Below are positions 1 through 64,000 of a stretch of DNA of 64,000 nt, one piece after another. Each line of letters starts with the position of its first letter. Position 1 is the stretch's first letter. The translations under genes and the position numbers were made by a program. Location of the stretch: positions 23,563,406-23,627,405 of the forward strand of contig NC_049985.1 of NCBI RefSeq assembly GCF_000003815.2, given 5' to 3'. Below the pieces are notes generated by a model. It worked only from the letters and a program-made list of their open reading frames with translations. It made no database searches and was not told the DNA's origin. Source of the stretch: Branchiostoma floridae (lineage: Eukaryota; Chordata; Leptocardii; Amphioxiformes; Branchiostomatidae).

Positions 1-640
1 TTTAAACTGCCAGAGTTTCAGCCCAATAAAACACTCTCAGCGCCAGGGTATGAACAGACTGACCAGACAGACGAAAATAAAATCCTCGAACAAGGTTCAA
101 TCGTATCTTCCGGGTCTGGCAGGAAGTTGTTAAACTAAAATAAGAATAGGCTCGATGGCTGATTGCATACAAAGTAAAACAGTTTAACAGTTTTACAGCT
201 TGAAGAAAACAAACGCTCCTACAGTACCTGCACCTGCTTGATAATTATCAAATCGTTTGCCCTACTTGAATAAAAAAAGTTCACTGCAATAATAAATGTA
301 CCCACATCACAAGGAGCTTATACTTTTTTAAAACTTACACCAAGTTATCGTACTGAAAATTGTTAATGACATTACATGAAGTCATTCAACAATTTTCAGT
401 CATGATGAAAATTTTCTGAATGGAATGTGATTATTGTCATTTTCTGAAAAATAGAAGCAAGCTCTGTTTTTACCTGGAATCAATTCACAATACCAGTCCC
501 CTTTGGGGAATAATGTACTGTTAATATGATGTTCCATTTTTGCGCAGGGGTGATTTGGAACAGTCCAATGTTGCGTGGGAAGGGGTATGGCTGAAATATG
601 CTGTATTTGCTCTTAAGCAAATGTCGGCCTTTCTAGTTTT
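1..640. repeat. Dispersed repeat, copy 1 of an inverted pair
   Basis: This stretch matches 51172-52084 in reverse complement. The first bases (an aaactgccagagtttcagcc-type start) reappear reversed near 52060-52085, and the segment around 545-640 with gcgcaggggtgatttggaac reappears reversed near 51175-51275. Copy 1 is cut by the window edge, so its true left end is unknown. I see no coding potential. The element class cannot be assigned. Confidence 0.7.
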
Positions 641-3000
641 GTTTGTAACGTTAACGTTACATTGTGTCGTGATGATTCCAATATGACTTGCTTGGCTCGC
701 TCGACTATGCTGCTTGCGAGAAAAGCTTACCGTCGGCTTAAATTAGAAATCCTGAATAAACACTAGTTTCTCACGTACCTAAATGTTCATCTTATGCTTT
801 CCTGAACTGTAATTGGGTGAAATAAAAAAAAGCAGCAATTAACTAGAGTCCCATACCTTCGCCAAATGATTCTAACATTTACAGCTGCTATTGGTTGTGT
901 TTGTCATTTATTATGCAAATAAGGTTTTTATTTGCATAAATCATAACAGCTGATCATATCCTCCACCAAACAATAGACGTACACAATCTATGTGTTAAGA
1001 AAGAAGGCTTTCTTTTCATATTTTCCAGATAATTTATGCAAATAAGGGTCTTATCTGCATAATTTAATATTCCATGATGTTCACCTGTACATAACTTCAA
1101 AATGCTACGAGTACAGTAAGAAGTTCGCTTTATGCTGAACATAAAGAAACGAAGTTGGTTTCTTTTGATTATCACCGTATGTTGCCTCGTTAAAAAAAAT
1201 TTGAAATACACTTGTACCTGCTCATATTACGGTTCATTTTATGTTTTCTTGCACCGAATGCAAGCATGTGGAGTGAAAATGAATAAAAAATTCGGTTTCT
1301 TTTCTTATGATGCTAGACATTAAAAAACGAAGAAACGTTGGCTTCTCTTGTTTATCACCATATGTCCCTCGTTATTTTTTTGAGGATGAAGTCTCATAAA
1401 ATGTCAATTAGTATTTAGATGTGCAGAGTTACAATCAGTGTATTTAGAAAGTGTATCTAATAATTATTCGTCCGTTTTGTATGTGTGCCAAGTCACTGTA
1501 TTTTATACTAAGTTTAGCCACAGTACGGTAATGAAAATGTTTGCCAATACACTTTTACTTGATCATATTATGAATATAGTTTTTATAACCACCTGTCACC
1601 TTGTATAGATTTTTTGGATGAAGTCCATAACATGTGCAGAGGCACAATCAGTTTATTTTTAAAATGAATTTAATAATTAAAAGTTTTGAAGATGTCACTG
1701 TATTTTAAAAGTGGTAGCCACAGCAAGTCAATCAGTACAAAAATGTTTGCCATGCACTTTTACTTGCTAATATTATTAGAATGGTTTACTTTATATTTTC
1801 CTGAATGGAAGGCAAAAGTGTAAAATAACAACAGATGAAGAGGTTGAAGTCCAATAAAATTATAACAAACCAACGATGTCAAAATCACGGAATCAAATTC
1901 TTATATTTGGGCATGTGGTTCAACTGTGATACCATAGTTAAGAACTAATTCAAAAACCTCTATGCGAAACAAAACAAACGATTGTAAGGGTTCAAATTAA
2001 CTTAAATACCAAAAATATGTTTTGAAACTTGGACAAAATTTTTTTACGATTTTGAAAATATAGGCATATGTTAAGGCAGACTAATTGCTCGAAAGAAAAT
2101 GCGTTTCTCCAGCTACAAACTTTTCATCAAACTCGGTGCTTCTCAAAGCAGATGCCGCCAGACTGTTAATGTAAACATTTTGTTTTCATTTGGAATGGTG
2201 TGCGGCGGTCAGTTGTAACAGTTGAAACGAAATAAAGATCTTTGATTGCCACAAATCAGCTGTTTGATTTCTCCTCTTTGAACTAACAGGTAATAAAAGT
2301 GTTAATGACAATCTAGAGATTACGTATAACGGCAGGGATTTCTGTTGTTGTTTTTTTTCTGTCGTGTTAATAAAACGATCGTACCCTGAAATGAAATTAG
2401 CAGGACTACGTTAAATTTAGTTGAAGACAATTCAAGCTGGTGTAGCATGATGCTGAAAAATCTTTGCGTATTTAGAATCAACCGTAATTTGTACCTACTA
2501 GTTGTTTGAAAGAACAATACTGCTTTGATCACAATTCCTTATATTTATAACATACAAAAGTTCATGAATATTCATGATGTCTTGCCTTATTAGTCTTGGT
2601 ACGTCTTTTTTCAAATCGTGGTCAATCAAAGACAAGCATTTCACAGAGCTTCTGGCCAATTCTATCACCTTTCGTTTGCCATTTGGTCGTTTCAAAACGT
2701 TGTTCTTGTATCGACAGTTTGTAAGACATTTGTAATTGTTGGCGGAATGCCCAATCTTGGATAATGTGAGCTTATTACTTAAATTGCGATGAGAAAGACA
2801 AGCACCAGAGGAAGGCCCCTCCATGTCTTACCGAATTCCAAGCTGCCATCACCTTCACGCCAAGATGTGGATACAGGTAGGTAAAAGTCTACTGCATAAA
2901 TGATGACAGTAGCAAAAGACTGCATAACACTTTCAACAAGATCAACTAATGAAGCATCGGCCAAATTTGTACCCTCGATGAACTTTCAGATGTTTATTTT
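641..3000. other. Non-coding stretch with decayed tandem repeat
   Basis: No convincing gene is seen. From about 1100 to 1900 there are decayed units of the same tandem family that fills 19560-22090. Shared marks are a tcaccgtatgt-g-cctcg segment, a gcacatgtgcagag segment and an acacttttacctgctcatat segment. The rest is AT-rich unique-looking sequence. Confidence 0.5.
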
Positions 3001-4036
3001 TATTACCTCCATGAAATGTAATGGAGGTTATATCTATCTCCATGAAAAATGGAGATACAGTTTTGAGTGTGTCTGTGTGTGTGTGTGTGTGTCTGTCTGT
3101 CTGTGTGTCCGTGTGTGTGTCCGGATTTTTGTAGTGAGCATAACTCAACAACCTCTTGATGGGTTAAAATGATGTTTGGTTTGTGGTTTTGCTATCTCGT
3201 GTTCTGAACATGCTATGGTCACGATTTTTGAGTGTTAGATAGCTCTTGTGCTCAGAAAAAGGTGACATAAGTTTGGGCCTCCTAGCAACGAGGTTAAAGA
3301 TAGCAGGGGCATTTTTGTCAAAAACTTCTGAAGAGGATAACTCAAGAAGGGAACAACGGATTTTCATGATTTTTGGTATGTAGGTACCTTAGACAATATT
3401 GTACAAGATAAGATACTCATTATGCAAAATAGAAGTACATTAGCATAATTAATGAGATTATTCTATCATAGCAGTTTTTTTTTCAATATATCTCTTGTTC
3501 CGGACAAGATATGGTCTTGACATTTGTATGGTAGATAGCATGCAGTGTCATGCTAAAGTGGGGCAAGTTTCAGCTCCCTAACATTTAATTTCGGAACTGC
3601 AGGGGCGTTTTTGTCAAGACATTCCAAGGAGGATAACTGCAGAAAGGATTGACTGATTGACATCATTTTAGGCATGCAGGTATCTTAGGCAAAGACATTT
3701 ATAATGATATACATGTTATGCAAATGAGTACTTAATTTGCATAATTAATGAGGAAATTGTATAATTTCATTGTTTTCAATAACTGGACTTTAATAATTGT
3801 AACACATGTTAATTATGATAGGTAGAATATAATCATTTATCAAATATGGTGATGGGGAACGTATTTGCATAATTTATGTAAGAATTGCAAAACCTCTTTT
3901 AAATATGATAAATGATGGGAATTTTATTATTGTGACATGTGTACGTTACTCTGATGAACAACACCATGCACAAATTATGTTAATGTTGGTTAATTGAATA
4001 AAATTTACAAAAAGCTCTGAATATTCATGGAGGTAT
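3001..4036. repeat. About 1-kb dispersed repeat, copy 1
   Basis: The element opens with a tacctccatgaaatgtaatg motif and closes with catggaggtatgagg, so its ends are partly complementary. Inside are a GT/CT microsatellite (about 3067-3122) and recurring phrases such as gttctgaacatgctatggtc. The same body runs from 8657 to 9680, and shorter relatives sit at 4405-4620, 6250-6560 and 17930-18430. It ends about 40 bases before the splice acceptor of the first visible lectin-receptor exon. No open transposase was seen. Confidence 0.65.
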
Positions 4037-4074
4037 GAGGGCGCCGAATTCTAGTTGCTTATATTTTATAACAG

Positions 4075-4245
4075 ATGAGAACTGTGAAGATCCGAGCAGC
4101 AATGTGTGCCATCATCTACAACAAACCGGTACCCAGAGTAGAGAACCAACCGATATGGGGACGTACAGCCAACTCCCTGTGACTGGAGGCTTCGTTGGTA
4201 ACCAGAACTATGGGCCTGGTGCTTTACGAAAGGGGAAATTCCAAG
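4075..4245 (+). CDS. Lectin receptor exon A (cytoplasmic segment)
   Basis: A 171-bp exon in phase 1-1, between a ttttataacag acceptor and an aag/gtaac donor. It encodes 57 polar residues, including an NCEDPSSNVCHHL stretch and a TYSQLPVTGGF stretch. It has no hydrophobic run. It is the first exon I can place, and the phase shows that at least one coding exon precedes it. Confidence 0.6.
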
Positions 4246-5856
4246 GTAACGCTACACATCATTGTCATGACATTCACAAAGAATGTGTACGCCTGTGTGT
4301 ATGTGTGTGTGCCTGTGTGTGTTTATGTGTGTGTGCGTGCGTGCGTGTGTGTGTGCGTGCGTATTTTCGCAGGTGTATTCGAACCGTACAACTCAAATAA
4401 TTATTACCTTCGCCAAGAAGGTTTGTATGTGTGAACACGATAACTCGAGAATGGCTGCATGGATAATGTACGATGTATCCTGGTATTTGGTATATATCTT
4501 GAAAACCTTACGGAGCTACAGAGGAACTTCCAGATTTGATATTTCACGTTCTGGACATGCTATGGTAATGATTTTAGTGTTAGATAGCAAATGCTATTTA
4601 CGTCAATACAACAGACCCTAACAGGTACACTATGCATGTAGACGGAGTTGTTTTATAAAGAATCTTCGTTGTAACTTGCTGTCAAAAATATAGAAAACTC
4701 CTATACTTTGTATACATGTTTATAAAGACATGTATACTAAAGACGAAAGCAAATTGAACTAGGTGAATTCTTTTTAAATAAAAAAGTTACGCATAAGATC
4801 ACTGAAGCTGAATTTAAGTGATTTCTCCGTTAAAAATTAGAAATATGCATTCTATAAAGAGCATTGCCTTTTTAAAACAAATCAATACCAAAATTTAACC
4901 ATCCTTTACTACTAATTTATTTCATTATATCCAGACGGTTAAAGAATAGGATTTTAGGAAGCTTCCGGTCTCCACAGAAAATGTTCGTTTTTGTACTCGG
5001 TAGACATCATATTTTGTACTCGTATTGTACTCCGTATCACCCAAGGTGCCAGCCCGACCGCGGGTCGCATCGCACGACGGCCGAAGGCCGGAGGGTGATC
5101 CGACCTGCGGGAGGCATAAATAGGTATGACATAAATAAAATACAACACGGTGTATTATCCGACCCGCGGTCGGGCAAGGACCGAGGGTGATGCGGAATAC
5201 ACCGTGTTGTATTTTATTTATGTCATACCCACCTGAGAAAACCCATGTTTTGATGCAAAATGCGCCAGAAACTGAACAAATTTGGAGCCCTCGAACAAAG
5301 TGTTGCAACAGCAATGTTCCAACGTCCGAATCAGGTATTCGAATTGCCAACCGAAATTCGGCCCGCTCGAAATGGTTCGATTTACTCGAAGAAAGCCTGT
5401 GTGATACGCCTTTCGAACCTGTGTGATACGGAAGTTATGGCCCTGTCCGGAACACCCGTATCGAACATTATGGTATTGTTGTGATTGCATATATCGTGAA
5501 AGAGCACATTTTTTGTAATTTTTTTCAGAAGGTACGGTTCTGTACTACGGAACTGAAGTACAATCCCCTGACACCAATGAGTCCCATTACTATGTCAACA
5601 ATGTGAGCCATTACATTGAGAAAGAAGATAGCAACTCGTACGACCCACCACGACAGGCTAGTCAGCAACACGGTGGACAGCCAACTGCAGAAGAAACAGA
5701 CAAGACGGGCCGTAACGGTGCCCGCCTGTTGGAGAACCCGATGTACGCGACGGGTGTGTTACGTCAGGACGACGGAGGTACGTTTTGTTGTGTGGATCCT
5801 TGTAAGATTTACCATTTCCACCACACCGAGGGAATTGCGTAGAGCAATTAAATGAA

Positions 5857-5927
<71 letters not shown>

Positions 5928-8900
5928 ACTTGTGTGTGCGAGCGAGTACACGTATGGGTGTGAACGACCAGTACAATTTAAGAAGTTCTTAATCTAATGG
6001 AAATTGCCATTTTCTGTGTATTTCAATGAAGGGACCTTTTCATATCAGTTGAGTGCATGAATGCTTAATGACATTAAATCAACTTAACAGGACCTAACTA
6101 TAGCAGGCCCAGACTTTGGAACGTAATACCATGCAAAAGTATCTAAAGTGAATTGGAATGGGATGGTACAGAATTCAAATCTAAAACACGTATATGCACT
6201 ACGCAAGTTAAGTATTTGCCTTACAAGCCTATTGTTTATACTAGCCTATTTTTACCTCCATGAAATGTAATGGAATGGAGGTTATATTTTACCCTGTGTT
6301 TGTGTGTGTGTCTGTCTGTCTGTGTGTAAACAAGATAACTCAAGAACGGTTTGGTGGATTGGTTTCATACTTAGCGGCTCCCCTTGGTACTGCAGCGCAA
6401 CTTCCGGTTTTGCTATTTCGGTGTTCTGAACATGCTATGGTCATGATTTTTTAGTATTAGATAGCTCTTGTGCTCAGGAAGAAGTGACATTAGTTTGGGC
6501 CACCTAGCGTCTAGTTACTTCCGTGAAATGTAATGGAATGGAGGTAATATTTACCTGCATGTATGCAGGTATGGTTTTGATGCTGGTGGGAACTTTTCGG
6601 TAGCCGGGGATGTAGGGCGCTGTATCTCGTGAACGGATGGTGCGAGCACGACGATTTTTGGTACGTGGGTTGGGGGTGGTAGCCTAACACTCAGGTTTGA
6701 TTTTGGGCCTCCTGGCGTTTGAACTTGACATTGCAGGTGGCATTTTTGGTGTTTTGGGGGCACTTTTGGCGCTGTGTGTCCGGAACGATACGCGCGATTG
6801 CGACGATTTTTGGTGCATGGGTGGGGGGTTGTTGCCTGTTGCCTAGGATTGACTTTGGGCCTTGTCGCGTTTGAACTTGACCCAGCAGGTCGAATTTTGT
6901 GTCCGAGAGGGGTGTTTCCGGAGTTATATCTTCTGAACGGCTGGTGCTGGCGCGATGATATTTGGCACATGTGTCGGCGGTGGCTGAATAATGCTCAATT
7001 TTGATTTTGGCGCCCTTGGTGCTTGAACTTGACATTTTAGGTTACCTTTTGTGCGGGCACGGGGCGTGCGCTGTATCTCCGGAACGCAAGATATCATTGT
7101 GTTGCTATTTGGTACGTGAGTTGTTTGTGGTGTCCTGGTGGTCAGGTTTGATTTTGGGCCTCCTAGTGCTTGAACTTGATACTGTATAGGTTGATCTTGT
7201 TTTTGTGTGGTTGGGGCATCCTCCCAATATCTGCTTGGTTTTAAAAACAGATTATGGTTGGGTGTAGAACCATCATCTGGCCTGGGCCACCTTCAATGTA
7301 TCAGGTTACTTAGTGGCACTGACAGTTTGCCAGATGACGGGAGTGTACAAGATTATATATCTGTTGGTCAGGTATAATTGGAGTTTGCTTATTACTCTTT
7401 GTGGTGTTTCTAGAGCTGTATAGTACTGAGTTTTAAGTTTCGGTACAAGTTCCTTTACCCTGTTGGCAATCATGGTTGAACTTGAACTTAAACAGAAGAA
7501 GATGCAATTTTCTAATGTGGAGGAGAACTGTATAGAGTGTGGGCATAAGAGAAAGGTATGTGTATGATTTGTCCTGTGTTTCTTTTTGTTTCTTTGGTAA
7601 TGCCATTTCCATACTGTATACAGGTAATTTGTTGTTTTGGGCTAGTCATATTCGCTTGGTTTTTGGGCCTGCTTAATCTATGGTACAGGCAGGGTTAAGT
7701 GGTGGAGGCTTAGCTTTGTTCTGTTTTAAATTCAGTATCGTTGGTTGCATTTTGTCGCGGCAAATATATGATGAAATTCCCCTTCTAAGCAACTGCTCAT
7801 TGGTTTGCGGGGATGTTTGCTGGGTGTTTGCTCTGACTACAACAGCTTCTGAACTTTTCAAAGCTTCCATTGCCAGTAGTCTGTGTAACACAAACTCCGC
7901 TGTCCAGGGCTGTAACTGGCCCCTCCCCGCGGGCCGGCAGATGTTTGGCGGGCTGCTATAAGCGAGATTTAATCAGGCTACATTGCCAGCAGCTTGCCAT
8001 CTATAAATGGGATTGACAAGGACATTTTTCATAGTAAATTATGCTGTTAAATTTGGCTTAGTTAGATACTACAGGAGATTTAGGTTTGGGTTGGATGGAT
8101 TGAATGAAAATATCATACCACCCTGGGGACTAACTGTTGCTGCTGCATGGGGGCTACCACTATTCATATTGTCTAATGTCTATGGAACTACAGATAAAAG
8201 TATCATTGGTCAAATTATGCAAGTAACATTCCGATGTCAAGTGAATAACACCCCAGAAATAAATCTTTAATGAATATCATTGGAAGAACACAAACCAAGG
8301 AGACTTAGCAGCTGCATTAGGTCAGTACATTGAAATAGGAAGATATTAGTATATCATGTGACAGAGTAACTACATGTGCATGGGCCATCTGAGACAAAAA
8401 AAGGTAGCGTCTCAACAACTTCAAAGTACTGTGGTTGGTTACATACTTAAGAAATCCAAAATAAGTAATGTTCATCCATGTCCAAACTTACAAATTCAGA
8501 AAATGGAATTTCAGAGTCAGACTTTTGCATGGTGCACAACACGGTAAAAAGCTCATTTTTCCAACCACGTACCACAGACAAAGGCAAAAATACACAATAG
8601 GTCTACAGAAACCCAATACATTTCATGCAGGCCTGAGGTCTACGAACTCTTGTTTACCCTGTGTTTGTGTGTCTGTCTGTGTGTAAACAAGATAACTCAA
8701 GAACGATTGGGTGGATTGATTTCATACTTGGTGTGTTGGTAGGGTGTGATGAAAGCTGGAAATGATTAGATTTTGGGCCCCCTAGCGGCTCCCTTTGGTA
8801 ATGCAGCGCAACTTCCGGTTCTGCTATTTCGGTGTTCTGAACATGCTATGGTCACGATTTTTGAGTATTAAATAGCTCTTGTGCTCAGAAAGAAGTGACA

Positions 8901-11900
8901 TTAGTTTGGGCCCCCTAGCGTCTAGTTTTGGGAAAGCAGGGGCATTTTTGTCAAAAACTTCTGAAGAGGATAACTCAAGAAGGGAACAACGGATTTTCAT
9001 GATTTTTGGTATGTAGGTACCTCCGACAATGTTGTACAAAATGAAATACTTATTATGCAAAATAGGAGCAAATTTTCATAATTAATGACAACATTAAATC
9101 ATAGCAGTTTTTTCTATGTATCTCTTGTCTTGGACGTAATATGGTCTTGAAATTTGGGTGGTAGATAGCTTTCAGTGTCATGACAAAGTGGGGCAAGTTT
9201 CAACCCCCTAACATTTAATTTGGGAACTGCATGAGCGTTTTTGTCAAGACATTCCAAAGAGGATAACTGCAGAAAGTATTGACGAATTGGCATCATATTA
9301 GGCAGGCGGGTACCTTTGGCAAAGATGTTCATAATGATATACATGTTATGCAAGTGAGGACTTAATTTGCATAATTAATGTGGAAATTGCATAATTCCAT
9401 TGTTTGCCATAACTGGACTTCAATAATGTAACACATGTTAATTATGATAGGTGGAATATAAGCAGATACCAAATATGGTAATGAGGAACTTATTTGCATA
9501 ATTTATGTAAAAAATTGCAATACTGCTTTATGATTAATAATGGGAATTTTATAATTGTGACGTATGTACGTTTGTCAATGATGAACAACACCATGCATAA
9601 ATTATGTTGTTAGTCAATTGCATGAAATTTACGAAAGCTCTAAATTTTCATGGAGGTATGAGGTCGCCGAACTCTAGTTGTAAAGTGTTGTCGTCTGATA
9701 TTTACAGAACCAATCAAAAATACCACACGAAGAACAAATGCCAATTGAATTTGGGGAATTCTTTTGAAAGAAATGTATTCAGAAAGGTTTGCCTGAGATC
9801 ACTGAAACCCATTTTATAACCGTATAGTCGTAAACAACAATTCTAATTAGTCTGGAGAGGTAGTAAACATCATTTAATGAAAAGTGCTAATTTAAAAAAA
9901 AAAGATGACAAGCATTTTGTGTAAGTTATAACCATCCAGATTGATGGAACCANNNNNNNNNNNNNNNNNNNNNNNNNNNNNNNNNNNNNNNNNNNNNNNN
10001 NNNNNNNNNNNNNNNNNNNNNNNNNNNNNNNNNNNNNNNNNNNNNNNNNNNNTTTGGAAATGATGATATACAACTGTATCAAAGACATGTATATTATAGA
10101 CTGTAAAACAAATATAAATCTAGTTCCGGGTAATATATTCAAATGCACGTCGTTAGAAACATATTACTGGCGTCTCCAAATGTAATATCAGTCATTGTTG
10201 ATCTGCAAATCTTCTTTATGACACAGGACCTTCGGCAAGTTCCTTCAGAGAGGAAGAAACCAAAGAGCAATCGCCTGGCACCTATGAGTCCCATTACTAT
10301 GTCGACAATGTGGACCACTACACTGAGGAAGAAAATATCAACGACCCACGACAGGCTAGGCAGCAAAGAGGACACGGTGGACAGCCAACTGCAGAAGATA
10401 CAGACAAGATGGGCCGTAACGGTGCCCGCCTGTTGGAGAACCCGATGTACGCGGCGGGTGTGTTACGACAAGATGAGGGTGGTACGTTTTGTTGTTTACA
10501 TTCGAATTTACTTAACGTTTACCAGCTGACACTACAAATGAGTCAGTAGACCAATTTAAGGCCTGAATCAGTTTGTGTATGTCCTTGTGTGTGCATGCGA
10601 GCACAAGCATGGGTGTTAACGACCAGTACAACTTAAGAAGTTTTTAATCTAATGGAAATTGCCATTTGCTGTATATTCCAATGAAGGGACTTTTTCATAT
10701 CAGTTAAGTGCATGCATGCTATCTAATGCCATTTAATCAACTTAACAGGACCTAACTGTTGCAGGAACCGACTTTGAAGCGTAGGTTCATGCAAATTGTT
10801 GTCATCTGATATTTACAGAACCTATCAAAAATACCTTACTGAATGTGTGTTCGAGCGCACGTGTGTGTGTCAACGAAAAGTATAACTAAAGAAGTTGTTA
10901 ATGGATTGGCAAGATATTAGCCTGTAAATTCGAATGTCAATGAAGTGGATTGCATGAATGCTACTTAATGCCATACAAAGGGATCTAACTATTGCTCACT
11001 GAGACTCTTCCCTTGCAACTTGTTCATTAAAAAGGGCCCAAGGTTCAAAAATAGCTATAGGAAATGTAAATGCCCTGTGCAAGTTTATTTGTTTATACTA
11101 GCTTTTTTGCAACTGGCTGCCATCTGATATTTACAGAACGTGTCAAAAATACCCCGCGAAGTAAACAAAGTGGACAGCCAACTGCAGAAGATATAGACAA
11201 GACGGACCGCAGCGGTGCTGGCCTGTTGAAGAACCCGATGTACGTGTCAGGTGTGTTACGTCAGGACTTTGGAGGTACGTTCTGTTGTTTGATCTTATTA
11301 CATACCACAAAGAATTTACATGACAATTTTAAGGGAGTGTTTTGATTAGTATGTAGATATATTGATCAACAGGTAATGTAAGACCTTTGAAAAGTATGAC
11401 GCTGTTGTTGATTACTTTACAGTTTACTGTGCTATTAAAATGTTAATTAGATCACGCACTTTCACTTATGGGTACTGCTTTGTCTTCCTGAATCATAATA
11501 AAGGGTTGTGTGCTGGTTCTTTTTTCCCTGCGCATTTTGATAGGTGATACAAAAAATCTTCGGTTTAACCCTATCCAGACTGGGTTTTTTGGCATTCCCT
11601 GGACTGAGGTGGGGGGGGGGGTGAGGGGTGAGGGGTTGCGGCTCATTTGCATCTTCGTATTTTCGAAATATATTAGTCTGTAATAAGAAACGAAGTAGTG
11701 ATGAAATCCGAGTGAAAATAAGCTGGTTATACTTTCTTATCAGAACATTGTCGGCCATCTTGGATTTTGACCAATAACGTCATCTTATTAGCATAATGTA
11801 TGAATATTTAATTAGAGGGTTGGGGTTTGGTGGTTATGTACAGCTGTTGCAAGCAGTTTACAGTTTACATGTCTGTTAACTACTGCCAAAATATCTCAAT

Positions 11901-14900
11901 GTATTCCATATGGTATCAGTTACCCTACTCGTCATAGTTTAAGCCAATCATTACAGCTGCCACAATTTCACTTGGAATCTGGAAGGCGGAAATTTAGCCA
12001 CAGGGGCGTCTGTCCGTGGAATCACCTTCCAAAGACTTAAAAAACATTTAAGCGCATGATGAAACTGAGATTTCACCTTTGACCCCACGACCGGACTGCA
12101 TTATGAATATGGATAACGTTCTTTTTTGTGTATATTACTTGTATGTTATGTATTGTGTTGATGTGACATGTATGTGATATCCAGGGCCCCACTTTAATGC
12201 AGTGAGCACTGAGTTACAGTTACCCTGGCTAAAGAAAACAGAATAGAATAGAATAGAATAGAATAGAATAGAATAGAATAGAATAGAATAGAATAGAATA
12301 GAATAGAATAGAATAGAATAGCTATTTAGAAGGCAAATTGACAACACGAATGAAATGAACATAATATATGAAATATTGTTGCTTTACAGGTAACAACGAC
12401 GCTGCAGACAGTTGTGTATTTCCCAGATGCTTCAACGTGACATCTCACAGATCATTCATGGTCCTACTCGTCACCATCGCCATAGTTGTAGCAACCGCCA
12501 TTGGCGCAGGAGTTGGCCATGGCCTCGTCACACTTCGCGCAACCATGCAGGAGACCCATCCGCTCTCACTCAACAGTTCTCTGGAGCGGAGTGGTACATC
12601 AAGCCGACCAGTGTCACCATTCCCCGCCACCCCTACCGGTTCTACACTGGGAAACAAAAATGGAAAACCCTCGGTTGGTTCCCTACCTTGCATTCAACGT
12701 CAGTGTACCGAAAGTGCGAAATGGAACGAAACTAAAGCAGGACAGCTTTTGAAATACCTGGTTTATATTCAGACGTTGCTGCACATTTGTTTATTAATAA
12801 GTTGTCGTATATTTCGTATCCATGTCAAGTTTTTTTTCGTCATAATAGGTCAAGTTCGATTTCACTGACAATCCATTTATATTAGCACCATAAAAACATT
12901 CATTATCTACTGATGCAAACGACAAGTCTTTGAAAGGTATGCAAAAGAATATAAAAGAGGATTGTGCACCGAAGAAGATATATTGTTCAAGAACAACAAG
13001 TTATATTTTGAAATCTACATCTTTAACAGACCATGATGATTGTGACGGAAAATCCGTGGGATCCAACCAACGCGACATCTTTTCTTTCATGGAAGACAGC
13101 TGATGGTGTGAAAGTGTCTAAGGTGTTCTCTACCGATCTGGATCTGGAAACTGGAACAGCAAAGGCAGTTACGCCTGCAGCTACAGCTAACGTAAGAATA
13201 CGTTCAAGGTCATTCAACTATTTTAGCCAATAATGAATAGCAACTTATATTTACTGCAATATTCCTTTTAACACAAAGACTTCCTGTGGTAAAATGGTAT
13301 TCTTATCCTGTTTACAAAGCGCTGCCAGATATTATTTCAAAATCCTTTGGGTCACTTTGAATGGACTATATTCTGATTTCTTCATTACAAACAGCCCATG
13401 ATGATCGTGACGACGGAAGATGCAACAGCCTTGCTTTCACGGAAGACAGATGATGGTGTGACGGTGCCTACTGTGTCCTCTACCGATGTGGATCTGGAAA
13501 CGAGGGTGTTTCCGCAGATCGGAAAAACAAAGGCAGTCACACCTGTAACTACAGCTAAGGTAAGAACAAGTTCGTCTAAAGTCTTTGAAATGTCCTCGTC
13601 AATAATGAATCTCGGAATACATGTACAGTAATATTCCATTTAGCACAAAAAAACTACTATCAATCTTAGCCAGTAAGCCTTACAAAGCTCTGCACCTGTT
13701 TACAGTCTTATTCTTCATATGCAAATTAGTAATTCTATTCTGATACATCTACACAGCTCAAGACGATCGTGACGGAAGATCCAACCAATGCAAGAGCGAT
13801 TCTTTCAAGAAAAACAGCTGATGGTGTGACGATGCCTGAAATGTCCTCCACGGATATCGACCTGGAAACAGCAACAGAAACAACACAGGATGTCAGGCCT
13901 ACAACTACTGTAACAACTAATGTAAGAAAAAGTCTAAGTCTTTTGAAATGCGCTAGCCTACATTGTAAATTAATATCTTATGAACTATAGTCACGTTATT
14001 TTCAACACAAAACTTCCATGTCGTAAAATAGTTACTTAAGCAACTAGATAGAATTTGAGAGTTTCAAAATCTTGCATGAAATGATATCAAACTAATTTAA
14101 CAGTCTTGCCTACATGGACGACATGTAGGAGACTATAATGTGCTAATATGTCGTCTAGCGCTTAGACCGATTACAATCTTGAAACGATCATTTGTCCGCA
14201 GGCAAAGACAGTCGGCAACTACAGAAAAAGTAAGAAAATATATAGAGAGATCTATAAAATGCCCCAACCTACAATGGAAAACAGTTTTGCACTGTACAAT
14301 TGTATCATCGTTCTTCGCCAGGTTTTGACACAAACTGTCGAAAGGACAGGGTTTGACCAGCTTCAGAAGACTACAAAGCAACAATCTTTAACATCCCACG
14401 AAGGTACGGCACTCAATAGACAAATTATTTGTTCTATACTATGTACGTAGACATGAGCAACTAGATTTTATATATAGCTGTACAATCTTCTGTAGAAGTA
14501 TGCCCTACTAACATTTCCTCATGAACACATAACAATAACATGGACAATGTGGCTCTGCATGTATAAAAACTTTTTGATAGTACCACATAACAACTTTGCC
14601 ATAGGGATGTTTATTATATTCCAACGATAGCGTGGTATGACTTCCTGTAAATTGTGTAATGTTCAATATTATAGCAACCTTAAACTAAATTTAGATTGTA
14701 TTTGCAGAGACGTAACGTCATTTCCTTACGATAAGGGATGTTATACCTTAACAAAACAGTGATCCGTCCACAGGGTTGTGGTTGACGTATCGTATTTTTA
14801 TCTTCTAGGATCTTCCTGTAGGCCATCGTTATTTGAGAGGTTATGGTTATGGTTCACCATAACTGTACCAGCACATGCCCATTCTATTTCTTAATTGAAT

Positions 14901-17900
14901 TCCAAAAAGCACTTGTTATTGTTTTGTGTGGTTTTGACTTCAGAGTTTCGTAACGATTCCGTATCCACTTCTCCAGGATGGCTTACACGGGATTTGTTAC
15001 GGGTTGTGGGGTCAAACGGCGCACCGTGGGTCAACGACGAAGTGACGTATGATGCCGCAAAAGCCTTGGATGGGGACACTGGAACCTACTGGAACCCTCA
15101 GATTACCCTCCACAGCTACTGGAGCTGGAATATAACATTCGACCTCGCAGTGCCCCAAGCTCTGACCCGCGTCGCAGTCAACAACTACGGAGACACCACC
15201 CATGACATCGCAGCCTTCACGCTGCAACAGTCGCAGGCTGGGAGTCCGTACAAGTGGGAGGACGTCGTGACCGTTACTAACGTACAGGGCGGGACGGACA
15301 GGCGGCAGGAGTTCGGCGGGTTCCAGGGAACAGCGCGGTACTGGAGATTCCTCATCACTCGGACCCACTCGGGCTATCAGCCATGGCTAAGAGAACTTAA
15401 CTTCCATGGAATCTCAGCAGGTAAAGAAAATTATTGTTTGTAGCTTATCAAAATTCCAATTCAAGGAAGGTTCACAATAAACGGTTATGACGCCATTTGT
15501 TACATAACTGAACTCTTATGTTATCCAGAAAATTTTTTTCATAATGAAATATGCAGAAATTATGCTCATTTGAAGATGTCATCGGTCAAAATACAAGATG
15601 GTGGACCATGTGACCAGTTGAAGAATAACTAGCTTATTATCCCTAAGAAATTGTAACTAACTTTTCATAAAAAAAACGTTTAAATGAACGTTCTTAGTCA
15701 ATTTGCAATGTCTTTTGCGATTATTTATTGCAAAAAATGTATTTTGGAAAATTCAAGATGGTTGATATAAGATGGTGGAGCCCAACTGGTATATTAGATA
15801 GGCATGATGCCATTTTATGACGTCATAATTGATAATGTTTTTGGCAACAAAAAGCCCAAAAAAACATTATTATTCTATCTGCATTTGCTGTTACTTTGTT
15901 GTAACATACCTTGATGTTTTCCTGTAATACCCTTTTTTCACGGTTCCAGCAAATAAAATCAAAATGCTGACGTCATGATTGCGTCATTTTACGTCGTAAT
16001 AGGGTAAAATTTCTACAAATCATTAGATATGATACATACATCATTCTTTAATAATTTGGTGGTCATATAATAAGTTGTTACTAGGAGTTAGAAGGGGTCG
16101 GCCTCAAAAGACCCTACGCCGCCCTACCCGCCGGGGGAGGGAGGGGGCAGGATTTAAAAAAAAAAAGCCGTTGAAGAGATTCATTAGTCACGTATGTTCA
16201 CAGTTAACTAACTAACTTAAACCTGACAAACCTCTCGTCCGCACCAGGAGTCAATCTTGCCCTGGGAAAGTCAGCGTTCCAAACAACCACTTTTCATGAG
16301 GTCAGTGGGTTTGCCAGCCATGCCGTAGACGGGAACACCAATACCTGGTACCATAATGGATCATGTACACACACAGCAAACACCCCGGGGGAGGATAATC
16401 CAACCTGGTCGGTGGACCTTGGGCAATCGTATGTGATCAGCAGGTATGTGTACAGCTTTATTCATATGTCAGACATTATGTCATATCTGGGCCGCGATAA
16501 CGTTCGAAACAGGTGTTCCGGACCAGTTGATAAAAAGCCGTATCACACAGGTTTCGAAGTTTTATCACACAGGCTTCCATCGAATATTTCGAATATACTC
16601 TGCGCACGCTAGTGCGGCGCGGTCGAAAATTCGAATACCTGATTTGGACGTTGGAACGTTGTTGTTAGAACGTTTGTTCGAGGGCACCAAATTTTCTCAA
16701 CTTCTGGCACATTTAGCATCGAAACATGTGTTTTCTCAGGTGGGTACGACTTCGGCCATCGGGCGATCCTACCCGCGGTCGGGCTGGTACCTCGGGTGAT
16801 AAAGAATACACCGTGTTGTATTCTATATATATCACTCACTCACACACACAAACACACACAAACACACAAATACACACACACATATCCAGTTTCTTGAGTA
16901 ATTGCTGTTTAGAATGCACCTTGTAAACGTGCATCGACATATTCACAAACCTATTGCTGTTATCAACATCTACAGGATATCTATCTTCAACCGCCAGGAC
17001 TGTTGTTCGGAACGAATCAACCCCTTCAACATCCACATCGGGGATTCCGACCAGGCCAGCACGAACCCGATGTGTGGAGGTGATAATCAGATCGACGTGA
17101 ACCAGCCGTCCATTTCCGTCTCCTGTCAGGGGATGAAAGGTCGCTATGTAAGCGTCCGTCTTCCCGGATCCTCCCGAATACTGACCCTGTGTGAAGTCCA
17201 AGTACGAGCATTTTTGGGTAGGCCTTCACTACGTTCACTTTACATGGTTATGTCATATCTATACACGGTGTTTTCACTATTGAGAGCGTCGCACTGGCGT
17301 AAGACCTGTTGCATCAATTTATTCTGGCAACTGCAGAATAGTATAGTAGCACTTGCATAGTAGCAACACTGAATATGTTTAGCAACCATGCAATGTGTAT
17401 GTCAATATTTGAAGAAACACAGTCACCTAAAACAAAACAACAACAAAAAAATTCATCGGGACAACATTTTCTTCATAAACGATGTCAATAGATCCAGCGT
17501 ATATACCACTTTCAGGTGTAGGATACAAGCAAGAGTGCAAGGCTGGCTACATACGACTCAAGCGGCACTGTTTCCGGCTGGTTTCCCATACAAAGTCTTT
17601 TTTGGAGGCACTAGAGGCCTGTAAGGCGGAAGAAGCGATTCTGGCTATGCCTAAAACGGAATTTGTGGACCTAGCTCTGAGACGCCTGGTTCAAAAGTCA
17701 GGAAGCAACTCCGATTATTGGATCGGTATGATAGAGGCTGGTTCCGACTGGAAATGGCTGGATGGAGCACGTCTGGGAAGCTACCAGGTAATAATATGTG
17801 TTCTGTCGACAAAAACAATACTTAATATCCACCTTGTACATTCTATTATCTTTGACATTTGGGTTAGAATTTGTGTTTCATTCGTCTCATCATTCCGTTC

Positions 17901-18846
17901 TTAGCTCCTGGTTAGTCTGGTTCGAATGAATGTCTCCTTTGCTGGAAGGTTATGTTTTGAGCGTGTTTGTTTGCGTGTGTGTACATGTCTGTCTGTTAAC
18001 AGCATAACTCAAGAAGCCTTGGATGGATCCTGATAATATTCGGTAGGTGGGTAGGGGTCGATCGAGAAAACGAAGGATAATTTCGATAATAAACCCCTAG
18101 CAGCTTTCTAAAGTATTGCAGCAGAACTTCCATTTTGATAACTCTTGATTCGGATATGCTGTGGTTGTGATTTTCCAGTAGTAGATAGTCGTTGGGGCAG
18201 AGAGTAGGTGCTGTGATTTTGGGCCCCCTTGCGGATGTTTTTAAAGCTGGAGTTTTTTGTCAAACTTTCAACGAGAATAACTCGAGAACGTGTGAACGGA
18301 TCGTCATGATTTTTGGTATGGAGATAGCCTAAGTGGCCATTTGCATAATGTAATACTAATTATTTAAATCATAAATACTGATGTCGAAAAGATTCAAACC
18401 ATTTGGCGAAGTATGAGGTCGTGGAAATCTAGTTTTAACATTGTATTCATGTCTTAATATCAATGTCTCCGATTGGACATCTAAAATTGTCTTCATTCAT
18501 AGTTAGGCTATAAAAGACCAGTTTCTTCCAGATCACTTCTGTATCACGCACGAAGGATACTGGATTCTATCCGAACGTCTGACTGTTTCCATACATATCC
18601 AGTTGCTTGAGTAACTAATTTTTGGCGTATCTTATTACCTGGTTCATTAGACTAGAACTGATTGACTTAAAGCTGTTTTTTCTTACCCATCAGGGATGGC
18701 ACCCAGGTGAGCCAAGTGACTTAAAAGGGTTTGGTCCATTATGCGTTCAATATTGGTCATCAGGACATACCACTGATCCTATGTGGGACGACATTTGGTG
18801 CCATGAGACAAGGAGGTACATCTGCCAGTCTCGTCCTGGTATATAA
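4075..18846 (+). CDS. Type II membrane lectin receptor (discoidin-like, fucolectin, C-type lectin), 5' incomplete
   Basis: This is a gene-level entry whose exons are listed separately. Visible exons in order are 4075-4245, 5529-5777, 10227-10481, 11137-11274, 12390-about 12760, 13030-13191, 13395-13559, 13757-13921, possibly 14212-14229, 14322-14403, 14944-15420, 16248-16443, 16976-17217, 17516-17787 and 18694-18846. All junction phases agree, and the joined length is exactly 1,039 codons including the stop once the one base from the missing upstream exon is added. The N-terminal part is polar with NPxY motifs and no signal peptide. One hydrophobic segment follows, and the C-terminal two thirds carry lectin folds, so the topology is type II (C-terminus outside). 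The likely role is a cell-surface carbohydrate-recognition receptor with endocytic or phosphotyrosine signalling. The role is inferred; the fucolectin and C-type lectin calls rest on clear motifs. The initiating exon is upstream, either outside the window or unrecognised. Confidence 0.75.
4285..4365. repeat. GT-rich microsatellite
   Basis: Imperfect GT/GC-GT dinucleotide run in the intron after exon A. Apparent Val/Cys-rich reading frames here are repeat artefacts. Confidence 0.9.
4405..4620. repeat. Fragment of the 1-kb dispersed repeat family
   Basis: It begins with a ttaccttcgccaagaaggtt motif and carries acgataactcgagaatgg and ctggacatgctatggt phrases, which match the repeats at 3001 and 17930. 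It is truncated and intronic. Confidence 0.55.
5003..5490. repeat. GC-rich hairpin repeat, family R3, copy 1
   Basis: Shared with 16474-16833 (reversed), 26529-26950 and 62378-62780. The marks are an inverted pair of aatacaccgtgttgtatt motifs around a CCGCGGTCGGGC-type GC-rich core, a following atgtcatacccacctgagaaa segment, and a far end with tccggaacacccgtatcgaac. This copy seems to hold an extra internal duplication of the hairpin head. It is intronic and non-coding. Confidence 0.7.
5529..5777 (+). CDS. Lectin receptor exon B (cytoplasmic NPxY module, copy 1)
   Basis: A 249-bp phase 1-1 exon with acceptor tttttcag and donor gag/gtacgt. It encodes 83 residues. Two tyrosine motifs stand out. 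YVNN (5591-5602) fits the YxNx consensus of Grb2-type SH2 ligands, and NPMY (5735-5746) fits the NPxY consensus for PTB binding or clathrin-mediated endocytosis. The C-terminal half (QPTAEETDK to GVLRQDDGG) recurs in exons C and D. Motif function is inferred from consensus only. Confidence 0.75.
5855..5939. repeat. GT microsatellite
   Basis: Nearly pure GT dinucleotide run about 60 bases after the coding part of the intron following exon B. Confidence 0.95.
6250..6560. repeat. Fragment of the 1-kb dispersed repeat family
   Basis: It begins with tacctccatgaaatgtaatg and carries the aacaagataactcaagaacgg and ctgaacatgctatggtca phrases. It appears to interrupt a duplicated intron: the sequence just before it (tgtttatactagc) continues without interruption at 11090-11110. 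Confidence 0.6.
6600..7210. repeat. Tandem array of about four 150-bp units
   Basis: Each unit has a tatctcgtgaacgg-like start (near 6620, 6772, 6922 and 7071), a gatttttggtacgtggg-like middle and a tttgggcctcctggcg...gaacttgac-like end. Spacing is about 149-152 bp. Long minus-strand reading frames here follow from the repetition and have no recognisable domain. Confidence 0.65.
7211..8650. other. Intronic stretch without recognised feature
   Basis: This lies in the intron between exons B and C. No exon with suitable splice sites and phase 1-1 frame was found. A segment near 7910-7975 with gggccggcag and agatttaatcaggctaca resembles 24330-24375, so it may be part of another dispersed repeat. 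Confidence 0.4.
8657..9680. repeat. About 1-kb dispersed repeat, copy 2
   Basis: Colinear with 3001-4036. Shared phrases include gttctgaacatgctatggtcac, gtggggcaagtttca, cacatgttaattatgatagg and the closing catggaggtatgaggtcgccgaa. It ends immediately before a decayed copy of an exon D acceptor at 9687. Confidence 0.7.
9684..9745 (+). pseudogene. Decayed copy of exon D start
   Basis: The sequence tctgatatttacag followed by aaccaatcaaaaataccac parallels the acceptor and first codons of exon D (11137 onward). The copy then diverges and lacks the NPxY-coding part and a donor. It is a relic of exon duplication in the lectin gene. Confidence 0.6.
9953..10052. other. Assembly gap (100 N)
   Basis: Exactly 100 N, so a placeholder rather than a measured length. 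It lies within the intron before exon C, and an exon could be hidden here. Confidence 1.
10227..10481 (+). CDS. Lectin receptor exon C (cytoplasmic NPxY module, copy 2)
   Basis: A 255-bp phase 1-1 exon with acceptor tttatgacacag and donor ggtg/gtacgt. It encodes 85 residues. It keeps the SHYY block and NPMY (10439-10450), but the YxNx motif of exon B has become YVDN (10298-10309), so only the endocytic or PTB-type motif is strictly conserved. It is near-identical to exon B over the QPTAE to GVLRQD part, indicating fairly recent duplication. Confidence 0.75.
10600..10800. repeat. Duplicated intron segment (partner 5940-6130)
   Basis: The intron sequence after exon C repeats that after exon B. 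Shared are a ttaatctaatggaaattgcc block, a tttcatatcagttgagtgcatg block and an atcaacttaacaggacctaact block. A more decayed third version runs from about 10870 to 11010. The unit of duplication was therefore exon plus downstream intron. Confidence 0.75.
10797..10840 (+). pseudogene. Second decayed copy of exon D start
   Basis: Here tcatctgatatttacag is followed by aacctatcaaaaatacctta, matching the exon D acceptor and first residues, after which homology is lost. There is no NPxY-coding part and no donor. Confidence 0.6.
11137..11274 (+). CDS. Lectin receptor exon D (cytoplasmic NPxY module, copy 3, short)
   Basis: A 138-bp phase 1-1 exon with acceptor gatatttacag and donor ggag/gtacgt. It encodes 46 residues with a fresh N-terminal part (RVKNTPRSKQ) joined to the shared QPTAEDIDKTD block, NPMY (11232-11243) and GVLRQDFGG. 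It lacks the SHYY block of exons B and C. Confidence 0.7.
12241..12320. repeat. GAATA pentanucleotide microsatellite
   Basis: Sixteen uninterrupted gaata units in the intron just upstream of the transmembrane exon. Confidence 0.98.
12390..12760 (+). CDS. Lectin receptor exon E (transmembrane segment)
   Basis: The acceptor tgctttacag is clear and the phase is 1. The exon encodes a short Cys-containing juxtamembrane part, one hydrophobic helix (about 12456-12530; SFMVLLVTIAIVVATAIG), and a Ser/Thr/Pro-rich stretch with N-glycosylation sequons. The 3' border is uncertain. The next exons need phase 0, which fits a ctg/gtttat donor at 12760 or a weaker tcg/gttggt donor at 12673. With no signal peptide seen upstream, this helix is the likely signal anchor. 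Confidence 0.65.
13030..13191 (+). CDS. Lectin receptor stalk exon F1
   Basis: A 162-bp phase 0-0 exon (acceptor ctttaacag, donor aac/gtaaga) encoding 54 residues. The pattern is MIVTE...LSWKTADGV...STDLDLET...TPAATAN. It is homologous to F2 and F3, forming a repeated Thr-rich extracellular stalk. Confidence 0.7.
13395..13559 (+). CDS. Lectin receptor stalk exon F2
   Basis: A 165-bp phase 0-0 exon (acceptor acaaacag, donor aag/gtaaga) encoding 55 residues with the LSRKTDDGVTV and SSTDVDLET signatures of the stalk repeat. Its symmetric phase lets it be gained or lost without a frameshift. Confidence 0.7.
13757..13921 (+). CDS. Lectin receptor stalk exon F3
   Basis: A 165-bp phase 0-0 exon (acceptor ctacacag, donor aat/gtaaga) encoding 55 residues. 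It carries LSRKTADGVTM and SSTDIDLET, then a Thr-rich end that suits O-glycosylation. Confidence 0.7.
14212..14229 (+). CDS. Possible 18-bp microexon or decayed stalk exon
   Basis: Six codons (SATTEK) lie between a gcaaagacag acceptor and a gtaaga donor. The donor context mirrors that of the stalk exons, and the phase is 0-0, so the frame holds with or without it. It could equally be the surviving 3' tip of a fourth stalk exon. Confidence 0.3.
14322..14403 (+). CDS. Lectin receptor exon G (linker)
   Basis: An 82-bp phase 0-1 exon with acceptor cttcgccag and donor gaag/gtacgg. It encodes a 27-residue polar linker (QTVERTGFDQLQKTTKQQ) that connects the stalk to the discoidin-like domain. Confidence 0.55.
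14944..15420 (+). CDS. Lectin receptor exon H (discoidin-like domain)
   Basis: A 477-bp phase 1-1 exon encoding 159 residues, a single-exon module. It reads as a galactose-binding-like beta-sandwich (discoidin / F5/8 type C related). The marks are AKALDGDTGTYWNP near the start, WNITFDLAVPQALTRVAV in the middle and ARYWRFLITRT...LRELNFHGI at the end. An earlier in-frame ATG at 14895 belongs to the intron. The exact subfamily and ligand are unknown. Confidence 0.75.
15421..16247. other. Intron without recognised feature
   Basis: AT-rich intron between the discoidin-like and fucolectin exons. It contains a short G-rich run near 16126-16150 but no exon candidate. Confidence 0.6.
16248..16443 (+). 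CDS. Lectin receptor exon I (fucolectin domain, first half)
   Basis: A 196-bp phase 1-2 exon with acceptor gcaccag and donor agcag/gtatgtg. It starts with the family opening GVNLALGKSAFQT and has ASHAVDGNTNTWYHNGSC, then CTHT and PTWSVDLGQSY. These are hallmarks of the eel-fucolectin / tachylectin-4 (FTP) type of F5/8C lectin. Confidence 0.8.
16474..16833. repeat. GC-rich hairpin repeat, family R3, copy 2 (reversed)
   Basis: Reverse-complement copy of the family at 5003, 26529 and 62378. It begins with acattatgtcatatctgggccgc and ends in aatacaccgtgttgtattc. It lies in the intron that splits the fucolectin domain. Confidence 0.7.
16976..17217 (+). CDS. Lectin receptor exon J (fucolectin domain, second half)
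   Basis: A 242-bp phase 2-1 exon. It carries NRQDCCSER, which fits the RxDx4R fucose-binding core. The CTHT histidine of exon I lies 29 residues upstream of that Arg, a little more than the usual family spacing of about 24-26. The Cys pair, an MCGG segment, GRYVSVRLPG and LTLCEVQV complete the domain. Fucose or related glycan binding is likely, from established fucolectin family knowledge. Confidence 0.82.
17516..17787 (+). CDS. Lectin receptor exon K (C-type lectin domain, first part)
   Basis: A 272-bp phase 1-0 exon with acceptor actttcag and donor taccag/gtaata. It carries the leading Cys residues (KQEC, KRHC), the helix with ALEACKAEEA and the WIGM...WKWLDG core. This is a typical long-form C-type lectin start. 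Confidence 0.82.
17930..18430. repeat. Fragment of the 1-kb dispersed repeat family
   Basis: It has agcataactcaagaagcc, ttttgggccccct and catgatttttggtatg phrases and closes with ggcgaagtatgaggtcg. It is a divergent relative of 3001-4036, inserted in the intron that splits the C-type lectin domain. Confidence 0.55.
18694..18846 (+). CDS. Lectin receptor exon L (C-type lectin domain end, stop codon)
   Basis: Terminal exon with acceptor tacccatcag, phase 0, stop taa at 18844-18846. It has WHPGEPSD, where EPS takes the place of the sugar-selecting EPN or QPD triplet of canonical domains. It also has MWDDIWC in place of the WND calcium site, and RYICQ at the end. The calcium-coordinating Glu and Asp are kept, so calcium-dependent binding is possible, but its specificity cannot be predicted. 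Confidence 0.82.
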   Translation, partial: GWHPGEPSDLKGFGPLCVQYWSSGHTTDPMWDDIWCHETRRYICQSRPGI

Positions 18847-18879
18847 GAGGGTGTTGCTTGTTTCTGGTAATTTCTTTTT

Positions 18880-19480
18880 ATCTTTAGGCCACGGCAAGTA
18901 CATTTTATGGATGACATCAGCGCGCGCATTAATTTTCGCCTGATTTCAGAAAAAAAACAAGATTTTTTTCTTCTGCATGGATGGTAAACATGACGATAAC
19001 GTACCAAAATGAGCAAATATGTTGTGTTGTAGCCTAATAATTGTACTTGTAGAAAAACAAACACTTGCGAGGTACCCAGGACTGTAGTTGTAGAAATAAA
19101 ACTTATTGGATAGTTGTAAAAGTGACACCAATATGGAAGTCATGAGTGTGGTTACCAACTTGCATCAAAACTTTGTTGGTGATGCCAGTCTACCACACTA
19201 GTGTTACTTTTACCACACCAGTTCATGTCTTGAATACGGGAATGAATGCCTTGTTGGCTCTAATACCATGTTTTGTCCCTTTAATTCTTGTTACAACATT
19301 CATCACAACTTAATGGTACCTATTTTTGAAAAATGTAGCCATCTTGTTTGTTTTTTTCACCCATCTTGTTTTTTTCGCCCTATCGCACTATTTTTGCAGT
19401 CTGCAGAGGATGTCATCCATAAAATTTACTTGCTGTGGCCTTAATAATTGTTTATTGATTGCAGTTCCACCAATCTCCAA
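18880..19480. repeat. Dispersed repeat R5, copy 1
   Basis: Shares ggccacggcaagtacatttt, ttttcgcctgatttcagaaaa, aaaatgagcaaatatg and a gtcttgaatacgggaatgaat block with 22262-22830. More loosely it resembles 61010-61520. It directly precedes the 340-bp tandem array. Confidence 0.65.
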
Positions 19481-19559
19481 ATAGATTATAATGCAACGCT
19501 GTAGCGCTCTGAATTGCGTATTCAGGCATTAATACGAACAAAGAGGTATTGAAAAACTT

Positions 19560-22090
19560 TACGTGGCAACGTAATAAAAAGTTGTGTTATAGTAGGACAA
19601 TCACAGCACACAGACGTGGGTCACCTATTAGCGAATATACAACAAAATCTATGATTAAAAATCATCATGTTGGTCAATACATGCAAGAAGTAAATTAATA
19701 TAATCAGGAACAGTCAAAGTCAATGTATTATGAATGTGCATCTAATAATTATCAGTCAGTTTTGTACATGTCAAAGTAAGTGTATTTTGAAAGTGTTGAC
19801 TACAGTAAGCTGATGATCCCAAAAATTTACGTTAAGACACAAACTAATACCTGCTCGTAACATAAGGGTGGTTAACCTTTTTTTGTTTTCCTGAATTGAA
19901 AGCAATCATGGAAAACAATGTAACCATTTTTGTGACAATGCTGGACATCACACGAAGCAAAGTCGGTTTCGCTTGATTTTCACCGCATTTCGTCAAGTAA
20001 ATATTTTTTTCGAATGAATTTTCATAAAAATGTCAATTAATATGCACATGTGTAGAGGCACAATAAGTGTAATCTTAAAGTGCACATAATGATTATCAGT
20101 CAATTTTGCATATGTCCATTTTATAAATGTTAGCCACAGTCAGGTGATTGCTACAAATTTTTTGCCATATACTTTCATCTCATGTTATGAGGATGGTTCA
20201 CTTAATGTTTTCATGAACGGAAATCAATCATGTGGAATTGAAAAAAAAATTCTAGTTGCTTGGCATCAAGAAACAAAGGGAAATCACAATATGTCGCCTC
20301 GCAGTGACTTTTTTCGTGGATAAAGTTCCATGAAAATGTCAATTATTTTGCACTTTTCCAGAGTCACCAACAATGCATATTGAAAGTGCACTTCATCAGT
20401 TTTGTACATGCACAATTACAAGTGCATTTTGAAATGAGATTTACAGTATACTAGTAAGGTGACGGCAACGAACATGCTTGCAATAAACTTTTACCTGCTC
20501 TTATATAATTTAGCATGGTTCACTTTTTTGTTAATGTTTTCCTGGAAGCAACCGTGTAAAAAGAAAAAAAATAATTAAATTGAAAATGTGTTTTCTTTTT
20601 AAATGATGCTGGGCATCAAGAAACGACGAAAATTCGGTTTCCTTTGATAATTATCATTTGTCGCCTTGCCAATGTTTTTTTTTTCTAAATCAAGTCCTAT
20701 AAGAATATCAATTGATATGCGCATGTGCAGAGTCACAATCAGTGTAAGTTGAAAGTGCATCTAATAATTATCAGTCAGTTTTGTGTCAATTTAGTGTACT
20801 GTGAAAGTTGATGGGTATAAAAACGTTTGCCATACACTTTTACCTACTTATATTATAAAGATGGTTTACTTTATGTTTTCCTTACTGAAAACAATCGTGT
20901 GAAATAAAAAAAATAGAAATGGGTCACTTCTAATGATGATGGACATAAACAAACGAAGACAAGTTGGTTTCTTTTGAATATCACCTTATGTCGCCTCATA
21001 AATTTTCTTGATGAATAAGTGTCTTTATGAATAAATGTCAAGTAATATGCATGTTTGCAGAGTCACAATCAAGAAGTGTACTTTGAAGGTGCACCAAATA
21101 ATTATCAGTCAATTTTGTACATGTTTGAAGTAAGTGTATTTTGAATGTGTAAGCCTCATTAAGTGGAAGGGCAAAAATATACATTTTGTCATAAACTTAT
21201 CCCTGTTTATATGATATGGATGGTACACTTTTTGTTATCCTTAACTAAATGCAATTGTGTTAAATGAAGAACGAAATGAATTAAAAATTGCTTTCATTTC
21301 TAATGAAGCTACACATGAAGCAATGAAGGAAAGTCGGTTTCTCTTTATTTTTACCGTACGTCGACGCGTAAAGATTTTTTGAAGTTCCATAAAAATGTTA
21401 ATTAATATGTAAAATCATTTATTTCGTGGACAAAGTTGTATTCGAATATCAATCAGTATGCACGTTTTGAAATGCACCTAATAACTATTAGTAAGTTTTG
21501 CACATGTGCATAGAAAGGGCATTATTAAAGTGTTAGCCACAGTAAGGTGATTGGTTTAGTCATGAATTTTACCTGCTTATATTATAAGGATGATTCACTT
21601 AATGTTTTTTTTTCTTAATGAAAAGCAGTTGTGTAATTGTGCAACCATAATTGAATTCAAAAATTGATTTCATTTCTAAAGGTGGGGTCACACATGCGTA
21701 TATATTCAAGTCCATTTGAGGTGCGTATGAAGCTCTTAGTCTCTACCAGGCTCCACAGGTCGCGGGGAAAATAGTACAAATTGGACAAATATAGATACAT
21801 AACATGCCAGATGAGTTAGCTGACCGAGAAGTATAGTTAGCGACCCAGCTAACGCGTCCGACATGTTACCTGTTTACGTTTGTCCAATTTCTATTATTTT
21901 TCCGACGACCTGTGGAGCCTGGTGGAGGCAAATACTCCCATGCGCGCCTCATACGGACTTAAATATGTACGCAGGTGTGACCCCACCTTAAGTGATGGTG
22001 GATATGACGAAAGGTCAGTTTCTTTCAATTATGTCAAATCGTAAGTATTTTTTGTTGTTGATGAAGTCTAATAAAAACCTACTGTGCCGA
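19560..22090. repeat. Decayed tandem array, about 300-370 bp units
   Basis: Recurring order in each unit: a tatcaccttatgtcgcctc block (near 19977, 20281, 20648, 20977 and 21351), a gtcaattaatatgcacatgtg block, a taataattatcagtcagtttt block, an acttttacctgctcatatta block, and a gcaatcatgtg block. Spacing varies from about 304 to 374 bp. It is non-coding, and relatives occur at 1100-1900. Confidence 0.65.
21678..21990. mobile_element. Nested foldback element, about 310 bp
   Basis: The ends are aaggtggggtcacac and its complement gtgtgaccccacctt. Inside, ccaggctccacaggtcgcgg pairs with cgacctgtggagcctgg, and further in gcca...ttagctgac pairs around a small loop. Nearly the whole element can fold on itself. 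It interrupts the tandem array. It looks like a MITE; the class is unknown. Confidence 0.75.
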
Positions 22091-22261
22091 AATCATGTCA
22101 CTTGTTTGATTTGGCAAGTGGTTCAGCTATGATACCATCGCACATAACTATAGCTTCCATGCGAAATGGCAAGAACACTTCCAAAGAGATTCTATATGCA
22201 TTTTCAAAAGGGGTCAAATTGAGCACAACAATATGTATTGAAACTTCGACGTGCAAACACC

Positions 22262-22830
22262 ATAAGGCCACAGCAAGTAAATTGTATGGCATCAGAGTGA
22301 TCATTAATTTTCGCATGATTTCAGAAAAAAATGTTTAATTTTTTTTTGCAGATGGTCAACATGACGAAAAATTATCAAAATGAGCAAATATGCTGTGCTG
22401 AATGCTAACGGTTGTACTTGTAGGAGTGACACTAGGTAAATAGTGAATAGCTGTAAAAGTGGCACCTATATGGAGGTCATGGGTGTAGTTACCACCTTGG
22501 TAATACCCCCTTTCCACTAGGACGGCGCTCTCGCCGCGATCTCTCTGTGACCTACAATTTGACACATCGTTCAACGAATTGTATCGAAAATAAACGAATC
22601 TTCTTACACTTTGTGTGTTTTGTTGTCTTCTCAAGCACACTTTTACGTTTTGTATGATATACCGAGTGTGAAATCGAAGGTTTCACAAATGTTATTTAGG
22701 TCGCAGTGAGAGCGCAGCACGATCGCCGTCCTAGTGGAAAGGGGGCCTAAGCAATGCCAGTCTACTACAATAATGTCACTTTTATAAAAGTACATCAGTG
22801 CACATCTTGAATACAGGAATGAATGAATGC
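22262..22830. repeat. Dispersed repeat R5, copy 2, split by a MITE
   Basis: Colinear with 18888-19260, but interrupted between ttaccaccttgg and gcaatgccagtcta by the element at 22503-22747. Confidence 0.65.
22503..22747. mobile_element. Harbinger-like MITE with 3-bp target duplication
   Basis: Terminal inverted repeats are ccccctttccactaggacgg on the left and its complement with ctagtggaaaggggg on the right. The flanks are taa on both sides. The related repeats at 18888 and 61010 carry the host sequence without the insert. A TWA-type 3-bp duplication is characteristic of PIF/Harbinger elements. Decayed relatives occur near 30815-31045, 50975-51010 and 58250-58600. Confidence 0.7.
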
Positions 22831-23193
22831 GGCGGCCATGACAGATCTAAAACGAGTTAAATGAGGCAAACAAAAGACAGTCCATCATAATAAGTAGTTC
22901 AACCAGTGATAGCATGGAAATTATAAAATTGACCAATAAGAGAATAGCTGCATGTCTGTCAAATATTTGCATTATTATGTTTTTATTTTGCATCTCTTAC
23001 GGGAATATGGGATCAGTACGCGAGTCTAAATTGCTACATATTTCGCTGCATAACACTGGTTATAATATTTATTATTTGATCTTATATTGAAAATGTGTGT
23101 GGTCTGGGGACAAACTAAATAAGAGCTGATTTTAGAAATAAGTTTTGTCTGTTTGCCTCATTGACCTCGCCTTCAATCTATGATGGCCGCCAC
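22829..23193. mobile_element. Foldback element with about 50-bp inverted ends
   Basis: The left arm gcggcggccatgacagatct...aaatgaggcaaacaaaagac is complementary to the right arm gtctgtttgcctcattgacc...atgatggccgccac. The roughly 260-bp middle is AT-rich with no reading frame. A MITE of unknown class. Confidence 0.7.
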
Positions 23194-23814
23194 GTGAGAA
23201 AGGTGTATACCAGGACTCACCTTTACCTCATTACCCACAACCCGAGTCAATGATTACCATATAGGTAAACGTAACCTGTTTGTTTTCTCGGGTCACTGAG
23301 TGCTATATTTGCAGTCACGAGTGTCCACCAGATAGAGTTCTCCCAGTTCACCCGTTTATAAAGGTATTTATGGTAGAAACTTTTGCGATTTTGGTCAACC
23401 AAGCTTTTTCCATTTATATCTCATGTACGCTCTGTTAATCTCGCTGTTTATAGCACATGCTACGATTTCAGCATTACTCGTGTAACGTTATTATTCTAGG
23501 ACTCCATTTTGTAACCGTTTAGATCCTTTCAAAACTTGTTGATCATTTGCTAAAATCTCCCTTATTATCAGTCAACGTAGTTTACTCAATAAGAAGCACT
23601 ATCATAAAATATCTATATATACCAGTTAGTAGTTAGTAGTTAATAGTATGTAGATTATCTAGATGTTCTTCAAGTGTTACTAGTATCAAAGGGTCACTCG
23701 GACACCCCTTATCATTGTTAACATTTACTTGTATAAGGGGACCTTTCAACCTCTGCAATTGGATTGCATTCGACATTAAAATATATCATATTATAATATT
23801 CGATATTTAACCAC

Positions 23815-23991
23815 TTCCCATTGGTTGAATTCCTAATTGCAATGAGGAGTAAGTACTGTCACAAGCCGTGTCCACATTCAGCAGCATTATGTATCTTTAA
23901 TTGCTCGAACCGCTGTCATTGGTTGAATTGCTAATTGAAATGGATAGTCAGTCTATTTCTGTCACAAGTCTTGCCCACCTTCAACAGCATC
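23815..23991 (+). promoter_or_regulatory. Duplicated promoter/5'UTR segment of the ependymin gene
   Basis: Two units about 98 bp apart each carry cattggttgaatt (an inverted CCAAT box, ATTGG at 23820 and 23918), ctaattg, gtcacaag and a cagcat-atg end. The downstream unit leads into the true ATG at 23992. The upstream unit has an ATG at 23889 that opens no useful frame. The regulatory role is inferred from position. Confidence 0.45.
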
Positions 23992-30417
<6,426 letters not shown>

Positions 30418-30814
30418 GAGCGCCCCCTGTCGGCTATCCCATAGACAAAACACAACGTTCAGCTGATTTCAGAGGCAAACTCTGCGGGTTTATTAGCAGT
30501 TTGAGCAATAGGAGATAACAGTCTCCGGGATTAAACTTACACTGGGCCAGCTGGAACAAACAAACAAACAAACAAACTGAAAACATACAGTCCGTAGGGC
30601 TTAAATAGGTTCCACTGTATAGTATGCTACACATATTTTCAAGAGAACCGATTTTGCCTACACTGTTTTGAATGTATGGCTACTCTATTACATTAAATGT
30701 TTGGCTAAAACAGTCCACTTTACGTGACCTTTAACTTAAAGGTCATGAATATCAGACGAGGTCAAATTAAGCAAATAAAGACAAGTACGTACACTTCGTG
30801 CTTCGAGCTTTAAC

Positions 30815-31045
30815 ACCCCCATTCCACTAGGGTGGCAACCTCATCACTACAACCTGCGACCTAAAATTTTTGAACGAATTTGAAAGATATTAACCGAATC
30901 TTTTAACGCTATGTGTACTTTGTTGTCTTTCAGTCATACTTACACATTTTACAAGATATTCCAAATGTACAATATAAGAATTACAGAAATTTCATATAAG
31001 TCGCAGCGAGAGCGCAGCGCAATCGCCGTCTAGTGAAAAGGTTCC
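30815..31045. mobile_element. Decayed relative of the Harbinger-like MITE
   Basis: The left end cccccattccactagggtgg and right end gcaatcgccgtctagtgaaaagg match the element at 22503-22747, with more mismatches. The internal tgcgacctaaaattt and gtcgcagcgagagcgcag blocks are also shared. Confidence 0.6.
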
Positions 31046-31799
31046 CCACAAATACCCTGGTAACCCAGAGAAACGCAAAGATACGGGTAGATCAAAAACC
31101 AATTTCAAACCTAAGCTGAATTCAGGCGCTAAGCAAACATAGCTTACCCAAGCAATTAAAATGTCAAAGTCCATTCATTCCATGTCCGGGGCTTCGCAGG
31201 ACCCTACACATTATAACTCAGTAGGCATTTCGTGCGCAAATGTTTTGCACATTGATGTTTGTAGACGGTGTTTTGTCACAACAACTGTAAACTGAAGGAA
31301 AACTATCCAAACAGTTATCACGATATGGTGTAATACGTGTCGAATGTTTGGACAGTGTTTGTTAAAAATCAACGACTTGTTTTTGCTCACGGTGGACATA
31401 CAAGCCGGTATTTACAAAGAAACTCCATTTTCAAACCCAGAATTTGGTGTCAAAAGGTGCAGTGTTTTTCATAAACTCTGTCACATATGGCCAAATATGT
31501 TACCAGGATAGAGCTATACATTTGTCAAAGCTTGGTTAATAGCTTTTTATTTATAGTGTGAATTGTTACTGTAGCATTTTCACCTATCAGATCTGTTACT
31601 TCGCGATCTAAAAATGATAATCTGTGTTGGCGTTTGTCGAAGATTTAAAAGTAATATAGCTGTTGAACGTTTGATACGAGTTACACGTGCCAGACTTGGT
31701 ATGTCGGAGCGAAGGTTGGATTCTGTCCTGTAGCCCAGTTGTTATGAGGTAGGAAAAAACGTATGGTGATATCCGGGTGGATTTGTAACGTCTAGTAGG

Positions 31800-32070
31800 G
31801 CCATGTTAATTTCATTATATGGATGACATCCACGTGCGCATCACTTTTTGTCGATTTCCAAAAAGCTTTCGACTGTAAATCGTACAAAGTAGATGAAAAT
31901 GGGCAAAACGTACCGTATGCTGTAAATTTCATTATATGTTAATTTCATTATATGAATGACATCCACGCGCGCATCAGTTTTTGTCGATTTCCAAAAAGCT
32001 TTCGACTGTAAATCGTACAAAGCAGCTGCATCATGAGTAAATATGCCGTATACTGAAAACAAAATCCGAA
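31800..32070. repeat. Tandem duplication of about 130 bp
   Basis: The sequence atttcattatatggatgacatcc to tcgactgtaaatcgtacaaag occurs twice (starting near 31808 and 31939). It is related to the start of repeat R5. It lies upstream of the four-TM gene. Confidence 0.7.
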
Positions 32071-32817
32071 AAAGGATGCTAATATCAAAGAACGCCATTA
32101 TGAATTACAAGCCAAAGAAGAAGGTATGAAAAATGAAAAAAGAAGAATCCTGGTATTGCCATTTTCGAACTTTCATAATAAGCTAAATAAAGGCATTGGG
32201 GACAACTTATTTCTCATTCGCACGCTCGCATCAGTTCCTGAGTTCATTGAGGGTGCCACCCATATAATCAAATCAACGTGGCCTTCAGGGAGGGGTTGTA
32301 TTTGTATGGATTCGTGCGCATGCGTGTCTGAGTATATTAGTTCTGCACGAAACGTTTCTTATGCAAACCGTTTCATAGTTACAACAAATACAACTCGGAA
32401 CTGTTGCAGACGACAGTTTAGGAAGCGTTTCTAGCATGCTTTTTCAATAACCGGGTTCCTTCTAAAGAACGGGAAAACATAAGCCAGAGAGTACAGTTTT
32501 GAATGTGACGAATATTGGACCTCCCTTAGTACTCTATAGCCAGGACGGTTGTAAGATGTCAAGTCAGTGGTTGCAATACAGTGAGCGTTATTTCAAAATT
32601 GGTAGGTGCCCTGAGCAATATCAAACTTTCCTCGAAAACTACCACGGATCCGAGAAAACAGTTGGTTGATCAGTAGAGAGATGGAAACCTGAGGAGTTTT
32701 CATCTAAAACAAGCGGTTTCTTCAGAGATCAGCAACGACATCAAACAGAAGTAGTTGAACCAGACTCTTTTTGGGGCTCTACTTGAAACCACTACTACTG
32801 GTCTTTCCCTCGTTGTT

Positions 32818-32958
32818 ATGGAGCTCCGGATTGTGACTAACAAAGTCCTGGCGGTGAACTTGTTGATCCTGGGTTCTGTAGCCGGTGTGTGCAGTGGAGT
32901 CAGCTTCCTGGTGGCGTTAGACATCGGTAGTATCTTTTCCTTCGTCGCAGCCTTCACG
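32818..32958 (+). CDS. Four-TM protein exon 1
   Basis: A 141-bp exon ending in phase 0 at ttcacg/gtaggt. It encodes a short N-terminus (MELRIVTNK), the first membrane helix and the start of the second. The last 40 bases plus donor are repeated three more times downstream. Confidence 0.75.
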
Positions 32959-35900
32959 GTAGGTTTACTACTGGTATGTTCGTTGCACGATCGTCGTACG
33001 ATTGTAAATTGAGTGAGAGCATTCTTGGGTAGTCATGTATATGCCGTACAACATTAGACATCGGTAGTATCTTCGCCTGCTTCGCTGCATCCACGGTAGG
33101 TGTACAACTGGCATATTCGTTGTACGATCGTCGTACACGATCGTAAATTGAGTGAGAGCATTCTTGGATAGTCGTATATATGCCGTACAACATTCACTAG
33201 ACATCGGCAGCATCTTTTCCTTCATCGCAGCTTCGACGGCAGATCCGGTAAATTCGTTGTACGATCTTCGTACGATCCTAACATGAATAAGTTAACATTC
33301 TTGGATATGTAGTCTTGTATATGTCGTACAAAATTCGTTATATTAGACGTCGGCAGTATCTCTTCCTTCATCGCTGCCTCTACGATAGGTATACAGCTTG
33401 CATATTCGGTACGACGGTAAAACTGAATGGGTGAATTCTTGGATATAGTCGTGTACATGTCGTGCTGGATTCATCTGTCTTCTTGTTACGAAAAATGCTG
33501 TCTAAGATCTTTGTGACAGTCTGGTTCAAAATAAGAAAAAAAAAATATCAGAATTGCATGACTACCTCCCAACAAAGTGACCGTTTTGTATGCCTCTACT
33601 GGGCCACCTAGCCGAATTGAAAAAAGAATGGCGTAAAAATCAGCCAAAATATAGTATTGGCCCTAGATCTGAGGCATTCGTGTTTGCAAAAAGTAGCTTC
33701 GTGTATGTGGTCTGTTAGTTTTTCTTGTAAAATGTTTCTCAAGTTTGTTTATTTGCGAAACAAACAGAACCCGACAAACGCCATAGATGCAAATCGTTAC
33801 CAGTGGATAACATTTACGATCGTTTTGTTGCGAAGAGTAACTAACGCCTGTGTTGTCTAATCATCCAATAAATTCGTCTAACGTAAATTACCAGACCTTA
33901 GTCTTATACTGACTGTTGTGGAGATCTGACTAGAGCCAAGACAATTTTTAAATATACAGAAGAAGAAGAATTGTTGTTGTTTTTTAAGTAAGCTTTATGT
34001 AACCAAGAAGATAAAGAAATGACAACACTGACTTGCCTTGCTATGAATAGTAATATGAAACATGGCTGGCGGTTAAATTTACAGTTCTACATAGCCCATG
34101 TCTGTACCATATTTCTAGACAAACTATTGTCTAAGGTAATTCAGCTATGAGGAAACCAATTCCAAATTGCAAATGTGGAAACAGTTAGATACTTTGATAC
34201 ACTCTTAACAAGGCTGATTTGAAGGATAAAATCGGTTGAAACTACTGGAATGGTCACAGTAGAGAGGACTTCATTTGCGTCTTACCCAGGGCAAGCAAAT
34301 CTGCAGTTTATCATGTATTTGTCAATGAATAGCTGTCTAAAGCCTTGACACGATATAGTTTAATTATGCCACACAAACACATCTGAGATCAGTGTCCCAT
34401 TTTGAGTGGATCCCCTCTTTTGTTGCAGGCACTTATCATCGGAATCCTCACTATAACGGAGAATGATCGCTTGGTAAGTGCGGAATTTTGTTTTTCGTTG
34501 TTGTCACGTATTCCGCGCCCAGTAAGCAGGGTTTAAGCACGTCCAACTCTCGTGTATGTGTGCAGGAACATTTAAATTCGCCGGTCGTTGGATGCTGGGT
34601 TATTTTTGTTAAATATACGAACTCAAACACACGCAGTGTAAGTGACAAGTAGTCCTACAGCTTACGTTGCACATTGTGTCTCCTCTCAATAGTGCATAGC
34701 CAGGAATCTACATACACTGTTACAGTACTAGGTTAATGTTATTATATAGTCATTTGTACCTTATACCTTATACTATATACATCACATTGTATTCGTAACA
34801 ATTGTTGCAAAATTAACTTTAACCTTCTTTTTCAAAAGTCTGTATCATTAGTTTTAATAACCTCATGTTTTTTTATAACCTAATGTTTCACTAGGTCGCC
34901 TAACAAAGGTGAAATCTCCAAATGTTCCTTTTACAGTCGCCTTTACACCCCGTAACGTCACTATATAAAGAAGATGTATTCCTACGCGATCTATTGCAAA
35001 TTAAAGTTTTAGAGTTTTAAGACAACGCCCCGCGTGTGGATTTAAGTGTTAAAGCTATAAAGAATGGTGATTTTGATTTTAAAAGTGCCAATTGTTTGTC
35101 AAAGAATTACGACCTAAAAACGGCAATGTGACTACCTTTAACTATTGGCTATCATTTGTAAATGTGGCACTGTTAAGACGAGTTCTTAACTTGAAAGCAG
35201 TGCAACCTTATTTTTGTCCGTCTTAATAAAGCACAAAAAAACGAATTTAGTAACTTGTCTGAAATGGCACAATGATATGGATAATTTATTGATAATGGCT
35301 ACACAGCATAATTTAAAAGATTGTGAATTCATTGGTGATAAAAATAAAGGTCCTATTTGTAGAATGCCACATTGCCGTACCAAAGGTTGTATTTAACTGT
35401 CTGATAAACGGGCTGATAACATGTATTTAGGGACCTTGTTTATACCTAGCATTAATTAATGAAATATGTCAATAAATCTTGCTTTATATCCTGATCAATC
35501 TCAATGTTTTATAGATTACGGCCTCAAAATGTCAAAACGTTATTGGTTTTGGATGTAAGTTGATTCAAACATAGAACTTCTGGCTCTGTGTACACAATTC
35601 AAAGTCCACATATATAACAATATAGTTAGTGGAACTGCAGTTTACAGATATGTCGCGGTCGGCGCTTCTGTTACCATCAAGGTGTGGATAGCCATTGTCC
35701 TAGCCTATGGGTATGAAGCTGAGCTGGCTTTGGGTACATAGTTCAAAGTTCACAAAATAACAATAGTTAGTGAAATTGCAGTTCATGAACATGTCGCTTG
35801 TCGGCGCTTCTGTCACTTTCCAGGTGTGGATGGCCATGGTCCTAGCCTATGGTTATGAAGCCGTCTGTTTGCTGCACACCCTTGTGTTCTTGGGCATCGT

Positions 35901-37357
35901 GATCGGAGCCTGCAACTCCAGTCTATACCTTACGACAGAAAAGGGAGGTACGTTCGACGCTTGTCTTCCTGGATTTTTTTTTTTTCGTTTGTTTGTTTGT
36001 GACCTGTGTTTACTTTTCTCTTCATAACTCTAGATCTGTAATACCTGCAGCTTGTAAATGACTCTGAAAGTCGAAATTCATCCAAATTCAAAGTCTATTA
36101 GAGATTTGTCCAAGACGGCCTAAAGATCTCATTTATCTACCATCACATAGGTTTAAAGATTTTAAAGTGATTTATTGCACAATCGCCCGTAATATATGCC
36201 CGATGTAATGTCAACACAACGTATGAGCAACAAACTTCCCATGTGCTCTATAAGTCGGTTAGAACTTCGCAAGCTCAATGCAGTGTATTGTGGATAATAA
36301 ATGCATTGTTTGTAATATGTCAAAGTTGCAGACCTCTGAGACATAAACAGAAAAATGTCTGGACGTGGATTAAAATTATCTAGGCTAGAACTATTTACAT
36401 GCTACTCTCACCTTCAAACACGCTTATAAAATAAGCATTTGAAATAATGAACTGTCTTATTCTTCCCCAAGGATGCAGCCGTAGCAAGGAGTTTACCGGT
36501 ATCTACGCCTTCAACATGGCGCTGACTCTAACCAACGGTGTTTTGTGCGCGCTACTCATTCTCAACGTCTGTGGCTGTTTCAACAAACGAACCGAGAAGG
36601 TAAACACAAGGGAAAACTAAATTCAATTCAGAAAATTATGGACTAATCGACTCGGCGCCGCTTTGATAATGTTAGTTGACAATGATCAGACTATATGCAA
36701 GAAGAGACATTCTAAGGTAATGAGTTGAATTGACATAGATGCACGAGATTATATTGAGACATTAATCCAAGAATTATTTGAGACAGTCATATATTAACCA
36801 TTGTCATTCTATACTATGCACCCTGGTATTAAGTAGATCAGTTAAAGTTGTCACCAGATTTACGTATGCGTGCTATTTAAGTCACTATATTCGACGGAAA
36901 GTCCAAAGACATGCACACAGCGTAGACAGTATGTTCTCTATACAGTACTGATAGGAGATGTGTAATGTATTTGTTGTTCTAGGCACGCCCCATGTCCAGG
37001 CCAGTCACCAAGACGAAACAACGTCCTCGGTCTCAACCTCAGCCCCAAACACAAACACGGACACGGACAAAGAAACAGACACACACACAGCAACAGACTG
37101 AGACAAAGACACTGACACAGACACCGACACAAACTGAGACTGAGACAAAAACAAAGACACTGACACAGACACCGACACAGACACAAACTGAGACTGAGAC
37201 AAAAACAAAGACACAGACACCGCATAAGACGGTTCCGGCCCCCACAGAAACAGCCGTCCCTGATACCAAGAATAAGAGGACCAAAAAGAGCAAGCGGCCG
37301 TCCTCCATCTATAACTGGCCTTCAACTCCGATACTGAGCCCTTCTCCAGGACGCTAA
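32818..37357 (+). CDS. Four-transmembrane protein with Thr/Gln/Lys-rich tail (5 exons, 270 aa)
   Basis: Gene-level entry: exons 32818-32958, 34429-34473, 35824-35947, 36472-36599 and 36983-37357. Hydrophobic segments are VLAVNLLILGSVAGVCSG, then one formed across exons 1 and 2 (SIFSFVAAFT joined to ALIIGILTIT), a long one in exon 3 and FNMALTLTNGVLCALLIL in exon 4. The last exon is a hydrophilic tail of about 124 residues. Four helices with short N-terminus and long cytoplasmic tail resemble MS4A/CD20-like or MARVEL-like layouts, but no diagnostic motif of either was seen, so the family is left open. The ATG at 32818 is the first after an in-frame stop (about 32752). A consensus polyadenylation signal follows the stop by about 85 bases. 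Confidence 0.7.
32917..33430. repeat. Four tandem copies of the exon 1 end and donor region
   Basis: A gacatcggtagtatctt...acggtaggt block begins at 32920, 33057, 33200 and 33346 (periods 137, 143 and 146). Copy 2 keeps an intact ccacg/gtaggt donor, while copies 3 and 4 have lost it. Later parts of each unit (ttcgttgtacgatcgtcgta and gcattcttgg-tagtc) also repeat. Confidence 0.85.
34429..34473 (+). CDS. Four-TM protein exon 2
   Basis: A 45-bp phase 0-0 exon (acceptor ttgttgcag, donor cgcttg/gtaagt) encoding ALIIGILTITENDRL, the end of helix 2 and a short loop. Confidence 0.65.
35200..35396 (+). pseudogene. Possible retroelement coding remnant
   Basis: A short frame ends in NLKDCEFIGDK then PICRMPHCRTKGCI. 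The Cys/His spacing and basic context recall the segment before the GIY-YIG endonuclease in Penelope-like elements. It is too short for certainty and intronic to the four-TM gene. Confidence 0.22.
35570..35745 (+). pseudogene. Decoy duplicate of exon 3 acceptor region
   Basis: The sequence atatgtcgcggtcggcgcttctgt followed by aaggtgtggatagcc and ctagcctatgggtatgaagc duplicates 35791-35865. The acceptor cag has become aag, and the rest of the exon is missing. It is a partial tandem duplication lying just upstream of the functional exon. Confidence 0.75.
35824..35947 (+). CDS. Four-TM protein exon 3
   Basis: A 124-bp phase 0-1 exon (acceptor ctttccag, donor gggag/gtacgt). It encodes the third helix (VWMAMVLAYGYEAVCLL then TLVFLGIVIGACNSS) and a YLTTEKG loop start. 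Confidence 0.75.
36472..36599 (+). CDS. Four-TM protein exon 4
   Basis: A 128-bp phase 1-0 exon (acceptor ttccccaag, donor gagaag/gtaaac). It encodes GCSRSKEFTGIYAF, the fourth helix and the Cys-rich membrane exit NVCGCFNKRTEK, where the cysteines could be palmitoylated. Confidence 0.7.
36983..37357 (+). CDS. Four-TM protein exon 5 (low-complexity tail, stop)
   Basis: Terminal exon (acceptor ttgttctag) encoding a basic start (ARPMSRPVTKTKQRP), a Thr/Gln/Lys repeat region and an end KKSKRPSSIYNWPSTP. A block of about 60 bp (TLTQTPTQ...TETETKTK) is tandemly duplicated (about 37105-37165 and 37165-37222). The tail is highly charged and probably disordered in the cytoplasm. Confidence 0.7.
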   Translation, partial: ARPMSRPVTKTKQRPRSQPQPQTQTRTRTKKQTHTQQQTETKTLTQTPTQTETETKTKTLTQTPTQTQTETETKTKTQTPHKTVPAPTETAVPDTKNKRTKKSKRPSSIYNWPSTPILSPSPGR

Positions 37358-37442
37358 GAATTATTTCTAGAACACTCCAGTAGTACAACTGGTAAGGCGT
37401 AAGACAATGATTGTCGTGTTTTATACTTTACAATTGTCGAGC

Positions 37443-37448
37443 AATAAA
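37443..37448 (+). promoter_or_regulatory. Polyadenylation signal of the four-TM gene
   Basis: Consensus aataaa about 85 bases after the stop codon, the first such hexamer downstream. Confidence 0.65.
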
Positions 37449-37784
37449 GTTCACTCATGGCCGGTTACTCTATTCTATGGAACTCAATGGATTCGCAGTT
37501 AGAAAATAATCATATATGTACATTGTTAAGAAACATTTTCTCACAGACTGTCTACATGTACAGATAACGGAAAGTTAAGATTTTTCAAGAAACTAAAGAA
37601 GGGATACTCAATGGAAACTTATCTAACGTTAATAGATTTAAACATGATGTAATGTGCAAACTAAGAATTAGCGCCCACCCTCTTGAAATTAAGAAAGGAT
37701 GGTAAGAAAGCTACCTGTGGGCGACAGAGTCTGTTACTATTGTATGTCGAAACCGGTGGAAAACGAAGTACATTTTATCTCTAA

Positions 37785-37955
37785 CTACCTCTCTAGCGAC
37801 CAGGAAAGAAAAGAGTAATTCGAAGAGGCCTGCAAAACCCACAAATGTTTACGGACGAAAACAAAGCTACAACCCTGTTAACGTCACATAACTCACTCAT
37901 TATAGGAAAGTGGGACACGTCGTCTTCCACTGCTTCAAACACATGTGACCAAATA
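37785..37955 (+). pseudogene. Possible decayed Gag zinc-knuckle fragment of an LTR retrotransposon
   Basis: One frame reads a basic stretch followed, after a stop, by RKVGHVVFHC, which resembles the second half of a CCHC zinc knuckle. The first two cysteines are not kept. It is short and broken, and no pol or LTR was found nearby. Confidence 0.25.
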
Positions 37956-38390
37956 CCGACGAATTGAAGCGGTTAGAGAGACAACAACAACACCAACAAC
38001 AACAACTGCTTCCATAAAAGAAGTCAATCCTAAAATGCTTAGATTGTATCTCTTAGCTGTACGAATCATCATTCAGGCAGTTTAAGGCCTGTGACACCTG
38101 CGGATTCTTCAGTTGAGCCGTAACTTTTGATGTAACTATCTATTTTGATCAAATTTTGGCCAGTTGGCGTAATCCACCCATACTCAAAATATGATGACAA
38201 GAAAATTGTGGTTTCTTAATATCTTGGTAAAAAAATTAAAACTTTTTTATTTGGTAAAAAATAGTGATTCTATTAAAATGGGTCTGTGCCCACTATGGAC
38301 AGAGTGATATTTTCTGGAGTAATAGATTACATCTCTGTGATATCTAATGTGACCGGGGATCCGTAATACCGAAATTTACCCAAGTACCAG

Positions 38391-38832
38391 TGGTGAGAAC
38401 ACTGCACATCCTGACATCGCCACCCTACTTCACAACCTGGAGAACGTCTGGAAGAACCTTTGTGATTATACAGAAAGGCGGTCAGCTATCAAGAGCAGTC
38501 GCTTCAGGCGGAGTATTTATGGTGAGGACACTGTAAATCCCAACATCGCCATCTCACTTAACAGCTTGAGTAACACCTGAAGTAACCTTGGTAATCACAG
38601 AAAGGCGGTCAGCTATTTTGAACAGGTACTACAGATGACCAAGAGTATCTACGGTGAGGACACTGCACATCCTGACATACATGTAATCAGCTCATTTGAC
38701 AACTTGGGTAACACCTGGGACAACCTTGGTAATCATAGAAAGGTGGTAACCTATTATGATCAGGCACTAAAGATGAGAATCTATGGTGAGGACACTGCAA
38801 AGCCAAGGCTCGTCAAGCCTGACTTGAGGTAA
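38391..38832 (+). pseudogene. TPR-repeat pseudogene fragment
   Basis: It holds about three and a half copies of the same kinesin-light-chain-type TPR unit found at 45029-46760, with phrases gaggacactgcacatcctgac, aaggcggtcagctat and caggcact-aagatgag. There is an in-frame tga in the first full unit and frame shifts between units. It ends with a remnant GEDTAKPRLVKPDLR. It lies 1.1 kb upstream of the intact gene in the same orientation, so it is probably a partial tandem duplicate. Confidence 0.8.
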
Positions 38833-39941
38833 AAGTGACCTCAAATGTGCAATGTCATTTATGTAATCTTCTTACCTGGGACACACGTAACTTTCTTTTA
38901 TCTTGGAATAAAGACTGGTTTTGCAATACAGACCGAATTAGGTGCTACGTTCTCTAAGGCCAAAGGTCAGAGGTGACCTGTAGCTTAATCGTAAGTATAG
39001 GTCAATACGATTTCGTCCCTAAAATGGACCACCGACCATTTCTCTTCAGTGAAATTGTCCATGATTTGGACAAATTAAGTCATTAAGCTTTTGATTTATT
39101 TTAAAAGACTGACTGAATTAAGTCCACTTTAAAATAGCCGATCAAAATGTATTCAGTATATTTGAAACCCCCATGCGCACCTTATGTCTCCTATACTAGT
39201 ATTTGGCACGGCGCACAAATTTGGCACCAAGCCAAATAATTGCTAGCGCGTGGATTTGGCAATCTCGTGGATTCGGCTTGACACCGGACTCTTTTAGAGT
39301 AAACACTCGGAGTAATACAGGGACGAGACTTTCTCACGTTGCTGTATGTAAATGAGACGAAATGAAAACAGCCTTCACACGTCACCAAGCCTAACACAAA
39401 TAGGTTAACATACCTCACTACCTTTGAATGAAAAACTCGGTGCCTGAACAAATAGATCTTTTGAGTTCAGACATCGCTTGGACAAGCAAAGTGGTGTCCA
39501 TGGCGGTGCTACTTGTCAGGGTTGGCGCATTTATTATTTTGTGACGAACTTCTGCAATTCTAGATTGGATCCAAAAGTGTCATGAAAGAAGAAACCACGC
39601 TTCCCTTGTAATCCTTAGATACATACACGGTAGGCTGATAGTATGTTCCATTAATCACAATATATTCAACATGTTCAATTAATATAAATTTTGTTCTTAT
39701 AATAATTCAATTTAGATTCTTTTCTAATAACGGTGGTCAAGAAATATGCAACCATGCTGCCTGGTTAACTATGGTCAGAGGCAAGGGCGCTTAAGTTTGA
39801 AGCAGCTATACAGGTTACCCGATATGTTTACGAGTATTTGGAAAGCTTAAGTGTATTGACCCTTTTTACCTCCTTGGACTGACAGATGACGTACTGTATG
39901 TTGACACCTGTTTCTGCTCAAGTCAGCTGCAGGAGCTAAAA
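38833..39941. other. Upstream region of the NTase-TPR gene
   Basis: AT-rich sequence without recognised repeat or coding exon. The last 100 bases lead into the ATG at 39942 and should contain the 5'UTR. No clear TATA box was identified. Confidence 0.4.
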
Positions 39942-40718
39942 ATGCTACCGCAGGCTCCTGTTCCCGTGGACACGAATAGTTTTAGAGACCTTTCCATAGC
40001 ACAGATCAACTTTGCGATGTTGGGAGTTTGTGAGAAACTCCGAGAGGCGGACGCGAAGGGCAGGAGGTACGGACTAGCCTGTGCGGAGACAGGCTACCTC
40101 CGTGCCCTGGTGGACGCCATGGCTGACATGGACAGGTTGGCGGAAGTGGAGCTGCTCAAAAGTCTGGGCGACGTTAACATGGAGAAGGGAAGACTCGGGA
40201 AGGACGCAGGGAAGTTCAACAGGGCCTTGGCGCTTTACGTGGCTGCTATGGCCCGGTGTAACCATCGGGATCAGGGAAAAGGTTTAGAACACCGATTCAA
40301 ATACACGGAGAAGCTTTTGCAGAGGGTGTGGTCAAAGGGGTCACAGGATAAGGAGCAGCCAACTAAAGACAAGGAAACGACTTCACCTGCAAAGGTGGCA
40401 GGAAAGTTTCAAGATATGGACAAGAAATGGAATGCCGGTGGTGACACAGACTCTGTGATGGTTGGATACGCACAGTTGATGGTAGAGGGAATAGTAAGCG
40501 ACAACAACACGTTAGAAACAGACGCGATCAAAAGTCTTGGTGATGTGTACCTGGAAAGAGCAACAGAAACTAGAGACACTAGGTACTTGACCAGAGCTAC
40601 TGCTCTGTACAACACGGCACTGGCGCGGTGTAACAACGTACAGGGAACAGTGGCCATTGTCCACCGCTTACTACACACAGCAACAGTCAGGAAAGCGATC
40701 ACTACAACAATCACACAA
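39942..40718 (+). CDS. NTase-TPR gene exon 1
   Basis: A 777-bp exon with ATG at 39942 and donor cacacaa/gtgagt (phase 0). It encodes 259 residues with two degenerate TPR-like units ([13 protein letters not shown]...[12 protein letters not shown] and [13 protein letters not shown]...[12 protein letters not shown]) separated by a Lys-rich linker. Confidence 0.8.
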
Positions 40719-43700
40719 GTGAGTTTTTAATGATTGTGGGTCCTTAAATCGGCGTAGCTTATGCACTCTACTATTATAAATGATATGATTTGAGATGAGT
40801 ATCTTTGAGAAAAGAAAAATTCTGGAAGTTGTGTGTGTTTTAACATTGCTTTGTCTGTGCGTTGACAATGGCTTCACACTTGCTTTTGCTTGTTCAATTG
40901 TTCATAAAATAGATATACAATTGTCGACATTTTTTATCATGTACGTCTTCCTATTGGATCTTGTAGAGGTCAGCACGTACGCAGCGTCAGCAAGACGTTA
41001 GAGGACGGAAAGACCACTTCTTAGCTGCGCCGTCAATTGACGTCATCAAAGACGGAATGCACCGTCTACACAGGTAGGTACTACATGGAATGCTGGGTCT
41101 TTGTGATTGGTTTTGACTATCTTATAGGGAATATAAAAAGTTTGGAATATCAACTTGGTTTGATTATATTTCTGTTGTTTTTGCATCAATTTCAATGTGT
41201 TATATATCAATAGAAAGCTTGTGTGATCTTCGTTTCAATGGTATAAAAGTCATTATGAACTCATAGAACAAGCACCAGGCCTGCTTACTTGAGTGGATCA
41301 CAAAAAAAAGGGCCCAAATTTCCCCGCTACTGTTCAACACTGCATCGTACGGTTGTTATGGCCGCGGGTGACAATGATATGGTATATAGAACATCCCAGA
41401 TTACTTTTAGCATACTTGAGTAGAGTATTTTATGATTGTAAATTTATGGAACGGGCACCAGGTCTGTTTGCGTACAGGGTGGTCATAAAAATAAAGTGCC
41501 GCAATTACCCTACTAAAGTCAAACACTCCATTCAGCTAATTTTGTTCCGTCTGTATTGACTTGTGAATGAAGGCAAGTTGAATAAACAGGACATGTCAAT
41601 CAAAGCCACAGTTACTCTTTATTCAAGCAAATTTGAACCAAGAGGTGCTAGCCATAAGCCGTATACATAGTAAGGCTATTACATCCTAAGACTGTACTCC
41701 AGCATCCTGGAGGTAGTCTTCGATGGTCCTTGCTATGTGTGGACGATGTTTTAATCTTGCAGAATGGAATTTGGTCCAATATTGAAGAGGTAGGATATTG
41801 CGACTTGATGGAGGATTGTGTCCCTATATCTCAACACATTGAAGTTGCCTGGAATGATGACGAGTCTTGTTTTTCCTATAGCGGTTATACTCTCCCCACA
41901 CTATGACGCGGCCTCCACCACCAAACGCTGAAAGTTACTCTTGCCGTGTCAGCGTGCGGTTCTCCTAGCCACCTGCACGCTTTATTCGGCCATATCCAAC
42001 TGCCGAAAGGGCAGACATACTCTACTCAAATGTGCTATAACAAACTGGTATGTTCTGTATTCCAAACGTGATGTGAATAAATGATTGACTGAGTCACCGA
42101 CACACGCAACAATACCAACAAGACGATACAATGTTGAACAGAATCAGGGAAATTTGGACACTATTTTTCTTGAAATACTCCTGTAAGCAGGCCTGGTGCC
42201 CGTTTCATGAGTTTACAGTCATAATAAGGTTGATACTATAGGAAAGAGAATCATACAAGCTTCCGATTGGTATATTATACATTGAAATGTATGCAGAAAT
42301 AGTGGAAATATGATATACTAAAGTTGATATTTCAAACTTTTTTGTGCCGAGTTTAGATAAAAAGCTCTATTTATTGTATGATAATGCATTTTGTTATTCC
42401 TCTTCAGTGCGCTTGAATTACAGAAAGCTGAAAACCCGACACGAGTTGACGATAACAAGTTAGTGTCACCCATTTCTTTCCTTTTTTTACAAGTGTTTGA
42501 AATGAAAATGTAAATTGTCCGCATCGTAATTTGTTCAAGATATGGGAGCGGTTGAGCCAGGCCTAAATGCTTTGCACATAATGTAAATATGGTGATAAAC
42601 AGAGAAGCTCGAGAAACTGTGGATGGATCTTTATGTTATTTGGAATGTGGGTGTCAGCAAAAACAAATGTTTGATTATGGACCACCTGATGGCTTCTTGC
42701 AGTACTGCAAAAGAACCTGTGGTTTTCACATCTCGTGCTCTGGACATGGCCGTTTTTGTAGATACGTCTTTGGTTCATGAATAAGTAATACATCTTTGGG
42801 CCCCAGCTGCTTTTATGGAGAATTTGAGAATTTAAACAATTCAAGAACTTGTCGAATGTAGAATGATGAAATGCGAGGGGCTTACAAAAAGGCTGGCCTA
42901 AATTTACTCTCAAGCAGAGGTTATACTTTGGCTGCTTTTGACGCGTTTTTATCGGCCTTTCTATTTTGTACTATTTTGTTTATGTCTTACAGATTGGGCT
43001 AAATTACAAGAATCTGGGGCGGCTGTCAAGTAAGGAGGTTAGATTAGCAAAAAAACTTACAGGACAAGGGCTAATAGTTCTGCTTCAACTCAGACACTCT
43101 GTACTACAAATTAGATACGATTCAAATTATAAATACATTTTGTAATAGTTTTGTCTTCTGAAATCTTTACAGTAGATACGAAGAACATCTTCATGCTGGC
43201 TGCAGGGCCCTGCAGACTGGAGACCTGGACACTGCAGAACAAAGCTTTGCAGCCGCGCTCAAGTCTGTCCATATCAATGGTGGGTCTAAGTATGAACTTA
43301 GTGTAAATAATTTAAAAGTAACTACGTATAGATGGTTCGAGATCATCGGTTCTTGTCGACACCCAGAACTATATTTACTGCAAACCCGTGGTCTCTATAG
43401 GCAGGCGTTTGAAGACAAATGAAACACATAAGCGAAGGCTAAAATGGAACATTGATAATCTTAAACTTACAGGTCAACACGGGAAGGAGGCAGAGCCTCT
43501 GTGCAAGCTAGGCGAGGTCTATCTGAAGAGAGGAATCCAGTCAAAGGACGGGGGTGATTTCACCAAGGCTGCAGCACTCTGTAATGCAGCACTGGTAAGG
43601 TCAAGGAGAGACGATATAAACAAAGCAATTAAAGAGATAGGTGAATTATTTGTTAAGGAAGTATTGAAGATAGTTGTTCGATACAGTGACGATACAGAGA

Positions 43701-46700
43701 AACACAAATTGATGTTGATGGCTGATAGGGACTACGTCCAAAAAGAAATCAAAATAATTGAACAAGAGGTAGATCCATATAGCCTTGATGACAATGACCC
43801 AAAGATAAAAGAAGTGGAAATGAAGAGAGTGGAAGCGATCAAAACATTGTTTCAGACACTTGTTGATCAGCGTAAAATGTTCATAGCTGGCCTTGTAGAT
43901 GAATGTGTAGAGGTAATGGGCCCTCCTCCCTGTAAGTACGCCATGATAGGTTTAGGTTCACAAGCCACAGGATTGGTAACCCCGTACTCTGATCTGGAAT
44001 TTGCCATTTTGGTAGAGGAGGAAACCGAATATAATGTTAGTTATTTCCGCAACCTCACTCATTATCTGCATCTCAAAGTGATAAATCTGGGAGAGACCAT
44101 TCTCCCTGCCATGGGGATTAAGTCTCTGAATGATTTCTACTCAGACGACCCACTGGACAAGTGGTTTTATGACTCAGTAACACCGCGCGGCTTTGCCTTC
44201 GATGGAGCCATGCCACATGCATGCAAGACTCCCTTGGGCAGGGGTAGAAACAGCACAGGAACAAGTGAACTCATCCACACACCAAGTAATATGACCAACA
44301 TCCTAAAAGACGACCTCACGTTCCATTTAAAGAAAGGCTACCATCTTGCATATATACTGGGAAATGTGTCTTTTATCGCAGGAGAACAGGGCTTGGTAGA
44401 TGAGTACATGTATTTATGGACGCAGCAACTCGAAGAAAGTAACGGGGAAGTTCAGTTGGTAATGGCAAAAACTGACCTCAGTGAGAATGAACCTATCTTT
44501 CAAACTAAGTCTCACACGGCCGGTCTGCTAAATGTAAAAAAGGAAATATATCGATTTTCGAGCCTTGCGGTGTCCTCTTGGGCACTACTTCATAACATAC
44601 AACCGACTACAATCTGGGAGACAATCCAGAACCTAAGGGACAATGGAGTCGTCAGTGGCAAGAACGCACATCACTTGATGGTGCTGGTCAGTATCTCAGC
44701 AGAACTGAGGCTGCGGACATACATGAACAACCGTGGGCAGGTGGAGAACATGTCAGCCTTATCGTCAATGTCGACCGATACGGACATTGAGGAGAAATTA
44801 CAGAAAGTGTTTTACATCTCAAATACAAAACAGCTTATGAGATACTATTACACAGAAAGACCACTGAGGCACTTTATTTCACAGCTGACCGACACTCCGT
44901 TGAAAGAATCATCAACCTTCTTTGACAATTCCTCAGAGCTGAAAGCGGAGGTATATAAAAGTCTATGCGATTTCGAAAATGTTAAGACATGCTCAGAACA
45001 AACACTACACAAGTATTTATCTAAATATGGTGAAAATACCGCACACAGTGATATTGCCGACACACTTAGAAACTTGGCTTACGCTTTGAATTCCCTTGGT
45101 GATCACGAAAAGGCCCTTAGCTATTATGAACAGGCATTACAGATGTACCGGAGCATCTACGGTGAGGACACTGCACATCCTGACATCGCCGCCTCACTAA
45201 ACAACTTAGGTGGAGCCTGGAGAAACCTCGGTGATCACAAAAAGGCGGTCAGCTATCATGAACAGGCACTACATATGAACCGTAGTATCCATGGTGAGGG
45301 CACTGCACATCCTGACATTACCTGGTCACTTAACAACCTGGGTAACACATGGGGTGACCTTGGAGATCACAGAAAGGCAGTTAGCTATTATGAACAGTCA
45401 CTTCAGATGGATCAGAGTATCCATGGTGAAGACAATGCACATTCTGACATCTCCCGGTCACTTAACAACTTGGGTACCACTTGGAGCGACCTTGGGGATC
45501 ACAGAAAGGCGATAAACTATTATGAGCAGGTACTACATATGGACCGGACTATCTATGGTGAATACACTGCACATCCTGACATCGCCAGCTCACTTAACAA
45601 CATGGGTGGCGCATGGAGAGAGCTTGGTGGTCATAGAAAGGCGGTCAGCTATCACGAACAGGCACTGCAGATGAGGCGAAGTATCTATGGGAAAAACAGC
45701 GCACATCCTGACAAAACTGCGCATCCTGACATCGCTAGATCACTTAACAACTTAGGTAACGCTTGGGGTGACCTTAGTGACCACAAAAGGGCGGTATGGT
45801 ATTATGAACAGGCACTAAAGATGAGTCGGAGTATCTATGGTGAGAATACTGCACATCCTGATATCGCCGACTCACTTAATAACTTGGGTGCAGCTTGGCG
45901 CTTTCTTGGTGATAACGAAAAGGCGTTTAGCTATAGTGAGGGAGCACTACAGATGTACCGGAGTATCTATGGTGAGAATACTGCACATCCCGATATTGCC
46001 AATTTACTTAGCAACTTGGGTGCAGATGGGGGCGACCTTGGTGATCACGAAAAGGCTTTTAGCTACCATGAACAGTCACTACAGATGAGGCAGAGTATCC
46101 ATGGTAAGAACATTGCACATCCTGACATCGCCAGCTCACTTAGCAACTTGGGTAACACATGGGATGATCTTGGTGATCACAGAAAGGCCGCCAGCTATTA
46201 TGAACAGGCACTTTATATGATGCGGAGTATCTATGGTGAGAATACTGCACATTCTGACATTGCCGACTCACTTAATAACTTGGGTGGAGCATGGGACGAC
46301 ATTGGTGATTACCGAAAGGCGGCCAGCTATCATGAACAGGCCCTACAGATGTACCGTAGTATCTATGGTGAGGACACTGCACATCCTGACATCGCCAGCT
46401 CACTTAACAACTTGGTTGGAGCTTGGAGCGACCTTGGCGATCACAGAAAGGCGCTTAGCTATCATGAACAGTCACTACAGATGCACCATAGTATCCATGG
46501 TGATGACATTGCACATCCTAACATCGCAAAATCACTTTACAACGTGGGTAACGCCTTCAGTAACCTTGAGGATCACAGAAATGCGGTCATCTATTATGAA
46601 CAGGCACTACAGATGATGAGGAGTATCTATGGTGAGGACACTGCACATCCTGACATTGTGAACACGCTTTACAACTTAAGCCTCGCCTGGGGAGATCTCG

Positions 46701-46777
46701 GCGATAACAGGAAGGCCACGAACTATCAACAACTGAGTGAAGAAATGACAGAGATCATTTTCACTTCAGATGAGTAA
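39942..46777 (+). CDS. Nucleotidyltransferase-TPR protein (4 exons, 1,431 aa)
   Basis: Gene-level entry: exons 39942-40718, 40967-41073, 43173-43279 and 43473-46777 (junction phases 0,2,1). Residues 1-400 hold degenerate TPR-like helices with a recurring SLGDV...ALY..ALARC pattern. Residues about 488-510 (43943-44011) hold GLGSQATG and YSDLEFAIL, which fit the G[GS]...Dx[DE] signature of nucleotidyltransferase folds. Residues about 682-765 hold [12 protein letters not shown] and ISAELRLR, matching the DUF294_C/GlnD-type helical domain that follows such NTases. Residues 850-1425 are 13 kinesin-light-chain-type TPRs of 44 aa. The likely activity is NMP transfer to a protein or small molecule, with the TPRs as partner-binding scaffold. 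Substrate and pathway are unknown; an immune or signalling role is inference only. No membrane segment is present, so it is probably cytosolic. Confidence 0.8.
40967..41073 (+). CDS. NTase-TPR gene exon 2
   Basis: A 107-bp phase 0-2 exon with acceptor gatcttgtag and donor acacag/gtaggt. It encodes a basic stretch with [11 protein letters not shown]. Other nearby AG sites give immediate stops, which favours this acceptor. Confidence 0.65.
41133..42348 (-). mobile_element. Decayed Tc1-like transposon with long inverted repeats
   Basis: The left arm (about 41133-41288) is the complement of the right arm (about 42184-42348) over roughly 150 bp, including caccaggcctgctta and its complement. Part of the left arm is repeated near 41430-41480. 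Between the arms the minus strand (about 41690-41970) reads [11 protein letters not shown] and later [16 protein letters not shown], recognisable pieces of a Tc1-family DDE transposase catalytic part. The frame is broken and most of the N-terminal half is missing, so it is inactive. It sits in intron 2 of the NTase-TPR gene. Confidence 0.7.
43173..43279 (+). CDS. NTase-TPR gene exon 3
   Basis: A 107-bp phase 2-1 exon (acceptor aatctttacag, donor atcaatg/gtgggt). It encodes one helix-turn-helix with [15 protein letters not shown] and [10 protein letters not shown], which reads as a TPR-like pair. Confidence 0.8.
43473..46777 (+). CDS. NTase-TPR gene exon 4 (NTase domain, TPR array, stop)
   Basis: A 3,305-bp terminal exon with acceptor ttaaacttacag. 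The open frame reaches upstream to an ATG at 43388, but the phase-1 acceptor at 43473 restores a third [21 protein letters not shown]-like unit, so the ATG is not the start. The exon holds a helical region, the NTase domain, its C-terminal helical partner and all 13 TPRs. The stop is taa at 46775-46777. A possible polyadenylation signal is at 47427-47432. Confidence 0.85.
45029..46760 (+). repeat. Coding TPR array: 13 units of 132 bp
   Basis: Each unit encodes 44 residues of the form [17 protein letters not shown] then [20 protein letters not shown]. Unit 6 (from about 45689) has an 18-bp in-frame insertion that duplicates AHPD. The final unit decays after DNRKA. Nucleotide identity between units is high, and the array lies in one exon, which favours unequal exchange and gene conversion. 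Confidence 0.9.
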
Positions 46778-48280
46778 TCAGCAGCAAACCTTCCGGTCCC
46801 CTCCTTAGAGTTTGTTAATAACCTCTCCTACCAAGGGATGATTTTGCTTGATAATATTTTGCAAAGATGTCAGATTCTTGGCCTAGACAAGTCAGTGCTG
46901 TCACATTAGTGGCCACAATGATAGCTTCTGAAATGAAAGTTATGAGTTGACTTTTACTCTAACTTGGTTGCTGTACAGGATGACATTGTTTGATCCATGT
47001 TACTGTTAGATTTGGGCGATAATCAGTGTGCTTTAATCTTGTTGACGACGAAAGAATGTACAAGGGGTGGTCAATAGGTTTGTGGCCTCCCCCAAACAAT
47101 AAGGTGAAGAACCCAAACTTCCGGTAATTATTGTTAAGTATAAAGCCGCGTTAACTAACGTCTACCAAAATTTGAATCATTGCGATCATTAGTTTGCAGG
47201 CGAAGTGCAGTAACGTTATAAGTGAGGGAGAAGAAGAAACATGAACAATTGAGTTTTGACTTGAGGTGTGCGGGTCAACTTTCTCTGCTGAAAGTCAGAT
47301 AACCAGTCCTCTGAGAATGTTTTTGTTTATTTAATGGCATGGCATTTTACTAGCTCAACTTGAGGGATCACCACTGGAAGAACACCTTAATTAAGTAATG
47401 ATAGACGTGTGAAATGATAGGAGGAAAATAAAGGAGAGACTCGGGTTAAGAAAAAGAAATTAAGTGTTCAAAAGACACCTTTATCAATGAGATTTAGACT
47501 TGAGCACTTCGGTATTATGAAGTAACAAATAAAATGTTCCAGCATAAGTCCTCGTGATGCAACATTGGCTGTTAATGCCGTGTGCAGAGTTATCCTCTTG
47601 TTTCTCAGAAAATTTTTGTTTTGGAAGCATTGGACTGCAGGGAGAACAACTAGTTTGCAACACTGTCTGAAATGGAATAAACAAGATATTGATTGTACAT
47701 TGTATAATGGAGTATTAGCTTACATTATGTTGCTCAAAGTTACTTTAAGGTCAGACTTTTCTCAGATTCATGTTTTGATTTAATATTATGCTATTCTTCT
47801 TAATCTAGATGCTTTACTGTTTAAAAGTTTACTGTTGAAAAATATTTTGTTCGTGTCGATCATCTTTCATAGAACATTTGAGACTGCATGCAGATCATCT
47901 AATTAATAGCTTGTTCTACCACCATGGCATGAAAATTTTTTGCTGTTGTTTAGCTAATCTCAGTTTTGTATGTTCAAAGCATTTTTATCATGAATAGAAA
48001 AATCTTAGCAAATTTATTCAATTTGTCATGTTTATCAAGAATGTTAAGGATTGTACTTAGTATAACTGTTTCCTTGTTTAGAAATTGTTGCCATAGGTGA
48101 TAGAATTTTGTGCAACTAGTTGTAAACGGAGAGAGAATGACAAGTGTTTCAAATTTGTACTAGCTGTATTCAATGCATTTTGCTCTAAACCAACATGCAC
48201 TTGTTATTATAGAGCCTAATGTTTAATCTTGGACTGCATATACTGGATCGATTAGGTTGTGGGTGACCCTAGCAGCCTGC
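46778..48280. other. Downstream of NTase-TPR gene, no gene seen
   Basis: AT-rich 3' region. It includes a ggggtggtcaataggtttgtg phrase near 47065 that could be a transposon end. No exon candidate. Confidence 0.45.
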
Positions 48281-48286
48281 CACACA

Positions 48287-48334
<48 letters not shown>

Positions 48335-48338
48335 AAAA
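48281..48338. repeat. CA microsatellite
   Basis: CA dinucleotide run ending in an A tract. Confidence 0.97.
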
Positions 48339-48521
48339 CATACGTATATACATGTACATGGCCGGTTTTCATTACCGCACCCTTTTTACATATATGTACA
48401 TACTTGTGAAGCTCACGGCACTAAACAAAGTATATTTAGGTCACCTTTACAAACGCCGAAGCCAAAGTTTAACGTAGTTTGAAAAGTCAACGGAAAGGCT
48501 CAGATTTGTTTTTAGTTGCAT

Positions 48522-48633
48522 CCCCCCCCACACACACACATACACACATGCGTACACACACATACACACATGCTACACACACATACACACACACATACAC
48601 ATATGCGTACACACATATATACACACACACACG
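48522..48633. repeat. Imperfect CA/TACACA microsatellite
   Basis: Mixed acacacatacacac units with gcgtac and atgc interruptions. Confidence 0.9.
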
Positions 48634-48639
48634 AACGGC

Positions 48640-49430
48640 ACCGAAAACATAAGCATTCTTGGTAAATGTACATACATTAAGTCGTTAACATCATGAAGGT
48701 GAGATACCCAGGTAATACAAAGAGTTGCCAGTTCTGACTAATTTTCAGAAATTCACAGTTGTTTGAGTTACCTTTGTATCGAATGCATACATCATGTTAA
48801 TTGAGTACACATGAAATTTACCACAACAAAGATCTACTGATGATTGCGACCTTCAAAATGACTGTCGGACTTTCAAATACCAGACTGAAGGGGCATCGAA
48901 AGGATGAATTATATTCATGTCCAATTTATGTGATCCCCATAGGACAAAAACAATGACTTTATGATAGATATTGTGGCTTAGATCCGCTAGAATCGCCGAC
49001 CCTTCCGTTCAACTCGTTCGACACGTTTGGCCTGCGGCGGTCACAGCGGTTGGCGCAGGTCACACCTTCAAGGACTTGGTTTCATCTCAAAGACTGCTTT
49101 TTTATTAGAAAGAATAATGAAAGCCATGATTAGCCCAACTCGATTGTAACATTATATCTTGTTTTAGCCCTTTTTGCTATGTTAATAAGGATGTTAAGTC
49201 TTATTCTATACACCTATTTTGTACTTTGTGTAATAGTTGTTGCCATACATTGTACCATGTACAAATGTCGTGTAATAAAGTTCTATCTGTTGTTCTTTGG
49301 AGGAAGAGCATCTATGTATTTCTTTATAGTAATTCTTTTGAAAATGAGCTCGAAATTGCCTAGTGCAACGCCAGGAGGCTACTTCGAAAATTCTCTACAT
49401 TGAACTACGTACTCAGGGCGGAATTTCTTC
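48640..49430. other. No recognised feature
   Basis: No gene or clear repeat. An aataaa hexamer near 49273 has no gene to serve. Confidence 0.4.
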
Positions 49431-49433
49431 TCC

Positions 49434-49780
49434 CTAAAGCTAAGGGCACAACCCGCCATACGTGCAATTTGTCCGTACGTTTTTTTGGGGGAGGCCAAGT
49501 CCGCATCGATTTCTGAAAACGTCCAGGCTGTACAGGACAGGCACGTCGCCAGTACTGGCACGTACGGGTGGGAGGGCGAGTCCACAGCCCGATAGCACAA
49601 AGTTTTGCCTGCACGTAAAGTTCTACGGCGTGTCAGTGTGTGCTCCAAAGTCCGTCGGATTCCGTACGCGTTCGTTCGGAGGCGGTACTTACCACTTGCG
49701 GATCCCAAAAGATTGCCCACGTTTTGGCACGTACAACAGCAGGTATTTGCACGTACGGCGGGTTGTGCCCTTAGCTTTAG
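49434..49780. mobile_element. Foldback element with 34-bp inverted ends
   Basis: The left end (49434-49467) and right end (49747-49780) are complementary over 34 bases with one mismatch (taagggcacaacccgcc and ggcgggttgtgccctta). The roughly 280-bp interior is rich in cacgtac-type words. No intact frame. A MITE of unknown class; target duplication is not clear. Confidence 0.8.
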
Positions 49781-49789
49781 TCAGAAACA

Positions 49790-51170
49790 TCAGGATAGAA
49801 AACAAGCTCAACTCACCAAGAGTGAGGAACAACTGACTCAATATAGGAGAAGCGGGCGACCCAATATAGGAGAAGGCTGCTCGGCAATAGGGACAAGCAA
49901 GAGTTTACCTGCAGTCAATATTGTATTGGAAATTTTATTTGCAAGTTTATGCCCGGAGACTAATTTCAAGTACATGGTAGAAACATAAGGAAAATATATT
50001 TGACAATCGATGGTGATAAATATTATTGTGAAAAGAGACTACTCGAAGACTAGTCTTGGCTATTGTAATAAACGTGATACAATCTATATAAATGTGGCTA
50101 TTGACAACGGGAAACCACGCATGACAATTGGCAACGCCTAGACGACCTTTGTTTATTTGTAAACCGACTTTAGATGTAACTCACAGGTTTTGTACAGTAA
50201 TAAAAAAAGCATTAGACCGAATTGTATCGTTTGATTCATTCACACTATTTTTGATAACTGTGTCATGAGTTTTTATTAACGTGCTCGACGTCTAGCTCTC
50301 CTCAAACCCATTACCTTTCATTTTGATTTAAAATTATCATATAGCCAAGCACCGTAAACGTTTGAAAAGGTTTGACATGCTAATACATGTACTGTAATGT
50401 TTCGAATATTTTCTGTGGAAAATTTGGTTTCAACATGCAATATGTAATCTCCTTACAAATATATGCACAAAAGAACAAATGTGAACATTCGACAAAGGAA
50501 TTCACGTTTTACGAGAGTTTGCAAGTTTGGGTAGGCTATTTGATAATAACGTTAATGACCCGCCTGTTCCTTGGTGTATATGGTGTTATAAAGTCCTTTG
50601 CATTAACCACCGAACAAAACTACCGAGTGAGCGAAGCGTACCCTTAATCAATATCTAGCTTCAGTGTGGAAGCTCCTAACTGTTAGCCATTATTTTTTAC
50701 CTGAGTCGAGTTATTAATTAAGAAATATAGGCTTTACGTGCCTTTCCCAAGGACACAACACTATGACCTGATAGGGGTTCGAGATTTAGAGTTAACAGCC
50801 CTAACCACAATACCACGTTGTTGATTGATGTTTGCTTATTTTCTGGATTCTGCACACGGCCGGCGGATTACCTGCCTCATTCAAACACGCAGTCTTAATC
50901 CCTCTCGGCACACCCCATCACAACATTCATTAGTTCAGCTCCAATACACAGCTGGGGAAAAAACTCTAGGGCCCGTATTCCACTAGACCGCGATCTTGCT
51001 GCGATCTTGCTGCGACGAAATATTATTATTAGCGCTTTAGTGTTTGTGCTTTATCTCATTAAAATTTCACAGCTTCGAGCGTACTGAATTGGAATACACG
51101 TGGATTGACTTACTCGTTTGAATTTTAAAAACTTTTTAACTTTTTAAAATCAATTATACTAATTATACAA
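49790..51170. other. No gene; fragments of known repeats
   Basis: At 50530-50600 lies a half copy of the palindromic element that surrounds the second N gap (gtaggctatttgataata and ttaatgacccgcctgttcc). At 50735-50825 there is a cctttcccaaggacacaac tail resembling the repeat at 59480-59560. At 50975-51010 there is one end of the Harbinger-like MITE. Nothing coding was recognised. Confidence 0.5.
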
Positions 51171-51171
51171 C

Positions 51172-52084
51172 TAGAAAGGCCGACATTTGCTTGGGTGCAA
51201 ATACAGCATATTTCAGCCATACCCATTCCCACGCAACATTGGACTGTTCCAAGTCACCCCTGCGCAAAAATGCAATATTTTAACTGTAAGCTATCCCCAA
51301 AAGAGAGCTAATATTGTGAATTGATTTCAGGTCAAAACAGAGCTTGCCCAATATGAACCGGGCCCATATGGAAGAATATAATCTTCCACAGGAGCGCCTA
51401 TGCATAACTGATTGGCTTTTAGAATTGCGGCAGCTCCTATTTTTCCGAGAGTGAAAAAAAACCGCATCTTCCATTCAGAAGATTTTCATCATGAAATTAC
51501 ATGACGCCATTCAACAATTTCCACTTCGATAACTAGGTCTAAGTACCGTCATAATCTCCTTGTGATGTGGGTACATTTATTATTGCATTGCTTTTTTTTA
51601 ATCAAGTAGGGCATACGTTTTAATAATTGTCAAGCAGGTGCAGGTGTTGTGTAGTAGGAGTGTGTTGTTGTTGTTTTCTTCAAGCTAAAAACTTCAATCT
51701 TCTTCTTGTTTTGTATGAGCCATTACATAAACGGAGACGTCTCGAATTTTTAAAAGAATTTTACCACCCTGTCGCTTCATTTCTTTTCTGAAAAATCCCA
51801 GGACCAACAAGTTAACTTGATTTGGCTTTATCTATATATTTCATTTTCCTTCGAATTCTTTGTTAAGTATATGTCCTGTATACCACTGTTAAATTGTTTT
51901 ACTTTGTATGCAATCAGCCATCGGACGTGATTTTGTTGAGTGTTGCATTTCCTGCTGATAGCGTGCGAGACCTGGAGGATAGGAGTTTCTACCTTGTTCG
52001 GGGGTTTCTTTTTAAAGTGAGGTCAGTGGTGATACTCTGGTACTAAGAGTGTTTTATTGGGCTCAAACTCTGGCAGTTTAAAGT
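51172..52084. repeat. Dispersed repeat, copy 2 (reverse of 1-640)
   Basis: Reverse-complement of the window start, somewhat longer because of internal differences. It begins with aaaggccgacatttgcttg and ends with gagtgttttattgggctc...tggcagtttaaag. No coding region. Confidence 0.7.
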
Positions 52085-53775
52085 TACTTACACTTTGAAT
52101 GTACAAAGTTTACGTCAAAAAAGAACAACAACAACACTAACGTTAGAAGTACCTACATTTGTTTGGGAAAAAATACATGCATTCTCGCCACTGTCAAACT
52201 TACGTATCAAAACTAAGCGCAAACTGTCCAATTTTCCCGCGTTTTCTGCCAAGTAACATTTTCTCGATTGTCTCAACTAACCCCCAAAGTCAAATCTGCC
52301 AAAAATGATTGATAGTGCCATGCGGAATGTTGGTAAATTCATCGACACAGACTTGTATTCTGACGTTCAATGCACGCGTACCGTCCGCTACCGCTCAAAT
52401 GACACTGTCTGAACTCCAAATCCTCGCAAACTACAATTTCAAACCGGGCACAGGGTAACATATGGCCACTATAAGACCGTAATATGCATCTGTTTGTGTA
52501 TATACGGGATTGCAAGGCCCCGCTTATGAATATTAACTAGCATTCGCCTTTCTCGTCGCTGATTGGCTGGCGTCCATAAAGTAATTAACTCTCGCTCTCC
52601 CCAGACCGCTGGCACCTGGCACCTGTGGGCTCTGGGGTCACGGGAGTTCACGGGAGAAGGCCGAAAGAAAACAAATTTCCCCTCAGAAAAGTGCAGAAAT
52701 TAATAATTTAAAATTAGTTCATGCCAAAAATTTTACTTCGATCATTTTACCAACTATCTAATGCCTATCTACACCAAATTTAAGGTCATTCCATTGTAAT
52801 TCAATGGTACAGGGGGCCAAAATATACCGTTGTGGTCAAAATGTGACCTTTAAACTTCAATAAAATCATTTTAGAGGCAGATATGAAAAAAATGAGAAAA
52901 AGCACCTCGGTATTGACCCACTCTACTCTTGTGCCAAATTTCAGGTCATTCGGTCCCGGAACGACGGAGATGATTCGATTTGAAGATTTGACAGGAGAAA
53001 GAAAGAAAGAAACATTACGAATACAATATATTTCACCATACCATATATGGTATGGCTGAAATATAAAAAAAGGGGCTAAAAGAATCAATGAGATGGAGAA
53101 CTCTTACTCATATAATGAAGATAAATAGTGTTTATCTTATACTGCGTTTATACAGTGGCTGAATACATCAATCATTGTGAACAATGTTTAAAGTTAATCA
53201 CTCACTCACGGCCCGTAACCACAGTGGTCGTAGGGGCTCCACGACATCCATCAGCAGTGATCTTTGAAATTTACATCAACCGAGCATAAAAACGAAACCT
53301 ACGTTTTATGTGGCCCAACACTTGATAATTGAAACATCTTGCAAAATGCTAAAGTATAAGTGATAAGACAACAAAACACACAAAGTGTAAAAAGCAAGGT
53401 TTTAGCTGTGAGTTTCATTGAGCGCTCTGTCAAATCGCTTGGTCGCAGTTTGGTTGTAGCGAAGTCACCGCCTTATAGGGATGTGGGAGTAAACGACATT
53501 GACGCCTGCATGAACTTGAGATTAAAAATCCTACCGGTAATCCTCAAGATAATTCCTTATGTGGAATCATAAACTCTTTCATACAAGCGCTGCGCGAAAA
53601 TACGGGATATCAATTATTTCATAAGCTTCTGCATCCGAACATGCTGCGAATAACACTTAATAACTTGATAGCAATTTCAGGCCATAACTTATCTAACATG
53701 TTCAATTGTGAACTCAAAAACAGACTTCATGTTCTGTAATGTTTTACTTCTATGTACTTTAGTATTAAATAATTA
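52085..53775. other. No gene seen
   Basis: From about 52730 to 53050 the sequence has accaaatttaaggtcattcc and ccaaatttcaggtcattcgg phrases and ends in gaaagaaagaaaga, suggesting another dispersed repeat. No exon candidates elsewhere. Confidence 0.4.
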
Positions 53776-53985
53776 AGGGTTAATGACCCGCCCCGAGGGT
53801 ATATGGTGTCATAACGCCTNNNNNNNNNNNNNNNNNNNNNNNNNNNNNNNNNNNNNNNNNNNNNNNNNNNNNNNNNNNNNNNNNNNNNNNNNNNNNNNNN
53901 NNNNNNNNNNNNNNNNNNNCAGGCGTTATGACACCATATATACCGAGGAACAGGTGGGTCATTAACCCTATTATCATATAGCCTA
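53775..53985. mobile_element. Palindromic element split by an N gap
   Basis: The left flank gggttaatgacccgcc...tatatggtgtcataacgcct is the inverted complement of the right flank aggcgttatgacaccatata...ggtgggtcattaaccct. The 100-N gap (53820-53919) sits exactly between the two arms, so the assembly probably failed in the hairpin. Confidence 0.8.
53820..53919. other. Assembly gap (100 N)
   Basis: Exactly 100 N, a placeholder. It lies at the centre of a palindrome. Confidence 1.
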
Positions 53986-54178
53986 CCCACACTGACCCAT
54001 TTAAGAGTAGATTGGAGTAGAGTAGAGTTTCCAGTTGAGTAGGAGCGACAAATTCTTTTCTAAAACATACATCTTTTATTCAGTACATACATTTGAACAG
54101 TGAATTTGAACAACATAAAACTTGTACGTGAAATGTATTTCTGTTCCAAGGCTTAAAATAAGAACAAAGTCGATTCAT

Positions 54179-54784
54179 TACTGTAAATGCAGAAATATTC
54201 GCGGTGGATTAATATTCGCGGTTTTGGCGGCGGCCGCTTCACCGCGAAATTAAATCCACCGCGAATATTTCGTCTGCTGGCGCCGCCTAAGGTGCCCCTT
54301 TTCCGCTCCATGTACATACTACTACTGTCTTTGTCACTGTATAATGAAATGTTTGACATACTTACTACGGTGAAGTCTTGACTAAAGACACACATGTAAT
54401 TTTTTCATACGACCAACTGTATTACAGTACTGTACAATATGTTCACCATGATACAAAGGTCGTACTACTGTATACTATTACGTATTGAGAGGGTAGATAC
54501 GATTAGATCAGTAACAGTGGCTCACGCAAGAACAAGTCAAAAGCATGGAAACTGTTCTATCCGTCTGTATAGGACCCTTACCGGGTAACCAGCAAGTGTT
54601 TTCCGACTGGCGGTTTGTAGAGGCGCCGGGTTTTACACGGCAGTTCGTGACTACAGTGCAGTGCTGAAAATGCATTGAATTTCGCGGGATGGCGCTACCG
54701 CGAAATTAAATCCACCGCGAAATGTCCATTTTGCCGCTACCGCGAAATTAAATCCCCGCGAAATTTAATGCATTTACAGTATGT
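54179..54784. mobile_element. MITE with tactgtaaatgca ends and internal cgcgaaattaaatcc repeats
   Basis: The left end tactgtaaatgcagaaat and right end aatgcatttacagta are complementary. Beside each end are repeated ccgcgaaattaaatccaccg words in both orientations. The middle of about 370 bp shows nothing. Confidence 0.75.
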
Positions 54785-56565
54785 GACAAACTGTTGCACG
54801 CTCCGTATTTCTCCACTCGCCCATTCTCCAGTTTGTCGAGTTCGTTCGTATCAGGCGCTAAATCTCTGCCGGCTTTCCTGAGGTATTCCGGGATCCCTGT
54901 GTTTCACAGCTCTTGAGAATCTCGTTCACTACGAACCCAGACACGACTTCTCCGAAGAAAGGTAGCATTTTGGTTCTCCAGCGCCATGACCGCTACTCAA
55001 TGGCGGACCGTGGTGTTATCGTCGTCTGAACTTGAATGGGCGGGGGTGCAAATAATTTTATTGTCCATTTGCAGTTTAAATTGGACATGACTTGAAATAG
55101 ATTTCATTGTCTTAAATATTATAGGTTCAATGTTGTTTTAAGACAGCAAATGTTTTCTTTGAACAAAGAAACACGCACAACCGATGTTAATAGAGGGAGC
55201 CATCCCCCCCTGCCATGCCTGTACTTATTCCCCTATCTTGGCAGATGGACGATTCCTGGATATCTCATTCTGATTGGCCAGCGTCCTGTTTGTCTGTCCT
55301 CCTGATTGGTTTAAACTTTCAAAAGTTTTATCACATATGTGATAATCAAAAATTTAATGCACGGCTGTTACGGCGTCATAACCAGCATGAAATGGGGTCT
55401 TCTGATTGGCCCACGTCCCCTGGCTATATGATAATGTTTTTTAAGCTCATAAAAAAACTGTTTAACCCATAGTATGTAAACTATAGTTCAAGTCCATTCT
55501 AGATCTAAGTGTTATAACATACTGTAAACTATCCATTGTTATGAAATAAAAAGTCCTGAATGTAAAAAATAACTTGTTGTTTTTGTAACCATCAACATGT
55601 ATCATAATTATTCCATGACAATTGTGGCAATCATGTGGTGTATAGTGGTTATACATAATAGCCTGTATATGTACATGAGAGAAATGCTTGTATAGATGAA
55701 GATTTTTTTTCCATGTGCAATACCTATTGTGCCTAAGAAATGTACTGTTACTCATGCGATAGTGGACACTAGTACTTCGAATTACTCCCTGTACAGTAGC
55801 TTAGATACTCTGTTTTTGACAAATGTACTATTTCTTTTACGAATAAAGCTTTGAAAAAAAAACTTGATAGCTATAGTGCGATTAGTTCCTCCTAGTGTCT
55901 CGTTTTAGTCAAATAGGTCATCTAGTTTCCTTCTCGTTTCAGTAGCAGGGTGTTTATATTTCTAAAGCGAGTGCTTGTTACCTAAAATGTTTAGGTCCAA
56001 GTCCAAAAAAAAACCTGAATGTCCGGATCCAAGTCTGGACTTGCAAAAAGCAATCTGTCTCTTATATTCCCTTTTTTTGTTCTAAACCATTTAAAACCTT
56101 CCATAGACAGTGAAATTTGCACTGAGACAAAAAAACGTTTCGTGTTTACACTGGCTGTATATAATTTGTATGTATTTTTCACATTGAATTTCAATTCATA
56201 ACATGAAATTTTATATGCACCATCCACCTCCCCCCCCCCCAAAAAAAAAAATTTCTAGTGCACATAATATGCAATGATGGGTTCAGGTCCGGACTTAAAG
56301 TCCGAACCTGAACCTGAACTGCTGGACTTGAATCCGGACCTGAACCTGAATATGAGTTTAGGTACGCACCACTATAGCGCTTACACTTCAACGTGCATGA
56401 GGCACATTCTCGAACACGGGACCAGTTGCTTGGACTACCGGTATGGGATACCGGATTACCTGGGTATCTAGCCTGCATCAGTGCATTATATTCACTTCGC
56501 AATACAAAACACGTACAGTCTACGAGATAAGGCAATTCAGTATTTATATATGTGGATAAAGGCAT
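54785..56565. other. No gene seen
   Basis: Mixed unique sequence. Around 56005-56050 and 56280-56350 there are inverted, Pro/Asp-like gtccggacttaaagtccgaacc words, forming imperfect hairpins. No exon candidate. Confidence 0.4.
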
Positions 56566-56570
56566 GTCCC

Positions 56571-56651
56571 TGTAGCTCAACTGGTAGCAGCCTCACAGTT
56601 AGATCGAAATGGTTTGTAAATGGGAGACCCAGGTTCAAATCTTGGGGGTGA
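56571..56651 (+). repeat. tRNA-derived SINE-like head
   Basis: It has tgtagctcaactggtagcag resembling a tRNA A box and aggttcaaatcttgg resembling a B box, about 50 bases apart. The cloverleaf pairs poorly, so I read it as a SINE promoter and not a functional tRNA. The SINE body may extend to about 57000. Confidence 0.5.
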
Positions 56652-56804
56652 GGGGTGGGGGGCATTTCGGTTGGGCTGCACCAGTCCTTTGGAGGGGATG
56701 TAAAATTGGTGACCCATGTTACAGAATGTGCCTCAAACACTTTCAAGTGGAAGGTCTAGTAACCCTACCCTGGGAGCCAGACAGGACCGGGTAGTTAGCG
56801 AGTT

Positions 56805-56946
56805 TTGTTCGGGGAGCCAAGGCAGTCAGTCCGCCGATCTCACATTAGCGCTCCGGGGGAGTTTAAACCCGAAGGAGGTGGACCTAATCGGGCTTAAACT
56901 CCCAGGGGCGCTAATAGGAGCTCGGCGGGCCTGACTGTCTTGGGCC
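56805..56946. repeat. Long imperfect hairpin, about 140 bp
   Basis: The left arm ccaaggcagtcagtccgccg...attagcgctccgggggagtttaa pairs with the right arm ttaaactcccaggggcgctaat...cggcgggcctgactgtcttgg. It follows the SINE-like head, and could be part of it or a separate foldback element. Confidence 0.7.
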
Positions 56947-57419
56947 CGTGACCGAATAAACTGTCCTAGCTGCCCGATCCCGGATGGTATAGTAACCCCA
57001 GTAGAAAATACCAGGCAGAAATAGCAAGGAAACTTGCTGACCTACATGCATGTGCCATAACTCACTTCAAGGTGAACCATATACGTCGACGAAGGTCAGA
57101 CATTCATGTAATAAGATATACAACGCAAAAGCTATTCATGCAGCTAAATAACTATTATAAACGGTTAAACGTTTCATATAATTCTATTGAGAAGGCGCAG
57201 GTATATTATTGTGTCAGTACAAAAATATTATTACAGTATCAGATTGAGAGAGTCAAACTATGTACGCTCATGTAACTACCTGGTATATTTATAGGTCTTG
57301 AGCCTCTTAGAAAATTTTATTTTCTTATTCGTTCATACGTTGGGTCTTACTCTTGAGTGACCCTACGTATACGTACTACACTTTAGACGGATCACAAAAG
57401 GTACCGATAAGTGCGAATT

Positions 57420-58080
57420 GGGGAACCATACTCCAGAGTGGCGTCCATGCATTGACTCTATGACCCTTACAGTCTATAGCAGACTGTTTAGAATATACAC
57501 CTGAGCTTTGTGGGAGCAGGCAGATTTTGATAGGCCCTTACTTCTATTGACTGGGTCAAAGGGGTTGTGATCTCCATATACCTCTATGGTGGGGAAATCA
57601 TACGGTAGTATGGATGCTATGCATTGAACCCATGATCCTTGTAGTCTATAGTAGCCGGTGTAGAATATACAGTTGCCCTTTGTGGGAGCAAGCAGATGTT
57701 GATAGGCTTTTTCTCCTAGTGACCGGGTCAGACGGGTTGTGATCTCTACATACCTCTATAGTGCGGAGGCCATGAATTGACTCCATAACCTTTGCGGTCC
57801 ACAGACGATGGTTAAGAAATGTATACACTTGAGCTTTTGACGCAGGCAGATTTCATAGGCTTTTTATTTTTCTGACTGGACGGGCTGTGATTTCTATATA
57901 GTGTAGAATCATATATACCGAAGTGTGGTAGCCTTACATTGACTCCATGACCCTTCCGGTCTGTTAAGAATATGCACTTGAGCTTTGCGGTAGCAAGCAG
58001 ATGTTGATTGGCTTTTTCTTCTCGTGACTATGTCAGACGGGTTGTGATCTCTAAATCCCTCTGCCGACACTCTTGCATTA
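57420..58080. repeat. Tandem array of four units, about 155-170 bp
   Basis: Each unit has cattgactctatgaccctt (near 57450, 57621, 57776 and 57937), an agaatatacacctgagctttg block, agcagatgttgataggct and gggttgtgatctc. Diverged and non-coding. Confidence 0.75.
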
Positions 58081-58249
58081 GCAATACACGTACAAGGATT
58101 GACCTTTAACCTTTAGGCGCCGGCGTCCCCATTTAGGCACTCTCTTCAGTAGCTGGCGATCGCCAAGCGATTCGTACAACGTCCAGATTGAACTGTTCTG
58201 TAGCCATAAGATTCGTGCAACGATGTGCGAAATTTTTCATCGCTCATAT

Positions 58250-58600
58250 CCTCTTCCTACAATGATGACGCTCTCGCCGAGCTCTCTCTGCGACCTAAAT
58301 TTGATAGATCGCTCGAACTGTATAGAAAACTTTATTTTATAGAAATTGTATAGAAAACTTTATTTTATAGAAATTGTATAGAAAACTTTATTTTATAGAA
58401 ATATAATCTTTTTACGCCTTGTGTGTTTTGTTTTATTGTCTTTTTAGTTATAATTTTTTCCATTTTGTATGATAGACCTCTGCTAGCTGAAATCAAAGGT
58501 TACACGCATCCACTTTAGGTCATAGTGAAAGTACAGTGAGATCGTCTTCTGGTGGAAAGGGAGTCTCAGCGGTCGCAACTTCCAGCGGAAAGGGGCGTTA
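58250..58600. mobile_element. Decayed relative of the Harbinger-like MITE with internal 32-bp triplication
   Basis: It has gacgctctcgccgagctctctctgcgacctaaatttga on the left and ggtggaaagggagtc on the right, as in 22503-22747. Inside, a tttatagaaattgtatagaaaac unit occurs three times in tandem (about 58320-58401). Confidence 0.6.
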
Positions 58601-59119
58601 AAAACACCCACACAGAGGTGAACCTTTCAACATACAGGCACCGGCTGGAACATCCCTATTCCCTGGAAAATGTACTGTACATATGATTTCTCCGTAGAAC
58701 ACCGTGAGGAAATAACATCAAATTGATTAAACGATTTAGCTTTTTTAAATTCTTAAAAGAATTTTGGAAAGTTTGAGAACGTTAGGAATCTTTGCATTGC
58801 ACGATGTGCCGTTCTGCCAATGGTTGCGACCGCGTTACGACCGCTGGGCAACCAAAGATTTCACAGATGACGCAACGAATTTTATAGATAAGACAGTTAA
58901 AAAATGTTTCTTGTTTTCTGTGTTTTTTTTTTAAACATATTCTAGCTCTTGCATCATATGTCAATTATGAAATCAATTGTAACACAAATCCAATTTTGAT
59001 CGCTGTACAGTCGCCAAGCTGTCTAGTTGATAGGGGGCATAAATAAGAATAAAATTTCATGTCTGTCTTTATCATCATTGAAGACCAGCCTTAGAAGAAG
59101 TGGGATCTCTCTTGTTATT

Positions 59120-59570
59120 GTTATTGTTACTCACTCTTTGCAGCCAGGGGCTGAATTGCGAGGAGCTTACAATGGGCGGGGCTAAATCGCAAGGGTCTGG
59201 AGCGAGCTGCCATTCGGCGCCACTCAGGTGACCTCAATACGACTGCCGCAACTGCCTGGAGCGAGCTGCCATTCGGCGCCACTCAGGTGACCTCAATACG
59301 ACAGTAATTGCCCCAGGTGCGGCCAAGGTACTGTAGGTTTTGAACCGATCACACCGCACTATCGCACATGTGGCGGGTTCTTTAACGTGCCCGGGGTATG
59401 GCTCTCTCCAGACACGGGACCTCCATTTAACGTCCTATCCGAGGGACGGCTCATTTTCACTTGAGTAAAGTGAGGAAAGTCGTGTGTAAAGTGCCTTTCC
59501 CAAGGGCACAAGATCCCGCAACCTCTCGGTCACGAGGCGAACACAATACCACTGTGCCACGCGGTCTTCT
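59120..59570. repeat. Dispersed repeat with 56-bp internal duplication
   Basis: The sequence ctggagcgagctgccattcg to ctcaatacgac occurs twice (59199 and 59255). The following part with ttctttaacgtgcccgggg, gacacgggacctcc and tcctatccgagggacgg, then cctttcccaagggcacaag and a ccactgtgccacgcgg end, looks like a SINE-type or other widely dispersed repeat. A partial tail copy lies at 50735-50825. Confidence 0.5.
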
Positions 59571-59599
59571 TAATGAGCGTGGGCTAAGCATGGATCGTG

Positions 59600-61005
59600 T
59601 TGTAGGAGATAAGTATCGTGTCTTCCAGGTTTGTTTGCAATTTGCAGAGAAGTATTAGTAGGTCTTCAAAGAAGAAATCAAACCCCGTAATAGCTACGTA
59701 GACTTAGTACCCTATTCTGTATCATTTGTACATTTAACCACTTAATATTTGTATGTTAGAATCTAGTTTATCTACATGTACTTAGACTACAATCATTCAT
59801 TTCATGTATTTAGTCTTTCTTCTCTTGCAATTAGCCCAATGGGCATGAATTTGCAATAAACATTATTATTGTATGAAATATACAATGCTATAGAGTTTCA
59901 CTTGTGACTGCTTCCTAAAAAAATAGTATATTGATTTGAAGAAAGCTGGCACCTCTATAACGTGACGATATGAACAGTATCCACAGAGTCACCAAGACCG
60001 CAGCGCGCATGTCCAGGACAAAAGATACAAAGACGGAGGTCCTACTGCAGTACCAAAGTCGGTCACCAGGAAGCTCAAAGTCGACATTGAATGTCAGTTC
60101 CACAACACCTACCTACGTACCAAATATCACAATAGCTTTCTTGAGATATTGCGACGGAACCCCATGCTCGCACTCATACAAACCGGCCAACGCAAAACCT
60201 TCATTTTCATGCAGGGGATTACCACTAAAATTCGCCATATAGCGTAAAACATAGTATTCTAGCTTAGCGACTTATCAGTGGTTCACAGCTGGCATGAGCT
60301 CTTGCATCTTGAGACGGTTGTGACGAGTCATAAAAACTTAGAGGACACACAGAATGAATATATTGATGATGTACAAATGACTAATAAATTGGTACATGTA
60401 CCGGCTACTGAGTATCGTAAACGAGCTTAGGCAAGAACAAGTAACAGTCTTCAAGTACCAGAGCTTTCAGCCAAGAATTGATGTATTCAAAAATTCGCAC
60501 TGTCCTAGAACTATCATGGAGTAGAATTCGTCGTCATCAAATATAGTCTGAATAGGGTTAAGATAGACAAAGAGTTGCGCGTATTTTTCACCTAAAACCC
60601 GTCCCTGTCACATATAAGCCATACTTTGTACCTTGAACAATTGTTGTGCAACAAAGTTATTATTATAAGCGAGGCTTGGGCGATTGCCGCAGAATCGTCG
60701 TCCGATCGATTTTCGCTCAAAGTGACAGGAGTATTACTACGCTATCTGGGTGACCTTTGTCGATTTCGACATCTCATCTTATAACCAAAAGCAATGATGG
60801 GATGTACGCACCGTAATTTACCAATTGACCTAGTTCTTCATTGCGTTATGACAACATTTGTACTAATTAATGGAGATGGACACATTCTTTGACCTTTTTG
60901 ACATGTTAGTATTACCGTGAAGGAAACTAGAGTCATTTGGTTGCTACTGTTGATAGATCTATTGGTTTCAATTCCCAAACATGGCAAAGAGGACGCAGAA
61001 TATAT
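59600..61005. other. No gene seen
   Basis: Open frames here are short and lack splice support. Near 60110-60190 ccaaatatcacaatagctttc...gagatattgcgac resembles text of other dispersed repeats. Confidence 0.4.
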
Positions 61006-61009
61006 TGAT

Positions 61010-61520
61010 TAAGTAACATCACATACATTCTAACGATGACATGGCTCATTAATTTTTGCCTTCTTTTGAAAAGAAAAAGAAATATTTTTTCCCCTCCGGA
61101 GATGATGAAAAGAACACAAAAGTACTAAAATGGGAAATATATCATGTGCATGGTGGTCTTGATTGTACTTGTAGAAGTAAACCTAGTAGAGTACATGTGG
61201 CCATGGCTGTAGTTGTAGTTGTGGAAGTGAAACTAGTTCGATAGAAAAGTGGCACCAATGTAGTAGCCATGACTGTAGTTGCCGCCTTCGTAAGTAACAC
61301 CAGTCTACCTCTGTCACTAGTGTTGCTTTGTGCATCTCTTGAATACAGAAATAAAGGATATTATCTACCGCATTCTGTCGCTTCAATTCCTTCTACAACA
61401 TTTATGGTGTCTACTTTGAAAAAAGAATCTACTAGTAGATATCTTATTTTTCACCCATTCTCTCGCCCTCGTTAGATTTATTTAGTCCGACGAGGATGTC
61501 ACCCATAGAGTTTAGATGTT
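61010..61520. repeat. Dispersed repeat R5, divergent copy 3
   Basis: It has attaattttt-gcc, gattgtacttgtagaag, aaaagtggcaccaatgtag, gtctacctctgtcactagtg and tcttgaatacagaaataaa in the same order as 18888-19480 and 22262-22830. Confidence 0.55.
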
Positions 61521-62377
61521 TTGGCCTTTTACAGTGTGGATTATTGACTTTCAGACGGAGTTGATGTATTGGTTGACCCCTTGATAAACTGATAGTGGAC
61601 CACCATCATCATCAATACAGCTGAAGAAAGTCCGTAGGGTAAGAACTCAAAGATACCGCCAAATATTGAACAGTATTTGACATGATGGGAAGAATATGAT
61701 AACAACAATATTGAATTGACGTTAAATACGAATCGAAAGATTTGTAAACACAAACTGATGTGGTTGCGTTTCTATATGCATAACGTAACCTCATTTTCTG
61801 CAATATGACTACACTAACTAAATACAGTAGTCTGTAGTCTTAAACAGATAATTGTGCTGGTAGCGTGTATATCTGTATAATCATAATATGATATCAAGAA
61901 CACCAGTGTCTTGTTGCAAGTCAGTTTTAGATTGCATTTGTTGGATTACTTTGGACGAAATCTAAAAGATCAAGGGAAAAAAAGAATCCCCATCATAATA
62001 CAAATCCTACTTTATTCAGAGAAAACAGAAAAAATTGTGTTATTCAAACAGTTATCATAATTCAATTTTCCACCCGACTGTACATATCAAACGTCAATCT
62101 ATTTGCCTCGCGGAGTCGCCAGGAATTCCCAATTAACGCTGTATGTAGTAGATACGATAATTGCTTACGTAGGTTCAAAGTGCCAAATGGTCTATAAACG
62201 AGTCAAATTGATCGATTTGATGCTGCAACCCCTGAGGTTAGGTTTTAATCCTTTGTGGTGCCAGGGTATAGTTAGCGTTGACGTCACGATGTCTGCTGCA
62301 CTTCTTGGGAGGATGCGACTGTGGTTGGAACAGAGAGATACTGGGTCTCTTTGCAACTCGTGCAGTAAATGATACAT

Positions 62378-62780
62378 ATAGAATACAACACGGTGTATTC
62401 CGTATCAACCGAGGTACCAGCCCGACCGCGGGAAGGATCGCCCGAAGGCCGGAGGGTGATCGGAACCGTGGGAGGGCTGGGACCGAGGAATACACCGTGT
62501 TTTATTTTATTATACCCACCTGAGAAAAACCATGTTTTTATGTGAAATGCGCCAGAAGTTGAAAAAATTTGGTGCCCTCGAACAAAAAGTGTTATGCAAT
62601 GTTCCAATGTCCGAATCCGGTATTCGAATTTTCGACGGCGCCACACTCGGCCCGCTCGAAATAGTTCGCGATTTATTCTAATGGAGCCCGTGTTATACAA
62701 CTTAGAGCCCGTCTGATATGGAAGTTATCACCCGGTCTGGAACGCCCGTATCGAACGTTTTCGCGTCACAGGTATGACAT
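62378..62780. repeat. GC-rich hairpin repeat, family R3, copy 4
   Basis: It opens with agaatacaacacggtgtattcc, carries the CCGCGG/ggccggagg core and the inverted gaatacaccgtgttt, then ccacctgagaaa, and ends in cgtatcgaacgttttcgcg...ggtatgacata. It is intergenic. Confidence 0.75.
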
Positions 62781-63583
62781 AATTCTGAGACTGTTTCTTT
62801 TTACCGGTACTTCCATAGCTATTGCTCTAATGATCTCATACTATTTGACTCTCCACTGAGACCCTTTCAGCGCAACACTAGGTTCTCTTCAAACTCACAT
62901 CGCTCATCCTCCTACGCACGGCCCCCAACGGGCTAGCTAACTGCCATTGGTGACCACAAGGAGTTTCGACACGACTGTGGTCCCTCTGCGTAGGAGATAG
63001 AATGACATCGCTATACTGTTCAATTGGCAGTTTCGAACTCCTTCTACAGTAACACTTTCTTGCCCCTGAACAGCCAAAGTATGGAACTCTCTCGGCGATA
63101 ACTGTTTCCCTCCTGTCTACAACTTATCAGCCTTCAAAACAAATGTCTACTGCTATCTCCGTCTTTTCTAAAAGAGCTTATAAACTATTATGGTGTCTAA
63201 TGGTGATCTAGCTTGTGGTATCAGTTAGAATCTAAAGATTTTTGAGTCCAAATATAAATCTAGCAGGTCATTGTGTTGTGCTCTTGGGAAAGACATTTTT
63301 ACATCTTGTTCTTCACTCGAATTATGTGAATATGAGTATCTGGATTTGGCTAGGGACGTTCTCTTGGATAGGATGCAAAGCTTGGAGTCAAGTGTTGGAG
63401 GAGAACCACACCTCTAGCACGTTTAAGAACCCACCACACTTATCAAAAAGAGTAGGGGTCCTTCTCGGTGTGATTGGATCAAACCTTACAGTCCGATCTA
63501 TCGAAGTATCAAGTTGAAGAGGTTCATAAGTCACGTATGAATGCAGTTACTCAAAATTTTCTTCAAGCAATGACTGTTTTTAA

Positions 63584-63725
63584 AGTTAAGATACATACCT
63601 CCAAATTTTTGATGTATGACAGCAAGCCCGACCTAGTCTCGTGTTCTCTCGCGAGATCGAGACTAGGACATTCTCCGTGACCAAGATGTCAGACATCGAA
63701 GATTTGGAGGTATGTACCTTACCTT
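63584..63725. mobile_element. Small foldback element, about 140 bp
   Basis: The left arm acatacctccaaatttttgatg (63590) is complementary to the right arm catcgaagatttggaggtatgt (63694). A second nested pair, cctagtctcg and cgagactagg, surrounds a tctcgcgaga centre. Confidence 0.75.
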
Positions 63726-64000
63726 TAAAACAGACTTGCCCGCATAAAATTTGGAGTAACTGTACGTATCAATGTACTTAATCTATTATGCAGGACAAAG
63801 GAACAAAACAAACAAACAACAAAACAAACAGATAAACAAACAGAACTTAGACAGCAGTGCCATTTGACATAAACGGATGAAGCACGCACACCAAGGCCCG
63901 CTGGGTACTGTCCTGTCTATCATAATGGTTCCGCGTCAGAAGTTCGCTTCATTGGAAACGTTTCGAGTAATAAGATGTAATGCTCTATAGACGTTACCGT
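63726..64000. other. Window end, no feature
   Basis: It contains a short acaaacaaacaaaacaaac simple repeat near 63805-63845 and nothing else recognised. Confidence 0.5.

Follow-up and report, generated by a model that had tools for sequence, protein, structure and literature searches.

The window, by which we mean the whole 64,000-nucleotide stretch of Branchiostoma floridae DNA at C7:23563406-23627405 of a 513-Mb assembly, contains a chain of exons that can be read as a single gene encoding a putative membrane receptor with lectin domains (Table 1). Open frames on both strands were listed and positions 1-21000 were read before the chain was rebuilt from splice sites and phase, which gave AG acceptors, GT donors and compatible phases throughout. 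The preferred model has 15 exons and 1,032 residues, with complete splice sites and no internal stop. The continuous frame of 1,038 residues that the first-pass annotation had drawn from 4075 to a stop at 18846 was reproduced exactly. That version needs a transmembrane exon running to 12760 and an additional exon of 18 nt, which the preferred model omits, and it amounts to 1,067 residues when a 29-residue first exon is added.

Table 1. Features of the window (positions counted from its first base) and of related loci (contig given before the position).
Feature	Position	Strand	Phase	Basis or remark
Likely first coding exon e1, MRKTSTRGRPLHVLPNSKLPSPSRQDVDT	2789-2876	+	0 to 1	donor CAG/GTAGGT in phase
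Tail exon e2	4075-4245	+	1-1	splice sites; 21 genome match rows
Tail exon t3, LENPMY	5529-5777	+	1-1	splice sites, frame
Assembly gap	9953-10052			100 bases
Tail exon t4, LENPMY	10227-10481	+	1-1	at least 42 genome match rows
Tail exon t5, LKNPMY	11137-11274	+	1-1	splice sites, frame
Signal-anchor (transmembrane) exon and stalk start	12390-12673	+		3' end uncertain, alternative 12760
Stalk repeat exon s1	13030-13191	+	0-0	splice sites, paralogues
Stalk repeat exon s2	13395-13559	+	0-0	splice sites, paralogues
Stalk repeat exon s3	13757-13921	+	0-0	splice sites, paralogues
Possible 18-nt stalk exon	14212-14229	+		frame alone; dubious, outside final model
Last stalk exon s4	14322-14403	+	0 to 1	kept in paralogues
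Discoidin / F5-8 type C domain (DS), single exon	14944-15420	+	1-1	Pfam
F-type lectin domain exon F1	16248-16443	+	1 to 2	splice sites, Pfam, solved-lectin matches
F-type lectin domain exon F2, RQDCCSER	16976-17217	+	2 to 1	splice sites, Pfam
C-type lectin domain exon C1	17516-17787	+	1 to 0	Pfam; 10 genome match rows
C-type lectin domain exon C2, EPS and WDD	18694-18846	+		ends in TAA
AATAAA, possible poly(A) signal	19095-19100	+		hexamer match
1,151-residue open frame	43322-46777	+		many TPR repeats, weak DUF294-like nucleotidyltransferase part
Unnamed domain in Q1, two copies	C7:23526636-23526938, C7:23528197-23528502			about 102 residues
Hevein-like chitin-recognition piece in Q1	C7:23529071-23529430			open frame; Pfam Chitin_bind_1 E 0.0013, below cut-off
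Unnamed domain in Q2, two copies	C7:23556161-23556463, C7:23558278-23558583			about 102 residues
Second DS-F-C gene, e2	C3:7586925	-		four tail exons
Second DS-F-C gene, anchor	C3:7578120	-		
Second DS-F-C gene, DS	C3:7573123	-		
Second DS-F-C gene, F	C3:7570057	-		
Second DS-F-C gene, C	C3:7569486	-		

Upstream of the exons annotated at first, e1 is likely to be the first exon with the start codon. It supplies an in-frame ATG and 29 residues and joins e2 in phase, and the ATG is present in all seven copies in which the exon was found (the window counted); in the paralogue copy P2 it was undetected. A further tail exon could be hidden in the assembly gap. The AATAAA downstream of the stop is weak as a poly(A) signal, since such hexamers are about equally common in the window and in shuffled sequence.

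The 3' end of the transmembrane exon has two candidates, of which 12673 (phase 0) is the more likely. The GT after 12673 is present in all seven aligned copies, again counting the window. The donor at 12760 was not preferred because conservation collapses after about 12698, a position that in P2 is closely preceded by an in-frame stop (TAA); it is also disfavoured by P5, which has a 2-base insertion near 12698. Two observations run counter to an end at 12673: conservation of the DNA continues for 25 bases beyond it, and among the aligned copies identity to the window is 89-95% over 12594-12673 but 75-82% over 12390-12593. The copies differ less in their DNA at the start of the stalk (12572-12698) than in the preceding stretch that codes for the transmembrane segment. 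Over 12572-12681 all seven copies also have a second open frame, in which 9 of 23 changes are synonymous, as against 6 of 23 in the stalk frame; a Pfam scan of this second frame gave zero matches.

The predicted tail is 323 residues long, and its repeated NPxY motifs, noted in the first-pass annotation, are three copies of NPMY (LENPMY twice and LKNPMY), each with a hydrophobic residue ahead of it. In 20,000 shuffles of the tail the mean number of NPxY motifs was 0.06, and three were reached in a single shuffle. NPMY is retained in 18 of the 21 tail exons examined and its last two residues, MY, in all 21. Other tyrosines are numerous in the tail, with YVNN among them. The first exons of P1, P5, Q1 and Q2 carry RPLPxLP, twice in P1 and P5, which we take to be a class I SH3-ligand-like motif; the window's first exon has RPLHVLP in its place. 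At 9700-9745 and 10811-10845 the start of t5 can be recognized by eye twice more, in what look like decayed copies, which suggests that tail exons have been gained and lost.

The 1,032-residue model has one conspicuously hydrophobic segment, with a Kyte-Doolittle mean of 2.58 over residues 324-342 (next best, 0.87), and lacks a hydrophobic N-terminus. This layout agrees with the type II topology proposed at first; from the single internal anchor and the non-hydrophobic N-terminus we infer that the N-terminus would lie in the cytosol. The repeated Thr-rich stalk was likewise recovered, with three repeat exons and 20% Thr over the stalk as a whole. The tail, anchor and stalk have no Pfam matches at E values up to 1.

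The order of the head domains, discoidin-like, fucolectin (F-type) and C-type lectin, is borne out by the exon chain and by a Pfam scan of the 1,067-residue version, whose domains are those of the preferred model. F5_F8_type_C, F5_F8_type_C_2 and Lectin_C all exceed their cut-offs, so that two domains of the F5/8 clan are present. The DS exon scores 44.5 bits against a cut-off of 28.2 for F5_F8_type_C. Against solved structures the discoidin domain has three weak matches at E up to 10, the best (0.0044) being a glucanase/chitosanase, and a single-sequence structure prediction of its exon is all-beta at low confidence (pLDDT 57.5, pTM 0.56). Its solved relatives, weak by sequence, give no basis for assigning it a sugar ligand, and the earlier description of a three-lectin receptor overstated the case.

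The F-type domain is closest by sequence to FBP32 (3.5e-55) and eel agglutinin (9.2e-22). The RxDx4R motif noted earlier is RQDCCSER, at residue 817 of the 1,032-residue model, with adjacent cysteines, and the cation motif h2DGx takes the form AVDGN. The aligned His (SCTH) is present at 29 residues from the Arg segment, compared with 24 in the motif HX24RXDX4R/K given in an excerpt of the published account (PMC5712786); His52 and Arg79 of eel agglutinin also deviate from the spacing of 24. The two C-type exons together score 50.2 bits for Lectin_C (cut-off, 22.6), and the EPS reported in the first-pass annotation is in place. As a whole domain, the best solved relatives belong to the mannose-receptor group; for the half that holds the sugar site, the tunicate lectin TC14 ranks in the top three of 50 matches, with EPS...LCVQYWS...DD in the window aligning with EPS...LCVQIWS...DD in TC14. 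The classical EPN/WND pair is absent from the domain, some classical ligands are missing and, relative to the TC14 calcium ligands as excerpted from PMC3293724, Asn109 is read from the alignment as Asp. In this comparison the C-type domain resembles the galactose lectin TC14 at the predicted sugar site.

Related copies lie near the window gene. We fetched 260 kb around the window, with C7:23390001-23503000 outside the fetched region, and searched it by tblastn and home-made profiles. Among the ten copies in this region, the window gene is the only one in which DS, F and C are all complete. P1 has four tail exons, an anchor, DS, F and a remnant of C, and P2 has the same series with three tail exons; P1b comprises two tail exons and a truncated anchor. 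P4 (two tail exons, anchor, two DS) and P5 (two tail exons, anchor, one DS) both end in a remnant of C, which in P5 contains stops. In Q1, two tail exons and an anchor are followed by an unnamed domain twice, a hevein-like piece, F and an intact C, and in Q2 three tail exons and an anchor are followed by the unnamed domain twice and by C represented by its last exon only. Evidence counter to a fixed head order comes from P3, in which F precedes DS and no tail was seen, and from Q0, in which a stalk is followed by a diverged F, then DS and a remnant of C. The F-type set of His and RxDCCxER can be made out in P1, P2 and Q1 as well as in the window; the Arg segment is changed in P3 and the His in Q0. 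At the C-type motif the window has EPS, Q1 and Q2 have EPR and the P2 remnant has EPN. The unnamed domain has no Pfam matches in the three copies scanned and no solved relatives by sequence (best E 1.5); it has 60 matches in the genome, often two in close proximity.

These copies are under mild constraint only. Pairwise dN/dS has a median of between 0.50 and 0.74 depending on the exon, and individual pairs reach 2.49; at the NPMY-bearing end of the tail exons (the last 17 codons) constraint is no stronger (0.69). The decayed C-type domain in many neighbours indicates that the whole head may not be needed.

Beyond this cluster, the genome was searched at the DNA level with single exons of the window gene. 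All candidates were scored for the transmembrane exon (27 rows from 27 candidates), C1 (10 from 10) and e2 (21 rows from 20), and 40 candidates each for DS (at least 41 rows; 112 candidates), F2 (at least 40 rows; 145 candidates) and t4 (at least 42 rows; 63 candidates). After a 43-base match on C13 was dropped, 26 of the 27 transmembrane rows were kept as real copies; 20 of the 21 e2 rows were kept, the other being the second piece of a match on C4. Tail exons, e2 or both lie upstream of 24 of the 26 anchor exons within 20 kb and of 22 within 10 kb; the difference arises from two C7 anchor exons near 12.1 Mb, whose tail exons are found only at 11.5-18.3 kb.

Matched head exons follow 22 of the 26 anchors (within 20 kb and before the next anchor exon) in six combinations, all counts being lower bounds: F only at five loci, F-C at six, DS only at six, DS-DS at one, DS-F at two and DS-F-C at two, with none found at four. 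Among the matches listed, the DS-F-C order occurs in the window gene and on contig C3 (Table 1). A listed F exon lies upstream of nine of the ten C1 matches, at a distance of up to 4.1 kb in eight cases and of 7.8 kb in one; the tenth is without one. At anchor-bearing loci, again among the matches listed, DS is restricted to the 23-Mb cluster of C7 and to C3, and F-C is commoner and wider, which suggests the addition of DS to a receptor of the F-C type.

Taken together, we consider it probable that the exon chain is one gene for a type II glycan receptor with an NPxY uptake tail and a DS-F-C head, belonging to a family that spread by duplication, both in tandem and onto other chromosomes, and kept its tail, anchor and stalk as heads were lost, doubled and exchanged. 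The chain might instead join, on paper only, a tail-anchor gene and an adjacent secreted lectin gene that duplicate together. Such fusions have been documented among lancelet gene predictions, one of them, with Lectin_C, being disproved by ESTs (excerpt of PMC4967905), and among the matches listed 25 of 40 F rows and 29 of 41 DS rows have no nearby anchor exon. On the other hand, phases fit at all junctions, s4 bridges the two halves by passing from phase 0 to phase 1, the model has no signal-peptide-like hydrophobic segment ahead of the lectin exons, and stalk and heads stay linked across paralogues though the heads vary. The first-pass annotation itself had named a separate gene for the cytoplasmic exons as the case against it; that is unlikely, as exon order and strand are the same in many paralogues, and the shared order, the full copy on C3 included, argues strongly against a fusion made by gene prediction. 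We regard two genes as unlikely here.

The protein could also be a real receptor that serves adhesion, self-recognition or phosphotyrosine signalling, its NPxY motifs docking PTB or SH2 proteins. The SH3-ligand-like motif in paralogue first exons and the many further tail tyrosines, YVNN included, point in this direction, as does the presence of NPxY in integrins (excerpt of PMC5122593), but the window copy has lost RPLPxLP, and we hold such a role to be possible and rather less than probable. Family turnover might, alternatively, have left the window copy open yet non-functional. Mild constraint would fit this, as would the truncated anchors and stop-bearing C-type remnants of several neighbours; the window copy, however, has no internal stops, has every splice site, retains its lectin motif residues and alone among the ten copies of the fetched region has three complete head domains, so that decay is very unlikely.

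In the uptake receptor that we favour, about 320 residues with three LxNPMY motifs would be intracellular, followed by one signal anchor, with a Thr-rich stalk and a three-domain head outside. The F-type and C-type domains would most likely bind glycans that carry fucose and galactose, whether on microbes or on altered self, which would give the receptor a possible immune role. The tail may recruit PTB-domain adaptors of the Dab2, Numb or ARH type for clathrin-mediated uptake, a proposal supported by the binding of NPXY by the Dab2 PTB domain, which connects such receptors to clathrin (excerpt of PMC5122593). Phosphorylated tail tyrosines might lead to signalling as an alternative to uptake. 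More broadly, a fixed module of tail, anchor and stalk combined with exchanged glycan-binding modules (discoidin, F-type, C-type, the hevein-like piece and the unnamed domain) may represent a set of germline-diversified uptake receptors that feed one pathway, an interpretation that we judge evenly balanced.

Several known systems share parts of this arrangement. The F-type domain matches those of eel agglutinin (AAA, 1k12) and striped bass FBP32 (3cqo) over its whole length, with RxDx4R, adjacent cysteines, the aligned His and the form of the cation motif in common; these are soluble lectins with one or two F-type domains, whereas the window's domain is part of a predicted membrane receptor and has a loop after the His that is 3 residues longer. 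TC14 of Polyandrocarpa (1byf), a calcium-dependent galactose lectin, shares EPS...LCVQ.WS...DD with the C-type domain but is a small single-domain protein, unlike the multidomain head here. The LDL receptor family, megalin and other receptors internalized by Dab2 are type I and are not known to carry these lectin domains, and Drosophila furrowed and CG9095 are presumably also type I in orientation, without repeated NPxY. In excerpted accounts, the former resemble the window gene in their NPXY tails (PMC5122593), and each of the two Drosophila proteins likewise combines F-type with C-type domains and has a transmembrane segment, with CCP repeats that the window gene does not have (PMC5712786). 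Lancelet proteins with the order fucolectin, two C-type, CUB and APEC also join fucolectin and C-type domains; they differ in order, have CUB and APEC instead of discoidin and are described with no mention of an NPxY tail, and most members of their clade are reported to be absent in some individuals (excerpt of PMC12373286).

The combination of F-type domains with C-type and FA58C domains has already been reported, as have more than 70 F-type clusters in B. floridae (excerpt of PMC5712786). A literature search that covered few subscription journals showed, among the papers listed, none on the discoidin, F-type and C-type order with an NPxY tail, and none on a family of type II receptors in which NPxY exons are repeated and heads can be exchanged. 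The joining of lectin domains itself being known, what deserves attention is that one tail is kept while the heads are exchanged. It is disputed, in the parts of the two papers drawn on here, whether lancelets have an exceptional rate of domain combination (PMC4284660) or one inflated by fused predictions (PMC4967905). Since the tail, anchor and stalk can be traced exon by exon at 26 loci, head changes in this family are checkable without gene predictions, and gain, loss and change of order can be followed in the DNA itself across six combinations. If expressed, these genes would provide a defined collection of glycan receptors, shuffled in nature, that have one tail in common.
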